Source: Cupriavidus necator N-1
GTDB lineage: Bacteria > Pseudomonadota > Gammaproteobacteria > Burkholderiales > Burkholderiaceae
Length of the DNA stretch: 64,000 nt
Direction of reading: 5' to 3'
Assembly: GCF_000219215.1 (NCBI RefSeq)
Contig: NC_015724.1
Coordinates: forward strand, 248,001 to 312,000
This document shows, piece after piece, positions 1 to 64,000 of the stretch. Position numbers and translations under genes: made by a program. Numbering within the stretch: the first letter of the stretch is position 1; each line of letters starts with the position of its first letter. Under the pieces are notes generated by a model. That model saw nothing but the letters and a program-made list of their open reading frames with translations, did no database searches and was not told where the DNA came from.

Positions 1-104
1 AGGGCGATCTTGCCTAGCACGTCCTGGCACAGGTCCAGTCCGCGCACCGTGATGCGGTCGGCGGTGCTCCAGCCCATGTCCGATCGCAGTTCCTGTTTTT
101 CCAT
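1..104 (-). CDS. Citryl-CoA lyase / citrate synthase-like protein, N-terminus only (runs off window)
   Basis: Only the first 34 codons are in the window. The start ATG at 104 has an AGGAG ribosome site about 7 bases upstream. The visible protein contains MGWSTADRITVRG followed by DLCQDVLGKI. From memory this matches the N-termini of citryl-CoA lyase-like members of the citrate synthase family in Burkholderiales (typically GWSTxxRITVRGxDL...GK). Such enzymes cleave citryl-CoA or a related 3-hydroxy-acyl-CoA. It lies 47 bases downstream of the MFS permease stop on the same strand, so the two are probably co-transcribed. The identification rests on a short stretch and needs the flanking sequence. 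Confidence 0.5.
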   Translation of the reverse strand, partial: MEKQELRSDMGWSTADRITVRGLDLCQDVLGKIA

Positions 105-151
105 GGCTTACTCCTGTTGAATACGTTACCTCGCCGGGGGGGCGTTGGCGG

Positions 152-1501
152 TCAGGGCCTGTGCGCGTCGGCCGATACGATGGCGCGCGGCAGCAGCAGG
201 ATCAGCAGGCAGCACAGCAGCAGGCAGGCGCCCAGCACATAGGTGCCGCTGTTGACATTGCCGGTCACGTTCTTGGCGACATTGGTGATCATGGCGCCGG
301 TGATGCCAGCCAGGCTGCCGACCGAGTTGATCATGGCCAGCCCCGCGGCGGCCGCGGCGCCGGTGAGGGCGCGCCCTGAGAAGATCCAGAAGAGCGGTGC
401 CACGCCGAGAATGCCGGCAGCCGCCACGGAGATCAGCAGCAACGACATTTCCAGCTGGCTGGCAAAGGCAGCGCTCAGGATCAGGCCGATGCCGGCGCAG
501 CCCGCCGGTATGGCGGCGTGCAGGCGGCGTTCGCCGGTCCGGTTCGAATGCACGGCATTGGCCACGATGAACACGCCCGCGACCACATAGGGCAGCGCGG
601 ACAGCAGGCCGACGTGATAGATGTTCTTGAGGCCGGTGGCCTGGATGATGGAGGGAAGCCAGAACGAGAGGCCGTAGAACCCGGTGTTCATGGTCAGCAG
701 GATTGCGCACAGCAGCCAGATCACCGGGCTCTTCAACGCTGCGCCGAAATTGTGGGTCTTGTGCGCGTTTTCGGCGGCAAGGTTGCGCTTGATCAGCGCC
801 TTCTCATCGGCGCTCAGCCAGCGCGCCTTGTCGACCGAGTCCGTCAGGCAGGCCAGCACCACGATGCCAAGGATCACCGCGGGCAGCCCTTCGATGAGCA
901 GCATCCATTGCCAGCCACGGTGGCCAAAAGCCTCGTGCATGTTCTGCAGGATCCAGCCCGATACCGGTCCGCCGATGCAAAGGCTCAGCGGCAGCGCGAA
1001 CATAAAGCCGGCCAGCACGCGATTCTGCTTGTGCGAGGGGAACCACTGGTTCAGGTAAAGCACGACGCCCGGGAAGAAGCCGGCTTCGCACACGCCCAGC
1101 AGAAAGCGCAGCACGTAGAACATAGTTGCCGGGGTAATGTGGAATAGCGCAGCCAGCGGCTCGATGTACATCATGGAGATCGAGACGCAACCCCAGCTGA
1201 TCATAATCCGCGAGATCCAGCGGCGCGCGCCCACGCGGTGAAGGATCAGGTTGCTCGGCATTTCAAAGAGCACATAGCCCCAGAAGAGCATGCTCGCGGC
1301 GAGCGCGTAGACGTTGTCGTTCAGGTTCAGGTCGCCGAGCATCTGCAGCTTGGCGAAGCCGATATTGACGCGATCAAGGTACGAGATCACGTAGCAGACA
1401 AAGAACAGTGGCACTGTCCGCCAGAAAACCTTGTCGTAGGTGCGCTTCTCAAGATCGGGCAATGCGGCCTCGATCGAGGTTGGCTGAATGCTCGTGGCCA
1501 T
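152..1501 (-). CDS. MFS transporter, anion:cation symporter family (tartrate/hydroxyphenylacetate-type permease)
   Basis: 449-residue inner-membrane permease. The start is set at 1501 (MATSIQPTS) because a GGAGA site lies just upstream; the open frame reaches 1606 but those extra residues are polar and have no ribosome site. About 12 hydrophobic segments are visible. The first carries SYLDRVNIGFAK, the classic motif of the ACS family, followed by LFWGYVLFEMPSN and the RFLLGVCEAGFFPG motif of helices 4-5. Members import organic anions such as tartrate, 4-hydroxyphenylacetate or phthalate. A palindromic operator sits about 110 bases upstream and is repeated in front of the GntR gene, so the permease is probably a target of that regulator. 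The substrate is unknown. Confidence 0.88.
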   Translation of the reverse strand: MATSIQPTSIEAALPDLEKRTYDKVFWRTVPLFFVCYVISYLDRVNIGFAKLQMLGDLNLNDNVYALAASMLFWGYVLFEMPSNLILHRVGARRWISRIMISWGCVSISMMYIEPLAALFHITPATMFYVLRFLLGVCEAGFFPGVVLYLNQWFPSHKQNRVLAGFMFALPLSLCIGGPVSGWILQNMHEAFGHRGWQWMLLIEGLPAVILGIVVLACLTDSVDKARWLSADEKALIKRNLAAENAHKTHNFGAALKSPVIWLLCAILLTMNTGFYGLSFWLPSIIQATGLKNIYHVGLLSALPYVVAGVFIVANAVHSNRTGERRLHAAIPAGCAGIGLILSAAFASQLEMSLLLISVAAAGILGVAPLFWIFSGRALTGAAAAAGLAMINSVGSLAGITGAMITNVAKNVTGNVNSGTYVLGACLLLCCLLILLLPRAIVSADAHRP

Positions 1502-1608
1502 GCTGTCTCCATTTCGTTTTGTGCCAGGGATGCGGATGCATCGGCGGCCTGTCTTTGCGCTGCTGGCCACACGCCAGTTCGGTATAGCGTCTGTCAATTT
1601 GCGCAACT

Positions 1609-1627
1609 ATATTGTAGGACAATAGTG
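1609..1627. promoter_or_regulatory. Putative GntR operator, copy 1 (MFS promoter)
   Basis: The core ATTGTAGGACAAT (1611-1623) is an interrupted palindrome (ATTGT-N3-ACAAT). The surrounding 19 bases recur with one mismatch at 3013-3031 beside the GntR gene. FadR-subfamily regulators bind short palindromes of this size. It lies in the upstream region of the MFS permease. Binding is inferred. Confidence 0.7.
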
Positions 1628-1720
1628 TAGCTGGCGACGCTGTGCTATGAGGGTTAGTCCTGATCAGGTTGGTAGCGGCCCGGTAATCAGCAGGTCCACA
1701 GTGGGTTGCCGGTCCGGAAC

Positions 1721-2875
1721 TCAGAAATCGTGGGAAAGGCCCAGGTTGAAGGCGCGGCGGGCATTACCGTTGACGGAAAGCGCATCACCGATGGTGTATG
1801 AGGCACCGTTGTGATTCGTAACTGTGCCGTATGCGGAATATAAGTAGGTGCGCTTTGAGTAATGGTATTTATAGCCAATGGCAAACTGGCCGGCATTGCG
1901 ATCCGAGTCAGGTCCGCTGCGCATATCCCGGTTGTAGATATAACTGAGCAGGAACTGATGCCTGCCGAGTGGCACCGAGACCCCCACCAGGAAACTGTTG
2001 TAGCTGGTGAAGACCCGATCCCCGCCAAGGACCGTCGAGCCGGGCGGATTCTCCATGCTGGCGCGCTGGATCTGGAGGTCACCGTACAGGGTGGCAATGC
2101 CGGCGTCGTAATTGGCGGCTAGCGTGGTGGTCCTGCTGGTGGCGCTGGCACCGGCGTTGTTGGTGTTGTAGAAAGCTAGTCCCACATTCAGCCGGGATGC
2201 CTGGTACATCAGGTTCGCACTGTATTGTCGGCCCTTGGCGCTATCGCCCGGGACTTCCCCGAGCGCATACATCGCGGAGGCCGTCAGGCCGCCAAAAGCC
2301 GGCGTCACGTAGATCACGGAATTGCTGGCACGGCCGCTGGTGTTCTGCAGATTAGCCATATTTCCGGCCATTCCCTGGAAGAACGGGTCGGCCAGCGTGG
2401 TTACCAGGAACGCCGGCGTGTACTGGCGGCCCATGGTCAGGGTGCCGGCGTTGCTGGCGAGCCCGACAAAGGCCTGCCGGCCAAACAACGGTCCCGCCGG
2501 ATACTGGTTGAGCACCTGTGCGCCTTGCGACGACACGCCGGTATCGACGTAAAACCCCATTTCCGCAACAAATATGGCTTTCAGGTCATTACCAAGGTTC
2601 TCGCTGCCGCGAAAACCAAGGCGAGAGCCGCGTGCGACCCCGCCCTGCAGCGCGTTCCGGACCACCGGTCCGGAGGAGGTGCCATTTGCATGATTAACCG
2701 ATCCGCTCTGGTAGACATAACCGGCATCCAGCACCCCGTAAATATGGCCGCTTCCACCCGGTGCTACCGGGCCGGCCTGCGCCATTGCGTTTGCGGCAAC
2801 ACCGCCGAGTCCGATCGCCAAGATCGGTAGGATTCCCGCGTGCCACGCGCGCTGGTTTGGCCGATGACGCTTCAA
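1721..2875 (-). CDS. Gram-negative trimeric porin (Burkholderiales type), TTG start
   Basis: 384-residue outer-membrane porin. The preferred start is TTG at 2875, 7 bases after a perfect GGAGG; the frame stays open to 3013, but that extension is not signal-like. From the TTG the protein has a charged N-terminus (KRHRPNQR), a hydrophobic core (ILPILAIGLGG) and a likely cleavage after ANAMA. The mature chain shows the family signatures IYGVLDAGYVY, GSRLGFRGSENLGNDLKAIF, FGRQAFVGL and MGRQYTP, a C-terminal YLYSAYGTV strand and the terminal phenylalanine (LSHDF) needed for BAM recognition. It lies between the MFS gene and gntR, reading away from gntR, so operator copy 2 sits in its promoter. It probably serves uptake of the MFS substrate. 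Confidence 0.88.
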   Translation of the reverse strand: MKRHRPNQRAWHAGILPILAIGLGGVAANAMAQAGPVAPGGSGHIYGVLDAGYVYQSGSVNHANGTSSGPVVRNALQGGVARGSRLGFRGSENLGNDLKAIFVAEMGFYVDTGVSSQGAQVLNQYPAGPLFGRQAFVGLASNAGTLTMGRQYTPAFLVTTLADPFFQGMAGNMANLQNTSGRASNSVIYVTPAFGGLTASAMYALGEVPGDSAKGRQYSANLMYQASRLNVGLAFYNTNNAGASATSRTTTLAANYDAGIATLYGDLQIQRASMENPPGSTVLGGDRVFTSYNSFLVGVSVPLGRHQFLLSYIYNRDMRSGPDSDRNAGQFAIGYKYHYSKRTYLYSAYGTVTNHNGASYTIGDALSVNGNARRAFNLGLSHDF

Positions 2876-3012
2876 TTTTGTGCCTCCTGGTTGGCGAGCA
2901 ACCGTCGAAGTCGGTTGCGTAGTGGTGAGTGAGACGAAAGGTGGTCGGCGGTGAATCACCCGAGGGACATCGTGTGGCCGTTTCGTTGTGGGGGTCATGA
3001 CATAGCAATACA

Positions 3013-3031
3013 ATATTGTAGGACAATAATG
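3013..3031. promoter_or_regulatory. Putative GntR operator, copy 2 (porin/gntR divergent promoter)
   Basis: Same ATTGTAGGACAAT core (3015-3027) as at 1611-1623. It lies between the divergent porin (start 2875) and GntR gene (start 3083). The position suits autoregulation of gntR together with control of the porin. Confidence 0.7.
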
Positions 3032-3082
3032 TGCGTTATATTGAGTTACAATAAGGGTAATCGCGAGGAGAGATCACCAGAT

Positions 3083-3754
3083 ATGACGAATCCATCCGCA
3101 ACGCAGCGCAGCACGCTCGAATATGTCGTCGACAGCCTGAGGCATGCGATCCTGAGCGGCCGTCTCGTACCAGGTCAGCGCCTGGTCGAGGCAGACCTGA
3201 CGCGCGAGCTTGGCGTCAGCCGCGGTCCCGTGCGCGAGTCATTCCGCCGGCTGTCGGCCGAAGGCCTGGTGGAAAGCATTCCGAACCAGACCACCATGGT
3301 CAGGCGCTACTCGCAGCTGGAAATGAAAGAGCTGTTCGAGGTGCGCGCGGAGCTCGAAGCGCTGGCGGCCCGTCGCACGGCCAGCCGCATGAACGAGGCA
3401 TGCGTGCGTGAACGCTTCCTGCAGGCGACCCAGCCGATCTGGGAAGATCACCATGGCATGAGCCCGGCAGCCTACTTCGAAGAGAACCGACGCTTTCACC
3501 AGGCCATCGCCGACGAATGCGGGAATGCCAAACTCACCGATTTCATCGGACGGCTACAACTGCCGATGATCATGTTCCAGCTCGGCAATGCCATCCACGG
3601 CGAAGCACAGCAAGAATCAGTCGTTGAGCACCGTCTCATTGCCCAGGCAATCGTGAGCGGCGATGCCGACAAGTCTGCCCAGCTGATCCGCGAACATCTC
3701 CGGCGCGCCAGCGAATTTGTGGACCGCATGCCGGCCGACACATTCAGGCCCTGA
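3083..3754 (+). CDS. GntR family transcriptional regulator (FadR subfamily, FCD domain)
   Basis: 223-residue DNA-binding regulator. The start MTNPSATQRS at 3083 follows a GAGGAGAG site. The N-terminal winged helix-turn-helix (about 15-80) includes LVEADLTRELGVSRGPVRES, the family recognition helix. The C-terminal FCD effector domain (about 85-210) has FEVRAELEALAARR and the conserved histidines in NRRFHQAI and REHLRRA that usually hold a metal and sense an organic acid. The duplicated ATTGT-N3-ACAAT sites nearby are its likely operators. It probably represses the porin, the MFS permease and the citryl-CoA lyase-like gene until the substrate appears. Confidence 0.9.
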   Translation: MTNPSATQRSTLEYVVDSLRHAILSGRLVPGQRLVEADLTRELGVSRGPVRESFRRLSAEGLVESIPNQTTMVRRYSQLEMKELFEVRAELEALAARRTASRMNEACVRERFLQATQPIWEDHHGMSPAAYFEENRRFHQAIADECGNAKLTDFIGRLQLPMIMFQLGNAIHGEAQQESVVEHRLIAQAIVSGDADKSAQLIREHLRRASEFVDRMPADTFRP

Positions 3755-4064
3755 CCTCGGCACGTGTTCCCTGACCCGCCGCCAACGACAAGGGCTTGCC
3801 CCGCATCGGTGGCGTAGCGCAAGTCATCCTCCAGCGTTATTCCACCACCTCGCCCGCGTCGTCCTGACGGGCGACGGCAGCTGTTCCCCTGCGCCCCGGC
3901 ACGGTATGCGGGCAGACGAGTGCCCTGCGGCATCGTTGCGCGTGGTTTGCGCCTCGCGGCAGTGGCATATGCCGAAATCCGCGATGTTCATGCGCCAACT
4001 CGGCATCCCATGCTGCGGACCCATTCATAGAATAAAAACCAAGAATACTTATTGGAGACCTCGC
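3755..4064 (+). other. Intergenic region upstream of aceE
   Basis: No convincing gene. The last 40 bases (about 4025-4055) are A/T-rich compared with the rest and probably hold the aceE promoter and its ribosome site (TTGGAGA). No copy of the GntR operator was seen here. Confidence 0.4.
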
Positions 4065-6761
4065 ATGACGAACCTCGCTTCCCCCCGCGCCCAACTGCTT
4101 GAACAAGCCCAGCGCCGGGGCGATGATGATCCGCAGGAAACGCAGGAATGGCTCGATGCGCTGGAGGCCGTCGTTGCGCAATGCGGGCAGGAGCGGGCGC
4201 GCTACCTGCTGGGTCGGCTGCTCGATGTCGCGCCTACGCTGGGGGTGTCCACCACGGCGCAGAGCAATAGCCCTTACGTGAACACCATCCCCGTTGAGCG
4301 CCAGCCACCTTATCCAGGCGACGCCGCCATGGAAGCGCGAATCACGGCCATCGTGCGCTGGAATGCGCTGGCCATGGTGGTGCGTGCCAACAAGGCATAT
4401 GGTGAGCTTGGCGGCCATATTTCAAGCTATGCGTCGGCTGCGGACCTGTTCGAAGTCGGCTTCAATCACTTCTTCCGTGGTGCGGAAGCTGGCAACGGTG
4501 GGGACCTGGTCTACTTCCAGCCGCACTCGGCGCCGGGCGTGTACGCACGCGCCTTCCTGGAGGGCAGGCTGTCCGAAGGGCAGCTCGACAACTTCCGCCG
4601 CGAGTCGGAGGGCAAGGGACTGTGCTCCTACCCGCATCCGTGGCTGATGCCCGACTTCTGGCAGTTCCCGACCGGCTCCATGGGGCTGGGTCCGATCCAG
4701 GCGGTGTATCAGGCCCGGTTCATGCGCTACCTGGAACATCGCGGCCTGCAGGCAACCTCGGGCCGCCACGTCTGGGGCGTGTTCGGCGATGGCGAGATGG
4801 ACGAGCCCGAATCGATCGCGGCGATTCCGTTGGCCGCGCGCGAAAAGCTCGACAACCTGACTTTCGTCATCAACTGCAACCTGCAGCGCCTGGATGGGCC
4901 CGTGCGCGGCAACGGCCAGATCGTGCAGGAGCTGGAAGCGTTGTTCCGCGGCGCCGGCTGGAACGTCATCAAGGTGCTGTGGGGCAGTGCGTGGGACCCG
5001 ATCTTCGCGCGCGATCACTCCGGCGCGCTGCTGCGCGCCTTCGCCGCCACCATGGACGGCCAGTTCCAGACCTACAAGGCCAAGGACGGCCACTACGGGC
5101 GCGCGCACTTCTTCGGCCAGAACGAGGCGTTGAAGGCGCTGGTCGCCCATATGACGCCGGAGGAGGTGGCCGAACTCAATCGCGGCGGCCACGACCTGCG
5201 TAAGCTGCACGCTGCCTTTGCCGCCGCGCGCGACCACAAGGGACAGCCGACCGTGATCCTGGCCAAGACCGTCAAGGGCTATGGCATGGGCGATGCCGGC
5301 CAGGCGCAGAACACCACGCACCAGCAGAAGAAGCTTGACCTCGATGCGCTGAAGGCCTTCCGCAGGCGCTTCGGGCTTGACCTGTCCGACGAGGACCTGG
5401 AAGCCATGCGCTTCTACCGGCCCGCCGAGGACAGCGCCGAGCTGCGCTACCTGCGCGAACGCCGGGCAGCGCTGGGTGGCTACCTGCCCGCGCGCCGCCG
5501 CCAGGCCGACGCGGTGCCGGTGCCGGCGCTGCCGCAGTACGGCCAGTTCGCCGTCCAAGCCGAAGGCAAGGAAATGTCAACGACCATGGCAATGGTGCGC
5601 ATGCTGACTGGCCTGCTCAAGGACAAGACGCTGGGCCCGCGCGTGGTACCCATCGTTGCCGACGAGGCGCGCACGTTCGGCATGGCCAGCCTGTTCCGGC
5701 AGGTCGGCATCTACTCGTCGCAGGGCCAGTTGTACGAGCCCGAGGATGCCGGTTCGATGCTGTATTACCGAGAGGACATCAGGGGCCAGATCCTGGAGGA
5801 GGGCATCACCGAGGCCGGTGCGATGTCGTCGTGGATCGCGGCAGGCACCGCCTACAGCACGCATGGCACGGCCATGTTGCCGCTCTACATCTACTACTCG
5901 ATGTTCGGTTTCCAGCGTATTGGCGACCTGATCTGGGCCGCGGGCGACCAGCGCGCGCGGGGTTTCCTGGTGGGCGCCACCGCCGGGCGCACCACGCTTT
6001 CCGGCGAAGGCCTGCAGCACCAGGACGGCACCAGCCACATCATTGCCGCCACCATTCCCAACTGCCGCGCCTACGATCCCGCCTACGCCTACGAGCTGGC
6101 GGTGATCGTCGACGAGGGCATGCGTGCCATGATGGAGCGTCAGGAAGACGTCTTCTATTACCTCACCGTGATGAATGAGAACTACGCGCAGCCGTCGATG
6201 CCGGCTGGCGTGGAGCGCGACATCGTGCGTGGCATGTACAGGCTTGCGCAGACAGAGAGAGGCGGGCGCGGCAAGGTGCGCCTGCTTGGCAGCGGCGCCA
6301 TCCTGCGTGAGGTGGAAGCTGCGGCGCGCATGCTGGCCGAGGACTGGCAGGTCGACAGCGAAGTGTTCAGCGTGACGAGCTTCTCCGAACTGGAACGCGA
6401 GGCGCGCGAGGTGGCGCGCCAGCAGTTGCACCAACCCCTGGCAGAGGTCGCGCCCAGCCACGTCGAGCGGCTGCTGGCAGGCAATGCGCCGGTGGTGGCA
6501 GCCACGGACTACGTACGCGCGTATCCGCAGCTGATCGCGCCCTACGTGCGCGCGCCCTATACGGTTCTTGGTACCGATGGCTACGGCCGTAGCGATAACC
6601 GTCCGTCGCTGCGCCGCTTCTTCGAGGTGGATCGCGCCTATGTGTGCGTGGCCGCGCTGCGGGCGCTCGCGGCGCAAGGCACCGTGCCTGCCGCGCTGGT
6701 TGCGCAGGCACTGGAGCGATACGGTATCGACGCCGGCAAGCCGGCGCCGTCGCTGCTCTGA
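4065..6761 (+). CDS. aceE: Pyruvate dehydrogenase E1 component, homodimeric type (AceE family)
   Basis: 898 residues, the usual length of AceE. The start MTNLASPRAQ at 4065 follows TTGGAGA. The thiamine-diphosphate motif GDGEMDEPES ... NCNLQRLDGPVRGNG is intact, as are NTIPVERQPPYPGD near the N-terminus, FNHFFRG, and the EGLQHQDGTSH loop in the second half. The enzyme decarboxylates pyruvate or a close 2-oxo acid and passes the acyl group to a lipoylated E2. No E2 or E3 gene follows, so it must borrow subunits or work differently. This looks like an accessory paralogue rather than the housekeeping copy. The neighbouring regulator and permease suggest a 2-oxo acid arising from the imported compound. 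Confidence 0.9.
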   Translation: MTNLASPRAQLLEQAQRRGDDDPQETQEWLDALEAVVAQCGQERARYLLGRLLDVAPTLGVSTTAQSNSPYVNTIPVERQPPYPGDAAMEARITAIVRWNALAMVVRANKAYGELGGHISSYASAADLFEVGFNHFFRGAEAGNGGDLVYFQPHSAPGVYARAFLEGRLSEGQLDNFRRESEGKGLCSYPHPWLMPDFWQFPTGSMGLGPIQAVYQARFMRYLEHRGLQATSGRHVWGVFGDGEMDEPESIAAIPLAAREKLDNLTFVINCNLQRLDGPVRGNGQIVQELEALFRGAGWNVIKVLWGSAWDPIFARDHSGALLRAFAATMDGQFQTYKAKDGHYGRAHFFGQNEALKALVAHMTPEEVAELNRGGHDLRKLHAAFAAARDHKGQPTVILAKTVKGYGMGDAGQAQNTTHQQKKLDLDALKAFRRRFGLDLSDEDLEAMRFYRPAEDSAELRYLRERRAALGGYLPARRRQADAVPVPALPQYGQFAVQAEGKEMSTTMAMVRMLTGLLKDKTLGPRVVPIVADEARTFGMASLFRQVGIYSSQGQLYEPEDAGSMLYYREDIRGQILEEGITEAGAMSSWIAAGTAYSTHGTAMLPLYIYYSMFGFQRIGDLIWAAGDQRARGFLVGATAGRTTLSGEGLQHQDGTSHIIAATIPNCRAYDPAYAYELAVIVDEGMRAMMERQEDVFYYLTVMNENYAQPSMPAGVERDIVRGMYRLAQTERGGRGKVRLLGSGAILREVEAAARMLAEDWQVDSEVFSVTSFSELEREAREVARQQLHQPLAEVAPSHVERLLAGNAPVVAATDYVRAYPQLIAPYVRAPYTVLGTDGYGRSDNRPSLRRFFEVDRAYVCVAALRALAAQGTVPAALVAQALERYGIDAGKPAPSLL

Positions 6762-6964
6762 GATCATACGAAGGCGTGCCATGCGCTTGCCCGGCAAAAG
6801 GATGCGGCAAGGTGCGCCATCGTATTGCGCAATGGCGCGATCGCCTATGGTTGCTTTACAGAACATTGGATCTCTTTCATGCTCAGCCGCGCTGCTGCAT
6901 CGGCGGTTAATGCTGAAAGCAGGGGGCATTCCCTGCCAGGCGACAAAATTGAAAGCCGTCCAAA

Positions 6965-7230
6965 AATGCCGCTTCCCACTGGCTTCGCGCCGGAGCTGTT
7001 CTGCCCTTGATACTGGCGGGCTGTGCAGCGTGGGCTAGCGGATTTTCCGAAAAGCCGGTCACGCTGATTGTTCCGCAGGCGCCAGGCGGCGCCAATGACG
7101 CCATCGCAGAATCGTGGCGCAACGGCTAAGTGCGATCTGGGGCAGCCTTTCCTGAGACAACCGTCCGGGCGCCGGCGGCGGTATCGGCACTGAACAGCGC
7201 CTTCGCGAGTCCCTGGCTGCGCGGGTGTGC
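6965..7230 (+). pseudogene. Degenerate Bug/TctC solute receptor remnant
   Basis: Pieces of one receptor can be read across shifted frames: a signal-like LILAGCAAWASGFSEKP, then VTLIVPQAPGGANDAIA, then VAQRLSAIW, and after a further shift NRPGAGGGIGTEQRLRE. These match the first third of Bug proteins in order (compare PIKMVVPFAAGSATDLLAR and DNRPGAGGTIGTA in the intact gene at 10640). At least two frameshifts and the loss of the last two thirds show it is dead. Confidence 0.75.
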
Positions 7231-7549
7231 TGTCGACGCGCCGGCGCATGAAATCAAGCCTGCGCAGCGCCTGTCGGCAACGGCAGAAAAAAAACGCCGA
7301 TGCCCTTCCGGCAGACTTACCGGGAACCGTTTGCCAGGCAAGCAGATCCCCACTTCGGGTATTCGTGGGACGACGTGTCGGTTACTGGAAACAAGCCGGC
7401 ATGGCAAGCGTGCGGGGGTATCTCCCGCATGCGCCGCTCCATTGCGCTGGCAATCTGTCCGAAGCTTGCCGCAAGTCATGCTGAACGCGAACATCTTTGC
7501 CCGCAACCATGTCTGGCAAGCCCGCCCGCTCAAGAGTTGAAAAGCCAGG
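7231..7549. other. No recognisable gene
   Basis: Open frames exist on both strands but none has a ribosome site and a family resemblance. It is probably decayed sequence between the Bug and OsmC remnants. Confidence 0.4.
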
Positions 7550-7716
7550 ATGACAGCCCGAGTCACGATTCACGCCAACACCATATCGACGCCATACTCA
7601 GTCACAATTTCCGACAGCCGGGAGCATCGATGGCTCGCTGACGAGCCAGCCGAAGCCGGAGGTGTGGACGCCGGGCCATCGCCAGCCCATCTGGTGCTCT
7701 CCAGCCTTGGCGCTTG
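7550..7716 (+). pseudogene. OsmC-family protein, N-terminal remnant
   Basis: The frame from ATG 7550 encodes VTIHANTISTPYSVTISD and GPSPAHLVLSSLGACT, the N-terminal strand and first helix of OsmC-like peroxiredoxins, including the conserved Cys in LGACT. The similarity ends abruptly and the sequence runs into an MlaA-like reading frame, so the gene is truncated by a deletion or rearrangement. A protein from this frame would be 76 residues with an unrelated tail. Confidence 0.7.
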
Positions 7717-7727
7717 CACGAGGTCTC

Positions 7728-8532
7728 ACCGCCAACCAGAAGGACCCGCTCGAAGCATTCAACCGCGAAATATCGCGTAACAACGAGGACGTCGACAAGG
7801 GCGTGCTACGCCCCGTTGCGCAGCGCTACGCTGACTACGTTCCGACGCCCGTGCAGCGTGCGGCAGAGAACTTCTTCTCTAATGTCAGCGACGTCTATTC
7901 GTCGGTGAGCAACCTGTTGCAGGGCAAGCCCGGCCGCGCCGCCGAAGACACCATGCGCGTGGCCATTATTGGCGTGCTTGACATAAGCGGCCCGATCGAC
8001 ATCGCGACGCCGGCCGGCTTGCCAAGGTACAAGGAAGACTTCGGCCAGACCCTCGGCGTCTGCGGCGTGCCGCCTGGTCCTTACCTGGTGCTGCCGTTGT
8101 TCTGACCAAGCTCCGTGCCTGATAGCGCCGGCATGCTGGTCGATCGCCAGTTTGGTCCGTCGGCCTATCTCGATCCGGTCTCGCTACGCAATTCGCTGGC
8201 TGGCGTCCGCATCGTGGCTGGCCGCGCCCAACTGCTCGGGGCCACCAGCCTGATCGAACAGGCCGCACTGGACCATTTACACATTCATGCGCAATGCCTA
8301 CCTGCAGCGGCGCGAGTACCAGATCTATGACGGCAACCTGCCGCGAAGCCAAGACGAAGAGGAAGCGGAACCGGCCCCGGCCGATCGCAACGCGGCCAGG
8401 GCCAGTCCTGCGGAGGAAACGCCTGTCGACAGCAAGCCGGTCGATGGCGGGCAGGTGAGTCCCGGCCTGCCGGCGCCGGCCGCGCCCCAGCTGCTGAAGC
8501 TGGTCCCCCCGGGCATCCGGTTTGGCCGCTGA
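7728..8532 (+). pseudogene. MlaA (VacJ) lipoprotein, truncated and frameshifted
   Basis: Without a start or signal peptide, the frame begins in NQKDPLEAFNREISRNNEDV and continues through VPTPVQRAAENFFSNV, IDIATPAGLPRYKEDFGQTL and VPPGPYLVLPLF, then stops at 8105. The expected continuation (DRQFGPSAYLDPVSLRNS) is in another frame at 8140-8280. The C-terminal YLQRREYQIYDGNLP and a Pro/Ala-rich tail follow in a third frame to 8532. MlaA is the outer-membrane component of the Mla phospholipid-retrograde pathway. The missing lipobox and two frameshifts make this copy non-functional. Confidence 0.8.
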
Positions 8533-8587
8533 GTGCAGGCCCGCGGCTATGCACGCCGACCGATCGCCGCAAGCGCCGGCGGCCGCA

Positions 8588-9180
8588 CTAGTCGATTTCC
8601 AGCACATCGGCGACCTGCTGCTGGTTCCTGTAGCGAACTTCCTGGCGCATGACGAGTCGCCGGGCGGGACAACACCAGTCGGTCATGTCGAGCATCGTGG
8701 GCTCCAGTTCGATATCCGTATCGACCAGCCGGAAGCGTCCAGGATCAACGAACTTGGTATATCGGATCGGCCAGCAGAGCAGCGTGCCGCCGGTAGCAAG
8801 TTTCAGGCGCTGCAGCGTGCCAACCCTCCGCTCAAATAAGGCGCACATTGAGCCAACGAAGTCAGACACCTTGGTGCCCGTGCGGCGATCCACGATGCGA
8901 AACTCGTAGCATGAGGCAAACCTCACCGCCGGCAGTACCTGGCCTTCGACCAGCGCCGGTGGGTACAGCAGCAGTCCGTTCGAGTCGGTACTCATTTCCC
9001 CGACCAGATCGGTGTACCGCCCATAGGCCCAGAACGCGGGCGTTCAGGCTGCGCACGACCGGTTGCCCGGAGCGCGCGTCAATCACGAGCCGGTGACGCT
9101 GCACTATCTCCGCCGGCGGGCCCATTAGGTGCCGAAGCGCAGACTTGGGGTAGATATCCAGATCGCACGAACAATGGGCT
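8588..9180 (-). pseudogene. Unrecognised protein gene, frameshifted
   Basis: Two overlapping minus-strand frames appear to belong to one protein. The upstream frame reads GPPAEIVQRHRLVIDARSGQ and VVRSLNARV; about 9030 it must shift to continue YGRYTDLVGEMSTDSNGLLL and the rest, ending in QQQVADVLEID. The second half alone (start ATG 8995) would give 135 residues but has a poor ribosome site. No family was recognised. It could be a live 135-aa gene instead, but the in-phase continuity across the shift argues for a decayed longer one. Confidence 0.4.
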
Positions 9181-9504
9181 TCAGCGTCCTGGTGGAGGGA
9201 CGATCACCACGGCAAGTGCTGCAAGCGCGCGCCGGTTCCAGCCATCGCACATCGGCCGCCATTCCGATAACAATTCGGCATCGGGTCGAAAAGAAAATGC
9301 GAATGGACGCTCCAGTTCGTGGTTTTTAGAATCCGTTCACGCTGAAAGTACGCGTGAATCCCCGCATAAACAGGCGCCATCCCGAACCAGCCAAATACCG
9401 ATGCCGGAGTCAGGGCAGGAATCCTTATGGGCTCTTTCCTGACCCATGGTTGCGCAATGCGCCGCGGCAGCGTTCGGGCAGAAGTAGAAAAACACGGAGA
9501 CAAC

Positions 9505-10599
9505 ATGAAGAGTTCACTGGTGGGCGCCACTTTCCTGGTGCTCACGGGCGTTTGTACGGCTGCAGGTGCGCAGAGCCAGGTCACGCTCTATGGCAGGCTG
9601 AATACCTCGCTGGAGTATTCGGATGCCACCACGGCATCGGATGGCACCCGGCTCGGAGGTACAGGGCGGCTGACCAACAATCGCTCGGTGTTTGGCATGC
9701 GCGGGGAAGAGTCCCTTGGCGATAGCCTGAAGGCGATCTGGCAGATCGAGAGTTCGATTTCGCTGGATAGCGGCGGCGGGCAGATCGCCGGGCGCAATAC
9801 GCGCATCGGCCTAGCTGGCTCCGCGGGAAGTTTCTTCATGGGCAACTGGACCACGCCATACCTGGAGGCCACGTCCGCGTACGATCCGTTCTATCCGACA
9901 ACAGCCGGCTATATGGCGATCATGGGCAACGGCTCGACCCCGACTTCAAACAACGTCGAGGATACTAGTTCTTTCGATCGACGCCAGAAGAACAGTATCC
10001 ACTACCGCAGCGCGAGCTGGAACGGCTTTCGCGCGGGGGTTACCTGGGGCGTCAACGAAGAGCGCGTGACGGTGCCGCGCAACCCGAGTCTGTGGTCGTT
10101 CTCCGCGGCCTATGACGGTGGTCCGCTCAATCTCGTGCTGGCCTACGAGCGGCACAACAACTACCAGACCGCGGGGCGTGACGATGACGGCTTGAAGGTC
10201 GGCGTTTCGTACCAGTTCCCTATCACCAGGGTTTCGGCCATCTATGAGCGGCTGCACTACCGCACCGCCACCGGCGACCTGAAGCGCGATGCCTACTACG
10301 CCTCGGTGGTGCAGACACTGTGGACCGGCAGCCTGCGCGCGGGAGTCGGCGTGGCCAGCAATGGCCGCGGCAATGCCACGGAAGCCGTCGGCTTCTTCCG
10401 CAGCGGGGCGGACACCGGTGCGGTGCAGGCGACCATCGGCTACGAATATCCGCTGTCGAAGCGAACAGCCGTGTTCGGCTTCTATAGCCGCATTTTCAAT
10501 AAGAAGAACGCGACCTACGACTTCGCGATCAACGAGCTGGGCATCTCCGCCGGCGCCGATCCGCAGACCTTTGCGCTGGGCATGCGCCACACCTTCTGA
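9505..10599 (+). CDS. Gram-negative trimeric porin
   Basis: 364 residues. The start MKSSLVGATF at 9505 has GGAGA upstream; the longer frame from 9427 is not signal-like. The signal peptide ends near TAAGA, and the mature chain begins QSQVTLYGRLNTSLEYSD. Porin signatures include RLTNNRSVFGMRGEESLGD and IGLAGSAGSFFMGNW; the chain ends SLGMRHTF-like (LGMRHTF) with terminal Phe. It is 40 bases upstream of a Bug receptor gene and probably shares its transcript, giving outer-membrane entry for the ligand. Confidence 0.88.
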   Translation: MKSSLVGATFLVLTGVCTAAGAQSQVTLYGRLNTSLEYSDATTASDGTRLGGTGRLTNNRSVFGMRGEESLGDSLKAIWQIESSISLDSGGGQIAGRNTRIGLAGSAGSFFMGNWTTPYLEATSAYDPFYPTTAGYMAIMGNGSTPTSNNVEDTSSFDRRQKNSIHYRSASWNGFRAGVTWGVNEERVTVPRNPSLWSFSAAYDGGPLNLVLAYERHNNYQTAGRDDDGLKVGVSYQFPITRVSAIYERLHYRTATGDLKRDAYYASVVQTLWTGSLRAGVGVASNGRGNATEAVGFFRSGADTGAVQATIGYEYPLSKRTAVFGFYSRIFNKKNATYDFAINELGISAGADPQTFALGMRHTF

Positions 10600-10639
10600 G
10601 CGCGTGCCGAGCCTCATCCCCAATTCCAGGAGTATAGAA

Positions 10640-11620
10640 ATGCGCTTCACGACCACCCGCAGGGCAGTCCTCGCAATGCTGCTCTGCCTACCATTGATGC
10701 ACACCGCGGCGCGTGCCGATGGCTTTCCTTCCAAGCCGATCAAGATGGTGGTGCCGTTTGCCGCTGGCAGCGCCACCGACCTGCTGGCGCGCATCGTCAG
10801 TGCGGAAATGAGCACCGGCTCCAACATGCAGATCGTCATCGACAACCGTCCCGGCGCCGGCGGCACGATCGGCACCGCGGTGGTGGCCAAGTCGCCGCCG
10901 GACGGCTACACGCTGCTGCTGACGTCGGCCGGCCACGCCGTCAATCCGACGCTCTACCCGAAGCTGTCCTATGACACGACCCGCGACCTGATGGGCGTAT
11001 CCACGGTAGCAACCATGCCCTACCTGCTGGTGGTGGGCGCATCGAGTCCATACCGCACGCTGAAGGAACTGCTCGCGGCCGCGCGCGCCCGGCCGGATGC
11101 CGTGACCTACAGTTCGGCGGGCAGCGGCAGCTCTTCGCACCTGAGCGGCGAGCTGTTCAACGTGACGGCGGGCGTGCAAACGCGGCATATCCCGTACAAA
11201 GGCGCACCTGCGGCGATCACCGATGTGATGAGCGGGCGCGTGGACATGTTCTTCGCGCCATCCATCACCGCGCTGCAATTTGTCAAGGAAGGCAAGCTGC
11301 GCATCCTCGGCGTGGCCACCGCGGCGCGGGTGCCGTCGATGCCTGACGTTCCCACCATTGCGGAAGCGGGTGTGCCTGGCTACGTCTTTGACGCCTGGTT
11401 CGGTGTGCTGGCGCCGGCCGGAACCCCGAAAGACATCATCGCGCAACTGAACACCGCCATGCTGAAGGCGCTCGGTTCCCCGGCGACAAAGGAAAAGCTC
11501 AAGGCGCAAGGCGCGGAGGCAAAGCCCTCCACGCCGGGCGCTCTCGACAAGCTGATCGCGGTCGACATCGCAAAGCTGGAACCGGTCGTCAAGCGCTCGG
11601 GCGCACAGCCGGGACAGTAA
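10640..11620 (+). CDS. Bug family tripartite tricarboxylate transporter substrate-binding protein
   Basis: 326-residue periplasmic receptor. The start MRFTTTRRAV follows CCAGGAG. The signal peptide ends near TAARA. Family blocks are FPSKPIKMVVPFAAGSATDL, DNRPGAGGTIGTAVVAKS, PPDGYTLLLTSAGHAVNPTL and HIPYKGAPAAITDVMSGRVD, with C-terminal WFGVLAPAGTPKDI. Bug proteins bind small carboxylates or amides and normally deliver to TctA/TctB, but no such membrane genes are in the window. It lies between a porin and an amidohydrolase, all same strand, suggesting uptake and hydrolysis of one substrate. Confidence 0.9.
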   Translation: MRFTTTRRAVLAMLLCLPLMHTAARADGFPSKPIKMVVPFAAGSATDLLARIVSAEMSTGSNMQIVIDNRPGAGGTIGTAVVAKSPPDGYTLLLTSAGHAVNPTLYPKLSYDTTRDLMGVSTVATMPYLLVVGASSPYRTLKELLAAARARPDAVTYSSAGSGSSSHLSGELFNVTAGVQTRHIPYKGAPAAITDVMSGRVDMFFAPSITALQFVKEGKLRILGVATAARVPSMPDVPTIAEAGVPGYVFDAWFGVLAPAGTPKDIIAQLNTAMLKALGSPATKEKLKAQGAEAKPSTPGALDKLIAVDIAKLEPVVKRSGAQPGQ

Positions 11621-11679
11621 ACGCTTGCCGGCGTCCGGCTTTCGGGCGCCCCCCTTCGTCTGCAAAGGAACAATTCGAT

Positions 11680-13401
11680 ATGGCTAGACTTGCATCGGCC
11701 CTCGTACGTGCCGTCGCTATCGGCTGCCTGACGGCGGCCGCCGGAGCAACCATGGCAGCGCCGGCACAAGCGGTCGCGCACGCCGACCGGATCCTGGTCA
11801 ACGGCACCGTGTTGACCATGGATGCCGCCGACGGGATCGCACAGGCAATTGCCATCCGCGGGGACAAGATCGCCGCGGTGGGGACCAATCAAGAGGTCAG
11901 GCGGCTCGCCGGGCAGCACACCGAGGTGGTGGACCTGGGCGGGCGCACGGTGATTCCGGGGTTGATCGACACGCACATCCATGCCATCCGCGGTGGCCAG
12001 GGCTATGGCTTCGAGACCTACTGGTACGAAGGCGAGACCACTAGCCTGGCCGCCGGCCTCGAGCAGCTGCGCCAGACTGCACTGGCGCGCGGCGCCGGGA
12101 AATGGGTGGTCGTGACGGGTTCCTGGCACCCCGACCAGTTCGCCGAAAAGCGCGCGCCGACGTCGGCGGAACTGACTGCGCTGCTGCCGGACAACCCGGC
12201 CTACGTGCAGTACCTGTATGACTACGCGGTAGTCAATGCCAAAGCCATCGAAGTCCTGGGATTGGAGCAGGCGGACGCGTTGCCGGCGGGCGTGCGTGCC
12301 GAGCGCGATGGCGCAGGCCGCCTGACCGGGCGCATCCTCGGCGCGATCCGCCCGCTGTCCGCCCTGTACGCCCGCATCCACGCGCAGAGCAACGTTGATA
12401 CGGCGGGCAACCTGGCGGCGTTCTTCGGCAAGCTCAACAGCCTGGGCGTCACGGCCATGATCGATGCCAGCGCGGGGCCTGGCGCGAACTATGACCCGCT
12501 GTTCGCGCTGTGGCGCGAGCAACGATTGCCGCTGCGCGTGAGCTATCGTGTTTCCGCCATGGCCGCCGGCAATGAGTCGGACTGGCTCCAGAACACGCTG
12601 GCCTACCTGCCGCCGCGCCTCGGCGACGGCAAGCTGCGCTTCCTGGGGCCGGGCGAAATGCTGGTGTTCGGCATGGATGACGGCGTCACCATGGGGCCGG
12701 GTTTCCGGCCGGTGGCGAAGGACCGTGCGGAACTGCTCAAGGTCGCTTCGTTCGCCGCCAGCCGGGGCTACCCGGTGGAAATCCACGCCTACACCGATGA
12801 CGCGGCCAGCGCGATCCTGGATGTGTTCGAGGAGGTGGCGCGGAGCCACGACCTGGGCAAGCTGCGCTGGGCCATGGCCCATCTCAATACTGGCAAGCCT
12901 GAGACCTTCCGGCGCATGAAGGTGCTCGGCCTGGCCTACACGGTGCAGATGGGCCCGTATTTCGAGGCGGGCGCGATCGGCCATGCCAACGATAACCATG
13001 TGGCCGAGTCGGCGCCGCCTGTACGCCTTGCATTGCGGCAAGGGCTGAAGGTGGCGGGCGGCACCGATGCAACGCGCATCGGCATCCCGGGCGTCTGGCG
13101 TGCGCTGGAGTTCCATGTCAGCGGCTATGCCATCGGCAAGGAAGTGCGGCGCCGCGAGGAATTTCGCCTGACGCGTCTGGAAGCGCTGCGGCTGTACACG
13201 GCCAACGCGGCGTGGATTTCGTTTGACGAGAACGTACGCGGCACGCTCGAGGCAGGCAAGCTGGCTGACCTCGCGGTGCTGGACAAGCCTTACCTGACGG
13301 TGCCGATGGCGGACATTCACCGCATCCGCTCGGTGCTGACACTGGTCGACGGTAAGGTCGTCCATGCCGACGGCAGCTTCGCCAGCCTGAAGGCGCGGTG
13401 A
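11680..13401 (+). CDS. Exported amidohydrolase, YtcJ/Amidohydro_3-like
   Basis: 573 residues. The start MARLASALVR at 11680 follows AAAGGAA. A Sec signal (AIGCLTAAAGATMAAPAQA) predicts a periplasmic enzyme. The chain shows the composite domain start ADRILVNGTVLTMDAADGI, the metal-binding VIPGLIDTHIHAIRGG, a possible metal histidine in VEIHAYTDDA, AMAHLNT and the C-terminal GTDATRIGIPG and LEAGKLADLAVLDKP. These mark the metal-dependent amidohydrolase superfamily; its members open cyclic amides or remove N-acyl groups. The stop abuts the next ATG (TGA then ATG), indicating coupled translation. The substrate is not evident. Confidence 0.85.
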   Translation: MARLASALVRAVAIGCLTAAAGATMAAPAQAVAHADRILVNGTVLTMDAADGIAQAIAIRGDKIAAVGTNQEVRRLAGQHTEVVDLGGRTVIPGLIDTHIHAIRGGQGYGFETYWYEGETTSLAAGLEQLRQTALARGAGKWVVVTGSWHPDQFAEKRAPTSAELTALLPDNPAYVQYLYDYAVVNAKAIEVLGLEQADALPAGVRAERDGAGRLTGRILGAIRPLSALYARIHAQSNVDTAGNLAAFFGKLNSLGVTAMIDASAGPGANYDPLFALWREQRLPLRVSYRVSAMAAGNESDWLQNTLAYLPPRLGDGKLRFLGPGEMLVFGMDDGVTMGPGFRPVAKDRAELLKVASFAASRGYPVEIHAYTDDAASAILDVFEEVARSHDLGKLRWAMAHLNTGKPETFRRMKVLGLAYTVQMGPYFEAGAIGHANDNHVAESAPPVRLALRQGLKVAGGTDATRIGIPGVWRALEFHVSGYAIGKEVRRREEFRLTRLEALRLYTANAAWISFDENVRGTLEAGKLADLAVLDKPYLTVPMADIHRIRSVLTLVDGKVVHADGSFASLKAR

Positions 13402-13797
13402 ATGCCACACCTGATCGTCGAATACACGCGCAACCTTGGCGAGAGCGCACGCATCGGGGCCTTGCTCGACACGCTGTGCAGCACCCTGGCCATGCAGCAC
13501 GGCACATTCCCCGTCGGTGGCATCCGAGCGCGAGCCATGTGCCTGGATACGTATCGCATCGCCGACGGTAGCGCCGACGATGCCTTCGTGCACGTGACGC
13601 TGGCGGTCGCAGCAGGCCGCCCTGGCGACGTGCTCGGTGACACCGTCAATGCGCTGTTTGACGCCATGATCGCGCATTTTGCCGCGCTCTACCGGCGCCG
13701 CTACCTGGCGCTGTCGCTGGAGCTGCGCGAGTTCTCCGGCGCCGGCACCTACCGCAGCCTGAACAATATCCACCAGCGTTTCAGTAGCCTCCAATAG
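13402..13797 (+). CDS. 5-carboxymethyl-2-hydroxymuconate isomerase (CHMI)-like tautomerase
   Basis: 131 residues, the size of HpaF/CHMI. It starts MPHLIVEYTRNL; the family uses N-terminal Pro (Pro2 here) as the catalytic base after Met removal. VGGIRARAMCLDTYRIADG and LSLELREFS fit the family fold. CHMI isomerises a ring-cleaved unsaturated diacid in homoprotocatechuate degradation. The ATG follows directly on the amidohydrolase stop with no gap, so expression is coupled. No other homoprotocatechuate gene is nearby, so the true substrate may be another enol diacid. Confidence 0.75.
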   Translation: MPHLIVEYTRNLGESARIGALLDTLCSTLAMQHGTFPVGGIRARAMCLDTYRIADGSADDAFVHVTLAVAAGRPGDVLGDTVNALFDAMIAHFAALYRRRYLALSLELREFSGAGTYRSLNNIHQRFSSLQ

Positions 13798-13845
13798 CGC
13801 GGGCATACAACCACAAGAAAAGAAGATCCATGGAGGAGACACGGC

Positions 13846-14937
13846 ATGAAGATCGGATCCATGGGCGCGGCGCTGATCGCAGCCACGCCAGCCCTGGCCC
13901 TGGCACAATCGGTGACGATGTACGGGGTGATCGACACTGGCGTGGAGTACGTCAGCAACGTCGGCGCGGCAGGCGACGGGCTGGTGCGCATGCCCACGCT
14001 TACCGGCACAGTGCCGTCGCGCTGGGGGATGCGCGGCACCGAAGACCTGGGCGGTGGGCTCAAGAGTGTGTTCGTGCTTGAATCAGGCTTTGCTCCCGAT
14101 ACTGGCGGCGCCAACCAGGGCGGCCGGCTGTTCGGCCGGCAGGCGCTGGTGGGACTGAGCGGCAAGTGGGGCCAGCTGTCGTTCGGGCGCCAGTACACCA
14201 TGCTGTTCTGGGCCAACCTCGATGCGGACATTCTCGGCCCGAACGTGTATGGCGCCGCATCGCTCGACAGCTACCTGCCAAATACGCGCGCCGACAATGC
14301 GGTGGCATACAAGGGCAGCTTCGGCGGGCTGACGGTCGGCGCCACCTACAGTTTCGGCCGCGACGCGGTCAACGCCGGGCCCAGCCCGACCGGCACGAAC
14401 TGCGCTGGCGAGAACCCGGCAAGCCAATCCGCATGCCGGGAATGGTCGGCGCTGATCCAGTACGAGCAAAAGGGGTGGGGCGTGAGCGCCGCCTATGATT
14501 CGCTGCGCGGCGGACCGGGCGCGTTCGGCGGGTTGGGCAGCAAGTCGATGACTGACGACCGCCTGTCGCTCAACGGCTATGTGCTGCTGGAGCGTGCCAA
14601 ACTAGGGCTGGGTGTGATCCGGCGTGACAACGAGGGAAGTCCCACGCCGCGAAGCGATCTCTGGTACGGCGGCGTCACCTATGACATCACGCCGGCCTTC
14701 ACGATGTCGGGGCAGGTCTACTATCTGAAGTTCCACGACAGCGCCAATAAAGCCATGCTGTACGCGCTGCGCGGCGCCTACGCATTCTCGAAGCGCTCCT
14801 CGGTCTACGCGACCGCCGGCTACATCGATAACGGCGGCCAGCTGGCGTTGTCGGTCAGTGCCGGCGCAGCTGGTTCCAACCCCAGGCCGGGCGGTTCGCA
14901 GTTCGGCACGATGGTCGGCATCAAGCACGTGTTCTGA
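13846..14937 (+). CDS. Gram-negative trimeric porin
   Basis: 363 residues, start MKIGSMGAAL at 13846 after GGAGGAGA. It has a short signal (LIAATPALALA) and mature start QSVTMYGVIDTGVEYVSN. Signatures are GMRGTEDLGGGLKSVFVLES, FGRQALVGLSGKWGQLSFGR and KRSSVYATAGYIDN; it ends GIKHVF. It lies 48 bases after the CHMI-like gene, probably the last cistron of the porin-Bug-amidohydrolase-isomerase run. Confidence 0.9.
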   Translation: MKIGSMGAALIAATPALALAQSVTMYGVIDTGVEYVSNVGAAGDGLVRMPTLTGTVPSRWGMRGTEDLGGGLKSVFVLESGFAPDTGGANQGGRLFGRQALVGLSGKWGQLSFGRQYTMLFWANLDADILGPNVYGAASLDSYLPNTRADNAVAYKGSFGGLTVGATYSFGRDAVNAGPSPTGTNCAGENPASQSACREWSALIQYEQKGWGVSAAYDSLRGGPGAFGGLGSKSMTDDRLSLNGYVLLERAKLGLGVIRRDNEGSPTPRSDLWYGGVTYDITPAFTMSGQVYYLKFHDSANKAMLYALRGAYAFSKRSSVYATAGYIDNGGQLALSVSAGAAGSNPRPGGSQFGTMVGIKHVF

Positions 14938-14963
14938 CGCATCGCCTGCCGCGGCTGCGCCGC

Positions 14964-15905
14964 TCAGCCTGCCGCTTCCAGCAGGCGGCTGTGTGGCCAG
15001 TGATCGGTGCCGGCGAGTTCGACGGCAACCTGCTTGAGCGTTTCCATGACGGCGAGCGAGGCCCGCGACGGTGGGCGTGCCGCGGCGTAGCCGATCAAGC
15101 GCTGCAGCGCAAGCCCGCGGATCGGCTGCGCGCGCAGCTGGCGCGTCTGCAACTCTTCGCGGATCGCCGCAGCAAAATGCACCGTCCACCCGAAGCCGCG
15201 CGCCACCAGGCGTCTGGCGACCTCGATCGATTCGACCTCCATCGCCACCTGCAACGCCACGCCCTGGCGCGCCGCAAGGGCCTCCAGCGCGAGCCGCACT
15301 CCCGACTTGGGCAAGCCAGCCAGCACGATCGGCAGATGTTGGAGTTGCTCGATGTCCAGCGGACCGTCTCCCAGCGACATATCGTCGTGGGGGCCGATGG
15401 CGCATAGGTCTTCAGTCACCAGCGGCATTGCCGAGACGCCGGCGCTCGATACCGGGCCACTGAGCAGGCCGACGTCAAGCGTACCCTGCAGCAGTGCATC
15501 TTGCAGGGCAGGCGCGAAGTTTTCCACGAGCCGCAGGCGGATGTCCGGATAGCGTTGCCGCAGTGCCTCGGCCAGCGGGATAAACAGCAAGGGCGCCAGC
15601 GCAGGTGTCAGCCCCAATGCCACCAGGCCGCGCGGCGAAGCCGCCAGGTCGGCGATGTCGATCTTGACCTGGTTGGCATAGCGCAGCAGGAACGAGGCAC
15701 GGTCCAGCAGCACAAGCCCCTCCGGGGTCGGCGTGGCGCCGCGCACATGGCGCTCCACCAGCCTGACGCCAAGCTCTTCCTCAAGCAGCCGGATCTGCCG
15801 GCTCAACGCGGGCTGCGCGATATGCAGCGCAGCGGAAGCGCGTCCGAAGTGCTGCAGGGTCGCGAGCACCTTGAAATAGCGAAGCTGTCGCAGGTCCATG
15901 GTCAT
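14964..15905 (-). CDS. LysR-type transcriptional regulator
   Basis: 313 residues. The N-terminal winged helix (LRQLRYFKVLATLQHFGRAS, then ALHIAQPALSRQIRLLEEEL) is typical. The effector domain (about 90-300) contains GLTPALAPLLFIPLAEAL, LRLVENFAPAL and DVGLLSGPVSS. Its start could be Met1 at 15905 or Met3 at 15899. It converges on the porin at 14937. A LacI-type palindrome lies about 45 bases upstream of the start, so it may be controlled by the neighbouring LacI regulator. Confidence 0.9.
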   Translation of the reverse strand: MTMDLRQLRYFKVLATLQHFGRASAALHIAQPALSRQIRLLEEELGVRLVERHVRGATPTPEGLVLLDRASFLLRYANQVKIDIADLAASPRGLVALGLTPALAPLLFIPLAEALRQRYPDIRLRLVENFAPALQDALLQGTLDVGLLSGPVSSAGVSAMPLVTEDLCAIGPHDDMSLGDGPLDIEQLQHLPIVLAGLPKSGVRLALEALAARQGVALQVAMEVESIEVARRLVARGFGWTVHFAAAIREELQTRQLRAQPIRGLALQRLIGYAAARPPSRASLAVMETLKQVAVELAGTDHWPHSRLLEAAG

Positions 15906-15948
15906 GCCTCGGGATCAGTGGCGTTATGGTCGTTGGCGCATACCATCG

Positions 15949-15962
15949 TGCAATCGATTGCG
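15949..15962. promoter_or_regulatory. Putative LacI-family operator, copy 1 (upstream of lysR)
   Basis: GCAATCGATTGC at 15950-15961 is a perfect 12-base palindrome with a central CG, the architecture LacI/PurR proteins bind. A near copy (GCAATCGATCGC) occurs at 17156-17167 beside the LacI gene. Confidence 0.65.
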
Positions 15963-16009
15963 CAAAAAGACGGCAGAAAACGATGAGCATGTCGCGCATG
16001 GACTGGCTT

Positions 16010-17023
16010 CTAGAGGGTGCGGGTCGAGTCGCGCACCACCAGCTCGGGGGCCAGCAGCGTGCGCGCGGTGGTCGTGATGCTGCCGTCGAGCGCGCCAAGC
16101 ATCAGCGCGGCAGCTCGCGTGCCCATCTCATAAAAGTGCACGCGGATCGTGGTCAGCGGGGGTGCGACCGCGTGCATCAGCAGCATGTCGTTGTGGCCGA
16201 CCACCGACAGGTCTTGCGGGCAACTACCGCCCGTGGCACGCACGGCGGCGTAGCAGCCCAGCGCCAGAAAGTCGTTGGCTGCCACCACGGCGGTAATCCG
16301 CGTGCGCCGGGCCAGCAGTTGCGCACAGGCGGCCTGACCCGCGGCTTCCGTATAGGCGGGCGCGCGCACCACCGGGCATTGGGCGGCCGACAGGCCCGCA
16401 TCGGTGAGCGCCTGCAGGAACCCGGCTTCACGCTCATGTCCGGTGGACACGCTGGCCGGCCCGGCGATATGGCCGATGCGCCGGTGACCCAGCGCATGAA
16501 GGTGGGCCACTGCCAGCGCCATGGCCTGCCGGCTGTCGCCTACCACGCTTGACACCCGGCCTGCATCGTCGCTTCGGTTGACCATCACGATCGGCACGCC
16601 CTGTGTCAGGCAATGCGCTACGACGGGGTCGTTGCGCTCGGCCGTGGCCAGGATCAGGCCATCCACCTGACGCGCCAGCAACTGGTCGACGATAAAGGTC
16701 TGGCGGGCCTTGTCGCCGCCAGCATTGGCCATGATCGGGATATAGCGGTGCCGCGATAGCGCATTCTCGATGCCGAGCACAATGGGCGGAAACACGGGGC
16801 TGCTGATATCGGGCACCACCACACCGATGGTGCCCGAGCGGCGCGTGCGCAATGCCGCGGCAATCCGGTTGGGCGAATAGTGCAGATCCTGCGCAGCTTT
16901 CAGCACGCGCGCCACCATGTCCTCGCCAATGCGATGGCGCGTCTCGGGGTTAAGCACGCGCGATACCGTCGATGGGTGGATATCGAGCGCCTGGGCGATC
17001 TGCTTGATGGTGGGCTTGCTCAT
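16010..17023 (-). CDS. LacI-family transcriptional regulator
   Basis: 337 residues. The N-terminal helix-turn-helix TIKQIAQALDIHPSTVSRVL and hinge helix (SPNRIAAALRTRRSGTIGVV) bind DNA. The periplasmic-binding-protein-like core has VVPDISSPVFPPIVLGIENA, DGLILATAERNDP, LGHRRIGHIAGP and SVVGHNDMLLMHAVAPPLTT. It is divergent from the alcohol dehydrogenase at 17246, and the palindrome between them is a probable operator. It is likely a repressor of that operon. Confidence 0.9.
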   Translation of the reverse strand: MSKPTIKQIAQALDIHPSTVSRVLNPETRHRIGEDMVARVLKAAQDLHYSPNRIAAALRTRRSGTIGVVVPDISSPVFPPIVLGIENALSRHRYIPIMANAGGDKARQTFIVDQLLARQVDGLILATAERNDPVVAHCLTQGVPIVMVNRSDDAGRVSSVVGDSRQAMALAVAHLHALGHRRIGHIAGPASVSTGHEREAGFLQALTDAGLSAAQCPVVRAPAYTEAAGQAACAQLLARRTRITAVVAANDFLALGCYAAVRATGGSCPQDLSVVGHNDMLLMHAVAPPLTTIRVHFYEMGTRAAALMLGALDGSITTTARTLLAPELVVRDSTRTL

Positions 17024-17153
17024 TTGGCAGCGGTCGGAAGGACACGTGCCCGATGCTTTCCCGTTATGGCGGCACGAGCAAAAAGTTGATTGGACGCGCG
17101 CCCGAGGCGCTACCTAGAATTGCGAGGTATGTCAGGTCAGATTGTGTCTTTTT

Positions 17154-17171
17154 GTGCAATCGATCGCATTG
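17154..17171. promoter_or_regulatory. Putative LacI-family operator, copy 2 (lacI/alcohol dehydrogenase promoter)
   Basis: GTGCAATCGATCGCATTG contains GCAATCGATCGC (17156-17167), one base different from the perfect palindrome at 15950. It lies between the divergent LacI gene and the dehydrogenase. Confidence 0.65.
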
Positions 17172-17245
17172 TAGTCGATTTGATCGGCACATGCCAGTTA
17201 GCCCCGGCCCGCCAGATTGATCGAAATCTCGAAAAGGAGAAATTT

Positions 17246-18187
17246 ATGAAAGGAGCGGTTTCGCTCTCCGGCCGATTGCCGGCTTACCAGGAGTTCCGCG
17301 AACCGGAGGCCGCTGGCGGACAGGTCGTGGTTGACGTGAGCGCGGCCGCGCTCACGCGGCTCGACATGGCTATCGCCGAAGGGCGCCACTACATCAAGCC
17401 ACCGGTGGAACAGTTCATCGTAGGGCGTGAGGGCGTGGGGCGTCTGGCGGATGGCCGGCGTATCTATTTCAACGTGAATGCGCCGGCTGCGCCATTCGGC
17501 TCGATGGCGCAGCGCGCGCTAGTGGATGCCGAGCTGACCTTCCCGGTGCCGGATGGCATCGACGATGCGCGCGCCGCGGCGCTGGGAAATGCCGGGCTCG
17601 CCGCGTGGCTGCCCTTGTCATGGCGCGCACGCATGCTCGCAGGCGAGACAGTGTTGATTCTTGGCGCGACCGGCATCTCCGGGTTGCTCGCGGTGGCGTC
17701 GGCGAAGCTGCTCGGCGCCGGGCGCGTGATCGCAGCGGGGCGCGACACGCAGGCGCTGGAGCGCGCGCGGCGGCTGGGCGCCGATGCCGTGGTGGTGCTC
17801 GACTCGGGTACGGACCTGCCGGCCGCCTATCGCAAGGCGGCGCAAGGCGAGGTCGACGTCGTGCTGGATTACCTGTGCGGTTCGCCGGCCGAAGCGGCCC
17901 TGCAGGTGCTTGGCCATGGCGGCCGACTAGTCCATATCGGCACCACCGTCGGCCCTACCATCACCTTTGCCGGCGCGGCAGCGCGCAAGGCTTGCTTCGA
18001 CATCATGGGTTTTGCCTACTACCACGCGCCCATCGCGGAGCAGGCGCGGGCCTATGCCGAGTTGTGCCGGCACACCGAGACGGGGCGCATGGAGATCGAT
18101 ATCGAGCCAACGCCGCTGTCCGAGATCGCGCAGGCATGGCAGGCGCAGGCACGGGGCGCGCGCCAGCGCTTTGTGCTGGTGCCCTGA
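17246..18187 (+). CDS. Zinc-free medium-chain alcohol dehydrogenase (quinone oxidoreductase-like)
   Basis: 313 residues. The start MKGAVSLSGR at 17246 follows AAGGAG; the longer frame from 17090 has no ribosome site and covers the operator. A GroES-like domain (about 1-110) lacks the zinc-binding Cys/His pattern. The Rossmann domain has VLILGATGISGLLAVASAKL and GRDTQALERARRLGADAVV, which bind NAD(P)H. VDVVLDYLCGSPAEAAL and GRLVHIGTTVG are family blocks. It probably reduces a carbonyl or double bond in the local catabolic route. It heads an apparent operon with the cupin, Bug and dioxygenase genes. Confidence 0.85.
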   Translation: MKGAVSLSGRLPAYQEFREPEAAGGQVVVDVSAAALTRLDMAIAEGRHYIKPPVEQFIVGREGVGRLADGRRIYFNVNAPAAPFGSMAQRALVDAELTFPVPDGIDDARAAALGNAGLAAWLPLSWRARMLAGETVLILGATGISGLLAVASAKLLGAGRVIAAGRDTQALERARRLGADAVVVLDSGTDLPAAYRKAAQGEVDVVLDYLCGSPAEAALQVLGHGGRLVHIGTTVGPTITFAGAAARKACFDIMGFAYYHAPIAEQARAYAELCRHTETGRMEIDIEPTPLSEIAQAWQAQARGARQRFVLVP

Positions 18188-18354
18188 AGGCACGCCAGCG
18201 CCGTGCCGAACCCCATACCGAACCGTTATGAAGTCCTGAAGAAAATGCTACTGGATTGCCCGTAGGGCGCTGCGTAAAGTCGTACGCACAGAGAACGGTA
18301 CCGGTCCACCTGTCACTTTCAACGCTTTTTTGCACCATGCAACAAGGAACCACC

Positions 18355-18906
18355 ATGGATATCACGCCCGCAGAAATGGAAGCCACCCGCATCGCCCGCT
18401 GGGGCAAGGTCGAGCCGTACCGCGAGACCTTCATCGAGAGCCGGCTGCCCGGCATGAAGAAGAATATCTACAAGATCATGAATCGCGGCGTGCTCGAGAA
18501 CAAAGGCGTGGAGCCGGCCATTCCGGGCAATCACCGCTTTGGCGTGACGTTCATCGAAATCCCCGTCGGCCAGGGCGCCAGCCTGCACGCGCACAAGACC
18601 GAGGAAGTGTTCTGCCCGTTGAACGGCCGCATGGAGCTCATCTGGGGCGCAAAGGGGCAGTACTCGTTGATGCTGAACCAGTGGGACGTCATCTCGTGCC
18701 CGATCGGCGTCATGCGCGGCTTTCGCAACCCGAACGACCACGCGCTCGTCGTCTATTCGGTGGTTGGCGGCACCGACGAGGAATGCGGCCGCATTGCCTG
18801 GCACCCCGACGTGGTGAAGGCAGCCGAGGCGACCGGTCTCGTCTACGGCCAGGACGGCTTCATCAAGGAAGCGGGCGCGAACGCGGCGGACCGTGCCGGC
18901 GATTGA
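18355..18906 (+). CDS. Cupin-domain protein
   Basis: 183 residues. The start MDITPAEMEA at 18355 follows AAGGAACCACC; a start at 18337 is possible. The cupin core has GVTFIEIPVGQGASLHAHKT with EEVFCPLNGRMELIWG (motif 1, with metal ligands in HAHKTEE) and SCPIGVMRGFRNPNDHAL (motif 2). It is a single small barrel, so an enzyme (dioxygenase, isomerase or decarboxylase) or a binding protein are all possible. It sits between the alcohol dehydrogenase and a Bug receptor. Confidence 0.8.
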   Translation: MDITPAEMEATRIARWGKVEPYRETFIESRLPGMKKNIYKIMNRGVLENKGVEPAIPGNHRFGVTFIEIPVGQGASLHAHKTEEVFCPLNGRMELIWGAKGQYSLMLNQWDVISCPIGVMRGFRNPNDHALVVYSVVGGTDEECGRIAWHPDVVKAAEATGLVYGQDGFIKEAGANAADRAGD

Positions 18907-18938
18907 CCGCCGCCACTAGAAGACAGCGAGGAGACCGC

Positions 18939-19007
18939 ATGCCGACCCTTTGCAACCACGCGTGCCGGCGCCAGGCGCTGGCGGCGGCGCGAGCGACGCC
19001 GCCATGA
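18939..19007 (+). CDS. 22-codon leader ORF overlapping the Bug start (ATGA)
   Basis: ATG at 18939 has a good GAGGAG site 5-9 bases upstream and runs 22 codons (MPTLCNHACRRQALAAARAT, then PP). It stops at TGA 19005-19007, sharing ATGA with the Bug start at 19004, which itself lacks a clear ribosome site. It may be a translational coupler. It could also be the remnant of a longer Bug N-terminus. Confidence 0.45.
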   Translation: MPTLCNHACRRQALAAARATPP

Positions 19008-20002
19008 ACCGTCGCAGCGCGCTTGGATGGATCGCGGCCGGCGCCGCCGGACTTGCGCTGGGGCGCGGTGCGGTGGCGCGCGCGGCAGGCCAGACCGCCG
19101 CCTGGACGCCGAGCGGGACGGTGCGCATCGTCGTACCGTTCGCGGCCGGGGGCACCACTGACCTGGTGGCGCGCCTGCTCTCGGACCGGCTTGGCAAGCT
19201 GCTTGGACGGGCCGTCATCGTCGACAACCGCGTCGGCGCGGGCGGCAATATCGGCATCGCCAGCGTTGCCCGCGCACCGGCGGACGGCCACACGCTGCTG
19301 CTGGCGTCTACCGCTTTCCTCACCAATCCGGCGCTGTTCATACAAAACCCGCCCTATGACCCGGTGCGCCAGTTTGCTCCGATCAGCGAACTGGTCAGCG
19401 CGCCAGACCTGATCGCGGTGCGCGCCGACAGCCCCCTCGACAGCCTTGCCGCGCTGGTCGCGCGAGCCAGGCAGCAGCCGGGCGCGCTGACCTTTGCCAC
19501 GCCCGGCAAGGGCAACAGCGTGCACCTCGGCGGCGAGCTGTTATGGCAGCGCGCCGGGATCTCGCTGCTGCACGTACCGTATAACGGCGCGGCACCGGCC
19601 ATCCACGCGGTGCTTGGAGGCCAGGTGGATTGCGCGCTGACGGCATTGCCTCCGGCCCGCGCACTGCTGGCGGCCGGCAAGCTGCGTGCGCTGGCGGTAG
19701 GTAGTCTCATGCCATGGCCCGGGTTGCCGGGCGTGCCGGCCATTGCGGGCCTGGGCTATCCCGGCTATCGCTCGGAAACCATGCAGGCCCTGTACGCCCC
19801 GGCGGGCACGCCGGGCACTGCCATCGCAAGATTGGCCTCTGCGTGCGCCATGCTGCTTGGCGAGGAGACCGTGCGCCGCCAGGCCGCCGAAATGGGCTTC
19901 GCCGTGGTGGCGGGTTCGCCCGAGGCACTGGCCAGGCGCGTGGCCGACGAGGTGCCACGCTGGGCCCGTGTTGCCGCCAGCGCAAAGGTGCGCGCCGACT
20001 AA
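19004..20002 (+). CDS. Bug family substrate-binding protein
   Basis: 332 residues, start MNRRSALGWI at 19004. The N-terminus resembles a twin-arginine signal (NRRSALGWIAAGAAGLALG), unusual for the family. Core blocks are TVRIVVPFAAGGTTDLVARL, DNRVGAGGNIGIASVARAPA, HVPYNGAAPAIHAVLGGQVD and LYAPAGTPGTAIARL. No TctA/TctB partner is nearby. It is followed after 68 bases by an intradiol dioxygenase, so an aromatic or ring-derived acid is a plausible ligand. Confidence 0.88.
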   Translation: MNRRSALGWIAAGAAGLALGRGAVARAAGQTAAWTPSGTVRIVVPFAAGGTTDLVARLLSDRLGKLLGRAVIVDNRVGAGGNIGIASVARAPADGHTLLLASTAFLTNPALFIQNPPYDPVRQFAPISELVSAPDLIAVRADSPLDSLAALVARARQQPGALTFATPGKGNSVHLGGELLWQRAGISLLHVPYNGAAPAIHAVLGGQVDCALTALPPARALLAAGKLRALAVGSLMPWPGLPGVPAIAGLGYPGYRSETMQALYAPAGTPGTAIARLASACAMLLGEETVRRQAAEMGFAVVAGSPEALARRVADEVPRWARVAASAKVRAD

Positions 20003-20070
20003 CTCACGCGGATCGCCCGGGGCGCGACGCGCACCGGCCTCCGAACACCACCTGAACAGGAACCATCGCT

Positions 20071-20988
20071 ATGTCCGAAACCAACGCCAGCGGTCAGCGC
20101 CCCCGCGCATCGTCGCCGCGCTCCATCCCGGCCGATCCGCAGGCGCTGCTGCAAGCAGTGCTGCAGGCCAACCAGGGTAGCGCAAACGCGCGCACGCGCG
20201 AGGTGCTGGATGCCGCCATCCGCCATCTCCATGCCTTTGCCGGCGAGATCGGCCTTACCTATGAAGAGCTGCACCACGGCCTCGATTTCCTGGTCCGCAT
20301 CGGCCAGGCCACCGGCCCGAAGAAGCATGAAGGCATCCTGCTGGCCGATATCCTCGGTGTCGCCACGCTGGTCGTGCTGATGGACGCCAAGGCCGCACTG
20401 GCTGCCGGAGGCACCGAGCCGGCACTGATCGGCCCGTTCTGGCGCGAGGAGCAGCCGGTGCGACCGAACGGCGCCAGCATCGCCAGCGTCGATACGCAGG
20501 GCGAGCGCCTGCGCGTACGCGGGCGGGTGCTGTCGCTGGACGGCACGCCCATTGTAGGCGCACGCGTCGAGACGTGGCAGGCCGCGCCAAGCGGGCTGTA
20601 CGAGAACCAGGATCCGGAGCAGGAAGACATGAACCTGCGCGCGCGCTTCGAGACCGACAGCGACGGCAGCTTCTGGTTTGACAGCGTCAAGCCCTCCGGC
20701 TACGGCGTGCCGACCGACGGTCCGTGCGGGGAATTGCTTCGTCTTCAGGGGCGCCATCACATGCGCCCGGCGCACCTGCATTTCATCGTGATCGCTCCGG
20801 GTCACAAGGTGCTGGCGACGCAGATCTTCGATGAACTCGACCCCTATGCCTACAGCGACGCCGCGTTCGGCGCGGTCGGATCGCTGCTGCGCAAGTTCGA
20901 GCCGGACGGGAATGGGGGCTATCGGCTGGATCTCGAGCTTCGCGTGGAGCCCGGCGAGAGCAAGGTTCCGCGTCCGCCGCTGCCATAG
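20071..20988 (+). CDS. Intradiol ring-cleavage dioxygenase (hydroxyquinol/catechol 1,2-dioxygenase family)
   Basis: 305 residues. The N-terminal dimer helix domain (about 1-110) includes LGVATLVVLMDAKAAL. The catalytic domain has LIGPFWREEQPVRPNGASI, VETWQAAPSGLYENQDP, SGYGVPTDGP and MRPAHLHFIV. The four non-heme Fe(III) ligands (two Tyr, in LYEN and GYGVP, and two His in HLH) are all present, so the enzyme should be active. It splits ortho-dihydroxy rings to muconate-type acids. The sequence looks closest to hydroxyquinol 1,2-dioxygenases, which would yield maleylacetate, but no maleylacetate reductase was seen. Confidence 0.88.
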   Translation: MSETNASGQRPRASSPRSIPADPQALLQAVLQANQGSANARTREVLDAAIRHLHAFAGEIGLTYEELHHGLDFLVRIGQATGPKKHEGILLADILGVATLVVLMDAKAALAAGGTEPALIGPFWREEQPVRPNGASIASVDTQGERLRVRGRVLSLDGTPIVGARVETWQAAPSGLYENQDPEQEDMNLRARFETDSDGSFWFDSVKPSGYGVPTDGPCGELLRLQGRHHMRPAHLHFIVIAPGHKVLATQIFDELDPYAYSDAAFGAVGSLLRKFEPDGNGGYRLDLELRVEPGESKVPRPPLP

Positions 20989-21096
20989 CAGGCACATTGC
21001 CGCGTCCGGCGCGTCCGGCGCGTCCGGCGTGACCGGTGCGCGGCAGCCTCCGCGCACGCACCGCCGGCGCCCTCCCGGGCGCTAGCACCAGCCCAC

Positions 21097-22077
21097 TCAG
21101 TTCATCTCCGCCAGCCCCTCATCCTGGATCACCTTGCGCCACAGGCGGACTTCCTCGGCGACAAAGCGCTGGGCAGCTTCGTGGCTGGTGTACCAGGGTT
21201 CGGCGGCCTGCATCCGCAGCGATTCGGCGACATCGTCGCGCTGCAACGTCACGCGAACCATCTCACCCAGCCTGGCCATGACGTCGGGGCGCAAGCCCCT
21301 GGGGCCCGCCAGCGCGTACCATGCGGTCACGTCGAAGCCGGGCAGTACAGTTTCGGCAATGGTGGGCACTTTGGGGTAGAGGCGGAAGCGCTCGCGCGTG
21401 GTCACCGCAAGCACCTTGACCTTGCCGCTGTCGACATAGGCGCTCATGCCGGCAAGCGACGTGAAGATGAGCGGAACCTCCCCGCCAACCACAGCCAGCG
21501 CGGTGGCGCTGCCGCCCTTGTAGGCAACATGGCTCAGTCGTACGCCGGTCTTCGCTTGCAGCAAGGCCGCCGCCAGGTGCATGCCGGTGCCGTTGCCACC
21601 GGTGCCATAGTCGATCTTGCCGGGCTGCCGGCGTGCCGCGTCGAGCAGATGCCCCATGGTGTCGTAGCCGGCCTTCGGGTTGGCGATGATGGCATAGGGG
21701 CTGCGGGCCACCATGGAGATGACGGCAAAGTCTTTGATGGGGTCATAAGCCAGGGACTTGTAGAGTTCCGGCGCGGTGGCGTGGCCGGATGCCATCAGGA
21801 ACAGTGTGTAGCCGTCAGGCGCGCTGCGTGCCACATACCTGGCTGCGATGGTGCCGCCGGCGCCCGGCCTGGCCTCCACGATGGCGGGCTGGCCGAAGCG
21901 CTCCTGGAACTGCGCGGCAAGCAGCCGCGCCAGGTTGTCGATGGGGCCGCCTGCGGCAAAGCCATGGATGATCCGCACCGGCTTGCTGGGCCACACGTCG
22001 GGCGCGTGGGCATGGGCGGCGGTTGCGGCGGCCAGTTGCCAGGCGGCACAGGCAAGAATGAAGTGGCGTCTTTTCAT
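21097..22077 (-). CDS. Bug family substrate-binding protein
   Basis: 326 residues, start MKRRHFILACAAW at 22077; the frame extends to 22266 but only this Met precedes a signal peptide (ending near TAAHA). Family blocks are WPSKPVRIIHGFAAGGPIDN, VEARPGAGGTIAARYVARSA, PDGYTLFLMASGHATAPELY and HVAYKGGSATALAVVGGEVP. It lies 100 bases downstream of an amidohydrolase on the same strand, so the pair probably handles one compound. No transporter membrane subunits are nearby. Confidence 0.88.
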   Translation of the reverse strand: MKRRHFILACAAWQLAAATAAHAHAPDVWPSKPVRIIHGFAAGGPIDNLARLLAAQFQERFGQPAIVEARPGAGGTIAARYVARSAPDGYTLFLMASGHATAPELYKSLAYDPIKDFAVISMVARSPYAIIANPKAGYDTMGHLLDAARRQPGKIDYGTGGNGTGMHLAAALLQAKTGVRLSHVAYKGGSATALAVVGGEVPLIFTSLAGMSAYVDSGKVKVLAVTTRERFRLYPKVPTIAETVLPGFDVTAWYALAGPRGLRPDVMARLGEMVRVTLQRDDVAESLRMQAAEPWYTSHEAAQRFVAEEVRLWRKVIQDEGLAEMN

Positions 22078-22177
22078 TGGTATCGTGGGTGGGGCGGGGG
22101 CCCTGGGGAAATGGACAACCCGTCGCGGGGGCATCGCGGCGGGAGCGATGTTGCCGCATGTTGCGGCGCGAACAGGT

Positions 22178-23590
22178 TCAGGTAAAGCGGATGGTGGCCG
22201 CCTGCCGGCCGATGCGCTGCTGCGCTTCGACCAATTGCGCCTTGAGCGCTCGCCAGTCCACGCCAATCATCTTGCCGTGGCGCTTGCGTGCCTTGCCGGC
22301 AATCCAGACGCTGTCGACGTCAGCCGTGCCAGCAAACATGACAACGCGGTCAGCGAGGCTGCCTGCCATGGCAAAGCCGACCCGCTCGGTGCTCAGCAGC
22401 ACCAGGTCGGCACGCTTGCCGACCTGGATTGAGCCGGTCGTATCGCCGAGCCGCAACGCTTGCGCGCCATGTGCCGTGGCAAAGTCGAGGATGTACTCCG
22501 AGTCGCAGGCGCGCATCAACGCACGGCATTCGGGATCGAGGTACAGGTTCCAGTAGGTTGCCCTGACGTGCTCGAAGTAGTCGCCCGGCAGCGCGAGCGA
22601 GATATCGATGCCCATGCTGGTGGGTACCCCGGCGCTGCGCGAGCGGCCATGCACGGAGGGCCCCTTGCTGGCGGACATGACATAGGGGAATTCGCCCATC
22701 GCCGTGGCGCAGAGCATCCCGCCGCTGTCGCGCAGCATCGCAAGCTCTTCCGCAGTGAGCCGGTTGGCGTGGGTAGCCTGGTAGTCCGGGCCGAGCAGGC
22801 CGGCGTCATGGAGATCGCGAATGCCAGAGTCGCGATGGCCCATGATGCCCGCAGGCAGCGGGTGCTCGGGCTTGTGGATATGCGCGGCCAGCATGCCAAC
22901 GCCCATGCCGCGTGCACGGGTCCATTCGGTGCGGATGTCGTCGAGCGAGGATCCGATATTGCCGCTGGGCGCAAGCGCCAGCTGCAGCAGTGCACTGCTG
23001 TCGGAGAACAGCTCGCGCTGCAGGCGCTCGGCGGTAGCCCAATGGACCTCGGTCGTCTTCGCGATGCGTTCGCCGTCTGCCTTGGCCAGCGGCACCGTGT
23101 CGCCCGCCTGGTACGACGACGAGACGCCAAGCTGGAAGCCGAACCAGCCCGCGATGCCGGAGTCTTTCAGGCCCTGTGCGGCGCCCATTGCGCAAGCTTC
23201 GGTGGGCTGGCCATGGGCAAAGTCGAATAACGAGGTGACGCCAGAATCGATCGCCTGGAGGCCGCCGATCAGCCCGGCGAGGTAGTTGTCCTCCGGCGTC
23301 ATGCAGACGATGGTGCGCATCTTCCATTGCTGGTAGGTCTGCGCATACTCGGCCGGCCGGGATTTCACCAAGCGCCCCATGTCGATGATTTCCCAGACAT
23401 GGCGGTGGCCGTCGACCATGCCGGGCATCAGGATCATGCCGGTGGCGTCGATGACTTCCGCATCGTGCACCGGCAGATCGGTGCCGATCGCTGCAATGCG
23501 ATCGCCTTCGATCAACACGTCGGCGCGCAGCTCGCCCAACCCGGCATCCATCGTCAGGATATCGGCGTTCTTGATCACGGTTCTGTTCAT
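22178..23590 (-). CDS. Amidohydrolase (ATZ/TRZ-type cyclic amidine/amide hydrolase family)
   Basis: 470 residues, cytoplasmic (no signal). The start MNRTVIKNADILT at 23590 has AGGAG/GGAG upstream. It shows the metal site MILMPGMVDGHRHVW, a second histidine block LAAHIHKPEH, HRDSGIRDLHDAGLLGP and the late acidic block GIDISLALPGDYFEH, ending TGSIQVGKRADLVLL. The family includes triazine and guanine-type hydrolases and deaminases. It is strongly paralogous to the gene at 24765 except that it lacks the export signal. A LysR gene lies just upstream on the same strand. Confidence 0.85.
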   Translation of the reverse strand: MNRTVIKNADILTMDAGLGELRADVLIEGDRIAAIGTDLPVHDAEVIDATGMILMPGMVDGHRHVWEIIDMGRLVKSRPAEYAQTYQQWKMRTIVCMTPEDNYLAGLIGGLQAIDSGVTSLFDFAHGQPTEACAMGAAQGLKDSGIAGWFGFQLGVSSSYQAGDTVPLAKADGERIAKTTEVHWATAERLQRELFSDSSALLQLALAPSGNIGSSLDDIRTEWTRARGMGVGMLAAHIHKPEHPLPAGIMGHRDSGIRDLHDAGLLGPDYQATHANRLTAEELAMLRDSGGMLCATAMGEFPYVMSASKGPSVHGRSRSAGVPTSMGIDISLALPGDYFEHVRATYWNLYLDPECRALMRACDSEYILDFATAHGAQALRLGDTTGSIQVGKRADLVLLSTERVGFAMAGSLADRVVMFAGTADVDSVWIAGKARKRHGKMIGVDWRALKAQLVEAQQRIGRQAATIRFT

Positions 23591-23736
23591 AGCTCCATTC
23601 ACTCCTGTTGGGGGAGCCTGGATGCTGGCATCGCGCGTGGGCCGGATAAACCGGGGCGCAGGAAACAATGGCTTTCCAACCGGAAAAAAATCGGCATGCC
23701 GCGGCATTTGCGCCGGATGACTTCCGGCGCGGGGCC

Positions 23737-24666
23737 TCAGGAATCGCGCATGCGCAGCGGGAAGGAGGTGCCGAAGTCGAACCGGCGGGAAACCAGGCTG
23801 ACGAACTCCCGTACCTTCGGCGATGAGCGGCGCGGCTGCGGATAGGCGGCGTAGAGCGTCCGGGCCTGCGGGCACCAGTCCGGCAGCACGGCGTGCAGGT
23901 GGCCGGCAGCCAGGTCGTCAAGTACGAGGAAGGCGGGCAGCAGGGCGATGCCTGCGCCCTCAAGCAACGCTTCTCTCAGCGTCAGGCTGTGGTTGCAGCG
24001 AAACGAGCCGGTGACATGTACCGCACGCTCCTTGCCATCACCGCCGGCCGGGCTGAAGCGCCATTCGTTCGGCGCGATCCCGCGCGTGTAGACCAGGCAT
24101 CGGTGCCTGGCTAGGTCGTCGAGTTCGGCGGGAAGTCCGTGCCACTCGACATAAGCCGGCGCGGCGACCAGCAGGCGCGGCATCGTTGCGATGGGAGAAG
24201 CGCCTTCGGCCGATCCCTTCGGGGCGGTCGCGATATAGAAGGCCACATCGACACCCTCCTCGGCGGGATCGACGAAGCGGTCGTTGAGTGTCATCTCGAC
24301 ACTGACTTCCGGGAACTTCTGCGTGAATTCGGCCACCGTGCGGCCGAGGTTGGCGTGGCCCAGCGAGACTGGCGCACGCACCTTGAGCAAGCCACGCGGC
24401 GTGGTCTGGACCACACCGGCGCTGCGTTCGGCGTCCTCGATCTCATCAAGGATCCGCGTGCATTTCTCGTAGTAGGCCTTGCCTGCCTCAGTCAGCACGA
24501 TCCGGCGCGTGGTGCGTGCCAGCAGCGGCGTGCCGATATGGCTTTCCAGGGCCGAGACGTACTTGCTGACCGACGCCGTCGACATGTCCAGGCGCTCCCC
24601 TGCGACGGTGAAGCTGCCGCGCTCGACGACCCTGCAGAACACACTCATAGCCGTGAGGCGGTCCAT
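23737..24666 (-). CDS. LysR-type transcriptional regulator
   Basis: 309 residues. The N-terminal helix-turn-helix reads AMSVFCRVVERGSFTVAGER and STASVSKYVSALESHIGT, of the single-winged type that starts MDRL. The effector domain includes LLKVRAPVSLGHANLGRTVA, EGVDVAFYIA and EALLEGAGIALLPAF. It is divergent from the amidohydrolase at 24765 (98-base promoter gap) and upstream of the amidohydrolase at 22178. It is the natural candidate to control both paralogues. Confidence 0.9.
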   Translation of the reverse strand: MDRLTAMSVFCRVVERGSFTVAGERLDMSTASVSKYVSALESHIGTPLLARTTRRIVLTEAGKAYYEKCTRILDEIEDAERSAGVVQTTPRGLLKVRAPVSLGHANLGRTVAEFTQKFPEVSVEMTLNDRFVDPAEEGVDVAFYIATAPKGSAEGASPIATMPRLLVAAPAYVEWHGLPAELDDLARHRCLVYTRGIAPNEWRFSPAGGDGKERAVHVTGSFRCNHSLTLREALLEGAGIALLPAFLVLDDLAAGHLHAVLPDWCPQARTLYAAYPQPRRSSPKVREFVSLVSRRFDFGTSFPLRMRDS

Positions 24667-24764
24667 ACTTTTTCTCGCCGGGAAAGGTATTTTTTCGTGG
24701 GCGAATCTTCAATCGCGCAGGCATCGCTGTCAATATCCTCGGCACGATAACAAAGGAGCGAGAC

Positions 24765-26360
24765 GTGAGCGATAGCAACAAAGGAGCCCGGGGCGCCATG
24801 GGCGAGCCGCTGACCATGACACGCAAATCTTTCCTGCGACTGTCGGGGGCAGGCATCGTGGCCGCGGCAGTCGGCGGCACGGCCGGTGCGCAGGATGTGC
24901 TGGCGCCCCGCATCCAAGGCGTGGCGCCGCCGGCGATGGACACGCCGCGGCGCACGCTGATCCGGCATGCCGACGTGCTTACCATGGACCCGCAGTTCCG
25001 GGAGCTGCACGGGGTCGATGTGCTAATCGACAACGGCCGCATCGCCGCGATCGGCAAGGGCCTGGCAGCGGCAGATGCGGAAACCATCGACGCAACCGGC
25101 ATGATCCTGATGCCGGGGATGGTCGATGGCCACCGGCACTTGTGGCAATGCATGGATGCGGGCAGGCTGATCAAGATGGATCCTTCCGGTTACTCGCGTG
25201 CCTACCTGGGCTGGCAGCGGCGGGCGATGGCGTGCATGACGCCGGAAGACAACTACCTGGCCGAGCTGATTGGCGGACTGCAGGCCATCGATGCCGGCGT
25301 GACCACGGTGCTGGATTTCGCCCATGGGCAACCGAGCGAGGAGACGGCGCTGGCGGCGGCGCGCGGCGTCCGCGACTCCGGCGTGTCGGGATGGTTCACG
25401 TACCAGCTCGGGCGCGCAGTGGCGTTCGGTCCGGGTTCGACCATTTCGATGGCACGTGTCCACGCGGATCTCAATACCACGACCGAGCAAAGCTGGAAGA
25501 CCGTTGCACGGTTGCAGAAGGAGGTTTTTTCGGATAGCAGCGCCGTCTTGCAGCTCGGCCTGGCTCCGTCGGACGCCACCGGACGCCCGGTGGGGGAGGT
25601 ACGCAAGGAATGGGAACGGGTGCGTGCATCTGGCGTAAAGATCCTCGCCGCGCATCTGCACAAGCCGGCCACGCCGACTGCGCCGGGAACCATCGGCCAC
25701 CGCGATTCCGGCATCCGTGATCTCTATGAGGCGGGCCTGCTCGGCTCGGACTACCACGCCTCGCATGGCAACCGGGTGACGGCTGCCGAGCTTGAGTTGC
25801 TGCGCGAGACCGGCGGCATGCTGTGCTCGACGGTCGTCGGCGAATTTCCCTATATGCTGACGCCGCACATGATGGCCTCGTGCCATGGCCGCGCCCGGCA
25901 TGCTGGCGTTGCCGCGGGGATCGGCATCGACGGGCCGCTGGTCGTGCAGCAGGACTTCTTCGAGCACGTGCGCGGCGCCTTTCTCAGCCTCTTCCTTGAA
26001 CCGGAAGGTCGCGACCTCGTGCGCGCCTATAAGTCGCAGGACAGCCTGGATTTCGCGACCGCACTCGGCGCCAGGGCGGTGCGGCTGGGCGACGAGATCG
26101 GCAGCGTCGCGGTGGGCAAGCGCGCGGACCTGGTGCTGCTGCGCACCGACCGGATCGGCTTTGCCATGCAGGGCAGCGTGGCCGACCGCGTCGCGAACTT
26201 TGCGTCGCTGGCTGATGTGGACAGTGTCTGGATTGCAGGCAAGCCACGCAAGCGCAACGGCAAGATGCTGGGGGTCAATTGGTCCAGGCTGAAGACGGAC
26301 CTGGCTGCGGCACAACAACGCCTAGCCGCGCGCATGGCAACCGTCAACTTTACCGCGTGA
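24765..26360 (+). CDS. Exported amidohydrolase paralogue with Tat-like signal, GTG start
   Basis: 531 residues from a GTG at 24765 preceded by AAAGGAG. An internal ATG inside the N-terminus is also possible. The N-terminus has TRKSFLRLSGAGIVAAAVGG, resembling a twin-arginine signal with RK in place of RR. The catalytic part mirrors the gene at 22178: ADVLTMDPQFRELHG, MILMPGMVDGHRHLW, LAAHLHKPATP, HRDSGIRDLYEAGLLGS, GIGIDGPLVVQQDFFEH and GSVAVGKRADLVLL. Two paralogues, one probably cytoplasmic and one exported, flank a shared LysR gene. Confidence 0.85.
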   Translation: MSDSNKGARGAMGEPLTMTRKSFLRLSGAGIVAAAVGGTAGAQDVLAPRIQGVAPPAMDTPRRTLIRHADVLTMDPQFRELHGVDVLIDNGRIAAIGKGLAAADAETIDATGMILMPGMVDGHRHLWQCMDAGRLIKMDPSGYSRAYLGWQRRAMACMTPEDNYLAELIGGLQAIDAGVTTVLDFAHGQPSEETALAAARGVRDSGVSGWFTYQLGRAVAFGPGSTISMARVHADLNTTTEQSWKTVARLQKEVFSDSSAVLQLGLAPSDATGRPVGEVRKEWERVRASGVKILAAHLHKPATPTAPGTIGHRDSGIRDLYEAGLLGSDYHASHGNRVTAAELELLRETGGMLCSTVVGEFPYMLTPHMMASCHGRARHAGVAAGIGIDGPLVVQQDFFEHVRGAFLSLFLEPEGRDLVRAYKSQDSLDFATALGARAVRLGDEIGSVAVGKRADLVLLRTDRIGFAMQGSVADRVANFASLADVDSVWIAGKPRKRNGKMLGVNWSRLKTDLAAAQQRLAARMATVNFTA

Positions 26361-26554
26361 CCGCTGCCGGACTGGTCCGAAACCCCGCTGGCAGGCGCGG
26401 CCCGGTATGACGCCGGCCTGAAGCCGGTGTCGGGCCGCAAGCCCCCGTTTCCACCATCCACCATTTCCCTTGCCGCGCAACCTCCCAGGACGCGGCAGGG
26501 GACCTCTTTGCCTTTCGCCAATGCGGCCTGAAGGCGAAACAGGGAGTCTTACCG

Positions 26555-27628
26555 ATGAAACACAACGCACGAATCGTCCTGGCGCACGCATGCGCCGTGT
26601 CGGCGCTCGCCAGCCTGGCACCAGCGGCGCACGCGCAATCCAGTGTCACGCTGTATGGGGTGGCGGACACCTTCCTGGAATACAACAATCATCAGCGTGC
26701 CCCGGCCGGTACGGCTTCGTCCGGCGGCTCGCTGGTGCGGCTGAACTCCGGCGGACTGGCGGGATCCCGGTGGGGCCTGCGTGGTACCGAGGATCTTGGC
26801 GGAGGCATGCAGGCCATTTTTGCGCTGGAAAGCGGCTTCAATCTCGATACCGGCACCATGGGCGAGGCCGGCCGCTTGTTCAACCGGCAGGCATTCCTGG
26901 GCGTCAGCACAAAGGATTTCGGCAGGCTTACCTTTGGACGGCAGTACACCAGCATGTTCGACCTGCTGCCGGTGTTCATGCCACTGGTCTATGCTGGCGC
27001 CTATGAGCCGATGCCCTTCCTGATGAGCCCCTTGCGCATCGACAATGCCGTCAAGTACCGCGTCGACCGGGGACCGTTCGCCGCGCAGGCTCACTACGGC
27101 TTCGGCGAGCAGGCGGGATCCTGGCAGGGCGATGCTGCGTGGGGCGGCGGCGTGAGCTATACCAGTGGCGAGCTTGGCCTGGCCGCGGTCTATGATCAGG
27201 TCAATGGCCGGGACACGGCTACGGGCTACGGCAGGATGCGCAAGGTCGCCGTGGCGGGCACCTATGCGCCAGGTGACTGGCGCTTTACGACCGGATACCG
27301 CTGGGCGCAGGACACGATGCCCACCGGGGTCACGAGGCAACGCGACGATATGTGGTGGGCCGGAGTCGGCTATCGTGTCACGCCGTTTTTCCAGGTGAAT
27401 GCCGCCTTCTACTATGACCGGATGAAGGTCAGGGAGGGCCAGGCGAACCCACCCAATCCGAAGCAATATGTGCTGCAGGGCATCTATGCGGCGTCAAAGC
27501 GCACGGACCTGTACGCCGCGGTGGCCTATGCGCGGGATGCCGGTCTGAACTTCGCGGCATTGTCCACGCTTGCGGCTGGCGCCCGGAGCCAGACCGGTGC
27601 TGCGGTTGGCATCAGGCACAAGTTCTAG
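26555..27628 (+). CDS. Gram-negative trimeric porin
   Basis: 357 residues, start MKHNARIVLA at 26555 after CAGGGAG. Signal peptide ends near AAHA; the mature chain starts QSSVTLYGVADTFLEYNN. Signatures are GSRWGLRGTEDLGGGMQAIF, FNRQAFLGVSTKDFGRLTFG, RQYTSMFD and KRTDLYAAVAYARD, with terminal GIRHKF. It follows the exported amidohydrolase by about 200 bases and probably belongs to that transcription unit. Confidence 0.9.
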   Translation: MKHNARIVLAHACAVSALASLAPAAHAQSSVTLYGVADTFLEYNNHQRAPAGTASSGGSLVRLNSGGLAGSRWGLRGTEDLGGGMQAIFALESGFNLDTGTMGEAGRLFNRQAFLGVSTKDFGRLTFGRQYTSMFDLLPVFMPLVYAGAYEPMPFLMSPLRIDNAVKYRVDRGPFAAQAHYGFGEQAGSWQGDAAWGGGVSYTSGELGLAAVYDQVNGRDTATGYGRMRKVAVAGTYAPGDWRFTTGYRWAQDTMPTGVTRQRDDMWWAGVGYRVTPFFQVNAAFYYDRMKVREGQANPPNPKQYVLQGIYAASKRTDLYAAVAYARDAGLNFAALSTLAAGARSQTGAAVGIRHKF

Positions 27629-28003
27629 GGTGAGAGGCCGGGGTAGATGCGGAATCGTTCAGGGCCCTGCAGTAGGCCATGTCGTCATGAAAGATAAGAA
27701 CGAATCCGGGTCGGTGAATCCTTAGAACGCATGCTGCAGCGATCCGACGCACTGCATGAGCGACTGAACACGTTGCTTGATGATCGACGGCTCTTCACGA
27801 GGCGAAGCGGCAGTTACCATACTCAGACTTTTACCGTACAGGCGAGTTGGGGTTGGTGTTGGGGTGAGCGAAGTATTCGTTGCTGGCGTTGACCAGTTAC
27901 CCGCGCATATCAGAATGATCAACCGTCGAAGAACCGCCGGCCCTGGCCCAAATACATTGGAGTTCAACCAGCCAAAAATAGGAAACCAACCAACTTGACA
28001 AGG
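27629..28003. other. No recognisable gene
   Basis: Short open frames on both strands show no family resemblance. This spacer between an intact porin and a porin fragment is probably decayed coding DNA. Confidence 0.4.
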
Positions 28004-28309
28004 TCAATACATATCAGTGTACTGACGCCCAAACGTGATTTGACCCCAGCCGCTCACCATTCCCACATAAGCTAGGCGTCCAAAGAAGCGTCCGCCAAGG
28101 GTCAACGTACCAGAATCTAGGCCAAATCCGCTTTCCAGAACAAAAAGCCCGCCTAATCCACCGCCTAGGTCTTCGAAGCCCCGCAGTCCCCGCCGGCTTC
28201 CGGATAGCCCTCCGCTTACAGGTAGGCTTAGACGGCTGCCGCCCGGTTGCGGGGTCAATATACCGTCGACCAAGACCTCTGCCTCATACATGCGCTGGGA
28301 TGCCTCCAC
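28004..28309 (-). pseudogene. Porin fragment
   Basis: The frame encodes GGSRLSLPVSGGLSGSRRGL, RGFEDLGGGLGGLFVLESGF and SGWGQITFGRQYTDMY and then stops. This is residues about 30-130 of a Burkholderiales porin. There is no signal peptide, the loop-3 region and rest of the barrel are missing, and the conserved GSRWGLRG Trp is changed to Arg. Confidence 0.85.
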
Positions 28310-28429
28310 GCCCAGCGGTTCGGAAGGCTCCTGATTCAGCGTTTCCTTGTAGCAATGCCTGGAAACAGGCTCGAGCCGTATCGAGGATGGCCTCTGCGCG
28401 TCTTTCGAATGGCTTGGCGAGAACGGGCC

Positions 28430-29877
28430 GTGGGTGCTTGCTGCCGGAGGGCGTGCACAAACTCAATGGCGTACTGCGCTACGCGCTGCCGCTCGGCGGG
28501 GGCGAGCGGCTGGGCGTGACCGCGATGGCCTACCGCAACGACTGGAACTCGACCGACCAGGTGCCGCAGCGGGCCATCAACGAGGGCCTCATTTCGCGCT
28601 TCGGCTATATCGATCCGACCGACGTCGGCTACGCGTCGCGCTACAGCGTGTCGGCGGACTGGCTGCGTCCGTTGGCGGACAGGCTGGTCCAGGCCAATGC
28701 CTACGTCATCAAGAGCCGGCTGCAACTGTTCTCGAACTTTACCTATGCGCTGAACAACCCGGAGCGCGGCGACCAGTTCGAGCAGTTCGAGAACCGCGTT
28801 ACGGCCGGCGCCAACGTGTCGCGCATCTGGTTCGGCAAGATCGGCGAACGCTAGATCGGCACGCAACTCCGCTTCGATCGACTCGACCGGATCACGCTGG
28901 CGAACTCAGAGGCGCGGCAGATCAGTGACGGTGCGCACCGACACCGTCAACGAGACCAGTGCGGCGCTGTACCTGCGCAACATGACCGCCTGGCTGCCGT
29001 GGCTGCGCACGGTGGCCGGGCCGCGGGCGGACCAGTTCTGGTACGGGGTGTCGAGCGACAATCCTGCCAACTCGGGCAACGGCAGCGACCGCATCGTCAG
29101 TCCGAAGCTGAGCATCGTGATGTCGCCGGCGGACCGGACCGAGATCTTCCTGAACTGGGGACGCGGCTTCCATAGTAACGACGTGCGCGGCGCGACCACC
29201 ACCGTCGAACCCGTCGACCGGCGCGCCTGGTCAGCGTGCTGGTGCCGGCCACCGGCTACGAGATCGGCGTGCGCACGGCGCGGTTCGCGCCCGGCGCAGT
29301 TGTCGCCCTCGTTGTGGCAGGTCGACATCGGCTCCGAACTCGTGTTCTCCGGCGCCAGCGGCACCACCGAGCCGAGCCGGCCGAGCCGTCGCACCGGCAT
29401 TGAACTGGCCGGCTACTATGCCCCGCAGGGCGGCCCGCTGGCTGGCCTCATCCTGGATGCCGACGCGGGCTTCTCCCGCGCGCGCTACCGCGACCACGAG
29501 GACGTCGGCCACTACATCGATCCAGACCACCGCCTCGGGCGGCGTCCCGCTGAACCGGGGACGCTGGTCGGTCGGCGCGTGAGCGCTCTATTTCGGACCC
29601 GCGTCCTCTGGTGGAGGACAACAGCGTGCGCTCGGCGTCGTCGTTCCTCGTTAACCTGAAGGTGGGGTATCGCGTGCTGAAGGACGTGCGGGTCTTTGCC
29701 GAAGTGCTGAACGTGTTCGACAAGCGCGTCAACGACATCGACTACTACTATGCCTCGCTGCTGAAGGGGGAGACATCGCCGGTCGATGCTAGCGGCGTGG
29801 CCACCGGAATCAACGACCACCATATCCATCCGGCAGAGCCGCGGACGTTCCGTGTGGGGGTGCTCTGGAGTTTCTGA
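28430..29877 (+). pseudogene. TonB-dependent receptor, C-terminal barrel only, several frameshifts
   Basis: Barrel segments read in order through shifting frames: VHKLNGVLRYALPLGGGERL, YRNDWNSTDQVPQRAI and RVTAGANVSRIWFG (stop at 28854), then TVNETSAALYLRNMTAW and IVSPKLSIVMSPADRTEIFL, then SLWQVDIGSELVFSGASGTT and GIELAGYYAP, then NLKVGYRVLKDVRVFAEVLN and the terminal TFRVGVLWSF. The N-terminal plug and TonB box are absent. At least three frameshifts and one stop show an inactive receptor. Confidence 0.85.
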
Positions 29878-30263
29878 AGGGAATGCAGTGATTAGCCTGT
29901 GCCGCAAAGCCGGGCGCCAACGGCCGCAGTGATTCATACCAGATGGCTACACTAGAACATCGCCCCACTTCCTGGCTAGTCAAAGCAACCTTCCACGAGA
30001 ATTGAGGCCGCGTCCTTTTGTACTTCCGCATTGGTCGGCAAGCAACACTTTAACCGGTTCCTGAGCGGAACTGACGCCTGAAGTCTGGGCAACGGAGCGC
30101 GCCGATGCTTCTTGCCTGGTGTGTTGCACTTCAGGCTGTCAACCGCAAGGCGTGGGGGAAGGTCGCCGTTGCGGCCGCGCGGCAATTAGGGCAATGCTGA
30201 TTAAGTCCTCCGATTCGTGAGGAGAAGCGTTATTTGAAGAATCACGAGCGCAAAGAGATGGAC
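29878..30263. other. Intergenic, probable IS5-family left end
   Basis: No gene recognised. The stretch TGCTGATTAAGTCC near 30195-30210 resembles the outer end of IS5-group elements and lies about 60 bases upstream of the transposase fragment, where the left inverted repeat would be. No matching right end is present. Confidence 0.35.
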
Positions 30264-30525
30264 ATGAAGCAGATGACGTTGGCAACGGGTGCTGATCAAG
30301 GGGCGGGATTCGAGCAATACCGTAAGCCAACGCGTCGTGAGGCATTTCTGGCGACGATGGAGACGATCGTACCGTGGGCGGCATTGTGCGCTGTGATTGA
30401 GCCGTGCTACCCGAAGGCGGGCAATGGGCGGCCGCCCATTGGTCTTGAACGGATGCTGCGTATCCACTTTCTGCAGCACTGGTTCAACCTTCCAGACCTG
30501 GCTTGCGAAGAGGCGCTGTATGACA
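30264..30525 (+). mobile_element. IS5-family transposase, N-terminal fragment
   Basis: The frame from ATG 30264 (MKQMTLATGAD) contains RREAFLATMETIVPWAALCA, VIEPCYPKAGNGRPPIGLER and MLRIHFLQHWFNLPDLACEE, the N-terminal domain of IS5-group transposases. It breaks off after ALYDS at about 30525. The DDE domain is missing, so it cannot transpose. It has replaced the 5' half of a histone H1-like gene whose end follows directly. Confidence 0.85.
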
Positions 30526-30720
30526 GCGGCTGCGGGCGCCAGGAAGGCAACGGGCAACAAAGCTGCAGCCACGAAGGCGGCGCCGAAGAAAGTGGCGCCC
30601 ATTAGTAAGGCCGCGGCGAAAGCTGTCCCGAAGAAGGCCGCAGTGAAATCCGCGACGAAGAAACGGAGTCCGGCGAAGAAAGTGGTTCCGACTGTAGCGA
30701 CGCCTGAAGCGTCGGCGTGA
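30526..30720 (+). pseudogene. Histone H1-like Lys/Ala-rich protein, C-terminal remnant
   Basis: The frame reads GARKATGNKAAATKAAPKKV and ends KKVVPTVATPEASA. It matches the C-terminal third of the intact gene at 35806, which ends KKVVPAVASPVASA, and the downstream 60 bases also match. The IS5 fragment removed its start. Confidence 0.8.
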
Positions 30721-30923
30721 TCTTTTCCTCGGCTGGTATGGGACTTCGCCAACCGGTCGATTGATGCAAGATGGGCGCACCACTGGCGCCCAGAGCGGAT
30801 CGACTGAGGAAGCCAAGGCCTACCGAGCGGATTTTCCAGTTCGCCTGCAGAGCTATAGAATAGCGGCGGTGGAAAACTGTTCGCAAGAGGTCGCCTTCGG
30901 GTAACATCTCGCGCTCCACGCAA

Positions 30924-31000
30924 GGGCCGGAAGCTTAAGTGGTATAAGCCGTCGACTCATAATCGACTGATAGTGGGTTCGAGTCCCACCCCGCCCACCA
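30924..31000 (+). tRNA. tRNA-like gene, anticodon CAU (Met or lysidine-type Ile), copy 1
   Basis: A cloverleaf can be drawn. Acceptor GGGCCGG pairs with CCCGCCC except one C-C mismatch; the D arm is GCTT/AAGC with GG in the loop, the anticodon arm GTCGA-CTCATAA-TCGAC, the T arm GTGGG-TTCGAGT-CCCAC, and CCA is encoded. Position 8 is A instead of the near-universal U, and the D stem is short. It lies 200 bases after the H1-like remnant, as does its sister at 36381. It may be a divergent functional tRNA or a decaying one. Confidence 0.65.
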
Positions 31001-31110
31001 ATAATAATGGTTCTCGGCATGCGAGGGATAGTGGGATACAACGACGCTGTCGAGTACCCGAGCTTCCCTACAGCGAACTGTTCATTGTCGAAAGGGCAGA
31101 TCGCACCAGC

Positions 31111-31485
31111 TTACTCTGTCCACTGTGCATCCACCTCTCTCATCAAGTGCCCCGCGAGAATATAGTCCCCCAACTTCGCCGCCTTTGCCTCCAGGCTCTC
31201 TAGCTCATCTGCTGGCAAGTTGTTGAGCTCAAACTGACAGTACAGATTCCGCTGCCGGAACGTTGTCTTTGGTCGCAATAGGCCGGCAACGAGCGCAGCC
31301 GGCGAGCGGACGGCGATGTTTTCGTGCCCGCGATACTCGACGCGTATCCCAACCTTCTGGCCGAGCCTGCCGAGTTCAACAGCATCCTGCCAACCTGACT
31401 CGTAGTCCAACTCGACCACCGTTACTCCCTCTGTCTCCAGGAGCTTCAGTGCCTCCCCTCTGGTTCCAGCTCGAGCTGTCGCCAT
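31111..31485 (-). CDS. Conserved hypothetical protein, 124 aa
   Basis: No family recognised. The protein is soluble and starts MATARAGTRGEALKLLETEG; it contains ESGWQDAVELGRLGQKVGIR, RSPAALVAGLLRPKTTF and RQRNLYCQFELNNLPADELE. A degenerate second copy is at 34893-35275, and the sequences upstream of both copies are also alike, so it was duplicated with its promoter. Coding potential is supported by conservation of protein sequence between the copies. Confidence 0.6.
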   Translation of the reverse strand: MATARAGTRGEALKLLETEGVTVVELDYESGWQDAVELGRLGQKVGIRVEYRGHENIAVRSPAALVAGLLRPKTTFRQRNLYCQFELNNLPADELESLEAKAAKLGDYILAGHLMREVDAQWTE

Positions 31486-31856
31486 TCTGTCCTCCGCTGC
31501 TTCCCTCGGCGGGCGTACGCGTATTTGCCAGCCGCAAACAGGGCGTGTGGCTATTCGTGCGCTTTTTCGGCCCTGGTCCTATATTGCACGGCAACATTGT
31601 AAGGGGGCAGCTTCGTTTGCTTGCGGATTTCGGTGAACGTGATCAGGGAAGGAAGGTGGTACTGAAGAATGTAGCGTAGGTAATTTACGGTGCCGAATCA
31701 GAGATTCGACGACGGACGATGATGGCTGACATGGGCCGGCTACCGCCGTTGCGCTTCCACCATCCCCGGTCGACAACGGTTAGCCGCAGCATACGGACCA
31801 AGAAGTGCATGGGGCCGGCGTTGCCGGGACACGGCGATAGGGCACGAAACGAAGTC
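31486..31856. other. Leader of the 124-aa gene, otherwise featureless
   Basis: Bases about 31535-31610 (with GGGCGTGTGGCTATTCG and TATATTGCA) match about 35284-35350 upstream of the second copy of the 124-aa gene, so this is duplicated promoter DNA. Nothing else was recognised up to 31856. Confidence 0.45.
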
Positions 31857-32057
31857 TTACCGAATGCTTCGCACGGCTTCGAGCATGGAGTGTCCTTGAC
31901 TCGTCAGGCGGGGACAAGCATTGCCGCTATCATGCCCGTGCTCCATCGTGACCAGTTTGTCGGCCAGCAAGCCGTCCAATTGATCTGGTTCGAGATCATC
32001 GATATCTTGCGCATCGCCAAGCAGTAGTAGCGCGGCGATTTCGTGCGGACTTAGCAT
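31857..32057 (-). CDS. Small acidic hypothetical protein, 66 aa
   Basis: The start MLSPHEIAALLLLG at 32057 has a perfect AAAGGAGG site. The chain includes DAQDIDDLEPDQLDGLLADK and LTSQGHSMLEAVRSIR. The pattern of a short helix pair followed by a winged-helix-like strand suggests a tiny DNA- or protein-binding module. No family name is offered. Confidence 0.6.
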   Translation of the reverse strand: MLSPHEIAALLLLGDAQDIDDLEPDQLDGLLADKLVTMEHGHDSGNACPRLTSQGHSMLEAVRSIR

Positions 32058-32258
32058 GGCGGCCTCCTTTGCCGGCGTTTGCCGGGGTCGGAAAATAGAA
32101 CCTACCAGGGTCAATCAATGCACCGGGGCATTTAAAGGCTTGTGAAGCCTCGACCAAGGGATTGTCGGCGACGGCCCACCCGTGATACAAGATAGCCGCA
32201 CATTTGGCGCAGGCCGGTGGCGTCATCTACAACTAGTCTTACTTGGAACATTCAGAAC

Positions 32259-32462
32259 ATGGCAACAGGTACCGTCAAGTGGTTTAACGATGCAAAGGGT
32301 TTTGGGTTCATCACGCCGGACGACGGCGGCGATGACCTGTTCGCGCACTTCTCCGAGGTTCAGGGAAACGGCTTCAAATCACTTCAGGAGGGCCAGAAGG
32401 TCAGTTTTGAAGTCAAGCAAGGTCCCAAGGGGAAACAGGCAGCGAATATCAAACCGCTGTAA
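32259..32462 (+). CDS. Cold-shock protein, CspA family
   Basis: 67 residues, a single cold-shock domain. It starts [20 protein letters not shown] (RNP1 KGFGFITP) with DLFAHFSEV as RNP2-like block. It binds single-stranded RNA/DNA and melts secondary structure. The frame is open upstream to 32217, but the family starts at MATGTVKWF. It lies convergent with a frameshifted sigma factor. Confidence 0.93.
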
Positions 32463-32494
32463 GATTTCCGCGCCGCAAACGCGTCCTGTCAGGG

Positions 32495-32523
32495 CAGCGA
32501 TCGGGCGATGCGTGATCGCTGCG
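32495..32523 (+). terminator. Hairpin downstream of the cold-shock gene
   Basis: GCAGCGATC (32495-32503) pairs perfectly with GATCGCTGC (32515-32523), loop 11. There is no following T-run, so it may protect the mRNA end rather than terminate. Confidence 0.4.
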
Positions 32524-32570
32524 GGGCTGAAGTAGGGCGTCGAAAGGGGGCGCGTACTCCTCGCCTTTGC

Positions 32571-34602
<2,032 letters not shown>

Positions 34603-34739
34603 GACGGCAGGTCAATTAGCCTGTCGGGGTGCGAACGAAAATCGTGGAATGACGCACGGACAGTCGAGGCCGGGATGCCTCTCGCGGAATCCGGTGTGCG
34701 CAGAATGGGGAACGTTAAATCATACCGGACGACGTTGTG

Positions 34740-34872
34740 CGACGCAATATTCGGCGGGTAGAGATGTTGCCCGAACTCGTCGAGGAAGGCCGAAAGATTC
34801 TCCTGTTCTCGCAGTTCACCAGCATGCTCGAGCTCGTTGCCACCGCGCTCGACGAGGCGCATGTCCCGTACC
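34740..34872 (+). pseudogene. SNF2-family helicase fragment
   Basis: About 40 codons read RRVEMLPELVEEGRKILLFS, QFTSMLELVATALDEAHVPY. This is the start of the C-terminal helicase lobe of SNF2/DEAD-type bacterial helicases (GxKxLLFSQFTxMLxLI). Nothing before or after belongs to the gene, so it is an isolated scrap in a rearranged region. Confidence 0.75.
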
Positions 34873-34892
34873 GGTGCTCACGGACAATACCA

Positions 34893-35275
34893 TCACCTGT
34901 TTCTGCGAAGGGCACGTCCGGAGATCGTCCGGACCGGCACCGCGCACCTTCGGACACAAGCACTCGGCGAGCTCAGCGCCTCCAGGCGCTCTAGCTCACC
35001 TGCTGGCAGCTTGCTGAGCTCAAATTGGCAGTAAAGATTGAGCTGACGGAAGGTCAACTTCGGGCGACTCAGCCCGCCAACGAGCGCCGCCGGGGAGCTA
35101 ACGGCAATGCTCTCATGGCCGCGATAATGGACGTGTACACCGAGCTTTTCGCCTAGCCTGCCAAGTTCAATCGCATCTTGCCAACCAGACTCGTAGTTCA
35201 AATCCCCGACCGTTACTCCCGCTGTTTCTAGGGGCTTCAGCGCCTCGCTTTTCGTCCCAGCCAGAGCTCTTCTCC
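34893..35275 (-). pseudogene. Second copy of the 124-aa hypothetical gene, degenerate
   Basis: The frame aligns to the gene at 31111: AGTKSEALKPLETAGVTVGD, ESGWQDAIELGRLGEKLGVH, SSPAALVGGLSRPKLTF and RQLNLYCQFELSKLPAGELE. The initiating ATG is lost; the first ATG is within the conserved part at 35201. The C-terminus is replaced by unrelated residues after LERLEAL. It is probably inactive. Confidence 0.7.
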
Positions 35276-35805
35276 ACTACTTGCAGGGCGTGTGGCTATT
35301 CGCGCTTCTTCAGCCCTGATCCATATTGCATAGCAGCATTTTAAGCGGGGAGCGCCCGTCTTTGTCAGGTCCGGTCATCACGTGAGCAGGTTCAACCGAG
35401 CAAGATCCGCGTCTGGGGGCGGGAGCCGCGAAACGTGGGAAGTGGGGAAAGATCATAGGCGCAACACGCAGCCGCCCGCACCAGCCGCTGCCACGGCAAT
35501 GTGACACCGAACAATGCACCAAGGATCCAGCCAAAGGCGACTTTGGCCAGGAAGCCACAGCCACCACCTAAAGTGAGCAGAATGGTCGAGGTAGTAGCCC
35601 GCTAGGACCAGGCCAAGATCGGCTTGGGTTTTGTTGTTTTGGCGAACGTACCAAATACCAATGAGAAAGCGGTGCGGAAGAGGGTGGCATCTCGGCCGTC
35701 GGCTGATCGCATCGGTTGGACGCAACTCAAAGAAGAAACTGAGCTCTATTATGTAACGCCACTCGTGCGGTTATACTCCGCGCTTCACAACTATGAATAA
35801 CCAAC
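35276..35805. other. Duplicated leader, then no recognisable gene
   Basis: Bases 35284-35350 match the upstream region of the 31111 gene. From 35350 to 35740 a minus-strand hydrophobic stretch (FGWILGALFGVTLPWQRLVR in one frame) could be a decayed small membrane protein, but no intact frame carries it. The last 70 bases are probably the promoter of the H1-like gene. Confidence 0.35.
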
Positions 35806-36288
35806 ATGGTCGCACCAACTAAAACGACACGGGTAAGTGCAACTGCCAAGGGAAAACCTACCGCAAAGAAGCTAGTCGTGCCAACGAAAAAGGCCAGCGT
35901 GCTTGCCCGTGAGGCACAGGCAGCGAAGAAGCACTTGCTGAAGCTGCGCGCTGACACGAAGAAGGCGATTGAAGCGGCTAAGCGCGAGGTTGCCCAGGCC
36001 GTGGAAGCCGCAAAGGCCGCGGCCCGCTTTGAAAAGCAAGCCGCAAAGGACAAGCTCGCGGCGAAGAAGGCGAAGGCTGCAGGCGCCAAGAAGGCGACGG
36101 GCAACAAAGCTGTCGCAACGAAAGCTGTCGCAACGAAAGCGGCCGCGAAAAAGGCCGCATCCGGGGGTAAGGTCAAGGTCGCCGCGAAAGCAGCTCCGAA
36201 GGCGGCCGCAGTGAAATCCATGCCGAAAAAGCGGGCATCGGCGAAGAAAGTGGTTCCGGCTGTGGCGTCGCCTGTAGCGTCGGCGTGA
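35806..36288 (+). CDS. Histone H1-like Lys/Ala-rich DNA-binding protein
   Basis: 160 residues with extreme composition (Lys, Ala, few aromatics). A central helix (AREAQAAKKHLLKLRADTKK, AIEAAKREVAQAVEAAKAAA) precedes a C-terminal tail of AAKKA/TKA repeats including VATKAVATKAAAKKAA. Such proteins coat DNA non-specifically, as AlgP/Hc1-type proteins do. The C-terminal part is repeated in a remnant at 30526. A tRNA-like gene follows each copy. Confidence 0.8.
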   Translation: MVAPTKTTRVSATAKGKPTAKKLVVPTKKASVLAREAQAAKKHLLKLRADTKKAIEAAKREVAQAVEAAKAAARFEKQAAKDKLAAKKAKAAGAKKATGNKAVATKAVATKAAAKKAASGGKVKVAAKAAPKAAAVKSMPKKRASAKKVVPAVASPVASA

Positions 36289-36380
36289 TCAATGCCTCGG
36301 CTGGTAACGCGATGTCGCCAACCAGCTGATTGATGACACCTGAGGCGTACGAACTTGGCGTCGGCTTTCCCCTTCCAATT

Positions 36381-36459
36381 GGGCCTCTAGCTCATGCTTC
36401 GTTAAAGCAGCGGACTCATAATCCGTTGCTGCCGTGTTCGCCTCACGGGAGGCCCACCA
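36381..36459 (+). tRNA. tRNA-like gene, anticodon CAU, copy 2
   Basis: The acceptor GGGCCTC/GAGGCCC is a perfect 7-bp stem, T8-A9 are present, the anticodon arm is GCGGA-CTCATAA-TCCGT and the T arm CCGTG-TTCGCCT-CACGG is perfect with CCA encoded. Oddities: the D loop has no GG pair and the T loop has C where A58 is expected (TTCGCCT). The anticodon loop CTCATAA fits tRNA-Met or lysidine-modified tRNA-Ile. It lies 92 bases after the H1-like gene. Confidence 0.65.
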
Positions 36460-36895
36460 TGCAACCATTGGCTTCCATCCGTCAGGTTTGTTTCTTTAGC
36501 CTGGACTAGACCGCGACCGGAGGTCTTGATGTGTCTTGGTAGCGACACTGCGCTTTCCTGACTGGTGCAATTCGCCCAGGCTATGTGGGAAGCCCAACCG
36601 CCGTCCGCTCAACGTATATGAAGCGTCGCTGTGATGGGAACTGATGCAAACGCGTACCCGTTTCTGCGATCCGCAGCCGACGTCATCGGATGCGGATGTC
36701 GCCCACCTTCACTTCAAGCCGACATCTATATGAAGTCCGCTTTGACGCTAACAGCGAAACCATACATTAATACAAACAGTCCACGCGATTTCAATCAGCT
36801 ATCAGCTTGATTCGTAAGTCTTAGAGGATGAATACCTTGCAGATGGTCTTTGGAATGCGTATAAGTCAATTGTGACTGAACAATTGGAGGCAAAA
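36460..36895 (+). other. Long A/T-richer upstream region of the H-NS gene
   Basis: No gene was recognised. The last 150 bases are clearly more A/T-rich than the surroundings (TTAATACAAACAG, AATCAGCTATCAGC), as expected for an autoregulated H-NS promoter. Confidence 0.4.
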
Positions 36896-37210
36896 ATGGC
36901 AACGTATCAGGATTTGTTAGCGCAGAAGCAAGCGTTGGAAGCCAAAATCGAAGAGGCGCGTTCGACTGAGGTCGCGGGCGTCATCGAACAGATTCGCGAG
37001 CTGATGGTTCGGTATAGCCTGTCGCCGGAAGACGTGGCGCCGCGTCGTCGTCGGGGCCGGCCCGCAAGTACAGCGTCCGCGGCCACCGAGAAAGCACCGC
37101 TTCCGCCGAAGTACATGGATCCCAAAACCGGCAAAACCTGGTCGGGACGTGGCCGGACGCCGGCGTGGCTGGGCAAACGGCCCGAGCGTTTCCTTATCCA
37201 GCAGGAATGA
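36896..37210 (+). CDS. H-NS family nucleoid-associated protein
   Basis: 104 residues, start MATYQDLLAQ at 36896 just after GGAGG. The N-terminal coiled coil (1-45, LLAQKQALEAKIEEARSTEV) mediates dimerisation. A basic linker RRRRGRP (50-56) looks like an AT-hook. The C-terminal domain has KTWSGRGRTPAWL (80-92), the DNA minor-groove motif of BpH3-type H-NS. It silences A/T-rich, often foreign, DNA. A second AT-hook-like segment in the linker is notable but common in Ralstonia-type members. Confidence 0.92.
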   Translation: MATYQDLLAQKQALEAKIEEARSTEVAGVIEQIRELMVRYSLSPEDVAPRRRRGRPASTASAATEKAPLPPKYMDPKTGKTWSGRGRTPAWLGKRPERFLIQQE

Positions 37211-37422
37211 TCGATTGCACGCGCGTCGTCCCTTGAACGACGACGACTCAATCGACTCTCCACGAGACTGTACGCATCAATGCGACCGGGCAAGCGGCAG
37301 CCCGTCGATTGGCCATCTCGACGGCGGACCACGCAACACACGCAGTCAAATCGAACGAGGGACCTGGGAAAAGACGGCTCTCGACCGGTAGCAGAGAGCC
37401 GCAGAACGTCCATGAAGAAATC

Positions 37423-37442
37423 GGGCAACTGGTGAGTTGCCC
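37423..37442 (+). terminator. Perfect 8-bp hairpin downstream of H-NS
   Basis: GGGCAACT and AGTTGCCC pair perfectly around a GGTG loop. No T-run follows; it may be a weak or Rho-assisted end of the hns transcript. Confidence 0.4.
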
Positions 37443-37504
37443 GTGCCCAGTATCGTCCAGTCGCCTATCCTAGCCAATCGGCCCGTCCACAAAGGGGCGC
37501 TCCC

Positions 37505-37540
37505 GAAAAAAAGCCCGCGTCACCGGGGGCGGCGACGCGG
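37505..37540 (-). terminator. Intrinsic terminator, minus strand, in the 37211-37889 spacer
   Basis: On the minus strand CCGCGTC/GACGCGG (37540-37515) forms a 7-bp stem and is followed by GGGC and a run of seven T (37512-37506). It is about 350 bases beyond the end of the ligD-ku-MerR/TPR operon and would end that transcript. The remainder of the 37211-37889 spacer shows no gene. Confidence 0.7.
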
Positions 37541-37889
37541 ACGGTAGCAGGACTGCCCAGGCATGATACGGCGCCGCAAAAAATTCTTAAGTCTGAATTA
37601 AGCCAAAATTAACACCCATTTTCCCCGAGAGAAGGCTCCCGCGGCACAACAGGAAAGTGGAGCCATCACTTTCAAGCACGAAAATGATCTACGCATCTCT
37701 TGCGCTACGTGCTCTATAAGTCATTTTGGAAGGCGCACCATTGGACGGGGTGGCCAGCCAGAAATGCCGCCCGAACGGCATCGCCGTAGCTCATGACGGC
37801 GCGGCACCAATGCCGCGGCTGGCCGCGCTCGATTGTCCGCTCTAGGAGGGCTGGTGACCGCTTGATCGAGCGGCCACCCACTTGTGGCT

Positions 37890-38705
37890 TTATGGACGGT
37901 CGAGCTTCCGGAATGCGTTGAAATGCCGCAGCGCATTCTGGAAGTGGCCCAACTCCTGATGCAAACGCGCTGCGTTGTAGTGGGCATCGGCATCATCAGG
38001 CGCAAGTTCGATGCATCGTTCATATGCCGCCAGAGCTGACTGCAGGGCGCCGACATCCTCGCGTGCAACCCCCAGGTTGAAATGCAACTGCGGCGCGTTC
38101 GGAAGCACTGACAATGCCCCTTCATAGAGCCTGATGGCTTCGTCGAAGCGTTCTTGGTCTGCCAACATGCACCCAAGGTTCAGGTAGGCGTTCAGCATTC
38201 CTGGCGAGATCTCTAAGGCGCGTCGGTACGCCGCTTCAGCCGCATCCGCGTCGACAGGTTCAAGTGCATAGCCTCGCGCAAAGGCTTCCTCGGCGGTCGC
38301 TTGGTTGGCACGCGTTCGCGTTAGATCAACGACTCGCACATCGGCTTCATCCGGTCCGAACTCGATCAGACGTTGGCCGCTCTCGACAAGCCACGCGCCG
38401 TGCCGGTCCCATGCCGATATTTTTCCGCTGCTTGCGGAGATTCGCAGCGCCGATAGATGCCGGTTCGGTGTGAGCCGTTCGAGACGACGCAGCGCCCGCA
38501 GAATCCGTGCCGGCGCAACGCTCGATCTGTGCAGGGATTCGGCGGTGCGAATCAGAACCACGTCCTGGAAAGAGAAGACGTACTGACCGCGTGGGCCTCG
38601 TGCAGGAGTTACCAGTCCGGCCGCCACCAGACTGGAGATCAGCCGGCGCGAAGCGCCCAGGCGCGTCTCCAAATCGCGCGTGGTCAACCCTTCGCCGTGG
38701 TTCAT
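37890..38705 (-). CDS. MerR-type helix-turn-helix protein with TPR repeats
   Basis: 271 residues. The first 80 residues form a MerR-like DNA-binding domain (LTTRDLETRLGASRRLISSL, GQYVFSFQDVVLIRTAESLH). After a linker, residues about 135-265 contain four TPR motifs (AEAAYRRALEISPGMLNAYL, ERFDEAIRLYEGALSVLPNA, LQSALAAYERCIELAPDDAD, GHFQNALRHFNAF). Its ATG overlaps the Ku stop (ATGA), so it is the last gene of ligD-ku and translated with Ku. It may regulate or scaffold the repair complex; function is not known. Confidence 0.82.
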   Translation of the reverse strand: MNHGEGLTTRDLETRLGASRRLISSLVAAGLVTPARGPRGQYVFSFQDVVLIRTAESLHRSSVAPARILRALRRLERLTPNRHLSALRISASSGKISAWDRHGAWLVESGQRLIEFGPDEADVRVVDLTRTRANQATAEEAFARGYALEPVDADAAEAAYRRALEISPGMLNAYLNLGCMLADQERFDEAIRLYEGALSVLPNAPQLHFNLGVAREDVGALQSALAAYERCIELAPDDADAHYNAARLHQELGHFQNALRHFNAFRKLDRP

Positions 38706-39595
38706 GCCGACTTTTTGGTGTTGCGTCGGATCGGGGTCGGCTCAGAAGGCGCTGTGCCCCGCTTACCGACTCTGCGGGAAGTTGACGGCTCGGCGGCCTT
38801 CGCTCTTCCCGCGGGCGCTCCCTTCTTGGACAGACTCGCGCGAAGTGCATCCATCAGATCGATGACCTGCCCGCCAGCGGTGACTTCAACCGGTTCGGGC
38901 GATACGATTTGCTTGCCGGCGATCTTCGCGTCGATGGCGGCGAGAATCCTGACTTTCTCCTCGTCCTTGTACTGGGCCGGATCGTATTGGCCTTCCGAGG
39001 CTTGCTCGATAAGCTGCATCGCCAACTTTAGCTCCGCATCTGAGACTGCCACTTCCTCGATATGCAGTTCGGCGATGTTGCGGACTTCATCTGCGAACAA
39101 CAGTTGCTGGAACACCAGGCCGCCCTCGACCGGTCGGATCTGCACGATATGCGATTTGCCTTTCGAGGCCCACTTCGCAATGGCACAGCGACCGGTCTTC
39201 GACATGGCCTCGCGTAGAAGGCTGTACGGCTTACCGCCGCGCTTATCTGGAGCGATGAAGTACGCCTTGTCGTAATACAGAGGATCCACACTGTGCTCGG
39301 GAATGAACGCAACGATATCGACCATGTGGCTGGCGCTCTCTTCCAAGGCTTTGAGTTCATCGGGGGAGAACGTCACGAAGCGATCTTTCTCAAACTCGTA
39401 ACCCTTCACCATGTCTGCACGCTCGACAACCTTTTGGGTCTGCTCGGAAACGTACTGTTGTTTCAGCCGCGCGCCGTCTTTGCTCAGTAAGTTGAAGCGC
39501 ACGGCAGAACTTGTCTCGGTGGCGGTGTAGAGCTTGACGGGGATGGACACCAGGCCGAAAGACAGCGACAAAGATGCGAGGGATCGTGCAGGCAT
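38702..39595 (-). CDS. ku: Ku, DNA-end-binding protein of bacterial NHEJ
   Basis: 297 residues, start MPARSLASLSLSFGLVSIPV at 39595 after TGGAG; an ATG at 39607 is possible. The Ku core (1-about 250) has LVSIPVKLYTATE, GYEFEKDRFVTFSPDELKAL, PLYYDKAYFIAPD and FADEVRNIAELHIEEV, and ends in a Lys/Arg-rich tail (RAKAAEPSTSRRVGKRGTAP). It dimerises, rings broken DNA ends and recruits LigD, encoded 31 bases upstream in the same operon. Confidence 0.95.
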   Translation of the reverse strand: MPARSLASLSLSFGLVSIPVKLYTATETSSAVRFNLLSKDGARLKQQYVSEQTQKVVERADMVKGYEFEKDRFVTFSPDELKALEESASHMVDIVAFIPEHSVDPLYYDKAYFIAPDKRGGKPYSLLREAMSKTGRCAIAKWASKGKSHIVQIRPVEGGLVFQQLLFADEVRNIAELHIEEVAVSDAELKLAMQLIEQASEGQYDPAQYKDEEKVRILAAIDAKIAGKQIVSPEPVEVTAGGQVIDLMDALRASLSKKGAPAGRAKAAEPSTSRRVGKRGTAPSEPTPIRRNTKKSA

Positions 39596-39626
39596 TGGAT
39601 ACTCCACAGTGCAGATGCGCCAGAAT

Positions 39627-42149
39627 TCAGCTTAATCGTTCGATGGCGGCGGTCAAACTTTGGCGTGCCTCCCAGTAAGACTGCCAGGGATCCGCCACTT
39701 GGAAACTGAGGTATTCCCTGGCGTCGCGGATGGTCCACTGAGCGCCACTTTTCAGCTTGGTAAGCTGCTCCCAGGACACCGGCATGGAGACACCGAGTCC
39801 TGGCCGCGCTCGAGCCGAGAACGCGGCTGCGGTGGTTTGCGAGAAGCCGTTGCGCAGATAATCCACGAAAATCCGCCCCTTGCGGTTGGCCGCCCCAGAG
39901 CGGGCGGTGAAGCGCTGGGGCAGGGTGGCCGCCAAGTGCTTGACGGCGGCCCGCGAAAACGCCTTCACTTCGTCGTAGGAACGCTGCGGCGCCAGTGGCA
40001 CGGCGACGTGCAGCCCCTTGCCGCCGCTCGTTTTCAACCAGGACTGCAGCCCCAGTTCATCCAGCAGCGTGCGCACCAGCATGGCGGCTTCGACCATCGT
40101 CTCCCATGCAATCCCTTCGCCAGGATCGAGGTCGAAAATGACTCGGTCGGGACACTCTATGTGGCGGGCCGTCGAATTCCACGTATGAAACTCAACCGCA
40201 TTCATCTGGGCAGCGGCGACGATTGCTTCTGCCGAATCAGCGGTGAGTAATGCGGCATGGCCGGGCCAAAGGGATTGGGGTTGCTCGGTGAGGCCGGGCA
40301 TCGCCGTTTCCGCGTGCTTCTGAAAGAACGTCGGCGCATCAATGCCATCCGGCGCGCGCACCAAGGATAGCGGCCGATCTTTGAGGTGGGGCAGCATCCG
40401 CTCCGCCACGCTCTCGTAGTAGCGAACCAGCTCGACCTTCGTGATACCTGTGGATTTGTCGATGACACGGTCCGGATTGGTGACCTTGATGGCGCTCACG
40501 CCGTGCGGCGTCACGGTAGTCTGGATAGCCTCTCGCCGGATCGACTTAGCGGGATGATCGGCGCGCAGGCCTTTGAACGAGGCTTGACGCACCTGGCCCT
40601 CAGGGGTCCACTCGGAAAACTCGACTTCTGCAACGAGGGTGGGTTTTACCCAACGCACAGCGGCTTCTCGACCTCCACCCCATCGCCGGCTGGAACGCGC
40701 CTCCGTCGAAAAGGGACTTCGCTCAATTTCCAAGGCGGCCAAGCGCCTCCTGAGCTCTGTCGCCGTCGCGCTGTCCCAGCCGGTTCCAACGCCGCCGACG
40801 TAACGGAGTTCCCCGTCCGCATACACGCCAAGCAATAGCTTGCCTACCTCGGCTACTGCACCACTGCGGTCCGAGAACCCGCCAATCACAAACTCCTGAC
40901 GCAGTTTGCATTTGGCCTTCAGCCACGTCTGCGTGCGCGCGGAAACATAGGAGGCGTCCGCCCGCTTGAACATCAAGCCTTCGAGACCGAGCTGGCACGC
41001 CGCCAGGAAGATCTGCGCCGGGGGGGCATCGAAGGCCTCGCTAAAGCGCACGCGTTCGGAGCGATCTCCGACAAGCTCCCCCAGCTTAGCCCGACGCTGG
41101 GCCAGGGGCACGTTGCGCAAATCCCGGCCTTCCCAGAAGGGTAGATCGAAGGCGAAGAAGACGATTGCGTCGCTGCGATGCCCGTCGATGGCGTTCTGCA
41201 AGGCATTGAAATCTGGCATGCCATCGCGCAGCACGACGATCTCGCCGTCCAGCCAGCCTTCCGAGATGTCGAGCTTCTCGATCTCCGCGGCCAGCGAACG
41301 CAGCATCCGGGTCCAGTCATGCCCATTGCGGGTAAAGAGCGTCACCCGGGCGTCGGAGATCCTGGCCAGGATGCGATAGCCGTCGAACTTGGTTTCGATG
41401 ACCCACCCGGTACCAGTCGGAAGTGCGGGTGCCGGGTTCGCAAGCTGTGGCCCGAGCTTAGCCGGCAAGGGGGCGAGCGGGGCGTCCGTGATGGCGGAAT
41501 CGGAAGCCATTTCGGTTGAGCCCTGCGACGCCTGAGTCAGCGTACCCAGTGGCTTTGCGATGACGCTATCCGGCAAAGCTGCCAACACGTCGAACTCCGC
41601 CAGTGGTCGCGCCCAGGCATCTCGCTTCTTGAACAGGATCCACTGTTCTGATTGGTCACCGGGCTTGGCGATGCGTACCAGTTCCCAACGGCCTGCCAGC
41701 TTTTCTCCATACAGGTCGAAGAGCAACTTGCCTGCGGCCATACCTTCACGCGGATCGCCGATTGGCTCCCACGTGCCACGATCCCAGACGATCACCGAGC
41801 CGGCGCCATACTGTTTGGCCGGGATCTCTCCCTCAAAATTGGCATAGTCGAGCGGGTGGTCCTCCACATGGACCGCGATGCGCTTTTCGCTGGGATCGTA
41901 GCTAGGACCCTTGGGCACTGCCCAACTGAGCAGAACACCATCGAGTTCAAGCCGGAAGTCGTAGTGCAGCCGCCGTGCCCAATGCTTCTGGACCACGAAG
42001 CGTAACGGATTGGCCTTTTGGAGCCGCTGTCGTGTTCCCGCCGGCTCTGAAGTGACGCTGAAGTTGCGCTTCTTCTGATAGCGGTCGAGGTTGGGCAATC
42101 GCTCTGCAGTGCGAGCTCTAGCCTTTGACGTCCCTGGGGTCGTTGCCAT
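39627..42149 (-). CDS. ligD: Multidomain ATP-dependent DNA ligase LigD (phosphoesterase-ligase-polymerase)
   Basis: 840 residues with all three domains in the order PE, ligase, polymerase. The phosphoesterase (about 30-190) has RRLHYDFRLELDGVLLSWAV (metal H62, D64) and HVEDHP. The ligase (about 235-530) has the nucleotidyl lysine K254 in ETKFDGYRI and GLMFKRADASYV. The polymerase/primase (about 550-835) has RPLSLVRAPDGIDAPTFFQK, the catalytic IFDLDPGEG and KTSGGKGLHVAVPL. It tidies, fills and seals double-strand breaks held by Ku. The start ATG lies inside the 3' end of a frameshifted DUF2188 gene. Confidence 0.95.
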   Translation of the reverse strand: MATTPGTSKARARTAERLPNLDRYQKKRNFSVTSEPAGTRQRLQKANPLRFVVQKHWARRLHYDFRLELDGVLLSWAVPKGPSYDPSEKRIAVHVEDHPLDYANFEGEIPAKQYGAGSVIVWDRGTWEPIGDPREGMAAGKLLFDLYGEKLAGRWELVRIAKPGDQSEQWILFKKRDAWARPLAEFDVLAALPDSVIAKPLGTLTQASQGSTEMASDSAITDAPLAPLPAKLGPQLANPAPALPTGTGWVIETKFDGYRILARISDARVTLFTRNGHDWTRMLRSLAAEIEKLDISEGWLDGEIVVLRDGMPDFNALQNAIDGHRSDAIVFFAFDLPFWEGRDLRNVPLAQRRAKLGELVGDRSERVRFSEAFDAPPAQIFLAACQLGLEGLMFKRADASYVSARTQTWLKAKCKLRQEFVIGGFSDRSGAVAEVGKLLLGVYADGELRYVGGVGTGWDSATATELRRRLAALEIERSPFSTEARSSRRWGGGREAAVRWVKPTLVAEVEFSEWTPEGQVRQASFKGLRADHPAKSIRREAIQTTVTPHGVSAIKVTNPDRVIDKSTGITKVELVRYYESVAERMLPHLKDRPLSLVRAPDGIDAPTFFQKHAETAMPGLTEQPQSLWPGHAALLTADSAEAIVAAAQMNAVEFHTWNSTARHIECPDRVIFDLDPGEGIAWETMVEAAMLVRTLLDELGLQSWLKTSGGKGLHVAVPLAPQRSYDEVKAFSRAAVKHLAATLPQRFTARSGAANRKGRIFVDYLRNGFSQTTAAAFSARARPGLGVSMPVSWEQLTKLKSGAQWTIRDAREYLSFQVADPWQSYWEARQSLTAAIERLS

Positions 42150-42335
42150 AGGCGTTTCGCATCCGGATCGCTACTTCCCTTCCATGGACGATCAGCTCGG
42201 CCTGCTGTCTTTTTGCCAGCGTCGTCCCGGAGCTAATCGCTGCGTCCTAGCTGTCGAATGTGGGAGTGTCCTCTGCGCCACCTCCACTTCAACCTTCCGT
42301 TGGTCGCCGCTTGGCACCAGATGAACATTTGACAT
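42118..42335 (-). pseudogene. DUF2188 small protein, frameshifted, overlapping the ligD start
   Basis: ATG 42335 follows GAGGAG and gives SNVHLVPSGDQRKVEVEV, the N-terminus of DUF2188 proteins. The frame then ends. In another frame the expected C-terminus appears: LAKRQQAELIVHGREVAIRM and RNAYGNDPRDVKG, with stop at 42118. The total length (218 bases) is not a multiple of three. DUF2188 genes are common near ligD/ku, so this is a damaged partner gene. Confidence 0.75.
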
Positions 42336-42536
42336 GTCGGCTCCTCGGGTTGCCATATTGCTGCAGTCTAGGCCGCTATCTCAATGCGATGTAGAAGGCA
42401 GCGTCTGACAGGTATGCTCGGAAGGCCTGCCGTGCAACCGGCGTGCTCACCCATTTTCAAGAAAGGGGGTGCCCCTGCAGGGTCAGGCCGGCGCCACTAG
42501 AATGGCTTCTTCAGCCACAACGCCACGGTGACAGCG

Positions 42537-43502
42537 ATGTGCTATTCCGCGCAGATTCACGCCAGCTATCGAAAGTACGTTCGGGAATTCGGGGCCTCGG
42601 TCAGTTTTGAGCATTTTGTCGAGCTTTTCTGGGAGAAGCGCAGAGACGGCGGCTGGTCCAAACTGCCTAAGGCAATGCGTGCCGCATTCCTTTCCGCCGC
42701 CAGCGACAAGGAGCGCGCTGTCGCCGACCTTGTGGCGGCGGGTGACAAAGATCAGGCGAGAGCGTTGGAAACGGAGCTGTTCCAGCAGAAGACCCGGCTG
42801 ACGGGCGCGGAGCGCGCATTGGCAGCCAAGCCGACGAAGAAGGCGGAGAACGATCAGCGCATCGCGACTGACAAGATCGCGAGGGCACAGCGCAATCTTG
42901 CCGACCTGCAGCGAGCCGATTTGATGGATCGGGACTCGCGTATTTTCCCGGGGCATTACGCGCCTGTGATGGTGGTGCAGGACGGCCAACGGGTTGTGAT
43001 TCCGATGCGCTATCAGTGCAGGCTGCCGGGGTGGACGCCGGCGATGGAGCGCCAGAAACTTGGTTCATACAATGCAAGACGCGACAATTTGAAGAAGGCA
43101 TGGCGACAGCTATACGGCTATAAACACGGCATCATGATCGTCAATGCTTTCTACGAAAATGTCGCACGGCATCGGATGGAGCAGCGAGAGCTGGCGCCTG
43201 GCGAGCCGGAAGAGAACGTAGTTTTGGAGTTCAGGCCCGAGCCGCGGCAGGACATGCTGGTGGCGTGTCTATGGTCGTTCAGCAAAGGAGGAGAGGGCGA
43301 GGCCGATCTCTATTCCTTCGCTGCCATCACCGACGAGCCGCCCGCTGAGGTGTCGGCCGCAGGGCATGATCGTTGTATCGTGCCAGTCAAGCCCGAGCAT
43401 GTGGAAGCCTGGTTAAATCCCGACGCGAAGAACTTGGCCGCGCTCGATGCAATCCTGGACGACCGAAACCAGCCCTACTACGAGCACCAGCTGGCAGCGT
43501 AG
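42537..43502 (+). CDS. SRAP-domain protein (YedK/HMCES-like abasic-site crosslinker), long variant
   Basis: 321 residues when started at ATG 42537, which places the catalytic Cys at position 2 (MCYSAQ). Family features: YNARRDNLKKAWRQL (the Asn-Ala-Arg block), MIVNAFYENV (in place of GFYEW), DLYSFAAITDEPP and HDRCIVPVKPEHVEAWL (HxRMP-like block). The protein crosslinks to abasic sites in single-stranded DNA to shield them. A Lys/Glu-rich helical insert of about 100 residues after the first strand (residues about 20-125) is far longer than in YedK. It lies between NHEJ and mutasome operons, fitting a repair role. Confidence 0.85.
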   Translation: MCYSAQIHASYRKYVREFGASVSFEHFVELFWEKRRDGGWSKLPKAMRAAFLSAASDKERAVADLVAAGDKDQARALETELFQQKTRLTGAERALAAKPTKKAENDQRIATDKIARAQRNLADLQRADLMDRDSRIFPGHYAPVMVVQDGQRVVIPMRYQCRLPGWTPAMERQKLGSYNARRDNLKKAWRQLYGYKHGIMIVNAFYENVARHRMEQRELAPGEPEENVVLEFRPEPRQDMLVACLWSFSKGGEGEADLYSFAAITDEPPAEVSAAGHDRCIVPVKPEHVEAWLNPDAKNLAALDAILDDRNQPYYEHQLAA

Positions 43503-43571
43503 GGAACGAAGGATCCCGATTCCATATCGTAGAATCTCGCACTTCCTGCACTGCGCAACTCAGGGTCATTG

Positions 43572-44018
43572 ATGCGTGTTGGCCGACCGATACCTGCTCC
43601 TCCTCAGCCCCTCTGCGATTACTGCGGCGGGAAGGCGGTTCTTGCCCGCGTGGGAGAAGAGGCATACCCCTATTTGGAGGACCACGGGCCCGTGTGGATC
43701 TGCTCCCCGTGCCAGGCGTGGATCGGCGTGCGTGCGCGTAGCAAGCAACACACCCCGCTTGGAAGGTTGGCCGACGCGGCATTACGCGAAAAGAAGAGCC
43801 GACTGCACGATGCCCTCGAGCCTTTGGTCACTGCGAAGATGCGGCGCGACGGTGTCAACGCCTTTGAGGCGCGGGGCAAGGCAATGAAGTGGCTGATTGC
43901 ATCGCTCCACATTCCAGTCGACAGCCCCAGCATCCATGCCCTTTCGCTTGATCAGTGCGAACAGGCAATCCAATTCATCGCCGAGTTCCAGGCCTCACGT
44001 GGGCGAGAGCCTTCCTGA
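43572..44018 (+). CDS. DUF3268-type zinc-finger protein
   Basis: 148 residues, start MRVGRPIPAPPQP at 43572. Two CxxC pairs (CDYCGGKA and CSPCQAW) form a zinc ribbon, followed by PLGRLADAALREKKSRLHDA, the conserved second half of DUF3268. A C-terminal helical part (NAFEARGKAMKWLIASLHI, LSLDQCEQAIQFIAEF) may bind nucleic acid. The family is common on prophages and plasmids. It ends 20 bases before the convergent dnaE2. Confidence 0.75.
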   Translation: MRVGRPIPAPPQPLCDYCGGKAVLARVGEEAYPYLEDHGPVWICSPCQAWIGVRARSKQHTPLGRLADAALREKKSRLHDALEPLVTAKMRRDGVNAFEARGKAMKWLIASLHIPVDSPSIHALSLDQCEQAIQFIAEFQASRGREPS

Positions 44019-44038
44019 TGAGGGCAACGAGAATACCG

Positions 44039-47000
44039 TTAGCAAAAATTCCTGCTCGCGGTGTCCAGGGATCCAAGCATGGGCGACAAGTCGACAAAGC
44101 GTTGCGCGATCAGGTGTCGCACCTCGCCTTCGCATTGCCACTGGCCATAGACACCGAGCAGGGAGGCCGTCAATACCTCGCGTCGATACTTCTCCATCAC
44201 GGACGGCCAGACGATGACGCTGACGGTGCCAGTCTCGTCCTCCAGCGACAAGAACACCACCCCGTTAGCCGTGCTCGGGCGCTGCCGTACGGTCACGATT
44301 CCGCAGGCACGGGCAATCTGCCGCGTCGCATAGGTGGCAAGCACATCGGCGGGCACAAAGCGCAACGCGGCAAGCTTGTGGCGGAGCAGGGCAAGCGGGT
44401 GGCGGTTCAGCGTGAGGCCGAGCGAGCGATAGTCGCTGACGATCTCCTCGCCTTCCGTTGGCTGTGGGAGTTCGGGTGTTGGCTCGTCCAGATCCGCGGG
44501 CCGCAGCAGATCCTTGTCAGGGACTGCTGCGGCCGCCTGCCACATCGCCTGACGCCGACTACCGGTAAGGCCAATCAACGCATTGCCAGCGGCCAGTACA
44601 TTGGCATCGTGCCGGTCTAGCGACGCTCTGCGAGCGAGATCCTTAACGGAGGCGAAGGGCCGGAGTGCGCGTGTCGTTTCGATGCGTTCGGCCGCTTCGC
44701 GGCGCATGCCCCTCAGCTGCGAGAGGCCCAGGCGTACGGCCAGCACCGAGCCTTCGTGACTTTCCAGGCTGGCGTCCCAGCCACTCACTGTCACATCAAC
44801 AGGAAGAACCGTGACGCCATGGCGCTTTGCGTCCTGCACCAGCTGGGATGGCGTGTAGAAGCCCATCGGCTGGCTATTCAGCATGGCGCAGAGGAAGGCG
44901 GCAGGCTCGTGGCACTTGAGCCAGGCACTCGCGTAGACGAGAAGTGCGAAACTTGCTGCATGGCTTTCCGGAAAGCCGTACTCGCCAAAGCCCTGGATCT
45001 GCCGGAAGATGCTCTCCGCGAACTCCGGATCGTAGCCGCGCTCGAGCATGCCCGTCACAATGCGTTCGTGGTATCGCTCCAAGCCACCTTTTCGCTTCCA
45101 GGCCGCCATGGCGCGACGCAGTTGATCCGCTTCCCCAGCTGAGAAGCCAGCCGCCAGCATGGCTACCTGCATCACCTGTTCCTGAAAGATTGGCACACCA
45201 AGTGTCCGGGACAGGGCTTGCTCCATCTCCGGACTCGGATAGCTGACCGGCTCCAACCCCTGCCGGCGGCGCAGGTAGGGATGCACCATGCCACCTTGAA
45301 CCGGCCCGGGCCGAACGATGGCCACTTCGATGACGAGGTCGTAGAACGTACGTGGTTTCAAACGGGGCAGCATCGACATCTGGGCGCGGGATTCGATCTG
45401 GAACACACCGACCGTATCCGCTCGCGAGATCATCTCGTAGGTCTTCGGATCTTCCGCCGGGATGTCCTGCAGCTCAAAGGCTTCACCGCGTTGTTGCATC
45501 ACCAGGTCCAAGGCGCGGCGAATTGCAGACAGCATGCCGAGCGCGAGGACGTCAACCTTTAGCAGCCCCAAGGTGTCAAGGTCGTCCTTGTCCCACTGAA
45601 TCACGCTGCGATCGGCCATCGCCGCGTTTTCGATTGGCACCAGCCTGGAAAGCTTGCCACGGGCGAGCACGAATCCGCCCGTGTGCTGGGAAAGGTGGCG
45701 CGGGAAGCCCAGCAGCGACACGGCCATGTGTGCCCAGCGTTGGGACAATTCCGCATCCGGATCCAGGCCGCTTTCGCCAAAACGCTTGAGGAGGTCCGCT
45801 TTGCTGTCGAACCAATGGTGGGACTTGGCTACCAGGTCGACGATGGCAGGGTCAACACCTAATGCCTTGCCCGTGTCGCGCAGTGCGCTGCGAGGCCGGT
45901 AGGTGGTCACCGCGGCAGCCAGTGCCGCGCGGTCCCGCCCATACTTCCGATACAGGTACTGGATCACTTCCTCGCGGCGCTGGTGCTCGAAGTCGACGTC
46001 GATATCGGGCGGCTCGGCACGCTCTTTGGAGATGAACCGCTCGAACAGCAGGTTGCCGCGTGCCGGGTCAACTTCGGTGATGCCGAGACAGTAGCAGACG
46101 GCGGAATTGGCCGCGGACCCGCGGCCCTGGCAGAGGATGCCGTTGGAGCGGGCGAACCGAACGATATCGTAGACCGTCAGGAAATAGGGTTCGTACGCCA
46201 TGTCACGGATCAGGGCAAGCTCGTGCTCGAGCTGCTGCTGGACGGCGAGCGGGATGCCGTCCGGATAGCGACGCTGCGCGCCGACATAGGCTTCTCCCCG
46301 CAGATAGTCGGACGGCGTGACGCCATCCGGCACCACTTCCTCGGGATACTCGTAACGGAGCTCGTCCAAAGAAAATTGACACAGGTTTGCAATGTGGACC
46401 GACTCCGTCAGGTAGCGGTGCGGGTAAATGTTGGCGAGCCGCAACCGGGAGCGCAGGTGCTGCTCGGCGTTAGGCAGGAGGTCATACCCACATTCGGGAA
46501 CCGGGCGATGTACACGGATGGCGGTCAGCACGTCATGCATCGGCTTGCGCGAGCGGACGTGCATGGTGACGTTGCCGGTGGCGACGATGCGCAGGTGATG
46601 GCGCGCCGCGGCCGCTTCGACCGTGCCGCGGTGAATATCGTCCATCGGCTTGTAGAGCAGGCTCAATCCCATCCAAGCCCTGCCGGCAAAGGTCGCGCTC
46701 ACCCATGCAGATTGCGCCTCCAGCTTCTCGGCCGCCACGCCATAGTCCGGCGTGAAAACGATCAAGCAATCTGGCAACCCCTTCAGATGCTCGGACGGCG
46801 CTTCGGGCGCTGTCAAGTCGCGTGGGGTCAGCACATAGAAACCCTTGGCGGCGCGCATGCGCGCGAGCGTGATCAGTTCGCACAAGTTGCCATAACCTTC
46901 GCGGTTACGGGCAAGCGCAAGGAATGAGAGCGCGGGAGAGCCGTCGGCGTTCTGCAACCGAAACCAGGCGCCGACTACCAGGCGAAGGCCGGCGTTCCTG

Positions 47001-47188
47001 GCCTCAGTGTGCGCGCGAACGATGCCCGCCAGCGAGCACTCGTCGGTGATGGCGAGCGCGTGGTAGCCCAACTGGGCGGCACGTTCAGCGAGCTCTTCCG
47101 GTCGTGAGGCGCCGGCGAGGAAGGAGAAGTTGGAGCGGCAGTGCAGCTCCGCGTAGGCGGGCAGACCTGCCGCGGCGTTGATGTCCAT
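44039..47188 (-). CDS. dnaE2: Error-prone DNA polymerase III alpha subunit DnaE2 (ImuC)
   Basis: 1049 residues, start MDINAAAGLPAYAELHCRSN at 47188; the frame extends further but this Met follows the ImuB stop by 5 bases. PHP domain (1-about 230): ELHCRSNFSFLAGASRPEEL, ALAITDECSLAGIVRAH. Polymerase core (about 300-680): SNGILCQGRGSAANSAVCYC, with acidic catalytic residues in PPDIDVDFEHQRREEV. Then the helix-hairpin-helix and OB fold (GIVTVRQRPSTANGVVFLSL). It carries out damage-induced mutagenic synthesis with ImuA and ImuB. Third gene of the operon. Confidence 0.95.
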   Translation of the reverse strand: MDINAAAGLPAYAELHCRSNFSFLAGASRPEELAERAAQLGYHALAITDECSLAGIVRAHTEARNAGLRLVVGAWFRLQNADGSPALSFLALARNREGYGNLCELITLARMRAAKGFYVLTPRDLTAPEAPSEHLKGLPDCLIVFTPDYGVAAEKLEAQSAWVSATFAGRAWMGLSLLYKPMDDIHRGTVEAAAARHHLRIVATGNVTMHVRSRKPMHDVLTAIRVHRPVPECGYDLLPNAEQHLRSRLRLANIYPHRYLTESVHIANLCQFSLDELRYEYPEEVVPDGVTPSDYLRGEAYVGAQRRYPDGIPLAVQQQLEHELALIRDMAYEPYFLTVYDIVRFARSNGILCQGRGSAANSAVCYCLGITEVDPARGNLLFERFISKERAEPPDIDVDFEHQRREEVIQYLYRKYGRDRAALAAAVTTYRPRSALRDTGKALGVDPAIVDLVAKSHHWFDSKADLLKRFGESGLDPDAELSQRWAHMAVSLLGFPRHLSQHTGGFVLARGKLSRLVPIENAAMADRSVIQWDKDDLDTLGLLKVDVLALGMLSAIRRALDLVMQQRGEAFELQDIPAEDPKTYEMISRADTVGVFQIESRAQMSMLPRLKPRTFYDLVIEVAIVRPGPVQGGMVHPYLRRRQGLEPVSYPSPEMEQALSRTLGVPIFQEQVMQVAMLAAGFSAGEADQLRRAMAAWKRKGGLERYHERIVTGMLERGYDPEFAESIFRQIQGFGEYGFPESHAASFALLVYASAWLKCHEPAAFLCAMLNSQPMGFYTPSQLVQDAKRHGVTVLPVDVTVSGWDASLESHEGSVLAVRLGLSQLRGMRREAAERIETTRALRPFASVKDLARRASLDRHDANVLAAGNALIGLTGSRRQAMWQAAAAVPDKDLLRPADLDEPTPELPQPTEGEEIVSDYRSLGLTLNRHPLALLRHKLAALRFVPADVLATYATRQIARACGIVTVRQRPSTANGVVFLSLEDETGTVSVIVWPSVMEKYRREVLTASLLGVYGQWQCEGEVRHLIAQRFVDLSPMLGSLDTASRNFC

Positions 47189-47193
47189 GGCTT

Positions 47194-48657
47194 TCAGCCA
47201 AAGAGGCCATGCAGATACCACCGAGCCGCGTCGCTTTCTCGGCTGCCCATGCGTTCCTGAAAGATCCAATAGCAGGTGTGGTCCTTCGCCTCCGCAACGA
47301 AATAGTCGCGGGTCACCAGCTGGCCTCCCCACCAGCCCGACTCGATGCGCTCGGGCGGTGAGACGATACGCAGTGGTGAGCCGTAGAAGGGGCGGTGGTC
47401 GCGTTCAATCAGCGGCATCGGCTTGCTGAGCAGCCAAACGGGACGTGGCAGGCCTGAGGGCAACGTTGCGCTGGGCGGCTTGTCAGTTGCCGGCTGCCAG
47501 CTGTTGGCGACTTCTGGGCGGTAGTCGGCACGCAAGCACGGTTGGCGCACGTGGTCGGCGCCCAGACGCGCGACCAGCAACTCAAGCAGGCGTGCATGGT
47601 CCGCCGGCGTGCCGCCCGGTTCTGGAAACAATGAATCGCTGGGGGGCGCCACCGGCTCGGTCTCGATGGCAGACACCGCGACGGCGATCATCGGCGCCTC
47701 GACAGTCAGCCGCGTCAGACGCTCTTTGAGCAGGCGAACCAAATGCTCTTCATGCCAGTTGGGCTCGGCCAGCGCAATCTCAATCTTCGTTGGCGCGATG
47801 GCAGCGCGGCCGCGCTCGTGGCAAAGTTCGACCGCAAACCGTTTGATGGCCAGGTGCCGGGCGGTTAGCCAGCCGACCATCTGTACCAGCAAGCCGCGAA
47901 TGTAGGCAAGGGCGGACTCAGCGTTCTCGATCCTATCCGGAAGATCCACCGCAGCGTCAAACGATGGGGGAGCTTCGACCCATTCGAAGACTTCCGGTGC
48001 TTCCGCATGGGCGCGATCCAACGCCTCAAGGATGGCGGCGCCGCATCGGCGCTGCAGGCCTGCGCGCGGCAGCCGGCGCAGGTCTCCTAGCGTCCGACAG
48101 CCGAGTCCGTCCAGCCACTCATCAAACGGCCGCGCCGCCGGCAGGATCGCAACGGGCATGCCGACCAGCGCTCGCACCAATGTGGGCATACTTAGTGCCG
48201 TTCCGCCGCCAGAGCGCGCAAGCAGCCAAGCGCCTTCGGCAGTTGGTGCGCATCCCGCGACTGGATTAAACCCCATTGCCCTGACGGCCGCCAGCATCCG
48301 TTGCCGCAGCTTGCGGACGCCGCCGAATAGTCGCAGCGTGGTGCTGATGTCGACAAGCACCGCCGCCTCCTCGGAAGCAGTGACATTGGGCGAGAACTGC
48401 AGCATCGCCATCGTGACACGCTTGAGCGCCGCCAGTTCTGCGCAACCATCGCGGTCAAAGAGAATGGTCTGCGGTGCGATCGTCTGCACGCCTCCGCGGC
48501 GCATTGCCGGCTTCACGCCGGCCGCAATGGCCAGCGGCGACGCCATATGCACGCGCTCCCTGTCCAGGACAGCAACCGCCAGCTCAGTGGACCAGTTCGG
48601 CCGGAATACTTCGAGGGGCAGGGATGACAGGCGTAGGCAGATCCACAGGCGCAGCAT
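47194..48657 (-). CDS. imuB: ImuB, inactive Y-family polymerase-like mutasome hub
   Basis: 487 residues. It has the Y-family fold (VDISTTLRLFGGVRKLRQRM, GFNPVAGCAPTAEGAWLLAR, LDGLGCRTLGDLRRLPRAGL) but the catalytic acidic triad is not visible, as in other ImuB proteins. The C-terminus ends in the WYLHGLFG block found in the family. It links ImuA, DnaE2 and the beta clamp. Its start overlaps the ImuA gene by 74 bases, and dnaE2 follows 5 bases after its stop, indicating strict co-expression. Confidence 0.92.
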   Translation of the reverse strand: MLRLWICLRLSSLPLEVFRPNWSTELAVAVLDRERVHMASPLAIAAGVKPAMRRGGVQTIAPQTILFDRDGCAELAALKRVTMAMLQFSPNVTASEEAAVLVDISTTLRLFGGVRKLRQRMLAAVRAMGFNPVAGCAPTAEGAWLLARSGGGTALSMPTLVRALVGMPVAILPAARPFDEWLDGLGCRTLGDLRRLPRAGLQRRCGAAILEALDRAHAEAPEVFEWVEAPPSFDAAVDLPDRIENAESALAYIRGLLVQMVGWLTARHLAIKRFAVELCHERGRAAIAPTKIEIALAEPNWHEEHLVRLLKERLTRLTVEAPMIAVAVSAIETEPVAPPSDSLFPEPGGTPADHARLLELLVARLGADHVRQPCLRADYRPEVANSWQPATDKPPSATLPSGLPRPVWLLSKPMPLIERDHRPFYGSPLRIVSPPERIESGWWGGQLVTRDYFVAEAKDHTCYWIFQERMGSRESDAARWYLHGLFG

Positions 48658-49288
48658 GGCGATACAACAGAATGGGCGAGGGCTGCAGGGCTACGTTAAG
48701 CGGCGATTCCTGCTGCGGGCCTCGACGCTTAACGAACTGCACACGAATTCCGTCCGATGCAGGTTCCAATGTCAGGCGCAGCGGCGCCGGCGAGGCATCG
48801 TGTGCACAGGCCGTCGGACGAACAACGAAGAAAAGGACATCGGAGGCTTGTGCGGCAAGATGCAGACGCCGAAGCGCATCGTTACGCAGGTGCGACTGCC
48901 AAAAGACGAGCGCTCCGCAGGTCCCGGCGCGCAAGATCTGCTCCGCGGCCCACAGGGCGTCAGCCGTGTGCCGGGCTTCGACCCAGAGAATCTGCGCGGA
49001 CGGGACGCCCCAGTTGGCGAGCGCCAACGCTTGAGGCGCGTGCGGTGGTGCCAGAAGCGCGACAGGGCGGTTCGAGCGCGCAACGAGAGCAGGGCGTAGC
49101 AAGCGCAACTCGCCGATACCCGGCTGGCGCTGCAGCAACTCCGTCAGGCAGCTGATCGGCCAGCCACCGCCCGGAAGCTCCTTGTCGAGCGACGGATACC
49201 CGGTCGGAACGGTGCGTGCGTTGCCCCGAGCAAGCTGCGAGGCAAGCCAAAGTGACGGATGGATGGTTTCGGGGGCGACGGATAGCAT
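48584..49288 (-). CDS. imuA: ImuA, RecA/SulA-like mutasome protein
   Basis: 234 residues, start MLSVAPETIHPSLW at 49288 after AGGAG. It contains VPTGYPSLDKELPGGGWPIS, CLTELLQRQPGIGELRLLRP and SAQILWVEARHTADALWAAE, typical of ImuA, a RecA-like protein of the cassette without a canonical Walker A motif. A near-consensus LexA box lies 22 bases upstream. It is the first gene of imuA-imuB-dnaE2. Confidence 0.92.
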   Translation of the reverse strand: MLSVAPETIHPSLWLASQLARGNARTVPTGYPSLDKELPGGGWPISCLTELLQRQPGIGELRLLRPALVARSNRPVALLAPPHAPQALALANWGVPSAQILWVEARHTADALWAAEQILRAGTCGALVFWQSHLRNDALRRLHLAAQASDVLFFVVRPTACAHDASPAPLRLTLEPASDGIRVQFVKRRGPQQESPLNVALQPSPILLYRHAAPVDLPTPVIPAPRSIPAELVH

Positions 49289-49309
49289 GGCGAACTCCTG
49301 CCAACAGTG

Positions 49310-49329
49310 TACTGTATATTTATACAGTG
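49310..49329. promoter_or_regulatory. LexA (SOS) box of the imuA-imuB-dnaE2 operon
   Basis: TACTGTATATTTATACAGTG matches the E. coli-type consensus (CTGT-N8-ACAG) with arms that are almost perfectly palindromic. It is 22-41 bases from the imuA start, where it would cover the promoter. The operon is therefore DNA-damage induced. Confidence 0.95.
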
Positions 49330-49785
49330 TTCACCTGCACCATCCATCACACGATCGACTCTCCTGCGGGAGCTCATTACAGCACTGCCGGGCGAACCGC
49401 ATCACCTACATCACCTTTATAATCCGAGCGTTGCAGGCAAGCGCGGAACTGTAGAGGTCGCCGACAGGCGGCAGCCCGTTGCGGGTGGGATCCTCCAATC
49501 CGGGGCCTGCAACCGTTTTTTCGGTCGCGACGGCGGCAGAGACCGCACTTGGCCGGAGCGGGCGTAACTGGTCAAACGTTCAGCGGCCCTGAAGACCTGC
49601 CGGCAACAGAACTCGGCGGTGTGGAACCTTTAAGCCGCCTTGCTTTGGCGTTGAATAAGCGCGTCATGCCTTGGCAACGGAAACGTCATGCAGCAAGCCG
49701 TTGCAAAAAACGCAGCAGCGGGTTAGCATTTGCTTAACAACTAATCCGCGATGTCGGTGTGGCTTGACCACCTGGTGCGCGGGGG
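49330..49785 (+). other. Spacer upstream of the NYN gene, possible leader RNA
   Basis: No protein gene was recognised. The last part (about 49600-49785) is rich in GCC/GGC inverted pairs and runs into an intrinsic terminator at 49786-49811, so a short non-coding RNA or attenuated leader could be made here. The evidence is only the position of the terminator. Confidence 0.35.
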
Positions 49786-49811
49786 AAAAAGCCGGCGAAA
49801 GCCGGTTTTTT
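49786..49811 (+). terminator. Intrinsic terminator 18 bases upstream of the NYN gene
   Basis: AAAAAGCCGGC, a GAAA tetraloop and GCCGGTTTTT form an 11-bp stem with one G-U pair and a T-run. It lies within the open frame that begins at 49751, which argues that translation really starts after it, at 49829. Confidence 0.85.
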
Positions 49812-49828
49812 CGTTTCTGGAGTCGGGA

Positions 49829-50773
49829 ATGGGAGGGCAAGGTGGCCGGACGCTCAGGACGCGCGTCTATGTCGACGGGTACAACTTCTACTATGGTTGC
49901 CTGAAAGGCAGTCGCTTCAAGTGGCTAAACCTGCACGCACTGTTCGAAAACCAAATTCTTCCTTCGATCCTTCATATGGGCCCGGGCGGATCGCCGGACC
50001 GGCATGAACTGCGCCCCGTCGCGGTGAAGTACTTTACCGCGACAATCGTGGAGACGGCGGCCAAGGGCCCGGATTCCGTGTCGTCGCAGGACGCCTACCA
50101 TACCGCGCTCGAAAATTACTGCGCAGGCCGGCTTCAAATCATTAAAGGATACTTCTCCGTTTCCCAAGTCAGGGCGCCGAAGGTCGACCACGCTAACCCT
50201 GGCAAGTGGCCCCGGCACTGTGAGCGCGTAGACATCTGGAAGTTCGAGGAGAAGCAGAGCGATGTCCAACTCGCACTGCATGCCTACCATGATGCTCTAA
50301 CAGGCGACGTGGATCAGGTCGTAATTGCCTCGAATGACACGGACCTGGCACCGGCACTGCAAATGATCCGCGACAACACGAATGTCGTCGTGGGACTGGT
50401 GAATCCCACTTGCGACCATCGACGCCCGCCCAACACGAGTCTCGTTCAGCTCAGTCATTGGACACGTGAACACATTTCCGAGCAAGAACTTGCTGCCGCG
50501 CAGTTGCCGCGGGTGGTGCCGCGCAAACGTGGCGTGAGTCTCAAGCCAACGTCCTGGTACGCGCGGCCTGACTTGCTAACCCCCGCTTTGACTTTGGCCA
50601 CTAAGGTGCGAGGCAGTAAAGGGGCCGCGTTCAAATGGCTCAGCACCCCGAATGAGCATCTGGGGGGCGCGGTCCCTTTGGACCTTTTGGAGTCGGACGA
50701 GGGTGCCGCCGCGGTGATAACTTATATGGAAGACTGGATCGCCAAGCACCCGAAAAGCGGTGATATGGAATAA
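49829..50773 (+). CDS. NYN-domain ribonuclease fused to an MbcA/ParS-like C-terminal domain
   Basis: 314 residues, start MGGQGGRTLRTRV at 49829 with CTGGAG upstream; the frame is open to 49751 but crosses a terminator. The NYN (PIN-like) domain (about 10-210) retains acidic residues in VYVDGYNFYYG, KQSDVQLALHAYHDAL and VVIASNDTDLAPAL, so a metal-dependent RNase is likely. The C-terminus (about 265-305) reads GAAFKWLSTPNEHLGGAVPL, DLLESDEGAAAVITYME, which resembles the DUF2384 domain of MbcA/ParS/Xre antitoxins. An RNase carrying an antitoxin-like tail on one chain is unusual. No separate partner gene is nearby. Confidence 0.8.
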   Translation: MGGQGGRTLRTRVYVDGYNFYYGCLKGSRFKWLNLHALFENQILPSILHMGPGGSPDRHELRPVAVKYFTATIVETAAKGPDSVSSQDAYHTALENYCAGRLQIIKGYFSVSQVRAPKVDHANPGKWPRHCERVDIWKFEEKQSDVQLALHAYHDALTGDVDQVVIASNDTDLAPALQMIRDNTNVVVGLVNPTCDHRRPPNTSLVQLSHWTREHISEQELAAAQLPRVVPRKRGVSLKPTSWYARPDLLTPALTLATKVRGSKGAAFKWLSTPNEHLGGAVPLDLLESDEGAAAVITYMEDWIAKHPKSGDME

Positions 50774-51105
50774 CACATGACCGCACCCAATTGTCCGGAA
50801 GACCGAAAGAGCATTTGACAGACCATTTGCTCAGACGTGAAGTGGTCGCCCGCGACACGGGCAGTAAAGTGGCCGCGCCATCGGCGTGCCGCCCACTGAT
50901 CGGGCCGGTCCGAGAGCTCCCACGGCCGACGTCGTTTCGACTTTTTGACAACTTGCCCCACGGGTTCGTAGCCACGGCCACACCACCGACAGAAAAACTA
51001 ATAAACTCAATGGGCTAGACGAAGCGCTTCTGTTTGATGGTCATTTGATGACATGATTTAACATAATAATTATTATGCGAACAGTTGGTGTTGGCCGTTT
51101 TTTCT
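50774..51105. other. Spacer with an A/T palindrome
   Basis: No gene. CATAATAATTATTATG at 51062-51077 is a perfect 16-base A/T palindrome, just outside the IS end. It could be a protein-binding site or the IS target. Confidence 0.4.
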
Positions 51106-51820
51106 AATGTCGTACTTGGGTTAAGTTCAAATGTCGTACCCCGTCCCGGAGCGTGCCAAGCTGGCGGCCTCGCAAGCGAGCCAGGAGCGCGACCATGGGC
51201 CGACCCGACACGATCACCATGAGCATGCGCGAACTGGACCGCTGCAAGGTCATCCAGGCCGTTGTGCAGGACGGGCTGATGGTCTGGCGCGCCGCCGAGA
51301 AGCTCGGCATTTCCAAGCGCCAGGTCGAGCGGCTGGTGCAGCGGTACCGGCAGGATGGCCCCCAAGGCCTGGTCTCCCGTAAATGGGGACAGCCGGGCCA
51401 CAACCAGTTGCAGGTCTGGAATCCCGTGTGCGTGGCCTGATCCGCGACAGCTATGCCGACTTCGGCCCGACCCTGGCCTGCGAGAAGCTGCGCGAGCGCC
51501 ATGGCATCGAGATCTCGCCGGCGTGCGTGCGCCGGATCATGATCGACGCGGGGTTCTGGATGCCACGCAAGCTGCGTCCACCCAAGGTGCACCAGCCGAG
51601 GAATCGCCGGGCCTGCCTGGGCGAACTGGTGCAGATCGACGGCAGCGACCACGCCTGGTTCGAGGACCGGGCGCCGGCCTGCACGCTGCTGGTCTACGTC
51701 GACGACGCCACCAGCCGGCTGATGGCGTTGCGCTTCGCGCCGACGGAATCCGCTTTTGCGTATTTCGAGGCGACACGGGCTTACCTTGAGTGCCACGGCA
51801 ACCATCGTCCGCCGAGGTAG
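51106..51820 (+). mobile_element. ISNCY/IS1202-like element, frameshifted and truncated transposase
   Basis: The left end is marked by the 10-base direct repeat AATGTCGTAC at 51106-51115 and 51130-51139. The transposase starts at 51195 (MGRPDTITMSMRELDRCKVI) with a helix-turn-helix (AAEKLGISKRQVERLVQRYR). It shifts frame at about 51385, then continues with RDSYADFGPTLACEKLRERH and the first two catalytic acidic residues (VQIDGSDHAWFED and VYVDDATSRL). It stops at 51820 before the third, so the DDE core is incomplete. The element is dead; no right end was identified. Confidence 0.8.
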
Positions 51821-51996
51821 CGCGCAACCTCATGCAGATTCCGGTGCAGGAACTCATTCTGCAGAGCAAGGGATCGGTGTCGGGCATAAGGTGGCGCTGT
51901 ACCGAGAACGGGAAATCTAGTGCGCACAAGACTTGGTAACCAGGCTACTTGACTTTGCCGTGGCACCCGTAGAGTGAACGCATCCCATTGCCGACG

Positions 51997-52773
51997 ATGC
52001 ACATGCTCACCTGCCACTCACAGCTTTCCCTCTTCTCAAGCCCGTTAGGCCGCGAGTCTGCCACGACTGGCCCCGCGCTGCTCCTGCTCGCCTGTTCCGG
52101 CACGAAGCTAGACCGGCCGGCGCCGGCCATGGATCTCTACCAGGGCGTCATGTACGAATCCTACCGGGCACACGTCCGGCCCGAGGCCAGCCCGAATGTA
52201 CTCATCCTGTCGGCACGTCACGGCTTCATCGATCCCCGCGACGTGATCGCCCCCTATGACCAGCGCATGACGACACAGCGCGCGGACGAGATTCTGGCCG
52301 ATCTGCCAGCGTTCGCGGCATCAGCAGACTGGCCCACCCAGGTAGGCAAGGTGCTGCTGGCTGGCGGCAAGGAGTACCGTCGCGTCATGCGTGCCGCGCT
52401 TGTTCGCCAGTACGGCGCCCTGCCCCTCACCGTTCATGAAACGACCGGTGGCATTGGCACGCAGCGGTCCCAGCTCGGCACCTTCCTCGATGGCTTGCCG
52501 TCGGTGTTCCGCGACCAGATCGGCCAACATGCCAACGGCACACCGATCTATCGCTCGTATGGCTGGATCGAGGCGGGCTCCATCGCCACCCTGCTCTACC
52601 GGGCCGCCCCCGCTCTTCCCGCGCGCCAGGCACGCGTGCTCTCGGTTTTCAATGGGCCGAGCGGCCCCACCGCCGACGTCGAAGTCGAAGAGTTTGTGCG
52701 CGGCCGAGCGAAAATCTGCCCGCGTTGGGTCAGCGTCGCGGATCTCCATCCTTCCACAGAGGAGTCGGCATGA
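51997..52773 (+). CDS. DUF6884 family protein
   Basis: About 258 residues; the start is uncertain (ATG 51997 or 52003, no clear ribosome site). The conserved core reads LLLACSGTKLDRPAPAMDLY, NVLILSARHGFIDPRDVIAP and YDQRMTTQRADEILADLPAF, typical of DUF6884, whose members occur on phages and plasmids and resemble YaaA-like folds. The C-terminal half (TTGGIGTQRSQLGTFLDGLP, RVLSVFNGPSGPTADVEVEE) is extra. Its stop overlaps the next ATG (ATGA). Function unknown. Confidence 0.65.
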   Translation: MHMLTCHSQLSLFSSPLGRESATTGPALLLLACSGTKLDRPAPAMDLYQGVMYESYRAHVRPEASPNVLILSARHGFIDPRDVIAPYDQRMTTQRADEILADLPAFAASADWPTQVGKVLLAGGKEYRRVMRAALVRQYGALPLTVHETTGGIGTQRSQLGTFLDGLPSVFRDQIGQHANGTPIYRSYGWIEAGSIATLLYRAAPALPARQARVLSVFNGPSGPTADVEVEEFVRGRAKICPRWVSVADLHPSTEESA

Positions 52774-53101
52774 GTGATTTCGACAGACAGCTGCATCGTG
52801 AGGCCATTGATCTGTGCCAAACGGGGCCGGCCACGCCCGACAAACTCGTAGCGCTGGCCCATGCAGGGCTGAAGGCGTGGGCGAAGGTCGGCAACCTCCA
52901 CTTCCCCCAGAAAAGCGGTATGCGCTGCTACAGGAAATCATGCGCTACTGCGCCTGGGAATGCTTGCTCGCGTGCTGCTTCGCGTCGGAGGACCGCTTGG
53001 AGCGGATCGCGGACATGCTGGATGCCTCCTACCCTCGCTACGCCTGCACCCGCGGCAGACTGGCCGCGCGCCGCAACCGCTATGGCCGACCGGGGTTCTG
53101 A
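52770..53101 (+). pseudogene. Hypothetical protein with a C-tract frameshift
   Basis: ATG 52770 (ATGA overlap) opens SDFDRQLHREAIDLCQTGPA and GLKAWAKVGNLHFP. At about 52905-52912 the sequence has five C where six would keep the frame, and the natural continuation KRYALLQEIMRYCAWECLLA, SEDRLERIADMLDASYPRYA, ending RNRYGRPGF, is in another frame to 53101. A homopolymer indel may be a sequencing error, a mutation or a slippage site. The intact protein would be about 110 residues and mostly helical. Confidence 0.6.
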
Positions 53102-53175
53102 CCCCCTCACCTGGTATCCGCCGCGGAGCGGCGGCAGGGGTGTGGGATGGGGCAAATTCAGTATATAACTGCGGC

Positions 53176-54135
53176 ATGACGCGAATGGATTCCCTCTGGC
53201 TTACTAACCCAACTCAGGCATACCGGGACTGGCAGGCTCGAGAAGCGGCCGGCGCTGACCGCCGTCCCTTCTCGGCGCGCTCGATCGTCCAGCATCAGGC
53301 GATGTTCGAGCATTTCCGCCGGCACCTGGTTGTGAGGGGCGCGACCATCGCCTCATTTGGCACCGCAGACGTCGACGCGTTCTGGCAGTCACCCGATGGC
53401 CGGAACTACTCTCAGGCCACCCGCACGCGGTATGTGATGCTGCTGGACCGGCTGTGCCGGCATCTGGTCTTCACCGGCGTACGGCTGGATAACCCTGCAG
53501 CCCCCCTGCTCTCCGCTGAGCGCTGGCCAGATCAGGAGCCAACGCCTCTGTTCCTCACCGCAGCTGAGGACGCGCGGTTGCAGGCCTACCTCCTATCGCC
53601 TCCGGACGATGTCGCCGGGCTACGCAGCCGCGCGATCGTCGCCGCATTCCTCGGTACGGGAATCACAGCGGGTGAGGCGCGTGCAGCGCGCTTGGCGGAT
53701 CTGTGGCCGGACGCGACCCCGCCCTACCTGGTCGTGCGCGCACACGGACCGCGCGACGCGCGCACGGTGCACCTAGCCAGCTTCGCTGTACCGATCCTGC
53801 GCGCCTGGTCCGCCCGGCGCGCAACCCTCCCCCTCGACGGCGATTTGCTGTTCACGCTTACCCCAGATGGTCGACCGATCACCGACATGAGCCTCGGCCG
53901 CATCGTGGCCACCGCACTCGCAGAAATCGGGTTCTCGGGTGCTGAGCCAAGCCCGCGTACGTTGCGCAATACCTTTTGCCGCCGCCAGCTTTTGGCCGGT
54001 CACTCTTGCGATGAGGTCAGCCAAATGTTGGGGCTGGTCAGCAATCGAACCTGTGATCGGATCGCCGCTACCCTGATGCCAGAGGCCAAGCGCTGCGAGA
54101 CGCTGCAGGCCGCCCCCGCCGAGGCCAACGAATAG
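53176..54135 (+). CDS. Tyrosine recombinase-like protein with degenerate active site
   Basis: 319 residues, start MTRMDSLWLTNPTQ at 53176. The N-terminal SAM-like core-binding domain (about 15-115: SARSIVQHQAMFEHFRRHLV, RTRYVMLLDRLCRHLVFTGV) is followed by a catalytic-type domain. The usual active-site boxes are altered: TGLRxSE reads TGITAGEARAARL (Arg lost), HxLRHTF reads SPRTLRNTF (first His lost, Arg kept), and the Tyr box LGHxxxxTTxxY reads LGLVSNRTCDRI. It is therefore unlikely to recombine like XerC/D and may be a DNA-binding or accessory factor. It is reproducibly placed next to HU here. Confidence 0.75.
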   Translation: MTRMDSLWLTNPTQAYRDWQAREAAGADRRPFSARSIVQHQAMFEHFRRHLVVRGATIASFGTADVDAFWQSPDGRNYSQATRTRYVMLLDRLCRHLVFTGVRLDNPAAPLLSAERWPDQEPTPLFLTAAEDARLQAYLLSPPDDVAGLRSRAIVAAFLGTGITAGEARAARLADLWPDATPPYLVVRAHGPRDARTVHLASFAVPILRAWSARRATLPLDGDLLFTLTPDGRPITDMSLGRIVATALAEIGFSGAEPSPRTLRNTFCRRQLLAGHSCDEVSQMLGLVSNRTCDRIAATLMPEAKRCETLQAAPAEANE

Positions 54136-54332
54136 GAAGATCATGGATATCACGATGGGCACCATGAAAGCGATTTATCGCCGCGCGATCGATCCCGAGC
54201 GGGCAGCCAGCGGCGCATTCAAAAATCGCGTCTCGCTCTTGCGCCCGCGGCGGTTTTTGCTATTCTTCGCCGGTGCGGCGCCACACCCTAATTCGCCGTC
54301 AGGCGCGCGCACTTTTCTAACCAGACACGACT

Positions 54333-54782
54333 ATGGCCACGAAAGCAAAACCCGTAGCAAAGACCGCAACGAAGACCGCTGCAAAGAAGGCTGCCCCCGC
54401 AAAGAAGGACACGCCCGTGACGAAGGCCGCTCCCGCCAAAAAAGCTGCTTCGGCAGCCCCGGTCGCCAAGCCGTTGAAGGACACGTTCAACAAGTCGAGC
54501 CTGCTGGCCCACCTGATCGCCCAGACTGAGTTGGACAAGAAGACCGTTCAGACGGTGCTGGCCCACCTGGAAAACACCATCGTCAGCGCCATTCACAAGA
54601 AGGGCGCCGGCGAATTCACGTTCCCGGGCCTGTTCAAGGTGTCGGCTATTCAAGTCCCGGCCACGAAGAAGCGCTTCGGCAAGAACCCGTTCACAGGCCA
54701 GGACCAGTGGTTTGCGGCGAAGCCGGCCAGCGTGAAGGTGAAGGTTCGCGCGATGAAGAAGCTGAAGGATGCCGCGATGTAA
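54333..54782 (+). CDS. HU-family DNA-binding protein with Lys/Ala-rich N-terminal tail
   Basis: 149 residues. The first 50 residues are AKPVAKTATKTAAKKAAPAK-type repeats, resembling H1. The HU domain (about 50-145) has FNKSSLLAHLIAQTELDKKT, GAGEFTFPGLFKV and a Lys-rich beta-arm region VPATKKRFGKNPFTGQDQ. HU bends and constrains DNA, and the tail adds non-specific contacts. A strong terminator follows. It is one of several nucleoid proteins in the window. Confidence 0.9.
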   Translation: MATKAKPVAKTATKTAAKKAAPAKKDTPVTKAAPAKKAASAAPVAKPLKDTFNKSSLLAHLIAQTELDKKTVQTVLAHLENTIVSAIHKKGAGEFTFPGLFKVSAIQVPATKKRFGKNPFTGQDQWFAAKPASVKVKVRAMKKLKDAAM

Positions 54783-54812
54783 TCGCGCCGGTTCCCGCGA
54801 GCCAAAGAAAGG

Positions 54813-54842
54813 GCCCCGAAATCGCGATCTCGGGGCCTTTTG
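54813..54842 (+). terminator. Bidirectional intrinsic terminator between HU and the DndC-like operon
   Basis: GGCCCCGA (54813-54820) pairs with TCGGGGCC (54831-54838), followed by TTTT. On the minus strand the same hairpin is followed by CTTTCTTT, so it can also end the operon at 54851. Confidence 0.85.
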
Positions 54843-54850
54843 CATGGGCT

Positions 54851-56617
54851 CTAGAAGAGGGATTGCTGCGGCGTAGCAGCTTGCCGCCAAGCCAACTGAC
54901 TGGTCGCTGGCAGGTCCTCGAAGGGCACCGCCCGCGAACGCAATGCGCCCACATCGTACTCAAGGGTGAGCCCGAGGCGATCCTTGTAGGCGGTGCGCCG
55001 CGCGATCTCGTCGTGCTCGCCCCGCTGCGCATGGGAAAGCGTCAGGCACCCATACTGCGCGTACCAGCGGTAGCCCGCAGTAACTTGGCCGGGCGCCAGG
55101 CCTGCATCATGAACGTCCAGCAACCGATCCACCTCGAACTCGGAGATCAGCAGCGCCGACTCCGGATCGACTGAAAATTGCTGCGCGGTGGGCAATGCCC
55201 AAAGCTCGCGGCCTCCAGTTGTGACCTGCAGCTTTGGGCCGCAGGGGGAATCTGCGGTGAAGCTTTCAAGGTACGGATTGCGCAGGCCGGTCCAATCCGA
55301 AGGCGCAGCCGTGTCGTCCCATTCCGCTCCCACGTGCAAGAAGCGCGCCGTCGGGACCGCGGTCTGGGCGACCTGGGACACATCGGGAATGTCATACCTG
55401 ACACCCCGCTGGTGAATGTCCCGCCAGTCCGCCCATGCTGCAAAGGGTCTGCCGAGGCCATTCAGTGACTGCAGCGCGTCGACTGCGATCAGCATGTCTA
55501 GGGGCAGGAGTTCGAACTTCGGTCGTTCCCCTGCCTGCTCGGCCCGGCATTGCTCATCATAGTCCAGCTGCAACATGTACCGCACTAGTTCGCGAACCAT
55601 CCGTGGATGGTACGTGTCCGGCTGGATCTTGATGTAGCCGCCGCTGATGGTGCGGCCCACCCAATGACGTCGACTCCAATCAAAGCGGGTGTTTCGGATG
55701 AATCGGTTTAGCCTCTGCAGGCCGGCCGCATAGGCATAGCGTTCGTCGTACTCGACCATACTAGCGAGGCTCTTGTCCTCCGCCATCTGGCAAACATGGC
55801 AGCCTAGCCGCGCCCCGCATTTGCGGGGTCGACTCGAACCGGCGCCATCGAGAATGGCGTCAGCCACCACGGCGCACGATGTGCCGGCAGCATGCGCATA
55901 GATGCGCCGCATGTCCTCGAAGTCGGAGTAACACGGGCGCGCGGACCCCCCGTAGAGCGCGATACCTTCCCAGATATCGTCGTCGCTCCAGTCACAGACC
56001 GGACTAAGAACGAATTCACTATCCTGATTGCGCACAGGCACATTGGCCGAGTCGCCGCGCTGGCGCATCGAAGCGCTGCGACGTGCACTCTCTGCATAGC
56101 GAGTGCCAAGCAACGTAACCGGCTCCGCGCGGCCCTGCCCGGCCAACGACCGGAAGAGCTGTCGGCGGAAGGTGCGTTGTGGTGCAATTTTTAGGTCGGT
56201 CGAGCAATCGCCGTGCGTGCCCGGGAAGCTGGGCAACGCCCTGCCGGAGAAAATTTTCACCTGGAATGTCAAGGCCATCGACGGCTGCACGACGCGCGTA
56301 ATAACATCGAAGCCATGCTGCTTGCCGAACCTGCGCATCCGTACGAGCTCTTGGCGGTAATGATGCGCTACTTCAGGGGACTCCACCAGGGTGTCCCCTG
56401 TTGTCGCGACGACCAGTGGCTTGCCGCCCGCAGCATGGTAGAGCGCCGCGGCGTGCAGTGCCAGTGCGGCGACCATGCTGCTGTCCTTGCCGCCGCTATA
56501 AGCGAGGACCAACGGGTGGCCAGCCTCCAGGATGGCAAGGGCGGCGCGAATGGCCTGGTCTGCTTTGTCCTCGATTGGATCGAAGGCGCCCTGCGGAAAG
56601 AGAGAAATGGTTTGCAT
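54851..56617 (-). CDS. DndC-like PP-loop enzyme of the PAPS reductase superfamily
   Basis: 588 residues, start MQTISLFPQG at 56617 after AAGGGG. The PP-loop LAYSGGKDSSM (38-48) binds ATP. Further family blocks are GTRYAESARRSASM and LSPVCDWSDDDIWEGI. The Cys set includes C138 (GDCSTD), C248, and C267, C273, C276 in RKCGARLGCHVCQMAEDKS; this last block closely resembles the Fe-S site of DndC (CGxxRxGCWTC...DKS). DndC adenylates and sulfurates the DNA backbone in phosphorothioation. Here DndB, DndD, DndE and DndA are missing, and a long C-terminal half (about 300-588) has no obvious match. It is the last gene of the operon. Confidence 0.75.
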   Translation of the reverse strand: MQTISLFPQGAFDPIEDKADQAIRAALAILEAGHPLVLAYSGGKDSSMVAALALHAAALYHAAGGKPLVVATTGDTLVESPEVAHHYRQELVRMRRFGKQHGFDVITRVVQPSMALTFQVKIFSGRALPSFPGTHGDCSTDLKIAPQRTFRRQLFRSLAGQGRAEPVTLLGTRYAESARRSASMRQRGDSANVPVRNQDSEFVLSPVCDWSDDDIWEGIALYGGSARPCYSDFEDMRRIYAHAAGTSCAVVADAILDGAGSSRPRKCGARLGCHVCQMAEDKSLASMVEYDERYAYAAGLQRLNRFIRNTRFDWSRRHWVGRTISGGYIKIQPDTYHPRMVRELVRYMLQLDYDEQCRAEQAGERPKFELLPLDMLIAVDALQSLNGLGRPFAAWADWRDIHQRGVRYDIPDVSQVAQTAVPTARFLHVGAEWDDTAAPSDWTGLRNPYLESFTADSPCGPKLQVTTGGRELWALPTAQQFSVDPESALLISEFEVDRLLDVHDAGLAPGQVTAGYRWYAQYGCLTLSHAQRGEHDEIARRTAYKDRLGLTLEYDVGALRSRAVPFEDLPATSQLAWRQAATPQQSLF

Positions 56618-56642
56618 GTGTGACCCCTTCGGAGCGGGGCCA

Positions 56643-56658
56643 CAGCCCACAGGGGCTG
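56643..56658 (-). promoter_or_regulatory. 6-bp hairpin in the leader of the DndC-like gene
   Basis: CAGCCC and GGGCTG pair perfectly with a 4-base loop, 26 bases upstream of the start at 56617; a smaller CCCC/GGGG hairpin (56624-56639) follows and abuts the ribosome site. Confidence 0.5.
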
Positions 56659-56689
56659 GGCCCCTATGGGTTGTAGAGTGGTGGATGTG

Positions 56690-56887
56690 CTACAGATCGG
56701 CGAGATAGGCGATTGCACAGCCGCCTTCCGCGCCGCCCAGGCGTTTGCCCTCGCGGCAGGCGGAAAAATCAACCACCTTGCGTTCGATCTCGTTGGCCAA
56801 CTGGCGTAAGTGCTGCGCGGCTTCGGCCGGACCGGCAGTCCCCTGAAACGTGCGGCCACCAATATCAATGTCAACAATGAGGTTCAT
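56690..56887 (-). CDS. Small hypothetical protein, 65 aa
   Basis: MNLIVDIDIGGRTFQGTAGP starts at 56887 with GAGGA upstream. It has a predicted two-strand start, then helix (AAQHLRQLANEIERKVVDFS) and Cys residues (ACREGKRLGGAEGGCAIAYL). No family recognised. It is in line with the operon, 9 bases after the 91-aa gene. Confidence 0.6.
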   Translation of the reverse strand: MNLIVDIDIGGRTFQGTAGPAEAAQHLRQLANEIERKVVDFSACREGKRLGGAEGGCAIAYLADL

Positions 56888-56896
56888 AACCTGTCC

Positions 56897-57172
56897 TCAC
56901 GCGTCAACCGCTTTCGGCACCAGCTTGCGCAGGGCCTTCTGGTTGGTGTCGATGTAGGTTTGCATGCCGTCCAGCTCTACGGCCAGCTCATGGCCGAAGC
57001 ACGCAGCATCGGGCGAGACCTCAACCCGCTGGGCTGACTCGAATGCCGCCAGCACTTTGGTCCGGTCGACGTCGGCGCCCATCCAGCCGAATACTTTGAA
57101 AAACGTGTGCACCTTCTTACCGCGAGGCAGCAACTTGGCGGCGTGCTCCGCCGAAATCATGATCTTTGACAT
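56897..57172 (-). CDS. Small hypothetical protein, 91 aa
   Basis: MSKIMISAEHAAKLLPRGKK starts at 57172; no strong ribosome site is visible. It includes VHTFFKVFGWMGADVDRTKV and FGHELAVELDGMQTYIDTNQ. It resembles small plasmid/phage proteins but no function was recognised. Confidence 0.55.
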   Translation of the reverse strand: MSKIMISAEHAAKLLPRGKKVHTFFKVFGWMGADVDRTKVLAAFESAQRVEVSPDAACFGHELAVELDGMQTYIDTNQKALRKLVPKAVDA

Positions 57173-57324
57173 GGCTTGAAATGTGGAGGCTTGCGAGCGA
57201 GAGCCGGCAAGCGATTGGTAGGAAGAATGCTTATGCGTCTGTAAAGGTCGCCACTGCCCGCGCGCCTGATCGCGAGTCGAACCGCTCAGACTTGCCAGGC
57301 TCGTTCCGGTTTCGGTTCATGGCT

Positions 57325-57507
57325 TTACCTTGCGGCGACGATGTCCAGCACAAGATCGGCGATGTCCGAGACGCTTTCGCCGGTCGCATCCCATTTGGCC
57401 AACTCGGCCGCGTTCGTCTCGACGTATATGTAGGCTGCGGCGGGCACCTTGCGGAATTCGCGCAGCGCGTCGAGTTCGGCCTTCACAGCCATTGGAATAT
57501 GGTTCAT
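57325..57507 (-). CDS. Small hypothetical protein, 60 aa
   Basis: MNHIPMAVKAELDALREFRK starts at 57507. The remainder includes VPAAAYIYVETNAAELAKWD and SDIADLVLDIVAAR. Colinear with the operon. A GCCCC-TTGC-GGGGC hairpin lies about 40 bases upstream. Unrecognised. Confidence 0.5.
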   Translation of the reverse strand: MNHIPMAVKAELDALREFRKVPAAAYIYVETNAAELAKWDATGESVSDIADLVLDIVAAR

Positions 57508-57547
57508 GACTGAGCTCAGATTTGGTGGTCAGGAAAAGGAACGGCCA

Positions 57548-57561
57548 GCCCCTTGCGGGGC
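57548..57561 (-). promoter_or_regulatory. 5-bp GC hairpin upstream of the 60-aa gene
   Basis: GCCCC (57548-57552) and GGGGC (57557-57561) pair perfectly with a 4-base loop, between the SbcC-like stop and the 60-aa gene. It resembles the other intergenic hairpins of the operon. Confidence 0.5.
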
Positions 57562-57590
57562 CGACAGTGAATTGAAAAGGACGGCGATGA

Positions 57591-59918
57591 CTACGGCGCT
57601 ACAGCCAGCGAGGCCACGTCAATGGCGCCATCGGCTTCATCGACCAGGTCGGGGGTATGCGATATGAAAAACTCCCGCACATACCGGCCCTGACGCAGCA
57701 CCTCGCGCTTCATGCGCATGAACGCACGCTTGCGCTCTGGATCGAGCGGCCCGTCCGCCTCGTCGGTGAACAGCGTCTGAAACGACTGCCCGGAGTCCTG
57801 CGCCCGGTAGAGCGCAATCCCCCGCGTCAAGCACTCGTTGATCCAGATTTTCTGTCCCCCGGACATGACAGCGAAGTTCTTCGCGCTGTCACTCTCGGCG
57901 TCGTGCACCTCGATCTCGAACCCCTCGCGCTTGTCGCCGTTGGCCAGCGTCGTCTGTGTCTGGATCGCGATGGTGAATCGCGGCCCGTAGCAGGCGAGCA
58001 GCAGGTCATTGACGATGCGCGTGAGCGCCGGGCCGGCGTCATCGATGGACAACGCGATTACGCCATCGTTGCCCAACGCCTTCGCCAGCAGCTTCCATTG
58101 CGCGATTTCGTCGGAGAGCCGATCAGCCTTTCCCTGTACTGCAGGCAGACTGGACAGCACAGTCTCGACGCGCTCGCACTCGGTTGTCAGGCTGGTTTGC
58201 TGACGGATCAATGCTTCGATCCGCGCATCCAGCGCTACCACCGCCTCGCGGCTTTGGCGCAGACGAACGTCCATGGCGGCCAGCAGCCCGGTGACGTCTT
58301 CCGTCGCCAGCCCCGACAGCTCACGCTGCACGAGTGACAACTGCGAAGCGGCTTCGGCAAGATCCCGGTCGTGCCGAGCCGTGCTGGCAGCAGCCTCGCC
58401 CGTCAGGGCGGCAAGATCGCGCTCGGCTTGCGCCAGCCCTTCCTGCGCTACGTCCAGCATGGGCTTCTTTGCCGCAAGAGCAGTCAGCCGTTGCAATTCC
58501 TGCTGATCGCGGGCCAGGGCCGACTGCATGGCTGCCAGCGCGGCACGTTGGGCAGGCAGGAGGGCCACAGCTTCCGCCATTGGCTTCATCGCTTGCACCT
58601 TCGCCTGGTAGCTCGTCCGCAAGTCCTGCACAAGAATGACCTGTTCGGCCAACTTCCCCTTGGCGTCACGAGCTTGCGCGAGTAGCGGGCAGGTAGCGTG
58701 CATCGGATCGGCCCGGCATGGCACCGTTTCGATCACGTCGGCCTGGCCCTTGAGCGAGGTGGCAAACAGCGCCGCTGACTTGCCACGGGCTTCCAACCCC
58801 TGCAACTCGGTGGACAGTGCAGCGTGCTGCGTATGCTGCGCCTCCAGCCGGCCGACGGCCTGCTGTTGCGTGGCAAACTCGCCCTGCTTCTGGCCAATGG
58901 CCATCTGCAACACGTCACGCTGCTCGGCGGCCGCGAGAATCGCCGGCCCTTCGGCCAGCACCAGCTTGCGGCTGGCGATCAATTGCTCCAGCTCCCGGCG
59001 CCGCGTGGCGCTGCGGGCGGCCAGAGCACGCTGGTCAGCTTCCAACTGCCGCCGGCGCGCTCCCAGTTCCGTTTCCCGTTGCCTGAGTTCGCGCAGACGC
59101 GCCTCGGTCGCCGCGCTTGCACTTTGCTTGGCCGCCAGCGTCGCGCGCTCCTGGAGGAGCTTCGCGCCATCGGCAGTTTGCCCGTCCCGGTCACGCCGGG
59201 CCACAGCCAGGGCCGCGTCGGTCTGATCGATTTCCCGGCCCAACCGAGCGGCCCGCTCGCGCTGGGCGGACAAGCCTACCAATTCGCGCTGCAAAGCGTC
59301 CAGATGCCTCACCAACCCCTTCGACACCTCGCCAGCCTTTGCCGACAGGTCTCGCAGGTGGTCGATGCCAAGCAGCTCGGCCAGCAGCTTCTTGATCTCG
59401 CTGGCCTGGTAGCTGGCGATCGGGCGCCGGTTCTGCGCCGAAAACACGCTGGTGAAGAAGGCTTCGGGGGATCCCATCACCGCCTCGATGCAGCGGTTGT
59501 AGGTATCGGCCTTGCCATCCGACAGCGTGCCGTCGGGTAGCTGCAGCGGTACCCAGTCGCCGTTTGCACCCCTCTCGAACAGGTAATACTCGGCCTTACG
59601 GCTCTTGCCCGGGTTGCGGAACGCGAACGCCGATCGGTACTGCTTGCCGGCGTGCTCCCATTCCAGATCCTTCTCGCCACGGGTGCCACAGAGGTGATCC
59701 CAGTAGGAGAAGGCGTCCGCGGACATTTTCGAGGCGTGGCTGGGCATGATCGGATACGGATGGAGGTTATCCATCAGCGTCGTCTTGCCGGCACCATTGG
59801 GGCCGACCAGTGCGATCAGGCCGGGCGGCAGAGTAGTCAGGTCCAACGTCACGCTGTCACGGCGCATGCCATCGCGCACGCCATGAAAGCCCGCAAGGGT
59901 CAGCTTCAATGGGCGCAT
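57591..59918 (-). CDS. SbcC/Rad50-like SMC-type ATPase
   Basis: 775 residues. Walker A GPNGAGKTT (39-47) in LIALVGPNGAGKTTLMDNLH, an early EAFFTSVFSAQN block as in SbcC (Q-loop), two long coiled-coil arms (about 200-390 and 420-610), then signature AVMSGGQKIWINE, Walker B LFTDEADGPLDPERK and the switch region FFISHTPDL. Midway, where Rad50 has CxxC, this protein has CRADPMHATC (401-410), a Cys-x8-Cys that may be an alternative zinc hook. The start overlaps the preceding gene by 13 bases. It likely works with the phosphoesterase encoded one gene upstream, as SbcC with SbcD. Confidence 0.85.
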   Translation of the reverse strand: MRPLKLTLAGFHGVRDGMRRDSVTLDLTTLPPGLIALVGPNGAGKTTLMDNLHPYPIMPSHASKMSADAFSYWDHLCGTRGEKDLEWEHAGKQYRSAFAFRNPGKSRKAEYYLFERGANGDWVPLQLPDGTLSDGKADTYNRCIEAVMGSPEAFFTSVFSAQNRRPIASYQASEIKKLLAELLGIDHLRDLSAKAGEVSKGLVRHLDALQRELVGLSAQRERAARLGREIDQTDAALAVARRDRDGQTADGAKLLQERATLAAKQSASAATEARLRELRQRETELGARRRQLEADQRALAARSATRRRELEQLIASRKLVLAEGPAILAAAEQRDVLQMAIGQKQGEFATQQQAVGRLEAQHTQHAALSTELQGLEARGKSAALFATSLKGQADVIETVPCRADPMHATCPLLAQARDAKGKLAEQVILVQDLRTSYQAKVQAMKPMAEAVALLPAQRAALAAMQSALARDQQELQRLTALAAKKPMLDVAQEGLAQAERDLAALTGEAAASTARHDRDLAEAASQLSLVQRELSGLATEDVTGLLAAMDVRLRQSREAVVALDARIEALIRQQTSLTTECERVETVLSSLPAVQGKADRLSDEIAQWKLLAKALGNDGVIALSIDDAGPALTRIVNDLLLACYGPRFTIAIQTQTTLANGDKREGFEIEVHDAESDSAKNFAVMSGGQKIWINECLTRGIALYRAQDSGQSFQTLFTDEADGPLDPERKRAFMRMKREVLRQGRYVREFFISHTPDLVDEADGAIDVASLAVAP

Positions 59919-60424
59919 TCGGATACCTCCACGCCAGTCATCGAGGCCAGGTAGTCGCCGGGCAGTTCCATCACATCGCCGTCATAGGAGGGCATGTCAG
60001 GGACAATTGCCGGCTCGTCCCGCTCGGGCAGCCCGGCCAGCGCGCGCTCCAGGGAGCGCACGACGGCCGCGAACTGCTGGCGGGCGAGCGCGATCACGTC
60101 AGGCCATGCAGTGCAGCCTGACAGCGCCTTGAGTTCCAGCGCGCTCCACTGACTGGCATAGCCATGGGAGAACGACCAGAGCAGGTTCTGCATTTCCAGC
60201 GAGGGCGTGACCTCATACCAGTGCTGGTCATCGGCGGCGTGCACCGCGAGGACCAGCAGATGATCGCGCTGCGCAATCACCGCGCCGCGCCCAGTTCCGA
60301 ACGGCTGGAACTGGGTACTGCGGGTGAAGCCGTGCGCATCCGCCAGGCGCGCGGCCAGTGTGGGCGCGGCCAGTGCGGTTTGAAACGTATGGGCCCAGTC
60401 GGGGCCGGCAGGGTAAAGCATCAT
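59906..60424 (-). CDS. Hypothetical protein, 172 aa, between SbcD- and SbcC-like genes
   Basis: Start MMLYPAGPDWAHTFQ at 60424 after GGAG; that ribosome site lies in a 7-bp hairpin (60428-60450). The chain has GFTRSTQFQPFGTGRGAVIA, DQHWYEVTPSLEMQNLLWSF and LARQQFAAVVRSLERALAGL. No family was recognised. Its stop overlaps the ATPase start by 13 bases, so translation is coupled and it may be a small subunit of the complex. Confidence 0.65.
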   Translation of the reverse strand: MMLYPAGPDWAHTFQTALAAPTLAARLADAHGFTRSTQFQPFGTGRGAVIAQRDHLLVLAVHAADDQHWYEVTPSLEMQNLLWSFSHGYASQWSALELKALSGCTAWPDVIALARQQFAAVVRSLERALAGLPERDEPAIVPDMPSYDGDVMELPGDYLASMTGVEVSECAH

Positions 60425-60427
60425 GGT

Positions 60428-60450
60428 GCACTCCAAGGTGGACGGAGTGC
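60428..60450 (-). promoter_or_regulatory. Hairpin sequestering the ribosome site of the 172-aa gene
   Basis: GCACTCC (60428-60434) and GGAGTGC (60444-60450) are perfectly complementary. On the mRNA the second arm of the hairpin is the GGAGTGC that contains the ribosome site, 3 bases from the start at 60424. The structure would limit initiation until opened. Confidence 0.65.
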
Positions 60451-60584
60451 GTTCCCGGACGGGATGCACCCGTCAGGGGTCAAAGGGATGAAACAACTTT
60501 CGATGCGTCCGAGGGACGCGGGTGAAACCTTGTTTCGACAGCCCCACAGGGCTCTCGGAACATGGCTTTGGCCAGGTTCAAGGG

Positions 60585-62006
60585 TTAGGCGGCAGCTTCC
60601 GCAAACAGGTCGTCGGTGAGCCAGTCCATCGCCGGTGGCGGTGCGCTCGGCTTCACGATGACAGGCGCGGGGGCCTCGACTGGCGCCGGCGTTGCCTCTA
60701 TCACGAACTCCGGTGACATCGACGGCGCGGCGAGCGCCGCGACTTCTGAAGTACCCTCGCGATCCAGCTGCTGCAGTAGCTGGTCCGCGATGGCCTGCGG
60801 CTCGGCGTGCTCCAGCATCGAAAGACGATCCAACAACGGGTTGGTGTCGACGTGCGTCAACTCGCCCCATCGCGTGATCTTCTCCGACAAACTGGTGGCG
60901 CGGCTGATGCCCTCGGCACGGCTGCGCACGGCGGGCAGGACCCGGCCTTCCAGCTTCACCTCGGCCGCCTTGGCAAACAAAACGCCGATGGCGTCTCGAT
61001 CGACGGCCTGACGGTGTTCTTCGTCGACCACCCAGCGGATGCGAACGAACTTGTCGGTCGCACTCGCGGCGACACGGGCCAGCTCGTCCATGTCAGGCGG
61101 GGAGTTGAAGTCGATGCACAGCGTCTCGCGGGCGGGCGTCACAACCGGGGTTGTTTCAGCCAGTCCCGGAGCGACGCGCCATTGCAGGTAGGTCTTGTCG
61201 CCAATCTCGCCGTAGTGGAAGCGTCCGATCGAGCCCGGATACGCCACCAACCGACCCTCGCGGTCCCATTGCTGGGCGCGGTGGATATGGCCGAGCATGA
61301 AGCCGTCGCAATGCGCGTCGAACAGCGCCCCAATGGTGAATTCGTGATCGAATCCGGCCATCGGCACGCCATGCTCGGTCTGGCAGCCGTTGACGGTGCC
61401 ATGCGAAATACCCATGGTGCGGATGCCCCGTGCGCGAAACGATCGATTCACGGTGCCAGCCGCGTGCAGGTAGGCGGACAGATGGTCGCCGACTGCGGTT
61501 GCAGCCTCCGTTGCCCCTACTGCCGCCGCGAGCATCGCCTTGTTGACGGTGGGCACGCAAGTGAAAATCACCTCCGGCGATTCGTCAGCCAGCAACGCCT
61601 CGATCTCGACTGGCGTGAACAGCGCGCCCGATGATGCGATGAACACCCCGTCGCGCAGCGCCACCTGGTGGATGCGGTCAGCGATGTAGACCGGAAAGCG
61701 ACTGCCAACGAGGCGAAACAGATCCAGTGTGCCGGGCGGCTCGTGACTGAACGTGCCTTGCAGCATCACCACGGGCATGTGCCCGGAAAGCTGGCGGATA
61801 CGCTCGGCCAGCACACGCAGCGCCGGGGTATGGGCGTCCAGGCGATGATCGGTCGAGTCGCCCGAAACGATGCCTACCCGGCTGCCTACGGCGATCGCGT
61901 GCTCGACGGCAAAGCCGAAACAGCGATCCGCTTCAGCCAGATGGCCGGTCGAATAGTGCAAATCAGAAAAGTGAGCCAGCAGCAGGCTCTCAGCTGCCTT
62001 GAGCAT
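60585..62006 (-). CDS. SbcD-like metallophosphoesterase (calcineurin-like nuclease)
   Basis: 473 residues, start MLKAAESLLLAHFSDLHYST at 62006 after GGAG. Motif I LAHFSDLHYS, motif II VGIVSGDSTDHR, motif IV-V MGISHGTVNG and FMLGHIHRAQQWD are present. The usual GNHD motif reads VVMLQGTFSHEPPG, so the Asn is changed, which may alter activity. A helical and Pro/Ala-rich C-terminal part (about 300-473) ends in MDWLTDDLFAEAAA. It should be the nuclease partner of the SbcC-like ATPase. Confidence 0.82.
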   Translation of the reverse strand: MLKAAESLLLAHFSDLHYSTGHLAEADRCFGFAVEHAIAVGSRVGIVSGDSTDHRLDAHTPALRVLAERIRQLSGHMPVVMLQGTFSHEPPGTLDLFRLVGSRFPVYIADRIHQVALRDGVFIASSGALFTPVEIEALLADESPEVIFTCVPTVNKAMLAAAVGATEAATAVGDHLSAYLHAAGTVNRSFRARGIRTMGISHGTVNGCQTEHGVPMAGFDHEFTIGALFDAHCDGFMLGHIHRAQQWDREGRLVAYPGSIGRFHYGEIGDKTYLQWRVAPGLAETTPVVTPARETLCIDFNSPPDMDELARVAASATDKFVRIRWVVDEEHRQAVDRDAIGVLFAKAAEVKLEGRVLPAVRSRAEGISRATSLSEKITRWGELTHVDTNPLLDRLSMLEHAEPQAIADQLLQQLDREGTSEVAALAAPSMSPEFVIEATPAPVEAPAPVIVKPSAPPPAMDWLTDDLFAEAAA

Positions 62007-62106
62007 GATGTGAATCTCCAATGGGATGTGCGCCAGAAGCGGCGCGGGGAAGGGATGGTTGCGGCCCGGAGCGGCCACAGGTGAAAGGAATTGAGGAAAC
62101 GCAAAC

Positions 62107-62133
62107 GTGAACGGCGCATTGCACGCCGTTCAC
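62107..62133 (-). terminator. Perfect 10-bp intergenic hairpin upstream of the SbcD-like gene
   Basis: GTGAACGGCG (62107-62116) and CGCCGTTCAC (62124-62133) pair over their full length with a 7-base loop. On the minus strand it is followed by GTTTGCGTTTCC, only partly U-rich, so it may be a partial terminator or processing site within the operon. A smaller GGCC/GGCC hairpin lies at 62063-62076. Confidence 0.6.
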
Positions 62134-62145
62134 CTTGTTACGCCG

Positions 62146-63477
62146 TTAGACAGAAGCCGACGCCTCGCGCACGCGGGCTCGTACCTGCTCCCGGAAGGCC
62201 ATCGGATTGGCCAGCGCGATCTGCATCTCGCCGATCATCCTGTCGACGTCCTTGGGCCGCTTGGTCCAGCCTTGGCCGTATTCGATTCGCGCAAAGGCCA
62301 GCAGGTCCATCTTGTCCTGCCCCTTCGCCATGTCAAGACGAGCGGCCAGATCAGCTAGCACGCTTTCACGGTCGTCGGGATCAACTTCGGAGGACATCGG
62401 TCCAGCATGCGACACCGGCGCAACGATCGGTGCCGGTTCAGGTGCCAACGTCATCGCGGAGATGTCGGCTACCGGCGACGCCGGCGGCGCAGCGGTTGCG
62501 GACATTGCCGAGTTTGTGCCTTCGAGCAAGGTGACCGCGTGGCTTGCAGCGTCCAGCGCCGGGGCCATCTGGTCAGCGCCATCCAGCAGCGCGCCCATGT
62601 CGATTTCCGCGTCCAGCATTGTGAGCATCTGTTCCTGCCGCATGGGCAGGCCATCGTCACCGATGCGGGTAATCTCGACCGCCTTCTTCGAGAGCCAGAA
62701 CTGCAGGCCGGCCATGCGGCCGCCCCGCGCCAACGCCACCGTCTGCATTGCGGCATACGCCTTCTGCAACACGTAGATGGAATTGGTCGGCAACTCGATC
62801 AGGCCGAGGCCCTTGATTTCGGGAACGCAAAAGAGGAAGTTCGCGCTCAGGTTGCACTTGCGTTCCTGGTACTGCGGACACTGGTGCGGATCGCAGACGC
62901 CGTCGGCAATGGCGTCGTCCTGGCGCAGGATGATGGTACGTCCGCCGAAGAGGCGCTTGGCGCGCTGAGCGCGCTGATCAACTTCCGGCGCAGCATACAT
63001 CTTGCAATACCGCTTTCCGTCGGTGCCATACTCGGAGAAATACTGCAGACCACGTGTGCCCCATACCTTCAACTGGTTTGGCATGTTGGCCAGCCAGTCG
63101 TCGAAGGCGAAGATGACCGGGAAGCGCCAGAGCTTCAGGCCATCGCCGCGATCCTCGCCGTACTTCTGGAGGATTTCGTCGGCAGTGGCCGGATTGGTGA
63201 AGTCCGAAGACCGGCAGGTGAACCAAGCCGTGTTCTTCGGCACCAGGGCGTTGCGCAGTTTGGTTTTGCGTTCGATCTCGTCGCCGATAGCCTCGAACGA
63301 GTCGCCGCGGGCGAGACCGGCGTCGTGGATCTTGACCGCCTGCTCGTTCTCCTTGGCCTTCTTCGTGAGCACCTTGATGCCCGGTCGAATCTTGCCAATG
63401 ATGGGTGGCCGCGCGGGCCGTTCCTCGATCAGGCTGCGAGGCTGGTTGAAGTCGGTGTAGCCAATAGCTCGTTGCAT
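62146..63477 (-). CDS. Cys-cluster protein resembling phage gp3-type recombination directionality factors
   Basis: 443 residues, start MQRAIGYTDFNQPRSLIEER at 63477 after TAGGAG. The central block CDPHQCPQYQERKC with FLFCVPEIKGLGLIELPTNS (about 195-240) resembles, from memory, the CP...C...LP...G....TTS pattern of phiC31 gp3-like proteins often annotated as hydrolase or metal-binding protein. The four Cys and a His suggest a metal site. The C-terminus has a Pro/Ala-rich linker and a helical end. The N-terminal half includes RPPIIGKIRPGIKVLTKKAK and AWFTCRSSDFTNPATADEI. The exact role is unknown; a recombination or DNA-binding role is inferred. Confidence 0.6.
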   Translation of the reverse strand: MQRAIGYTDFNQPRSLIEERPARPPIIGKIRPGIKVLTKKAKENEQAVKIHDAGLARGDSFEAIGDEIERKTKLRNALVPKNTAWFTCRSSDFTNPATADEILQKYGEDRGDGLKLWRFPVIFAFDDWLANMPNQLKVWGTRGLQYFSEYGTDGKRYCKMYAAPEVDQRAQRAKRLFGGRTIILRQDDAIADGVCDPHQCPQYQERKCNLSANFLFCVPEIKGLGLIELPTNSIYVLQKAYAAMQTVALARGGRMAGLQFWLSKKAVEITRIGDDGLPMRQEQMLTMLDAEIDMGALLDGADQMAPALDAASHAVTLLEGTNSAMSATAAPPASPVADISAMTLAPEPAPIVAPVSHAGPMSSEVDPDDRESVLADLAARLDMAKGQDKMDLLAFARIEYGQGWTKRPKDVDRMIGEMQIALANPMAFREQVRARVREASASV

Positions 63478-63752
63478 GGTGCGTTGCTCCTACGTTCAAG
63501 AAGGTATTGAACGACGGCGACGCGGATGGACGCAGCATGCTCCCGAAGGCGCAGGGCTATGTCGGCCCCGCGCTGGGTCGTTACGTCGGAAAGGAACGCC
63601 GCTCGGGCGGGTTCCGCTAGACCGGCCACATGGGCCGCTTCACACAAATTTAGCCACGCATTCGGCAGCCCGACGTAGTCGGGCCGGCGGCGGGCCAGCG
63701 TAGCCGCAATCGCGGCACGAATCTCGGAGTTCTGATCGATAGCAGACAGCAT
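63429..63752 (-). CDS. Hypothetical protein, 107 aa, first gene of the operon
   Basis: Start MLSAIDQNSEIRAAIAATLA at 63752 after AGGAG; it overlaps the next gene by 49 bases. The protein is helical (RRRPDYVGLPNAWLNLCEAA, LREHAASIRVAVVQYLLER). No family recognised. It begins 30 bases after an intrinsic terminator, so its expression is probably controlled by read-through. Confidence 0.65.
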   Translation of the reverse strand: MLSAIDQNSEIRAAIAATLARRRPDYVGLPNAWLNLCEAAHVAGLAEPARAAFLSDVTTQRGADIALRLREHAASIRVAVVQYLLERRSNAPCNELLATPTSTSLAA

Positions 63753-63783
63753 GGCTAAGCTCCTGTTCGAGGGTTCCTACAAA

Positions 63784-63819
63784 CAAAAAAAGCCCGCTCC
63801 GGCATTGCGGAAGCGAGCT
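63784..63819 (-). terminator. Intrinsic terminator in the operon leader (attenuator candidate)
   Basis: On the minus strand AGCTCGCTTC pairs with GGAGCGGGCT (10 bp including two G-U pairs) and is followed by seven T. It ends about 32 bases before the first start codon at 63752, so most transcripts would stop before the operon. Confidence 0.8.
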
Positions 63820-63840
63820 TGTTCGCAGGAAAACCCGTTG

Positions 63841-63946
63841 CCACGCCCCTTCCGGGGGCGTGGCGAACGGGGAGCAGTGCGCACAACGCGCATAGCTCTA
63901 TGTGAGGACGCAAAGTCGTCCTCGTGCAGCAGGGTTCACGCTGCAC
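63841..63946 (-). ncRNA. Structured leader or small RNA with consecutive hairpins
   Basis: Four perfect stems line up before the terminator: GTGCAGC/GCTGCAC (63924-63946), GAGGACG/CGTCCTC (63904-63923), TGCGC/GCGCA (63878-63892) and CCACGCCCC/GGGGCGTGG (63841-63863). With the terminator hairpin the minus-strand transcript would be almost wholly folded. It could be a regulatory leader or an independent small RNA. No known riboswitch pattern was recognised; the promoter is not defined. Confidence 0.5.
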
Positions 63947-64000
63947 TTCGGCCCATTTAGAACACGGAGTTCACCGCAGGATCACGGATCAGCCGACGAC

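Follow-up and report, generated by a model that had tools for sequence, protein, structure and literature searches.

A minus-strand gene cluster on contig NC_015724.1 (C2) of Cupriavidus necator N-1 brings together a relative of DndC, a protein of DNA phosphorothioation, and a pair of proteins resembling SbcCD. This raises the question whether these genes form one system or a module with a separable neighbor. The initial annotation proposed a single distinct system joining both, perhaps serving plasmid recombination or anti-phage defence. The window, the whole stretch of 64,000 nucleotides analysed here, was followed up by profile searches, predicted folds and comparison of loci in plasmids, genomes and phages.

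Gene content and organization of the locus

The single-strand cluster at 54851-63752 was confirmed, with all nine ORFs present on the minus strand:

63429..63752, minus strand: p1, 107 aa, DUF7696 (PF24751; Pfam 46 bits, cut-off 27)
62146..63477, minus strand: p2, 443 aa, Gp3-like, phiC31-RDF family (PF18897; 128.3 bits, gathering score 23.6)
60585..62078, minus strand: p3, 497 aa, Mre11/SbcD-like metallophosphoesterase (conserved motifs; profile to T. maritima SbcD, 2.5e-9)
59906..60469, minus strand: p4, 187 aa, no assigned family (lies between the SbcD and SbcC genes in Cupriavidus- and Burkholderia-type plasmids)
57591..59918, minus strand: p5, 775 aa, Rad50/SbcC-like ATPase (phrog_77 SbcC-like, 2.1e-29; profile to Rad50, 6e-12)
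57325..57507, minus strand: p6, 60-aa ORF, doubtful gene (no relative in 97 loci)
56897..57172, minus strand: p7, 91 aa, no assigned family (relatives in several Cupriavidus-type loci)
56690..56887, minus strand: p8, 65 aa, weakly ZapA-like (PF05164 15.8 bits, below the cut-off of 23.8)
54851..56650, minus strand: p9, 599 aa, DndC-like PP-loop / Fe-S-type protein (PADLOC DndC, 9.1e-34 over residues 44-305)

Of the overlaps noted at first, the called ORFs show only two in eight junctions, one of 49 nt at 63429-63477 and one of 13 nt at 59906-59918; gaps of 9 to 152 nt separate the genes at the other six. A tyrosine-type recombinase is a neighbor of the locus. The replicon is a large plasmid of a soil bacterium.

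The gene order Gp3-like, SbcD, 187-aa protein, SbcC, small ORFs, DndC-like is identical in pMOL28 and in a C. oxalaticus plasmid, and the set Gp3-SbcD-SbcC was repeatedly found in plasmids, genomes and phages; the order is therefore beyond chance. Of the five small proteins first listed as unknown, four (107, 187, 91 and 65 aa) have relatives among the 97 loci compared. The 60-aa ORF has none and for this reason may not be a gene. Relatives of p1 lie 5' of the Gp3-like gene in pMOL28 and most Cupriavidus-type loci. No family match was found for p4 in Pfam, phrog, PADLOC or NCBIfam; its relatives occur in most Cupriavidus-type loci and in loci L012 and L013. The C. oxalaticus relative of p8 is annotated as ZapA. 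In these nine ORFs, PADLOC recognized none of the known defence systems as complete, the matches of p5 to mad3, LmuB and similar entries being partial, and none of the ORFs matched Cas or Csf proteins (Pfam, PADLOC).

The DndC-like protein

The description of p9 as a DndC-like PP-loop protein was borne out by the PADLOC match, the SGGKDS motif (residues 52-57) and a block of four cysteines (C149, C278, C284 and C287), C149 being recognized from alignments as the fourth invariant one. SGGKDS and the four cysteines line up with two annotated DndC proteins at the same spacing. The sequence of this block is CGARLGCHVCQMAEDKS and its pattern CGxxxGCxxC; the block had been given as CGxxxxGCxxC, correct as to its presence but not its spacing. 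Many relatives open at residue 12, and the start is probably over-called, with the true start near 56617.

Despite this likeness, p9 belongs to a separate family. It scored 123.2 bits against the NCBIfam DndC equivalog TIGR03183, below the cut-off of 290.4, its family stands apart from DndC in the tree (support 100/100), and its conserved C-terminal half is the family's own. Membership of canonical Dnd was rejected on this score and on the missing partners, in agreement with the initial annotation. Unlike Dnd phosphorothioation systems, the p9 operon is without DndB, DndD and DndE, none of which is annotated beside the DndC-like gene in the plasmid stretches read. Among the nine ORFs there was no match for DndB (PADLOC, Pfam) or a cysteine desulfurase (Pfam). 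The strain's own genome gave only one weak match for DndD (42.5 bits against a cut-off of 245.85; p5 is Rad50-like) and no match for DndE, for which the control genomes gave no match either.

The database name of p9, CysH or PAPS reductase, reflects the PP-loop fold, and some relatives of p9 pass the PF01507 cut-off of 22.5 bits. The window protein itself, in contrast, stays below it (17.6 bits) and carries the DndC-type four-cysteine block, so it could not be assigned to assimilatory sulfate reduction. Another PP-loop protein of plasmid-borne systems is the CysH-like protein of type IV-B CRISPR, which PMC8175902 compares with DndC and reports to be without the catalytic cysteines; p9 differs in keeping all four, and in having no Cas or Csf companion.

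One alternative is that p9, as an N-type ATP pyrophosphatase, acts on RNA or a small molecule by adenylation or thiolation, in the manner of TtuA and LarE, and does not place sulfur in the DNA backbone. The nearest solved folds to its model, with matches covering residues 18-301, are indeed TtuA, LarE and sulfonucleotide or FAD-synthase enzymes, and both the score under the DndC equivalog cut-off and the lack of annotated Dnd partners agree with such a role. That fold is common to PP-loop enzymes generally, however, the CGxRxGCxxC block has DndC spacing, and in phages the DndC-like gene lies in operons with DNA methylases, adjoining Dam and Dcm genes. We regard an RNA or small-molecule substrate as possible but doubtful; the DndC-like enzyme probably modifies DNA.

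The SbcD-like and SbcC-like pair

The claim of an SbcCD-like complex was upheld by catalytic motifs and by the profiles to SbcD and Rad50. In p3, the motifs D39xH41, G73D74, GTxSHE (108-113), H226 and GHIH (263-266) reached a conservation of at least 90% across 88 rows, and D39, H41, G73, D74, S111, H112, H226 and G263-H266 were invariant in 22 diverse rows. Most plasmid matches open at residue 23-34, and the p3 start is probably over-called, the true one lying near 62006. Conservation alignments of p5 revealed a Walker A motif (39-47), Q162, the signature SGG (686-688) and Walker B D719E720.

Like SbcCD, Mre11-Rad50 and gp46/gp47 of T4, p3 and p5 thus combine, in adjoining genes, a metallophosphoesterase and a Rad50-type ATPase with catalytic motifs kept. 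They differ in several respects. Scores were far below the NCBIfam cut-offs (p3 12.4 against 77.65 for SbcD, p5 44.5 against 478.5 for SbcC). Canonical Rad50/SbcC proteins have a CxxC hook and Mre11/SbcD proteins GNHD as motif III, whereas p5 has an invariant C401-x8-C410 without the CxxC zinc hook and p3 has the usual Asn of motif III replaced (GTxSHE). Furthermore, the pair of the window type has a standing Gp3-like partner.

Linkage of the core and the DndC-like gene

At least 23 of 51 plasmid records (Cupriavidus 6/18, others 17/33) have a DndC-like gene no more than 10 kb downstream of SbcD and on its strand, a lower bound since DndC-like matches were taken from the best 40 and best 60 of about 2545 records. 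The distance was 3.7 to 5.3 kb in 21 of these pairings. Surroundings were viewed directly in 12 of the 51 records (L004, L010-L015, L144-L148). The paired proteins belong to two branches of the DndC-like family, so that within the same slot the pairing arose, or one DndC-like gene gave way to another, on more than one occasion.

The core also stands alone. Among genome loci, the fetched flank contained no DndC-like gene in 12 of the 18 of Cupriavidus type and in all 33 others, the 80-locus genome set including no named Burkholderia, Paraburkholderia or Caballeronia, and the same held for all 13 viral contigs with the core. Five of the 10 SbcD-bearing genomes in a 100-genome family sample had no DndC-like match whatsoever. 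Conversely, at most 51 of the 2545 plasmids with a DndC-like match have the core. Remnants of DndC-like genes were seen beside the core (H210; L018, L027, L035; G089; L145), hence the gene can be lost. The slot 3' of SbcC is variable: the DndC-like gene may be there in full, as a remnant or not at all, and phospholipase-D-like genes and small ORFs also occur. Beyond the SbcCD-carrying loci, no neighbor family was common to 15 DndC-like loci, except for one short ORF match in two loci. A joint gain and loss of NADAR and the DndC-like gene in seven Burkholderia-type plasmids was rejected by a profile check: L147 has the DndC-like gene without NADAR, and L145 has a remnant. No paper dealing with the DndC-like gene of plasmids or with a Gp3-SbcCD module was found among open-licence papers, and such work may exist elsewhere.

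Linkage in the same order is thus real and recurrent, but the genes are in part unlinked elsewhere, the core being common without the DndC-like gene and most DndC-like plasmids being without the core. This bears on the proposal of one integrated system, in which the DndC-like protein would mark self DNA with sulfur and Gp3-SbcCD would read or cut DNA that is not so marked, the whole serving against phages or in competition between plasmids. The plasmid pairings and the two branches in one slot favor it, and DndD of genuine Dnd systems is likewise an ABC ATPase with coiled coils, according to PMC10853773. Against it stand the solitary cores, the many DndC-like plasmids without a core, the remnants and the scarcity of Dnd partners in the genome, with a single sub-cut-off DndD match and no DndE match, the DndE control being silent too. 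As an obligate unit the system was not supported, and we consider it unlikely. The opposite view, that the region 3' of SbcC beside the tyrosine recombinase is an accessory site and the DndC-like gene one of many cargo genes, would explain the varied content of the slot; the frequency, shared strand and narrow distance of the pairings, drawn from two branches of one family, make mere chance neighborhood improbable as well.

The Gp3-like protein

The protein first noted for its cysteine cluster does have the cysteines (C195, C200 and C208, all invariant) but is not nameless, as it belongs to Pfam PF18897, Gp3-like, recombination directionality factor (RDF)-like. Its core spans residues 24-293 approximately and is followed by a helical C-terminal domain (367-442). 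The gp3 protein of phiC31 matches PF18897 too (64 bits, above the cut-off). The predicted fold of p2 is that of phiC31 gp3, the best PDB match of its AF2 model being 9teh_I, the phiC31 RDF. The direct comparison of the Gp3 family alignment with phiC31 gp3 was not significant, and the family profile found no relevant match among PDB sequences. In contrast to the 244-aa gp3, p2 has 443 aa with the extra C-terminal helical domain, and is partnered with SbcCD instead of a serine integrase.

Seven viral contigs contain p2 relatives (scan with alignment); tblastn against an annotated phage collection (E 0.01) gave none. With our own profiles (E 1e-5), no Gp3-, SbcC-, SbcD- or DndC-type ORF was found in either of the two stretches composing the phiC31 record or in Bxb1 28000-46000. 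The metallophosphoesterase RDF of Bxb1, gp47, resembles the SbcD-like family at superfamily level only (PF00149 E 0.014, below the cut-off); two comparisons, with the SbcD alignment set directly against gp47, gave no significant similarity.

That p2 is the excision switch of a recombinase of this plasmid is very unlikely in spite of its family and predicted fold, as the large serine integrase domain PF07508 matched only contig C3 of the genome and not C2, the neighboring recombinase is of the tyrosine type, and PMC5311408 reports an additional role in phage replication for the RDFs of phiC31 and Bxb1.

Proposed role of the locus

We lean, by a modest degree, towards a core DNA-recombination/replication module with a frequent but optional DNA-modification gene. 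The initial idea of a plasmid recombination module is a good reading of this core, a recurrent, conserved Gp3-SbcD-SbcC set whose phage copies lie near replication-initiation genes. Beyond the conservation observed, we infer its function as follows. The Rad50-like ATPase and the Mre11-like phosphoesterase would bind the element's DNA at ends, hairpins or blocked forks and trim or cut it there. In T4, gp32 coats single-stranded DNA alongside gp46/47; the Gp3-like protein, as standing partner of the SbcCD-like pair, may likewise coat the resulting single strand. Plasmids would employ the core for replication, repair or establishment. The DndC-like protein would be an ATP-using Fe-S-type PP-loop enzyme that puts a protective mark on the DNA of the element, perhaps a thiolation for which a cysteine desulfurase of the host supplies the sulfur. 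Gene content, family membership, linkage counts, the two branches in one slot and the fold match are what was observed here, and each biochemical step is inferred.

More tentatively, PF18897 proteins may act beside a mobile Mre11-Rad50 complex as its partner for single-strand binding or for loading. The phiC31-type integrase switch would then have been co-opted from this replication module, while the Bxb1 metallophosphoesterase switch might derive from the second subunit of such a complex. The burkholderial plasmid module would have acquired, from two branches, a DNA-modifying enzyme whose DndC-like family, uncharacterized so far, is widespread in plasmids and phages.

The ‘PAPS reductase’ gene of many conjugative plasmids, IncC and IncHI2 among them, is a member of the DndC-like family with its own conserved C-terminal half, for which reason its usual annotation as sulfate reduction is probably mistaken. 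A testable origin, as a subunit of a phage or plasmid DNA-end-processing complex, is offered for the integrase switch of phiC31, a genome-engineering tool. Gp3-SbcD-SbcC is a conserved three-gene set common to plasmids and bacterial viruses, and one of its proteins is related to an integration switch known from such viruses.

Operon content and surroundings

All nine ORFs that the initial annotation had placed in one minus-strand operon are present in the window. Families were assigned from Pfam, PHROGs and PADLOC, in which p4, p6 and p7 had no match.

Families of the operon ORFs (54851–63752, minus strand)
p1: DUF7696
p2: Gp3-like (PF18897, family of the phiC31 recombination directionality factor gp3), 128 bits against a cut-off of 23.6
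p3: Metallophos_2, weak (SbcD-like)
p5, 57591–59918: SMC/SbcC; phrog_77, 2.1e-29 (SbcC/Rad50-like)
p8: ZapA, weak
p9: DndC, PADLOC 9.1e-34 over residues 44–305; PF01507 below cut-off (DndC-like)

The window corresponds to positions 248001–312000 of contig C2 in a genome of 8.48 Mb and four contigs, and among the matches listed its closest protein relatives come from Cupriavidus.

Other genes of the window
32851–34602: sigma-70 protein, 583 aa, regions 1.1 to 3
38702–42149: adjoining Ku and LigD genes, a non-homologous end-joining pair
44039–48657: adjoining DNA polymerase III alpha-type and Y-family (impB/mucB) genes, resembling an error-prone polymerase pair
51988–54782: DUF6884 gene, tyrosine recombinase and HU-type gene, next after the operon

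The last three kinds of gene occupy the same position in C. oxalaticus, and recombinase and HU genes are also present at the corresponding place on pHG1. Elsewhere in the N-1 genome, SbcD-like gene fragments were found at C4:866895–867810 and C4:1102706–1103652, the second with a Gp3-like fragment.

The core genes and their distribution

Alignment of 22 diverse SbcD-like proteins showed invariant D39, H41, G73, D74, S111, H112, H226 and G263–H266, and in 16 SbcC-like proteins N41, G42, K45, T47, S686, G687, G688, D719, E720, C401 and C410 were invariant. The profiles matched Thermotoga maritima SbcD (2.5e-9) and archaeal Rad50 (6e-12) respectively, and neither protein reaches its NCBIfam cut-off (SbcD or SbcC). 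The pair is SbcCD-like, not SbcCD proper. Instead of a CxxC hook, the Rad50-like protein and its phage relatives carry an invariant C-x8-C (residues 401–410).

Among 72,556 plasmid records, 54 held relatives of p2 and 51 relatives of p3. Both occurred in 49, with the Gp3-like gene at most 3 kb upstream on the same strand in 48. Of 154 genome loci with p3 relatives the best 80 were scanned, none named Burkholderia, Paraburkholderia or Caballeronia; Gp3-like was upstream of SbcD in 75 and SbcC downstream in 74. All five loci without Gp3-like begin less than 500 bases from a contig edge, and only one of the six without SbcC (L081) extends about 6 kb past SbcD. The seven viral contigs retrieved with Gp3-like all carried the complete set; the 13 retrieved with SbcD, which include these seven, had Gp3-like in 13 and SbcC in 11. 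Replication initiators (L103, L104), helicases (L106, L107) and a DnaC-like loader with a CI-like repressor (L103) lie near the viral sets; the core is therefore shared between plasmids and temperate phages.

An Achromobacter locus (L076:11390–13831) has an additional SMC-like protein (814 aa, weak PF13476) between SbcD and SbcC. In the stretches examined, Gp3-like genes stood without SbcD or SbcC beside an AcaB-type regulator in Janthinobacterium (L016) and beside CHC2-zinc-finger and UvrD-helicase genes on a Nitrospirota plasmid (L017).

The DndC-like family

DndC-like matches were obtained by tblastn in 2545 of the 72,556 plasmid records, an upper bound for the family since some true DndC is counted in (e.g. 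Rhizobium NXC14); coverage was at least 80% in 1992, and 2035 were typed conjugative. Members occur on an IncC, an IncHI2, a P. aeruginosa plasmid and others, with no annotated Dnd genes beside them within the stretches examined. The PP-loop and four cysteines agree with two annotated DndC proteins in alignment. The TIGR03183 score of 123 bits falls under the cut-off of 290. A conserved C-terminal half (R328, G332, R333, D345, D363, E366, D391 and others) is the family hallmark. In a 31-row tree, 24 plasmid and phage members split from the two annotated DndC and five shorter phage proteins with support 100/100; the long-branched P. aeruginosa row was left out and fell inside the family in another tree.

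Eight of 13 viral DndC-like loci (L116–L123) hold the full-length family, representing by identities at most three lineages. A methylase lay within 3 kb in 6/8 of these, versus 3/13 viral loci with SbcD, which serve as an imperfect control, and 2/14 plasmid DndC-like loci, the queries covering Dam-, Dcm- and MT-A70-type enzymes. Start-to-stop overlaps join Dam, Dcm and DndC-like (L116), Dam, DndC-like and Dcm (L118), and Dcm, DndC-like and a replication gene (L122). These neighbours and junctions favour DNA as the substrate, and the protein can tentatively be read as a DNA-modifying enzyme.

Linkage of DndC-like to the core

The initial annotation had proposed one DndC-like and SbcCD-like system that modifies or senses DNA sulfur and cleaves DNA. 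Its linkage held in part: at least 23 of 51 plasmid records carry a DndC-like gene up to 10 kb downstream of SbcD and in the same orientation (at least 6/18 Cupriavidus, the six including three pMOL28 copies, and at least 17/33 others), but none was present in 33 genome loci not of Cupriavidus type with over 6.5 kb of downstream sequence, or in 13 viral contigs with the core. The distance was 3.7 to 5.3 kb in 21 of the 23, and in at least four further records DndC-like sits elsewhere on the plasmid. Five of seven Burkholderia-type plasmid loci examined have it (L012, L013, L144, L146 and, at the stretch edge, L147), L145 retains a remnant, and L148 lacks it. In L012, L013, L144 and L146, all with DndC-like, a NADAR gene separates Gp3-like from SbcD; L147 has DndC-like without NADAR. 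Among genome loci of Cupriavidus type with over 6.5 kb of downstream sequence, 6/18 held DndC-like sequence, three of them as remnants.

Ten of 100 genomes sampled from the family had SbcD. DndC-like adjoined it in three (N-1, G002 and, as a remnant, G089), was about 68 kb distant in G058 and on a different contig in G075, and gave no match in five. Of the 2545 plasmids matched by DndC-like, no more than 51 carry the core, which is also missing from 10 of 14 plasmid DndC-like loci examined. DndC-like proteins of Burkholderia type cluster with phage members of the family, and those from Cupriavidus with other plasmid members; uniting seven linked proteins, a group chosen after sight of an earlier tree, lowered the log-likelihood by 153 (AU p 0.00015). 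These trees indicate that a DndC-like gene entered the slot downstream of SbcC, or was exchanged there, on more than one occasion.

A single obligate system of sulfur-guided cutting is possible, with the plasmid linkage in its favour and the unlinked genome and viral loci against it, and we regard it as unlikely. We consider it rather more probable that the core genes form a mobile module of Mre11-Rad50-like type, partnered by a protein of the phiC31 RDF family, that probably processes DNA ends when plasmids and phages replicate. We take DndC-like to be a useful yet optional companion of this module.
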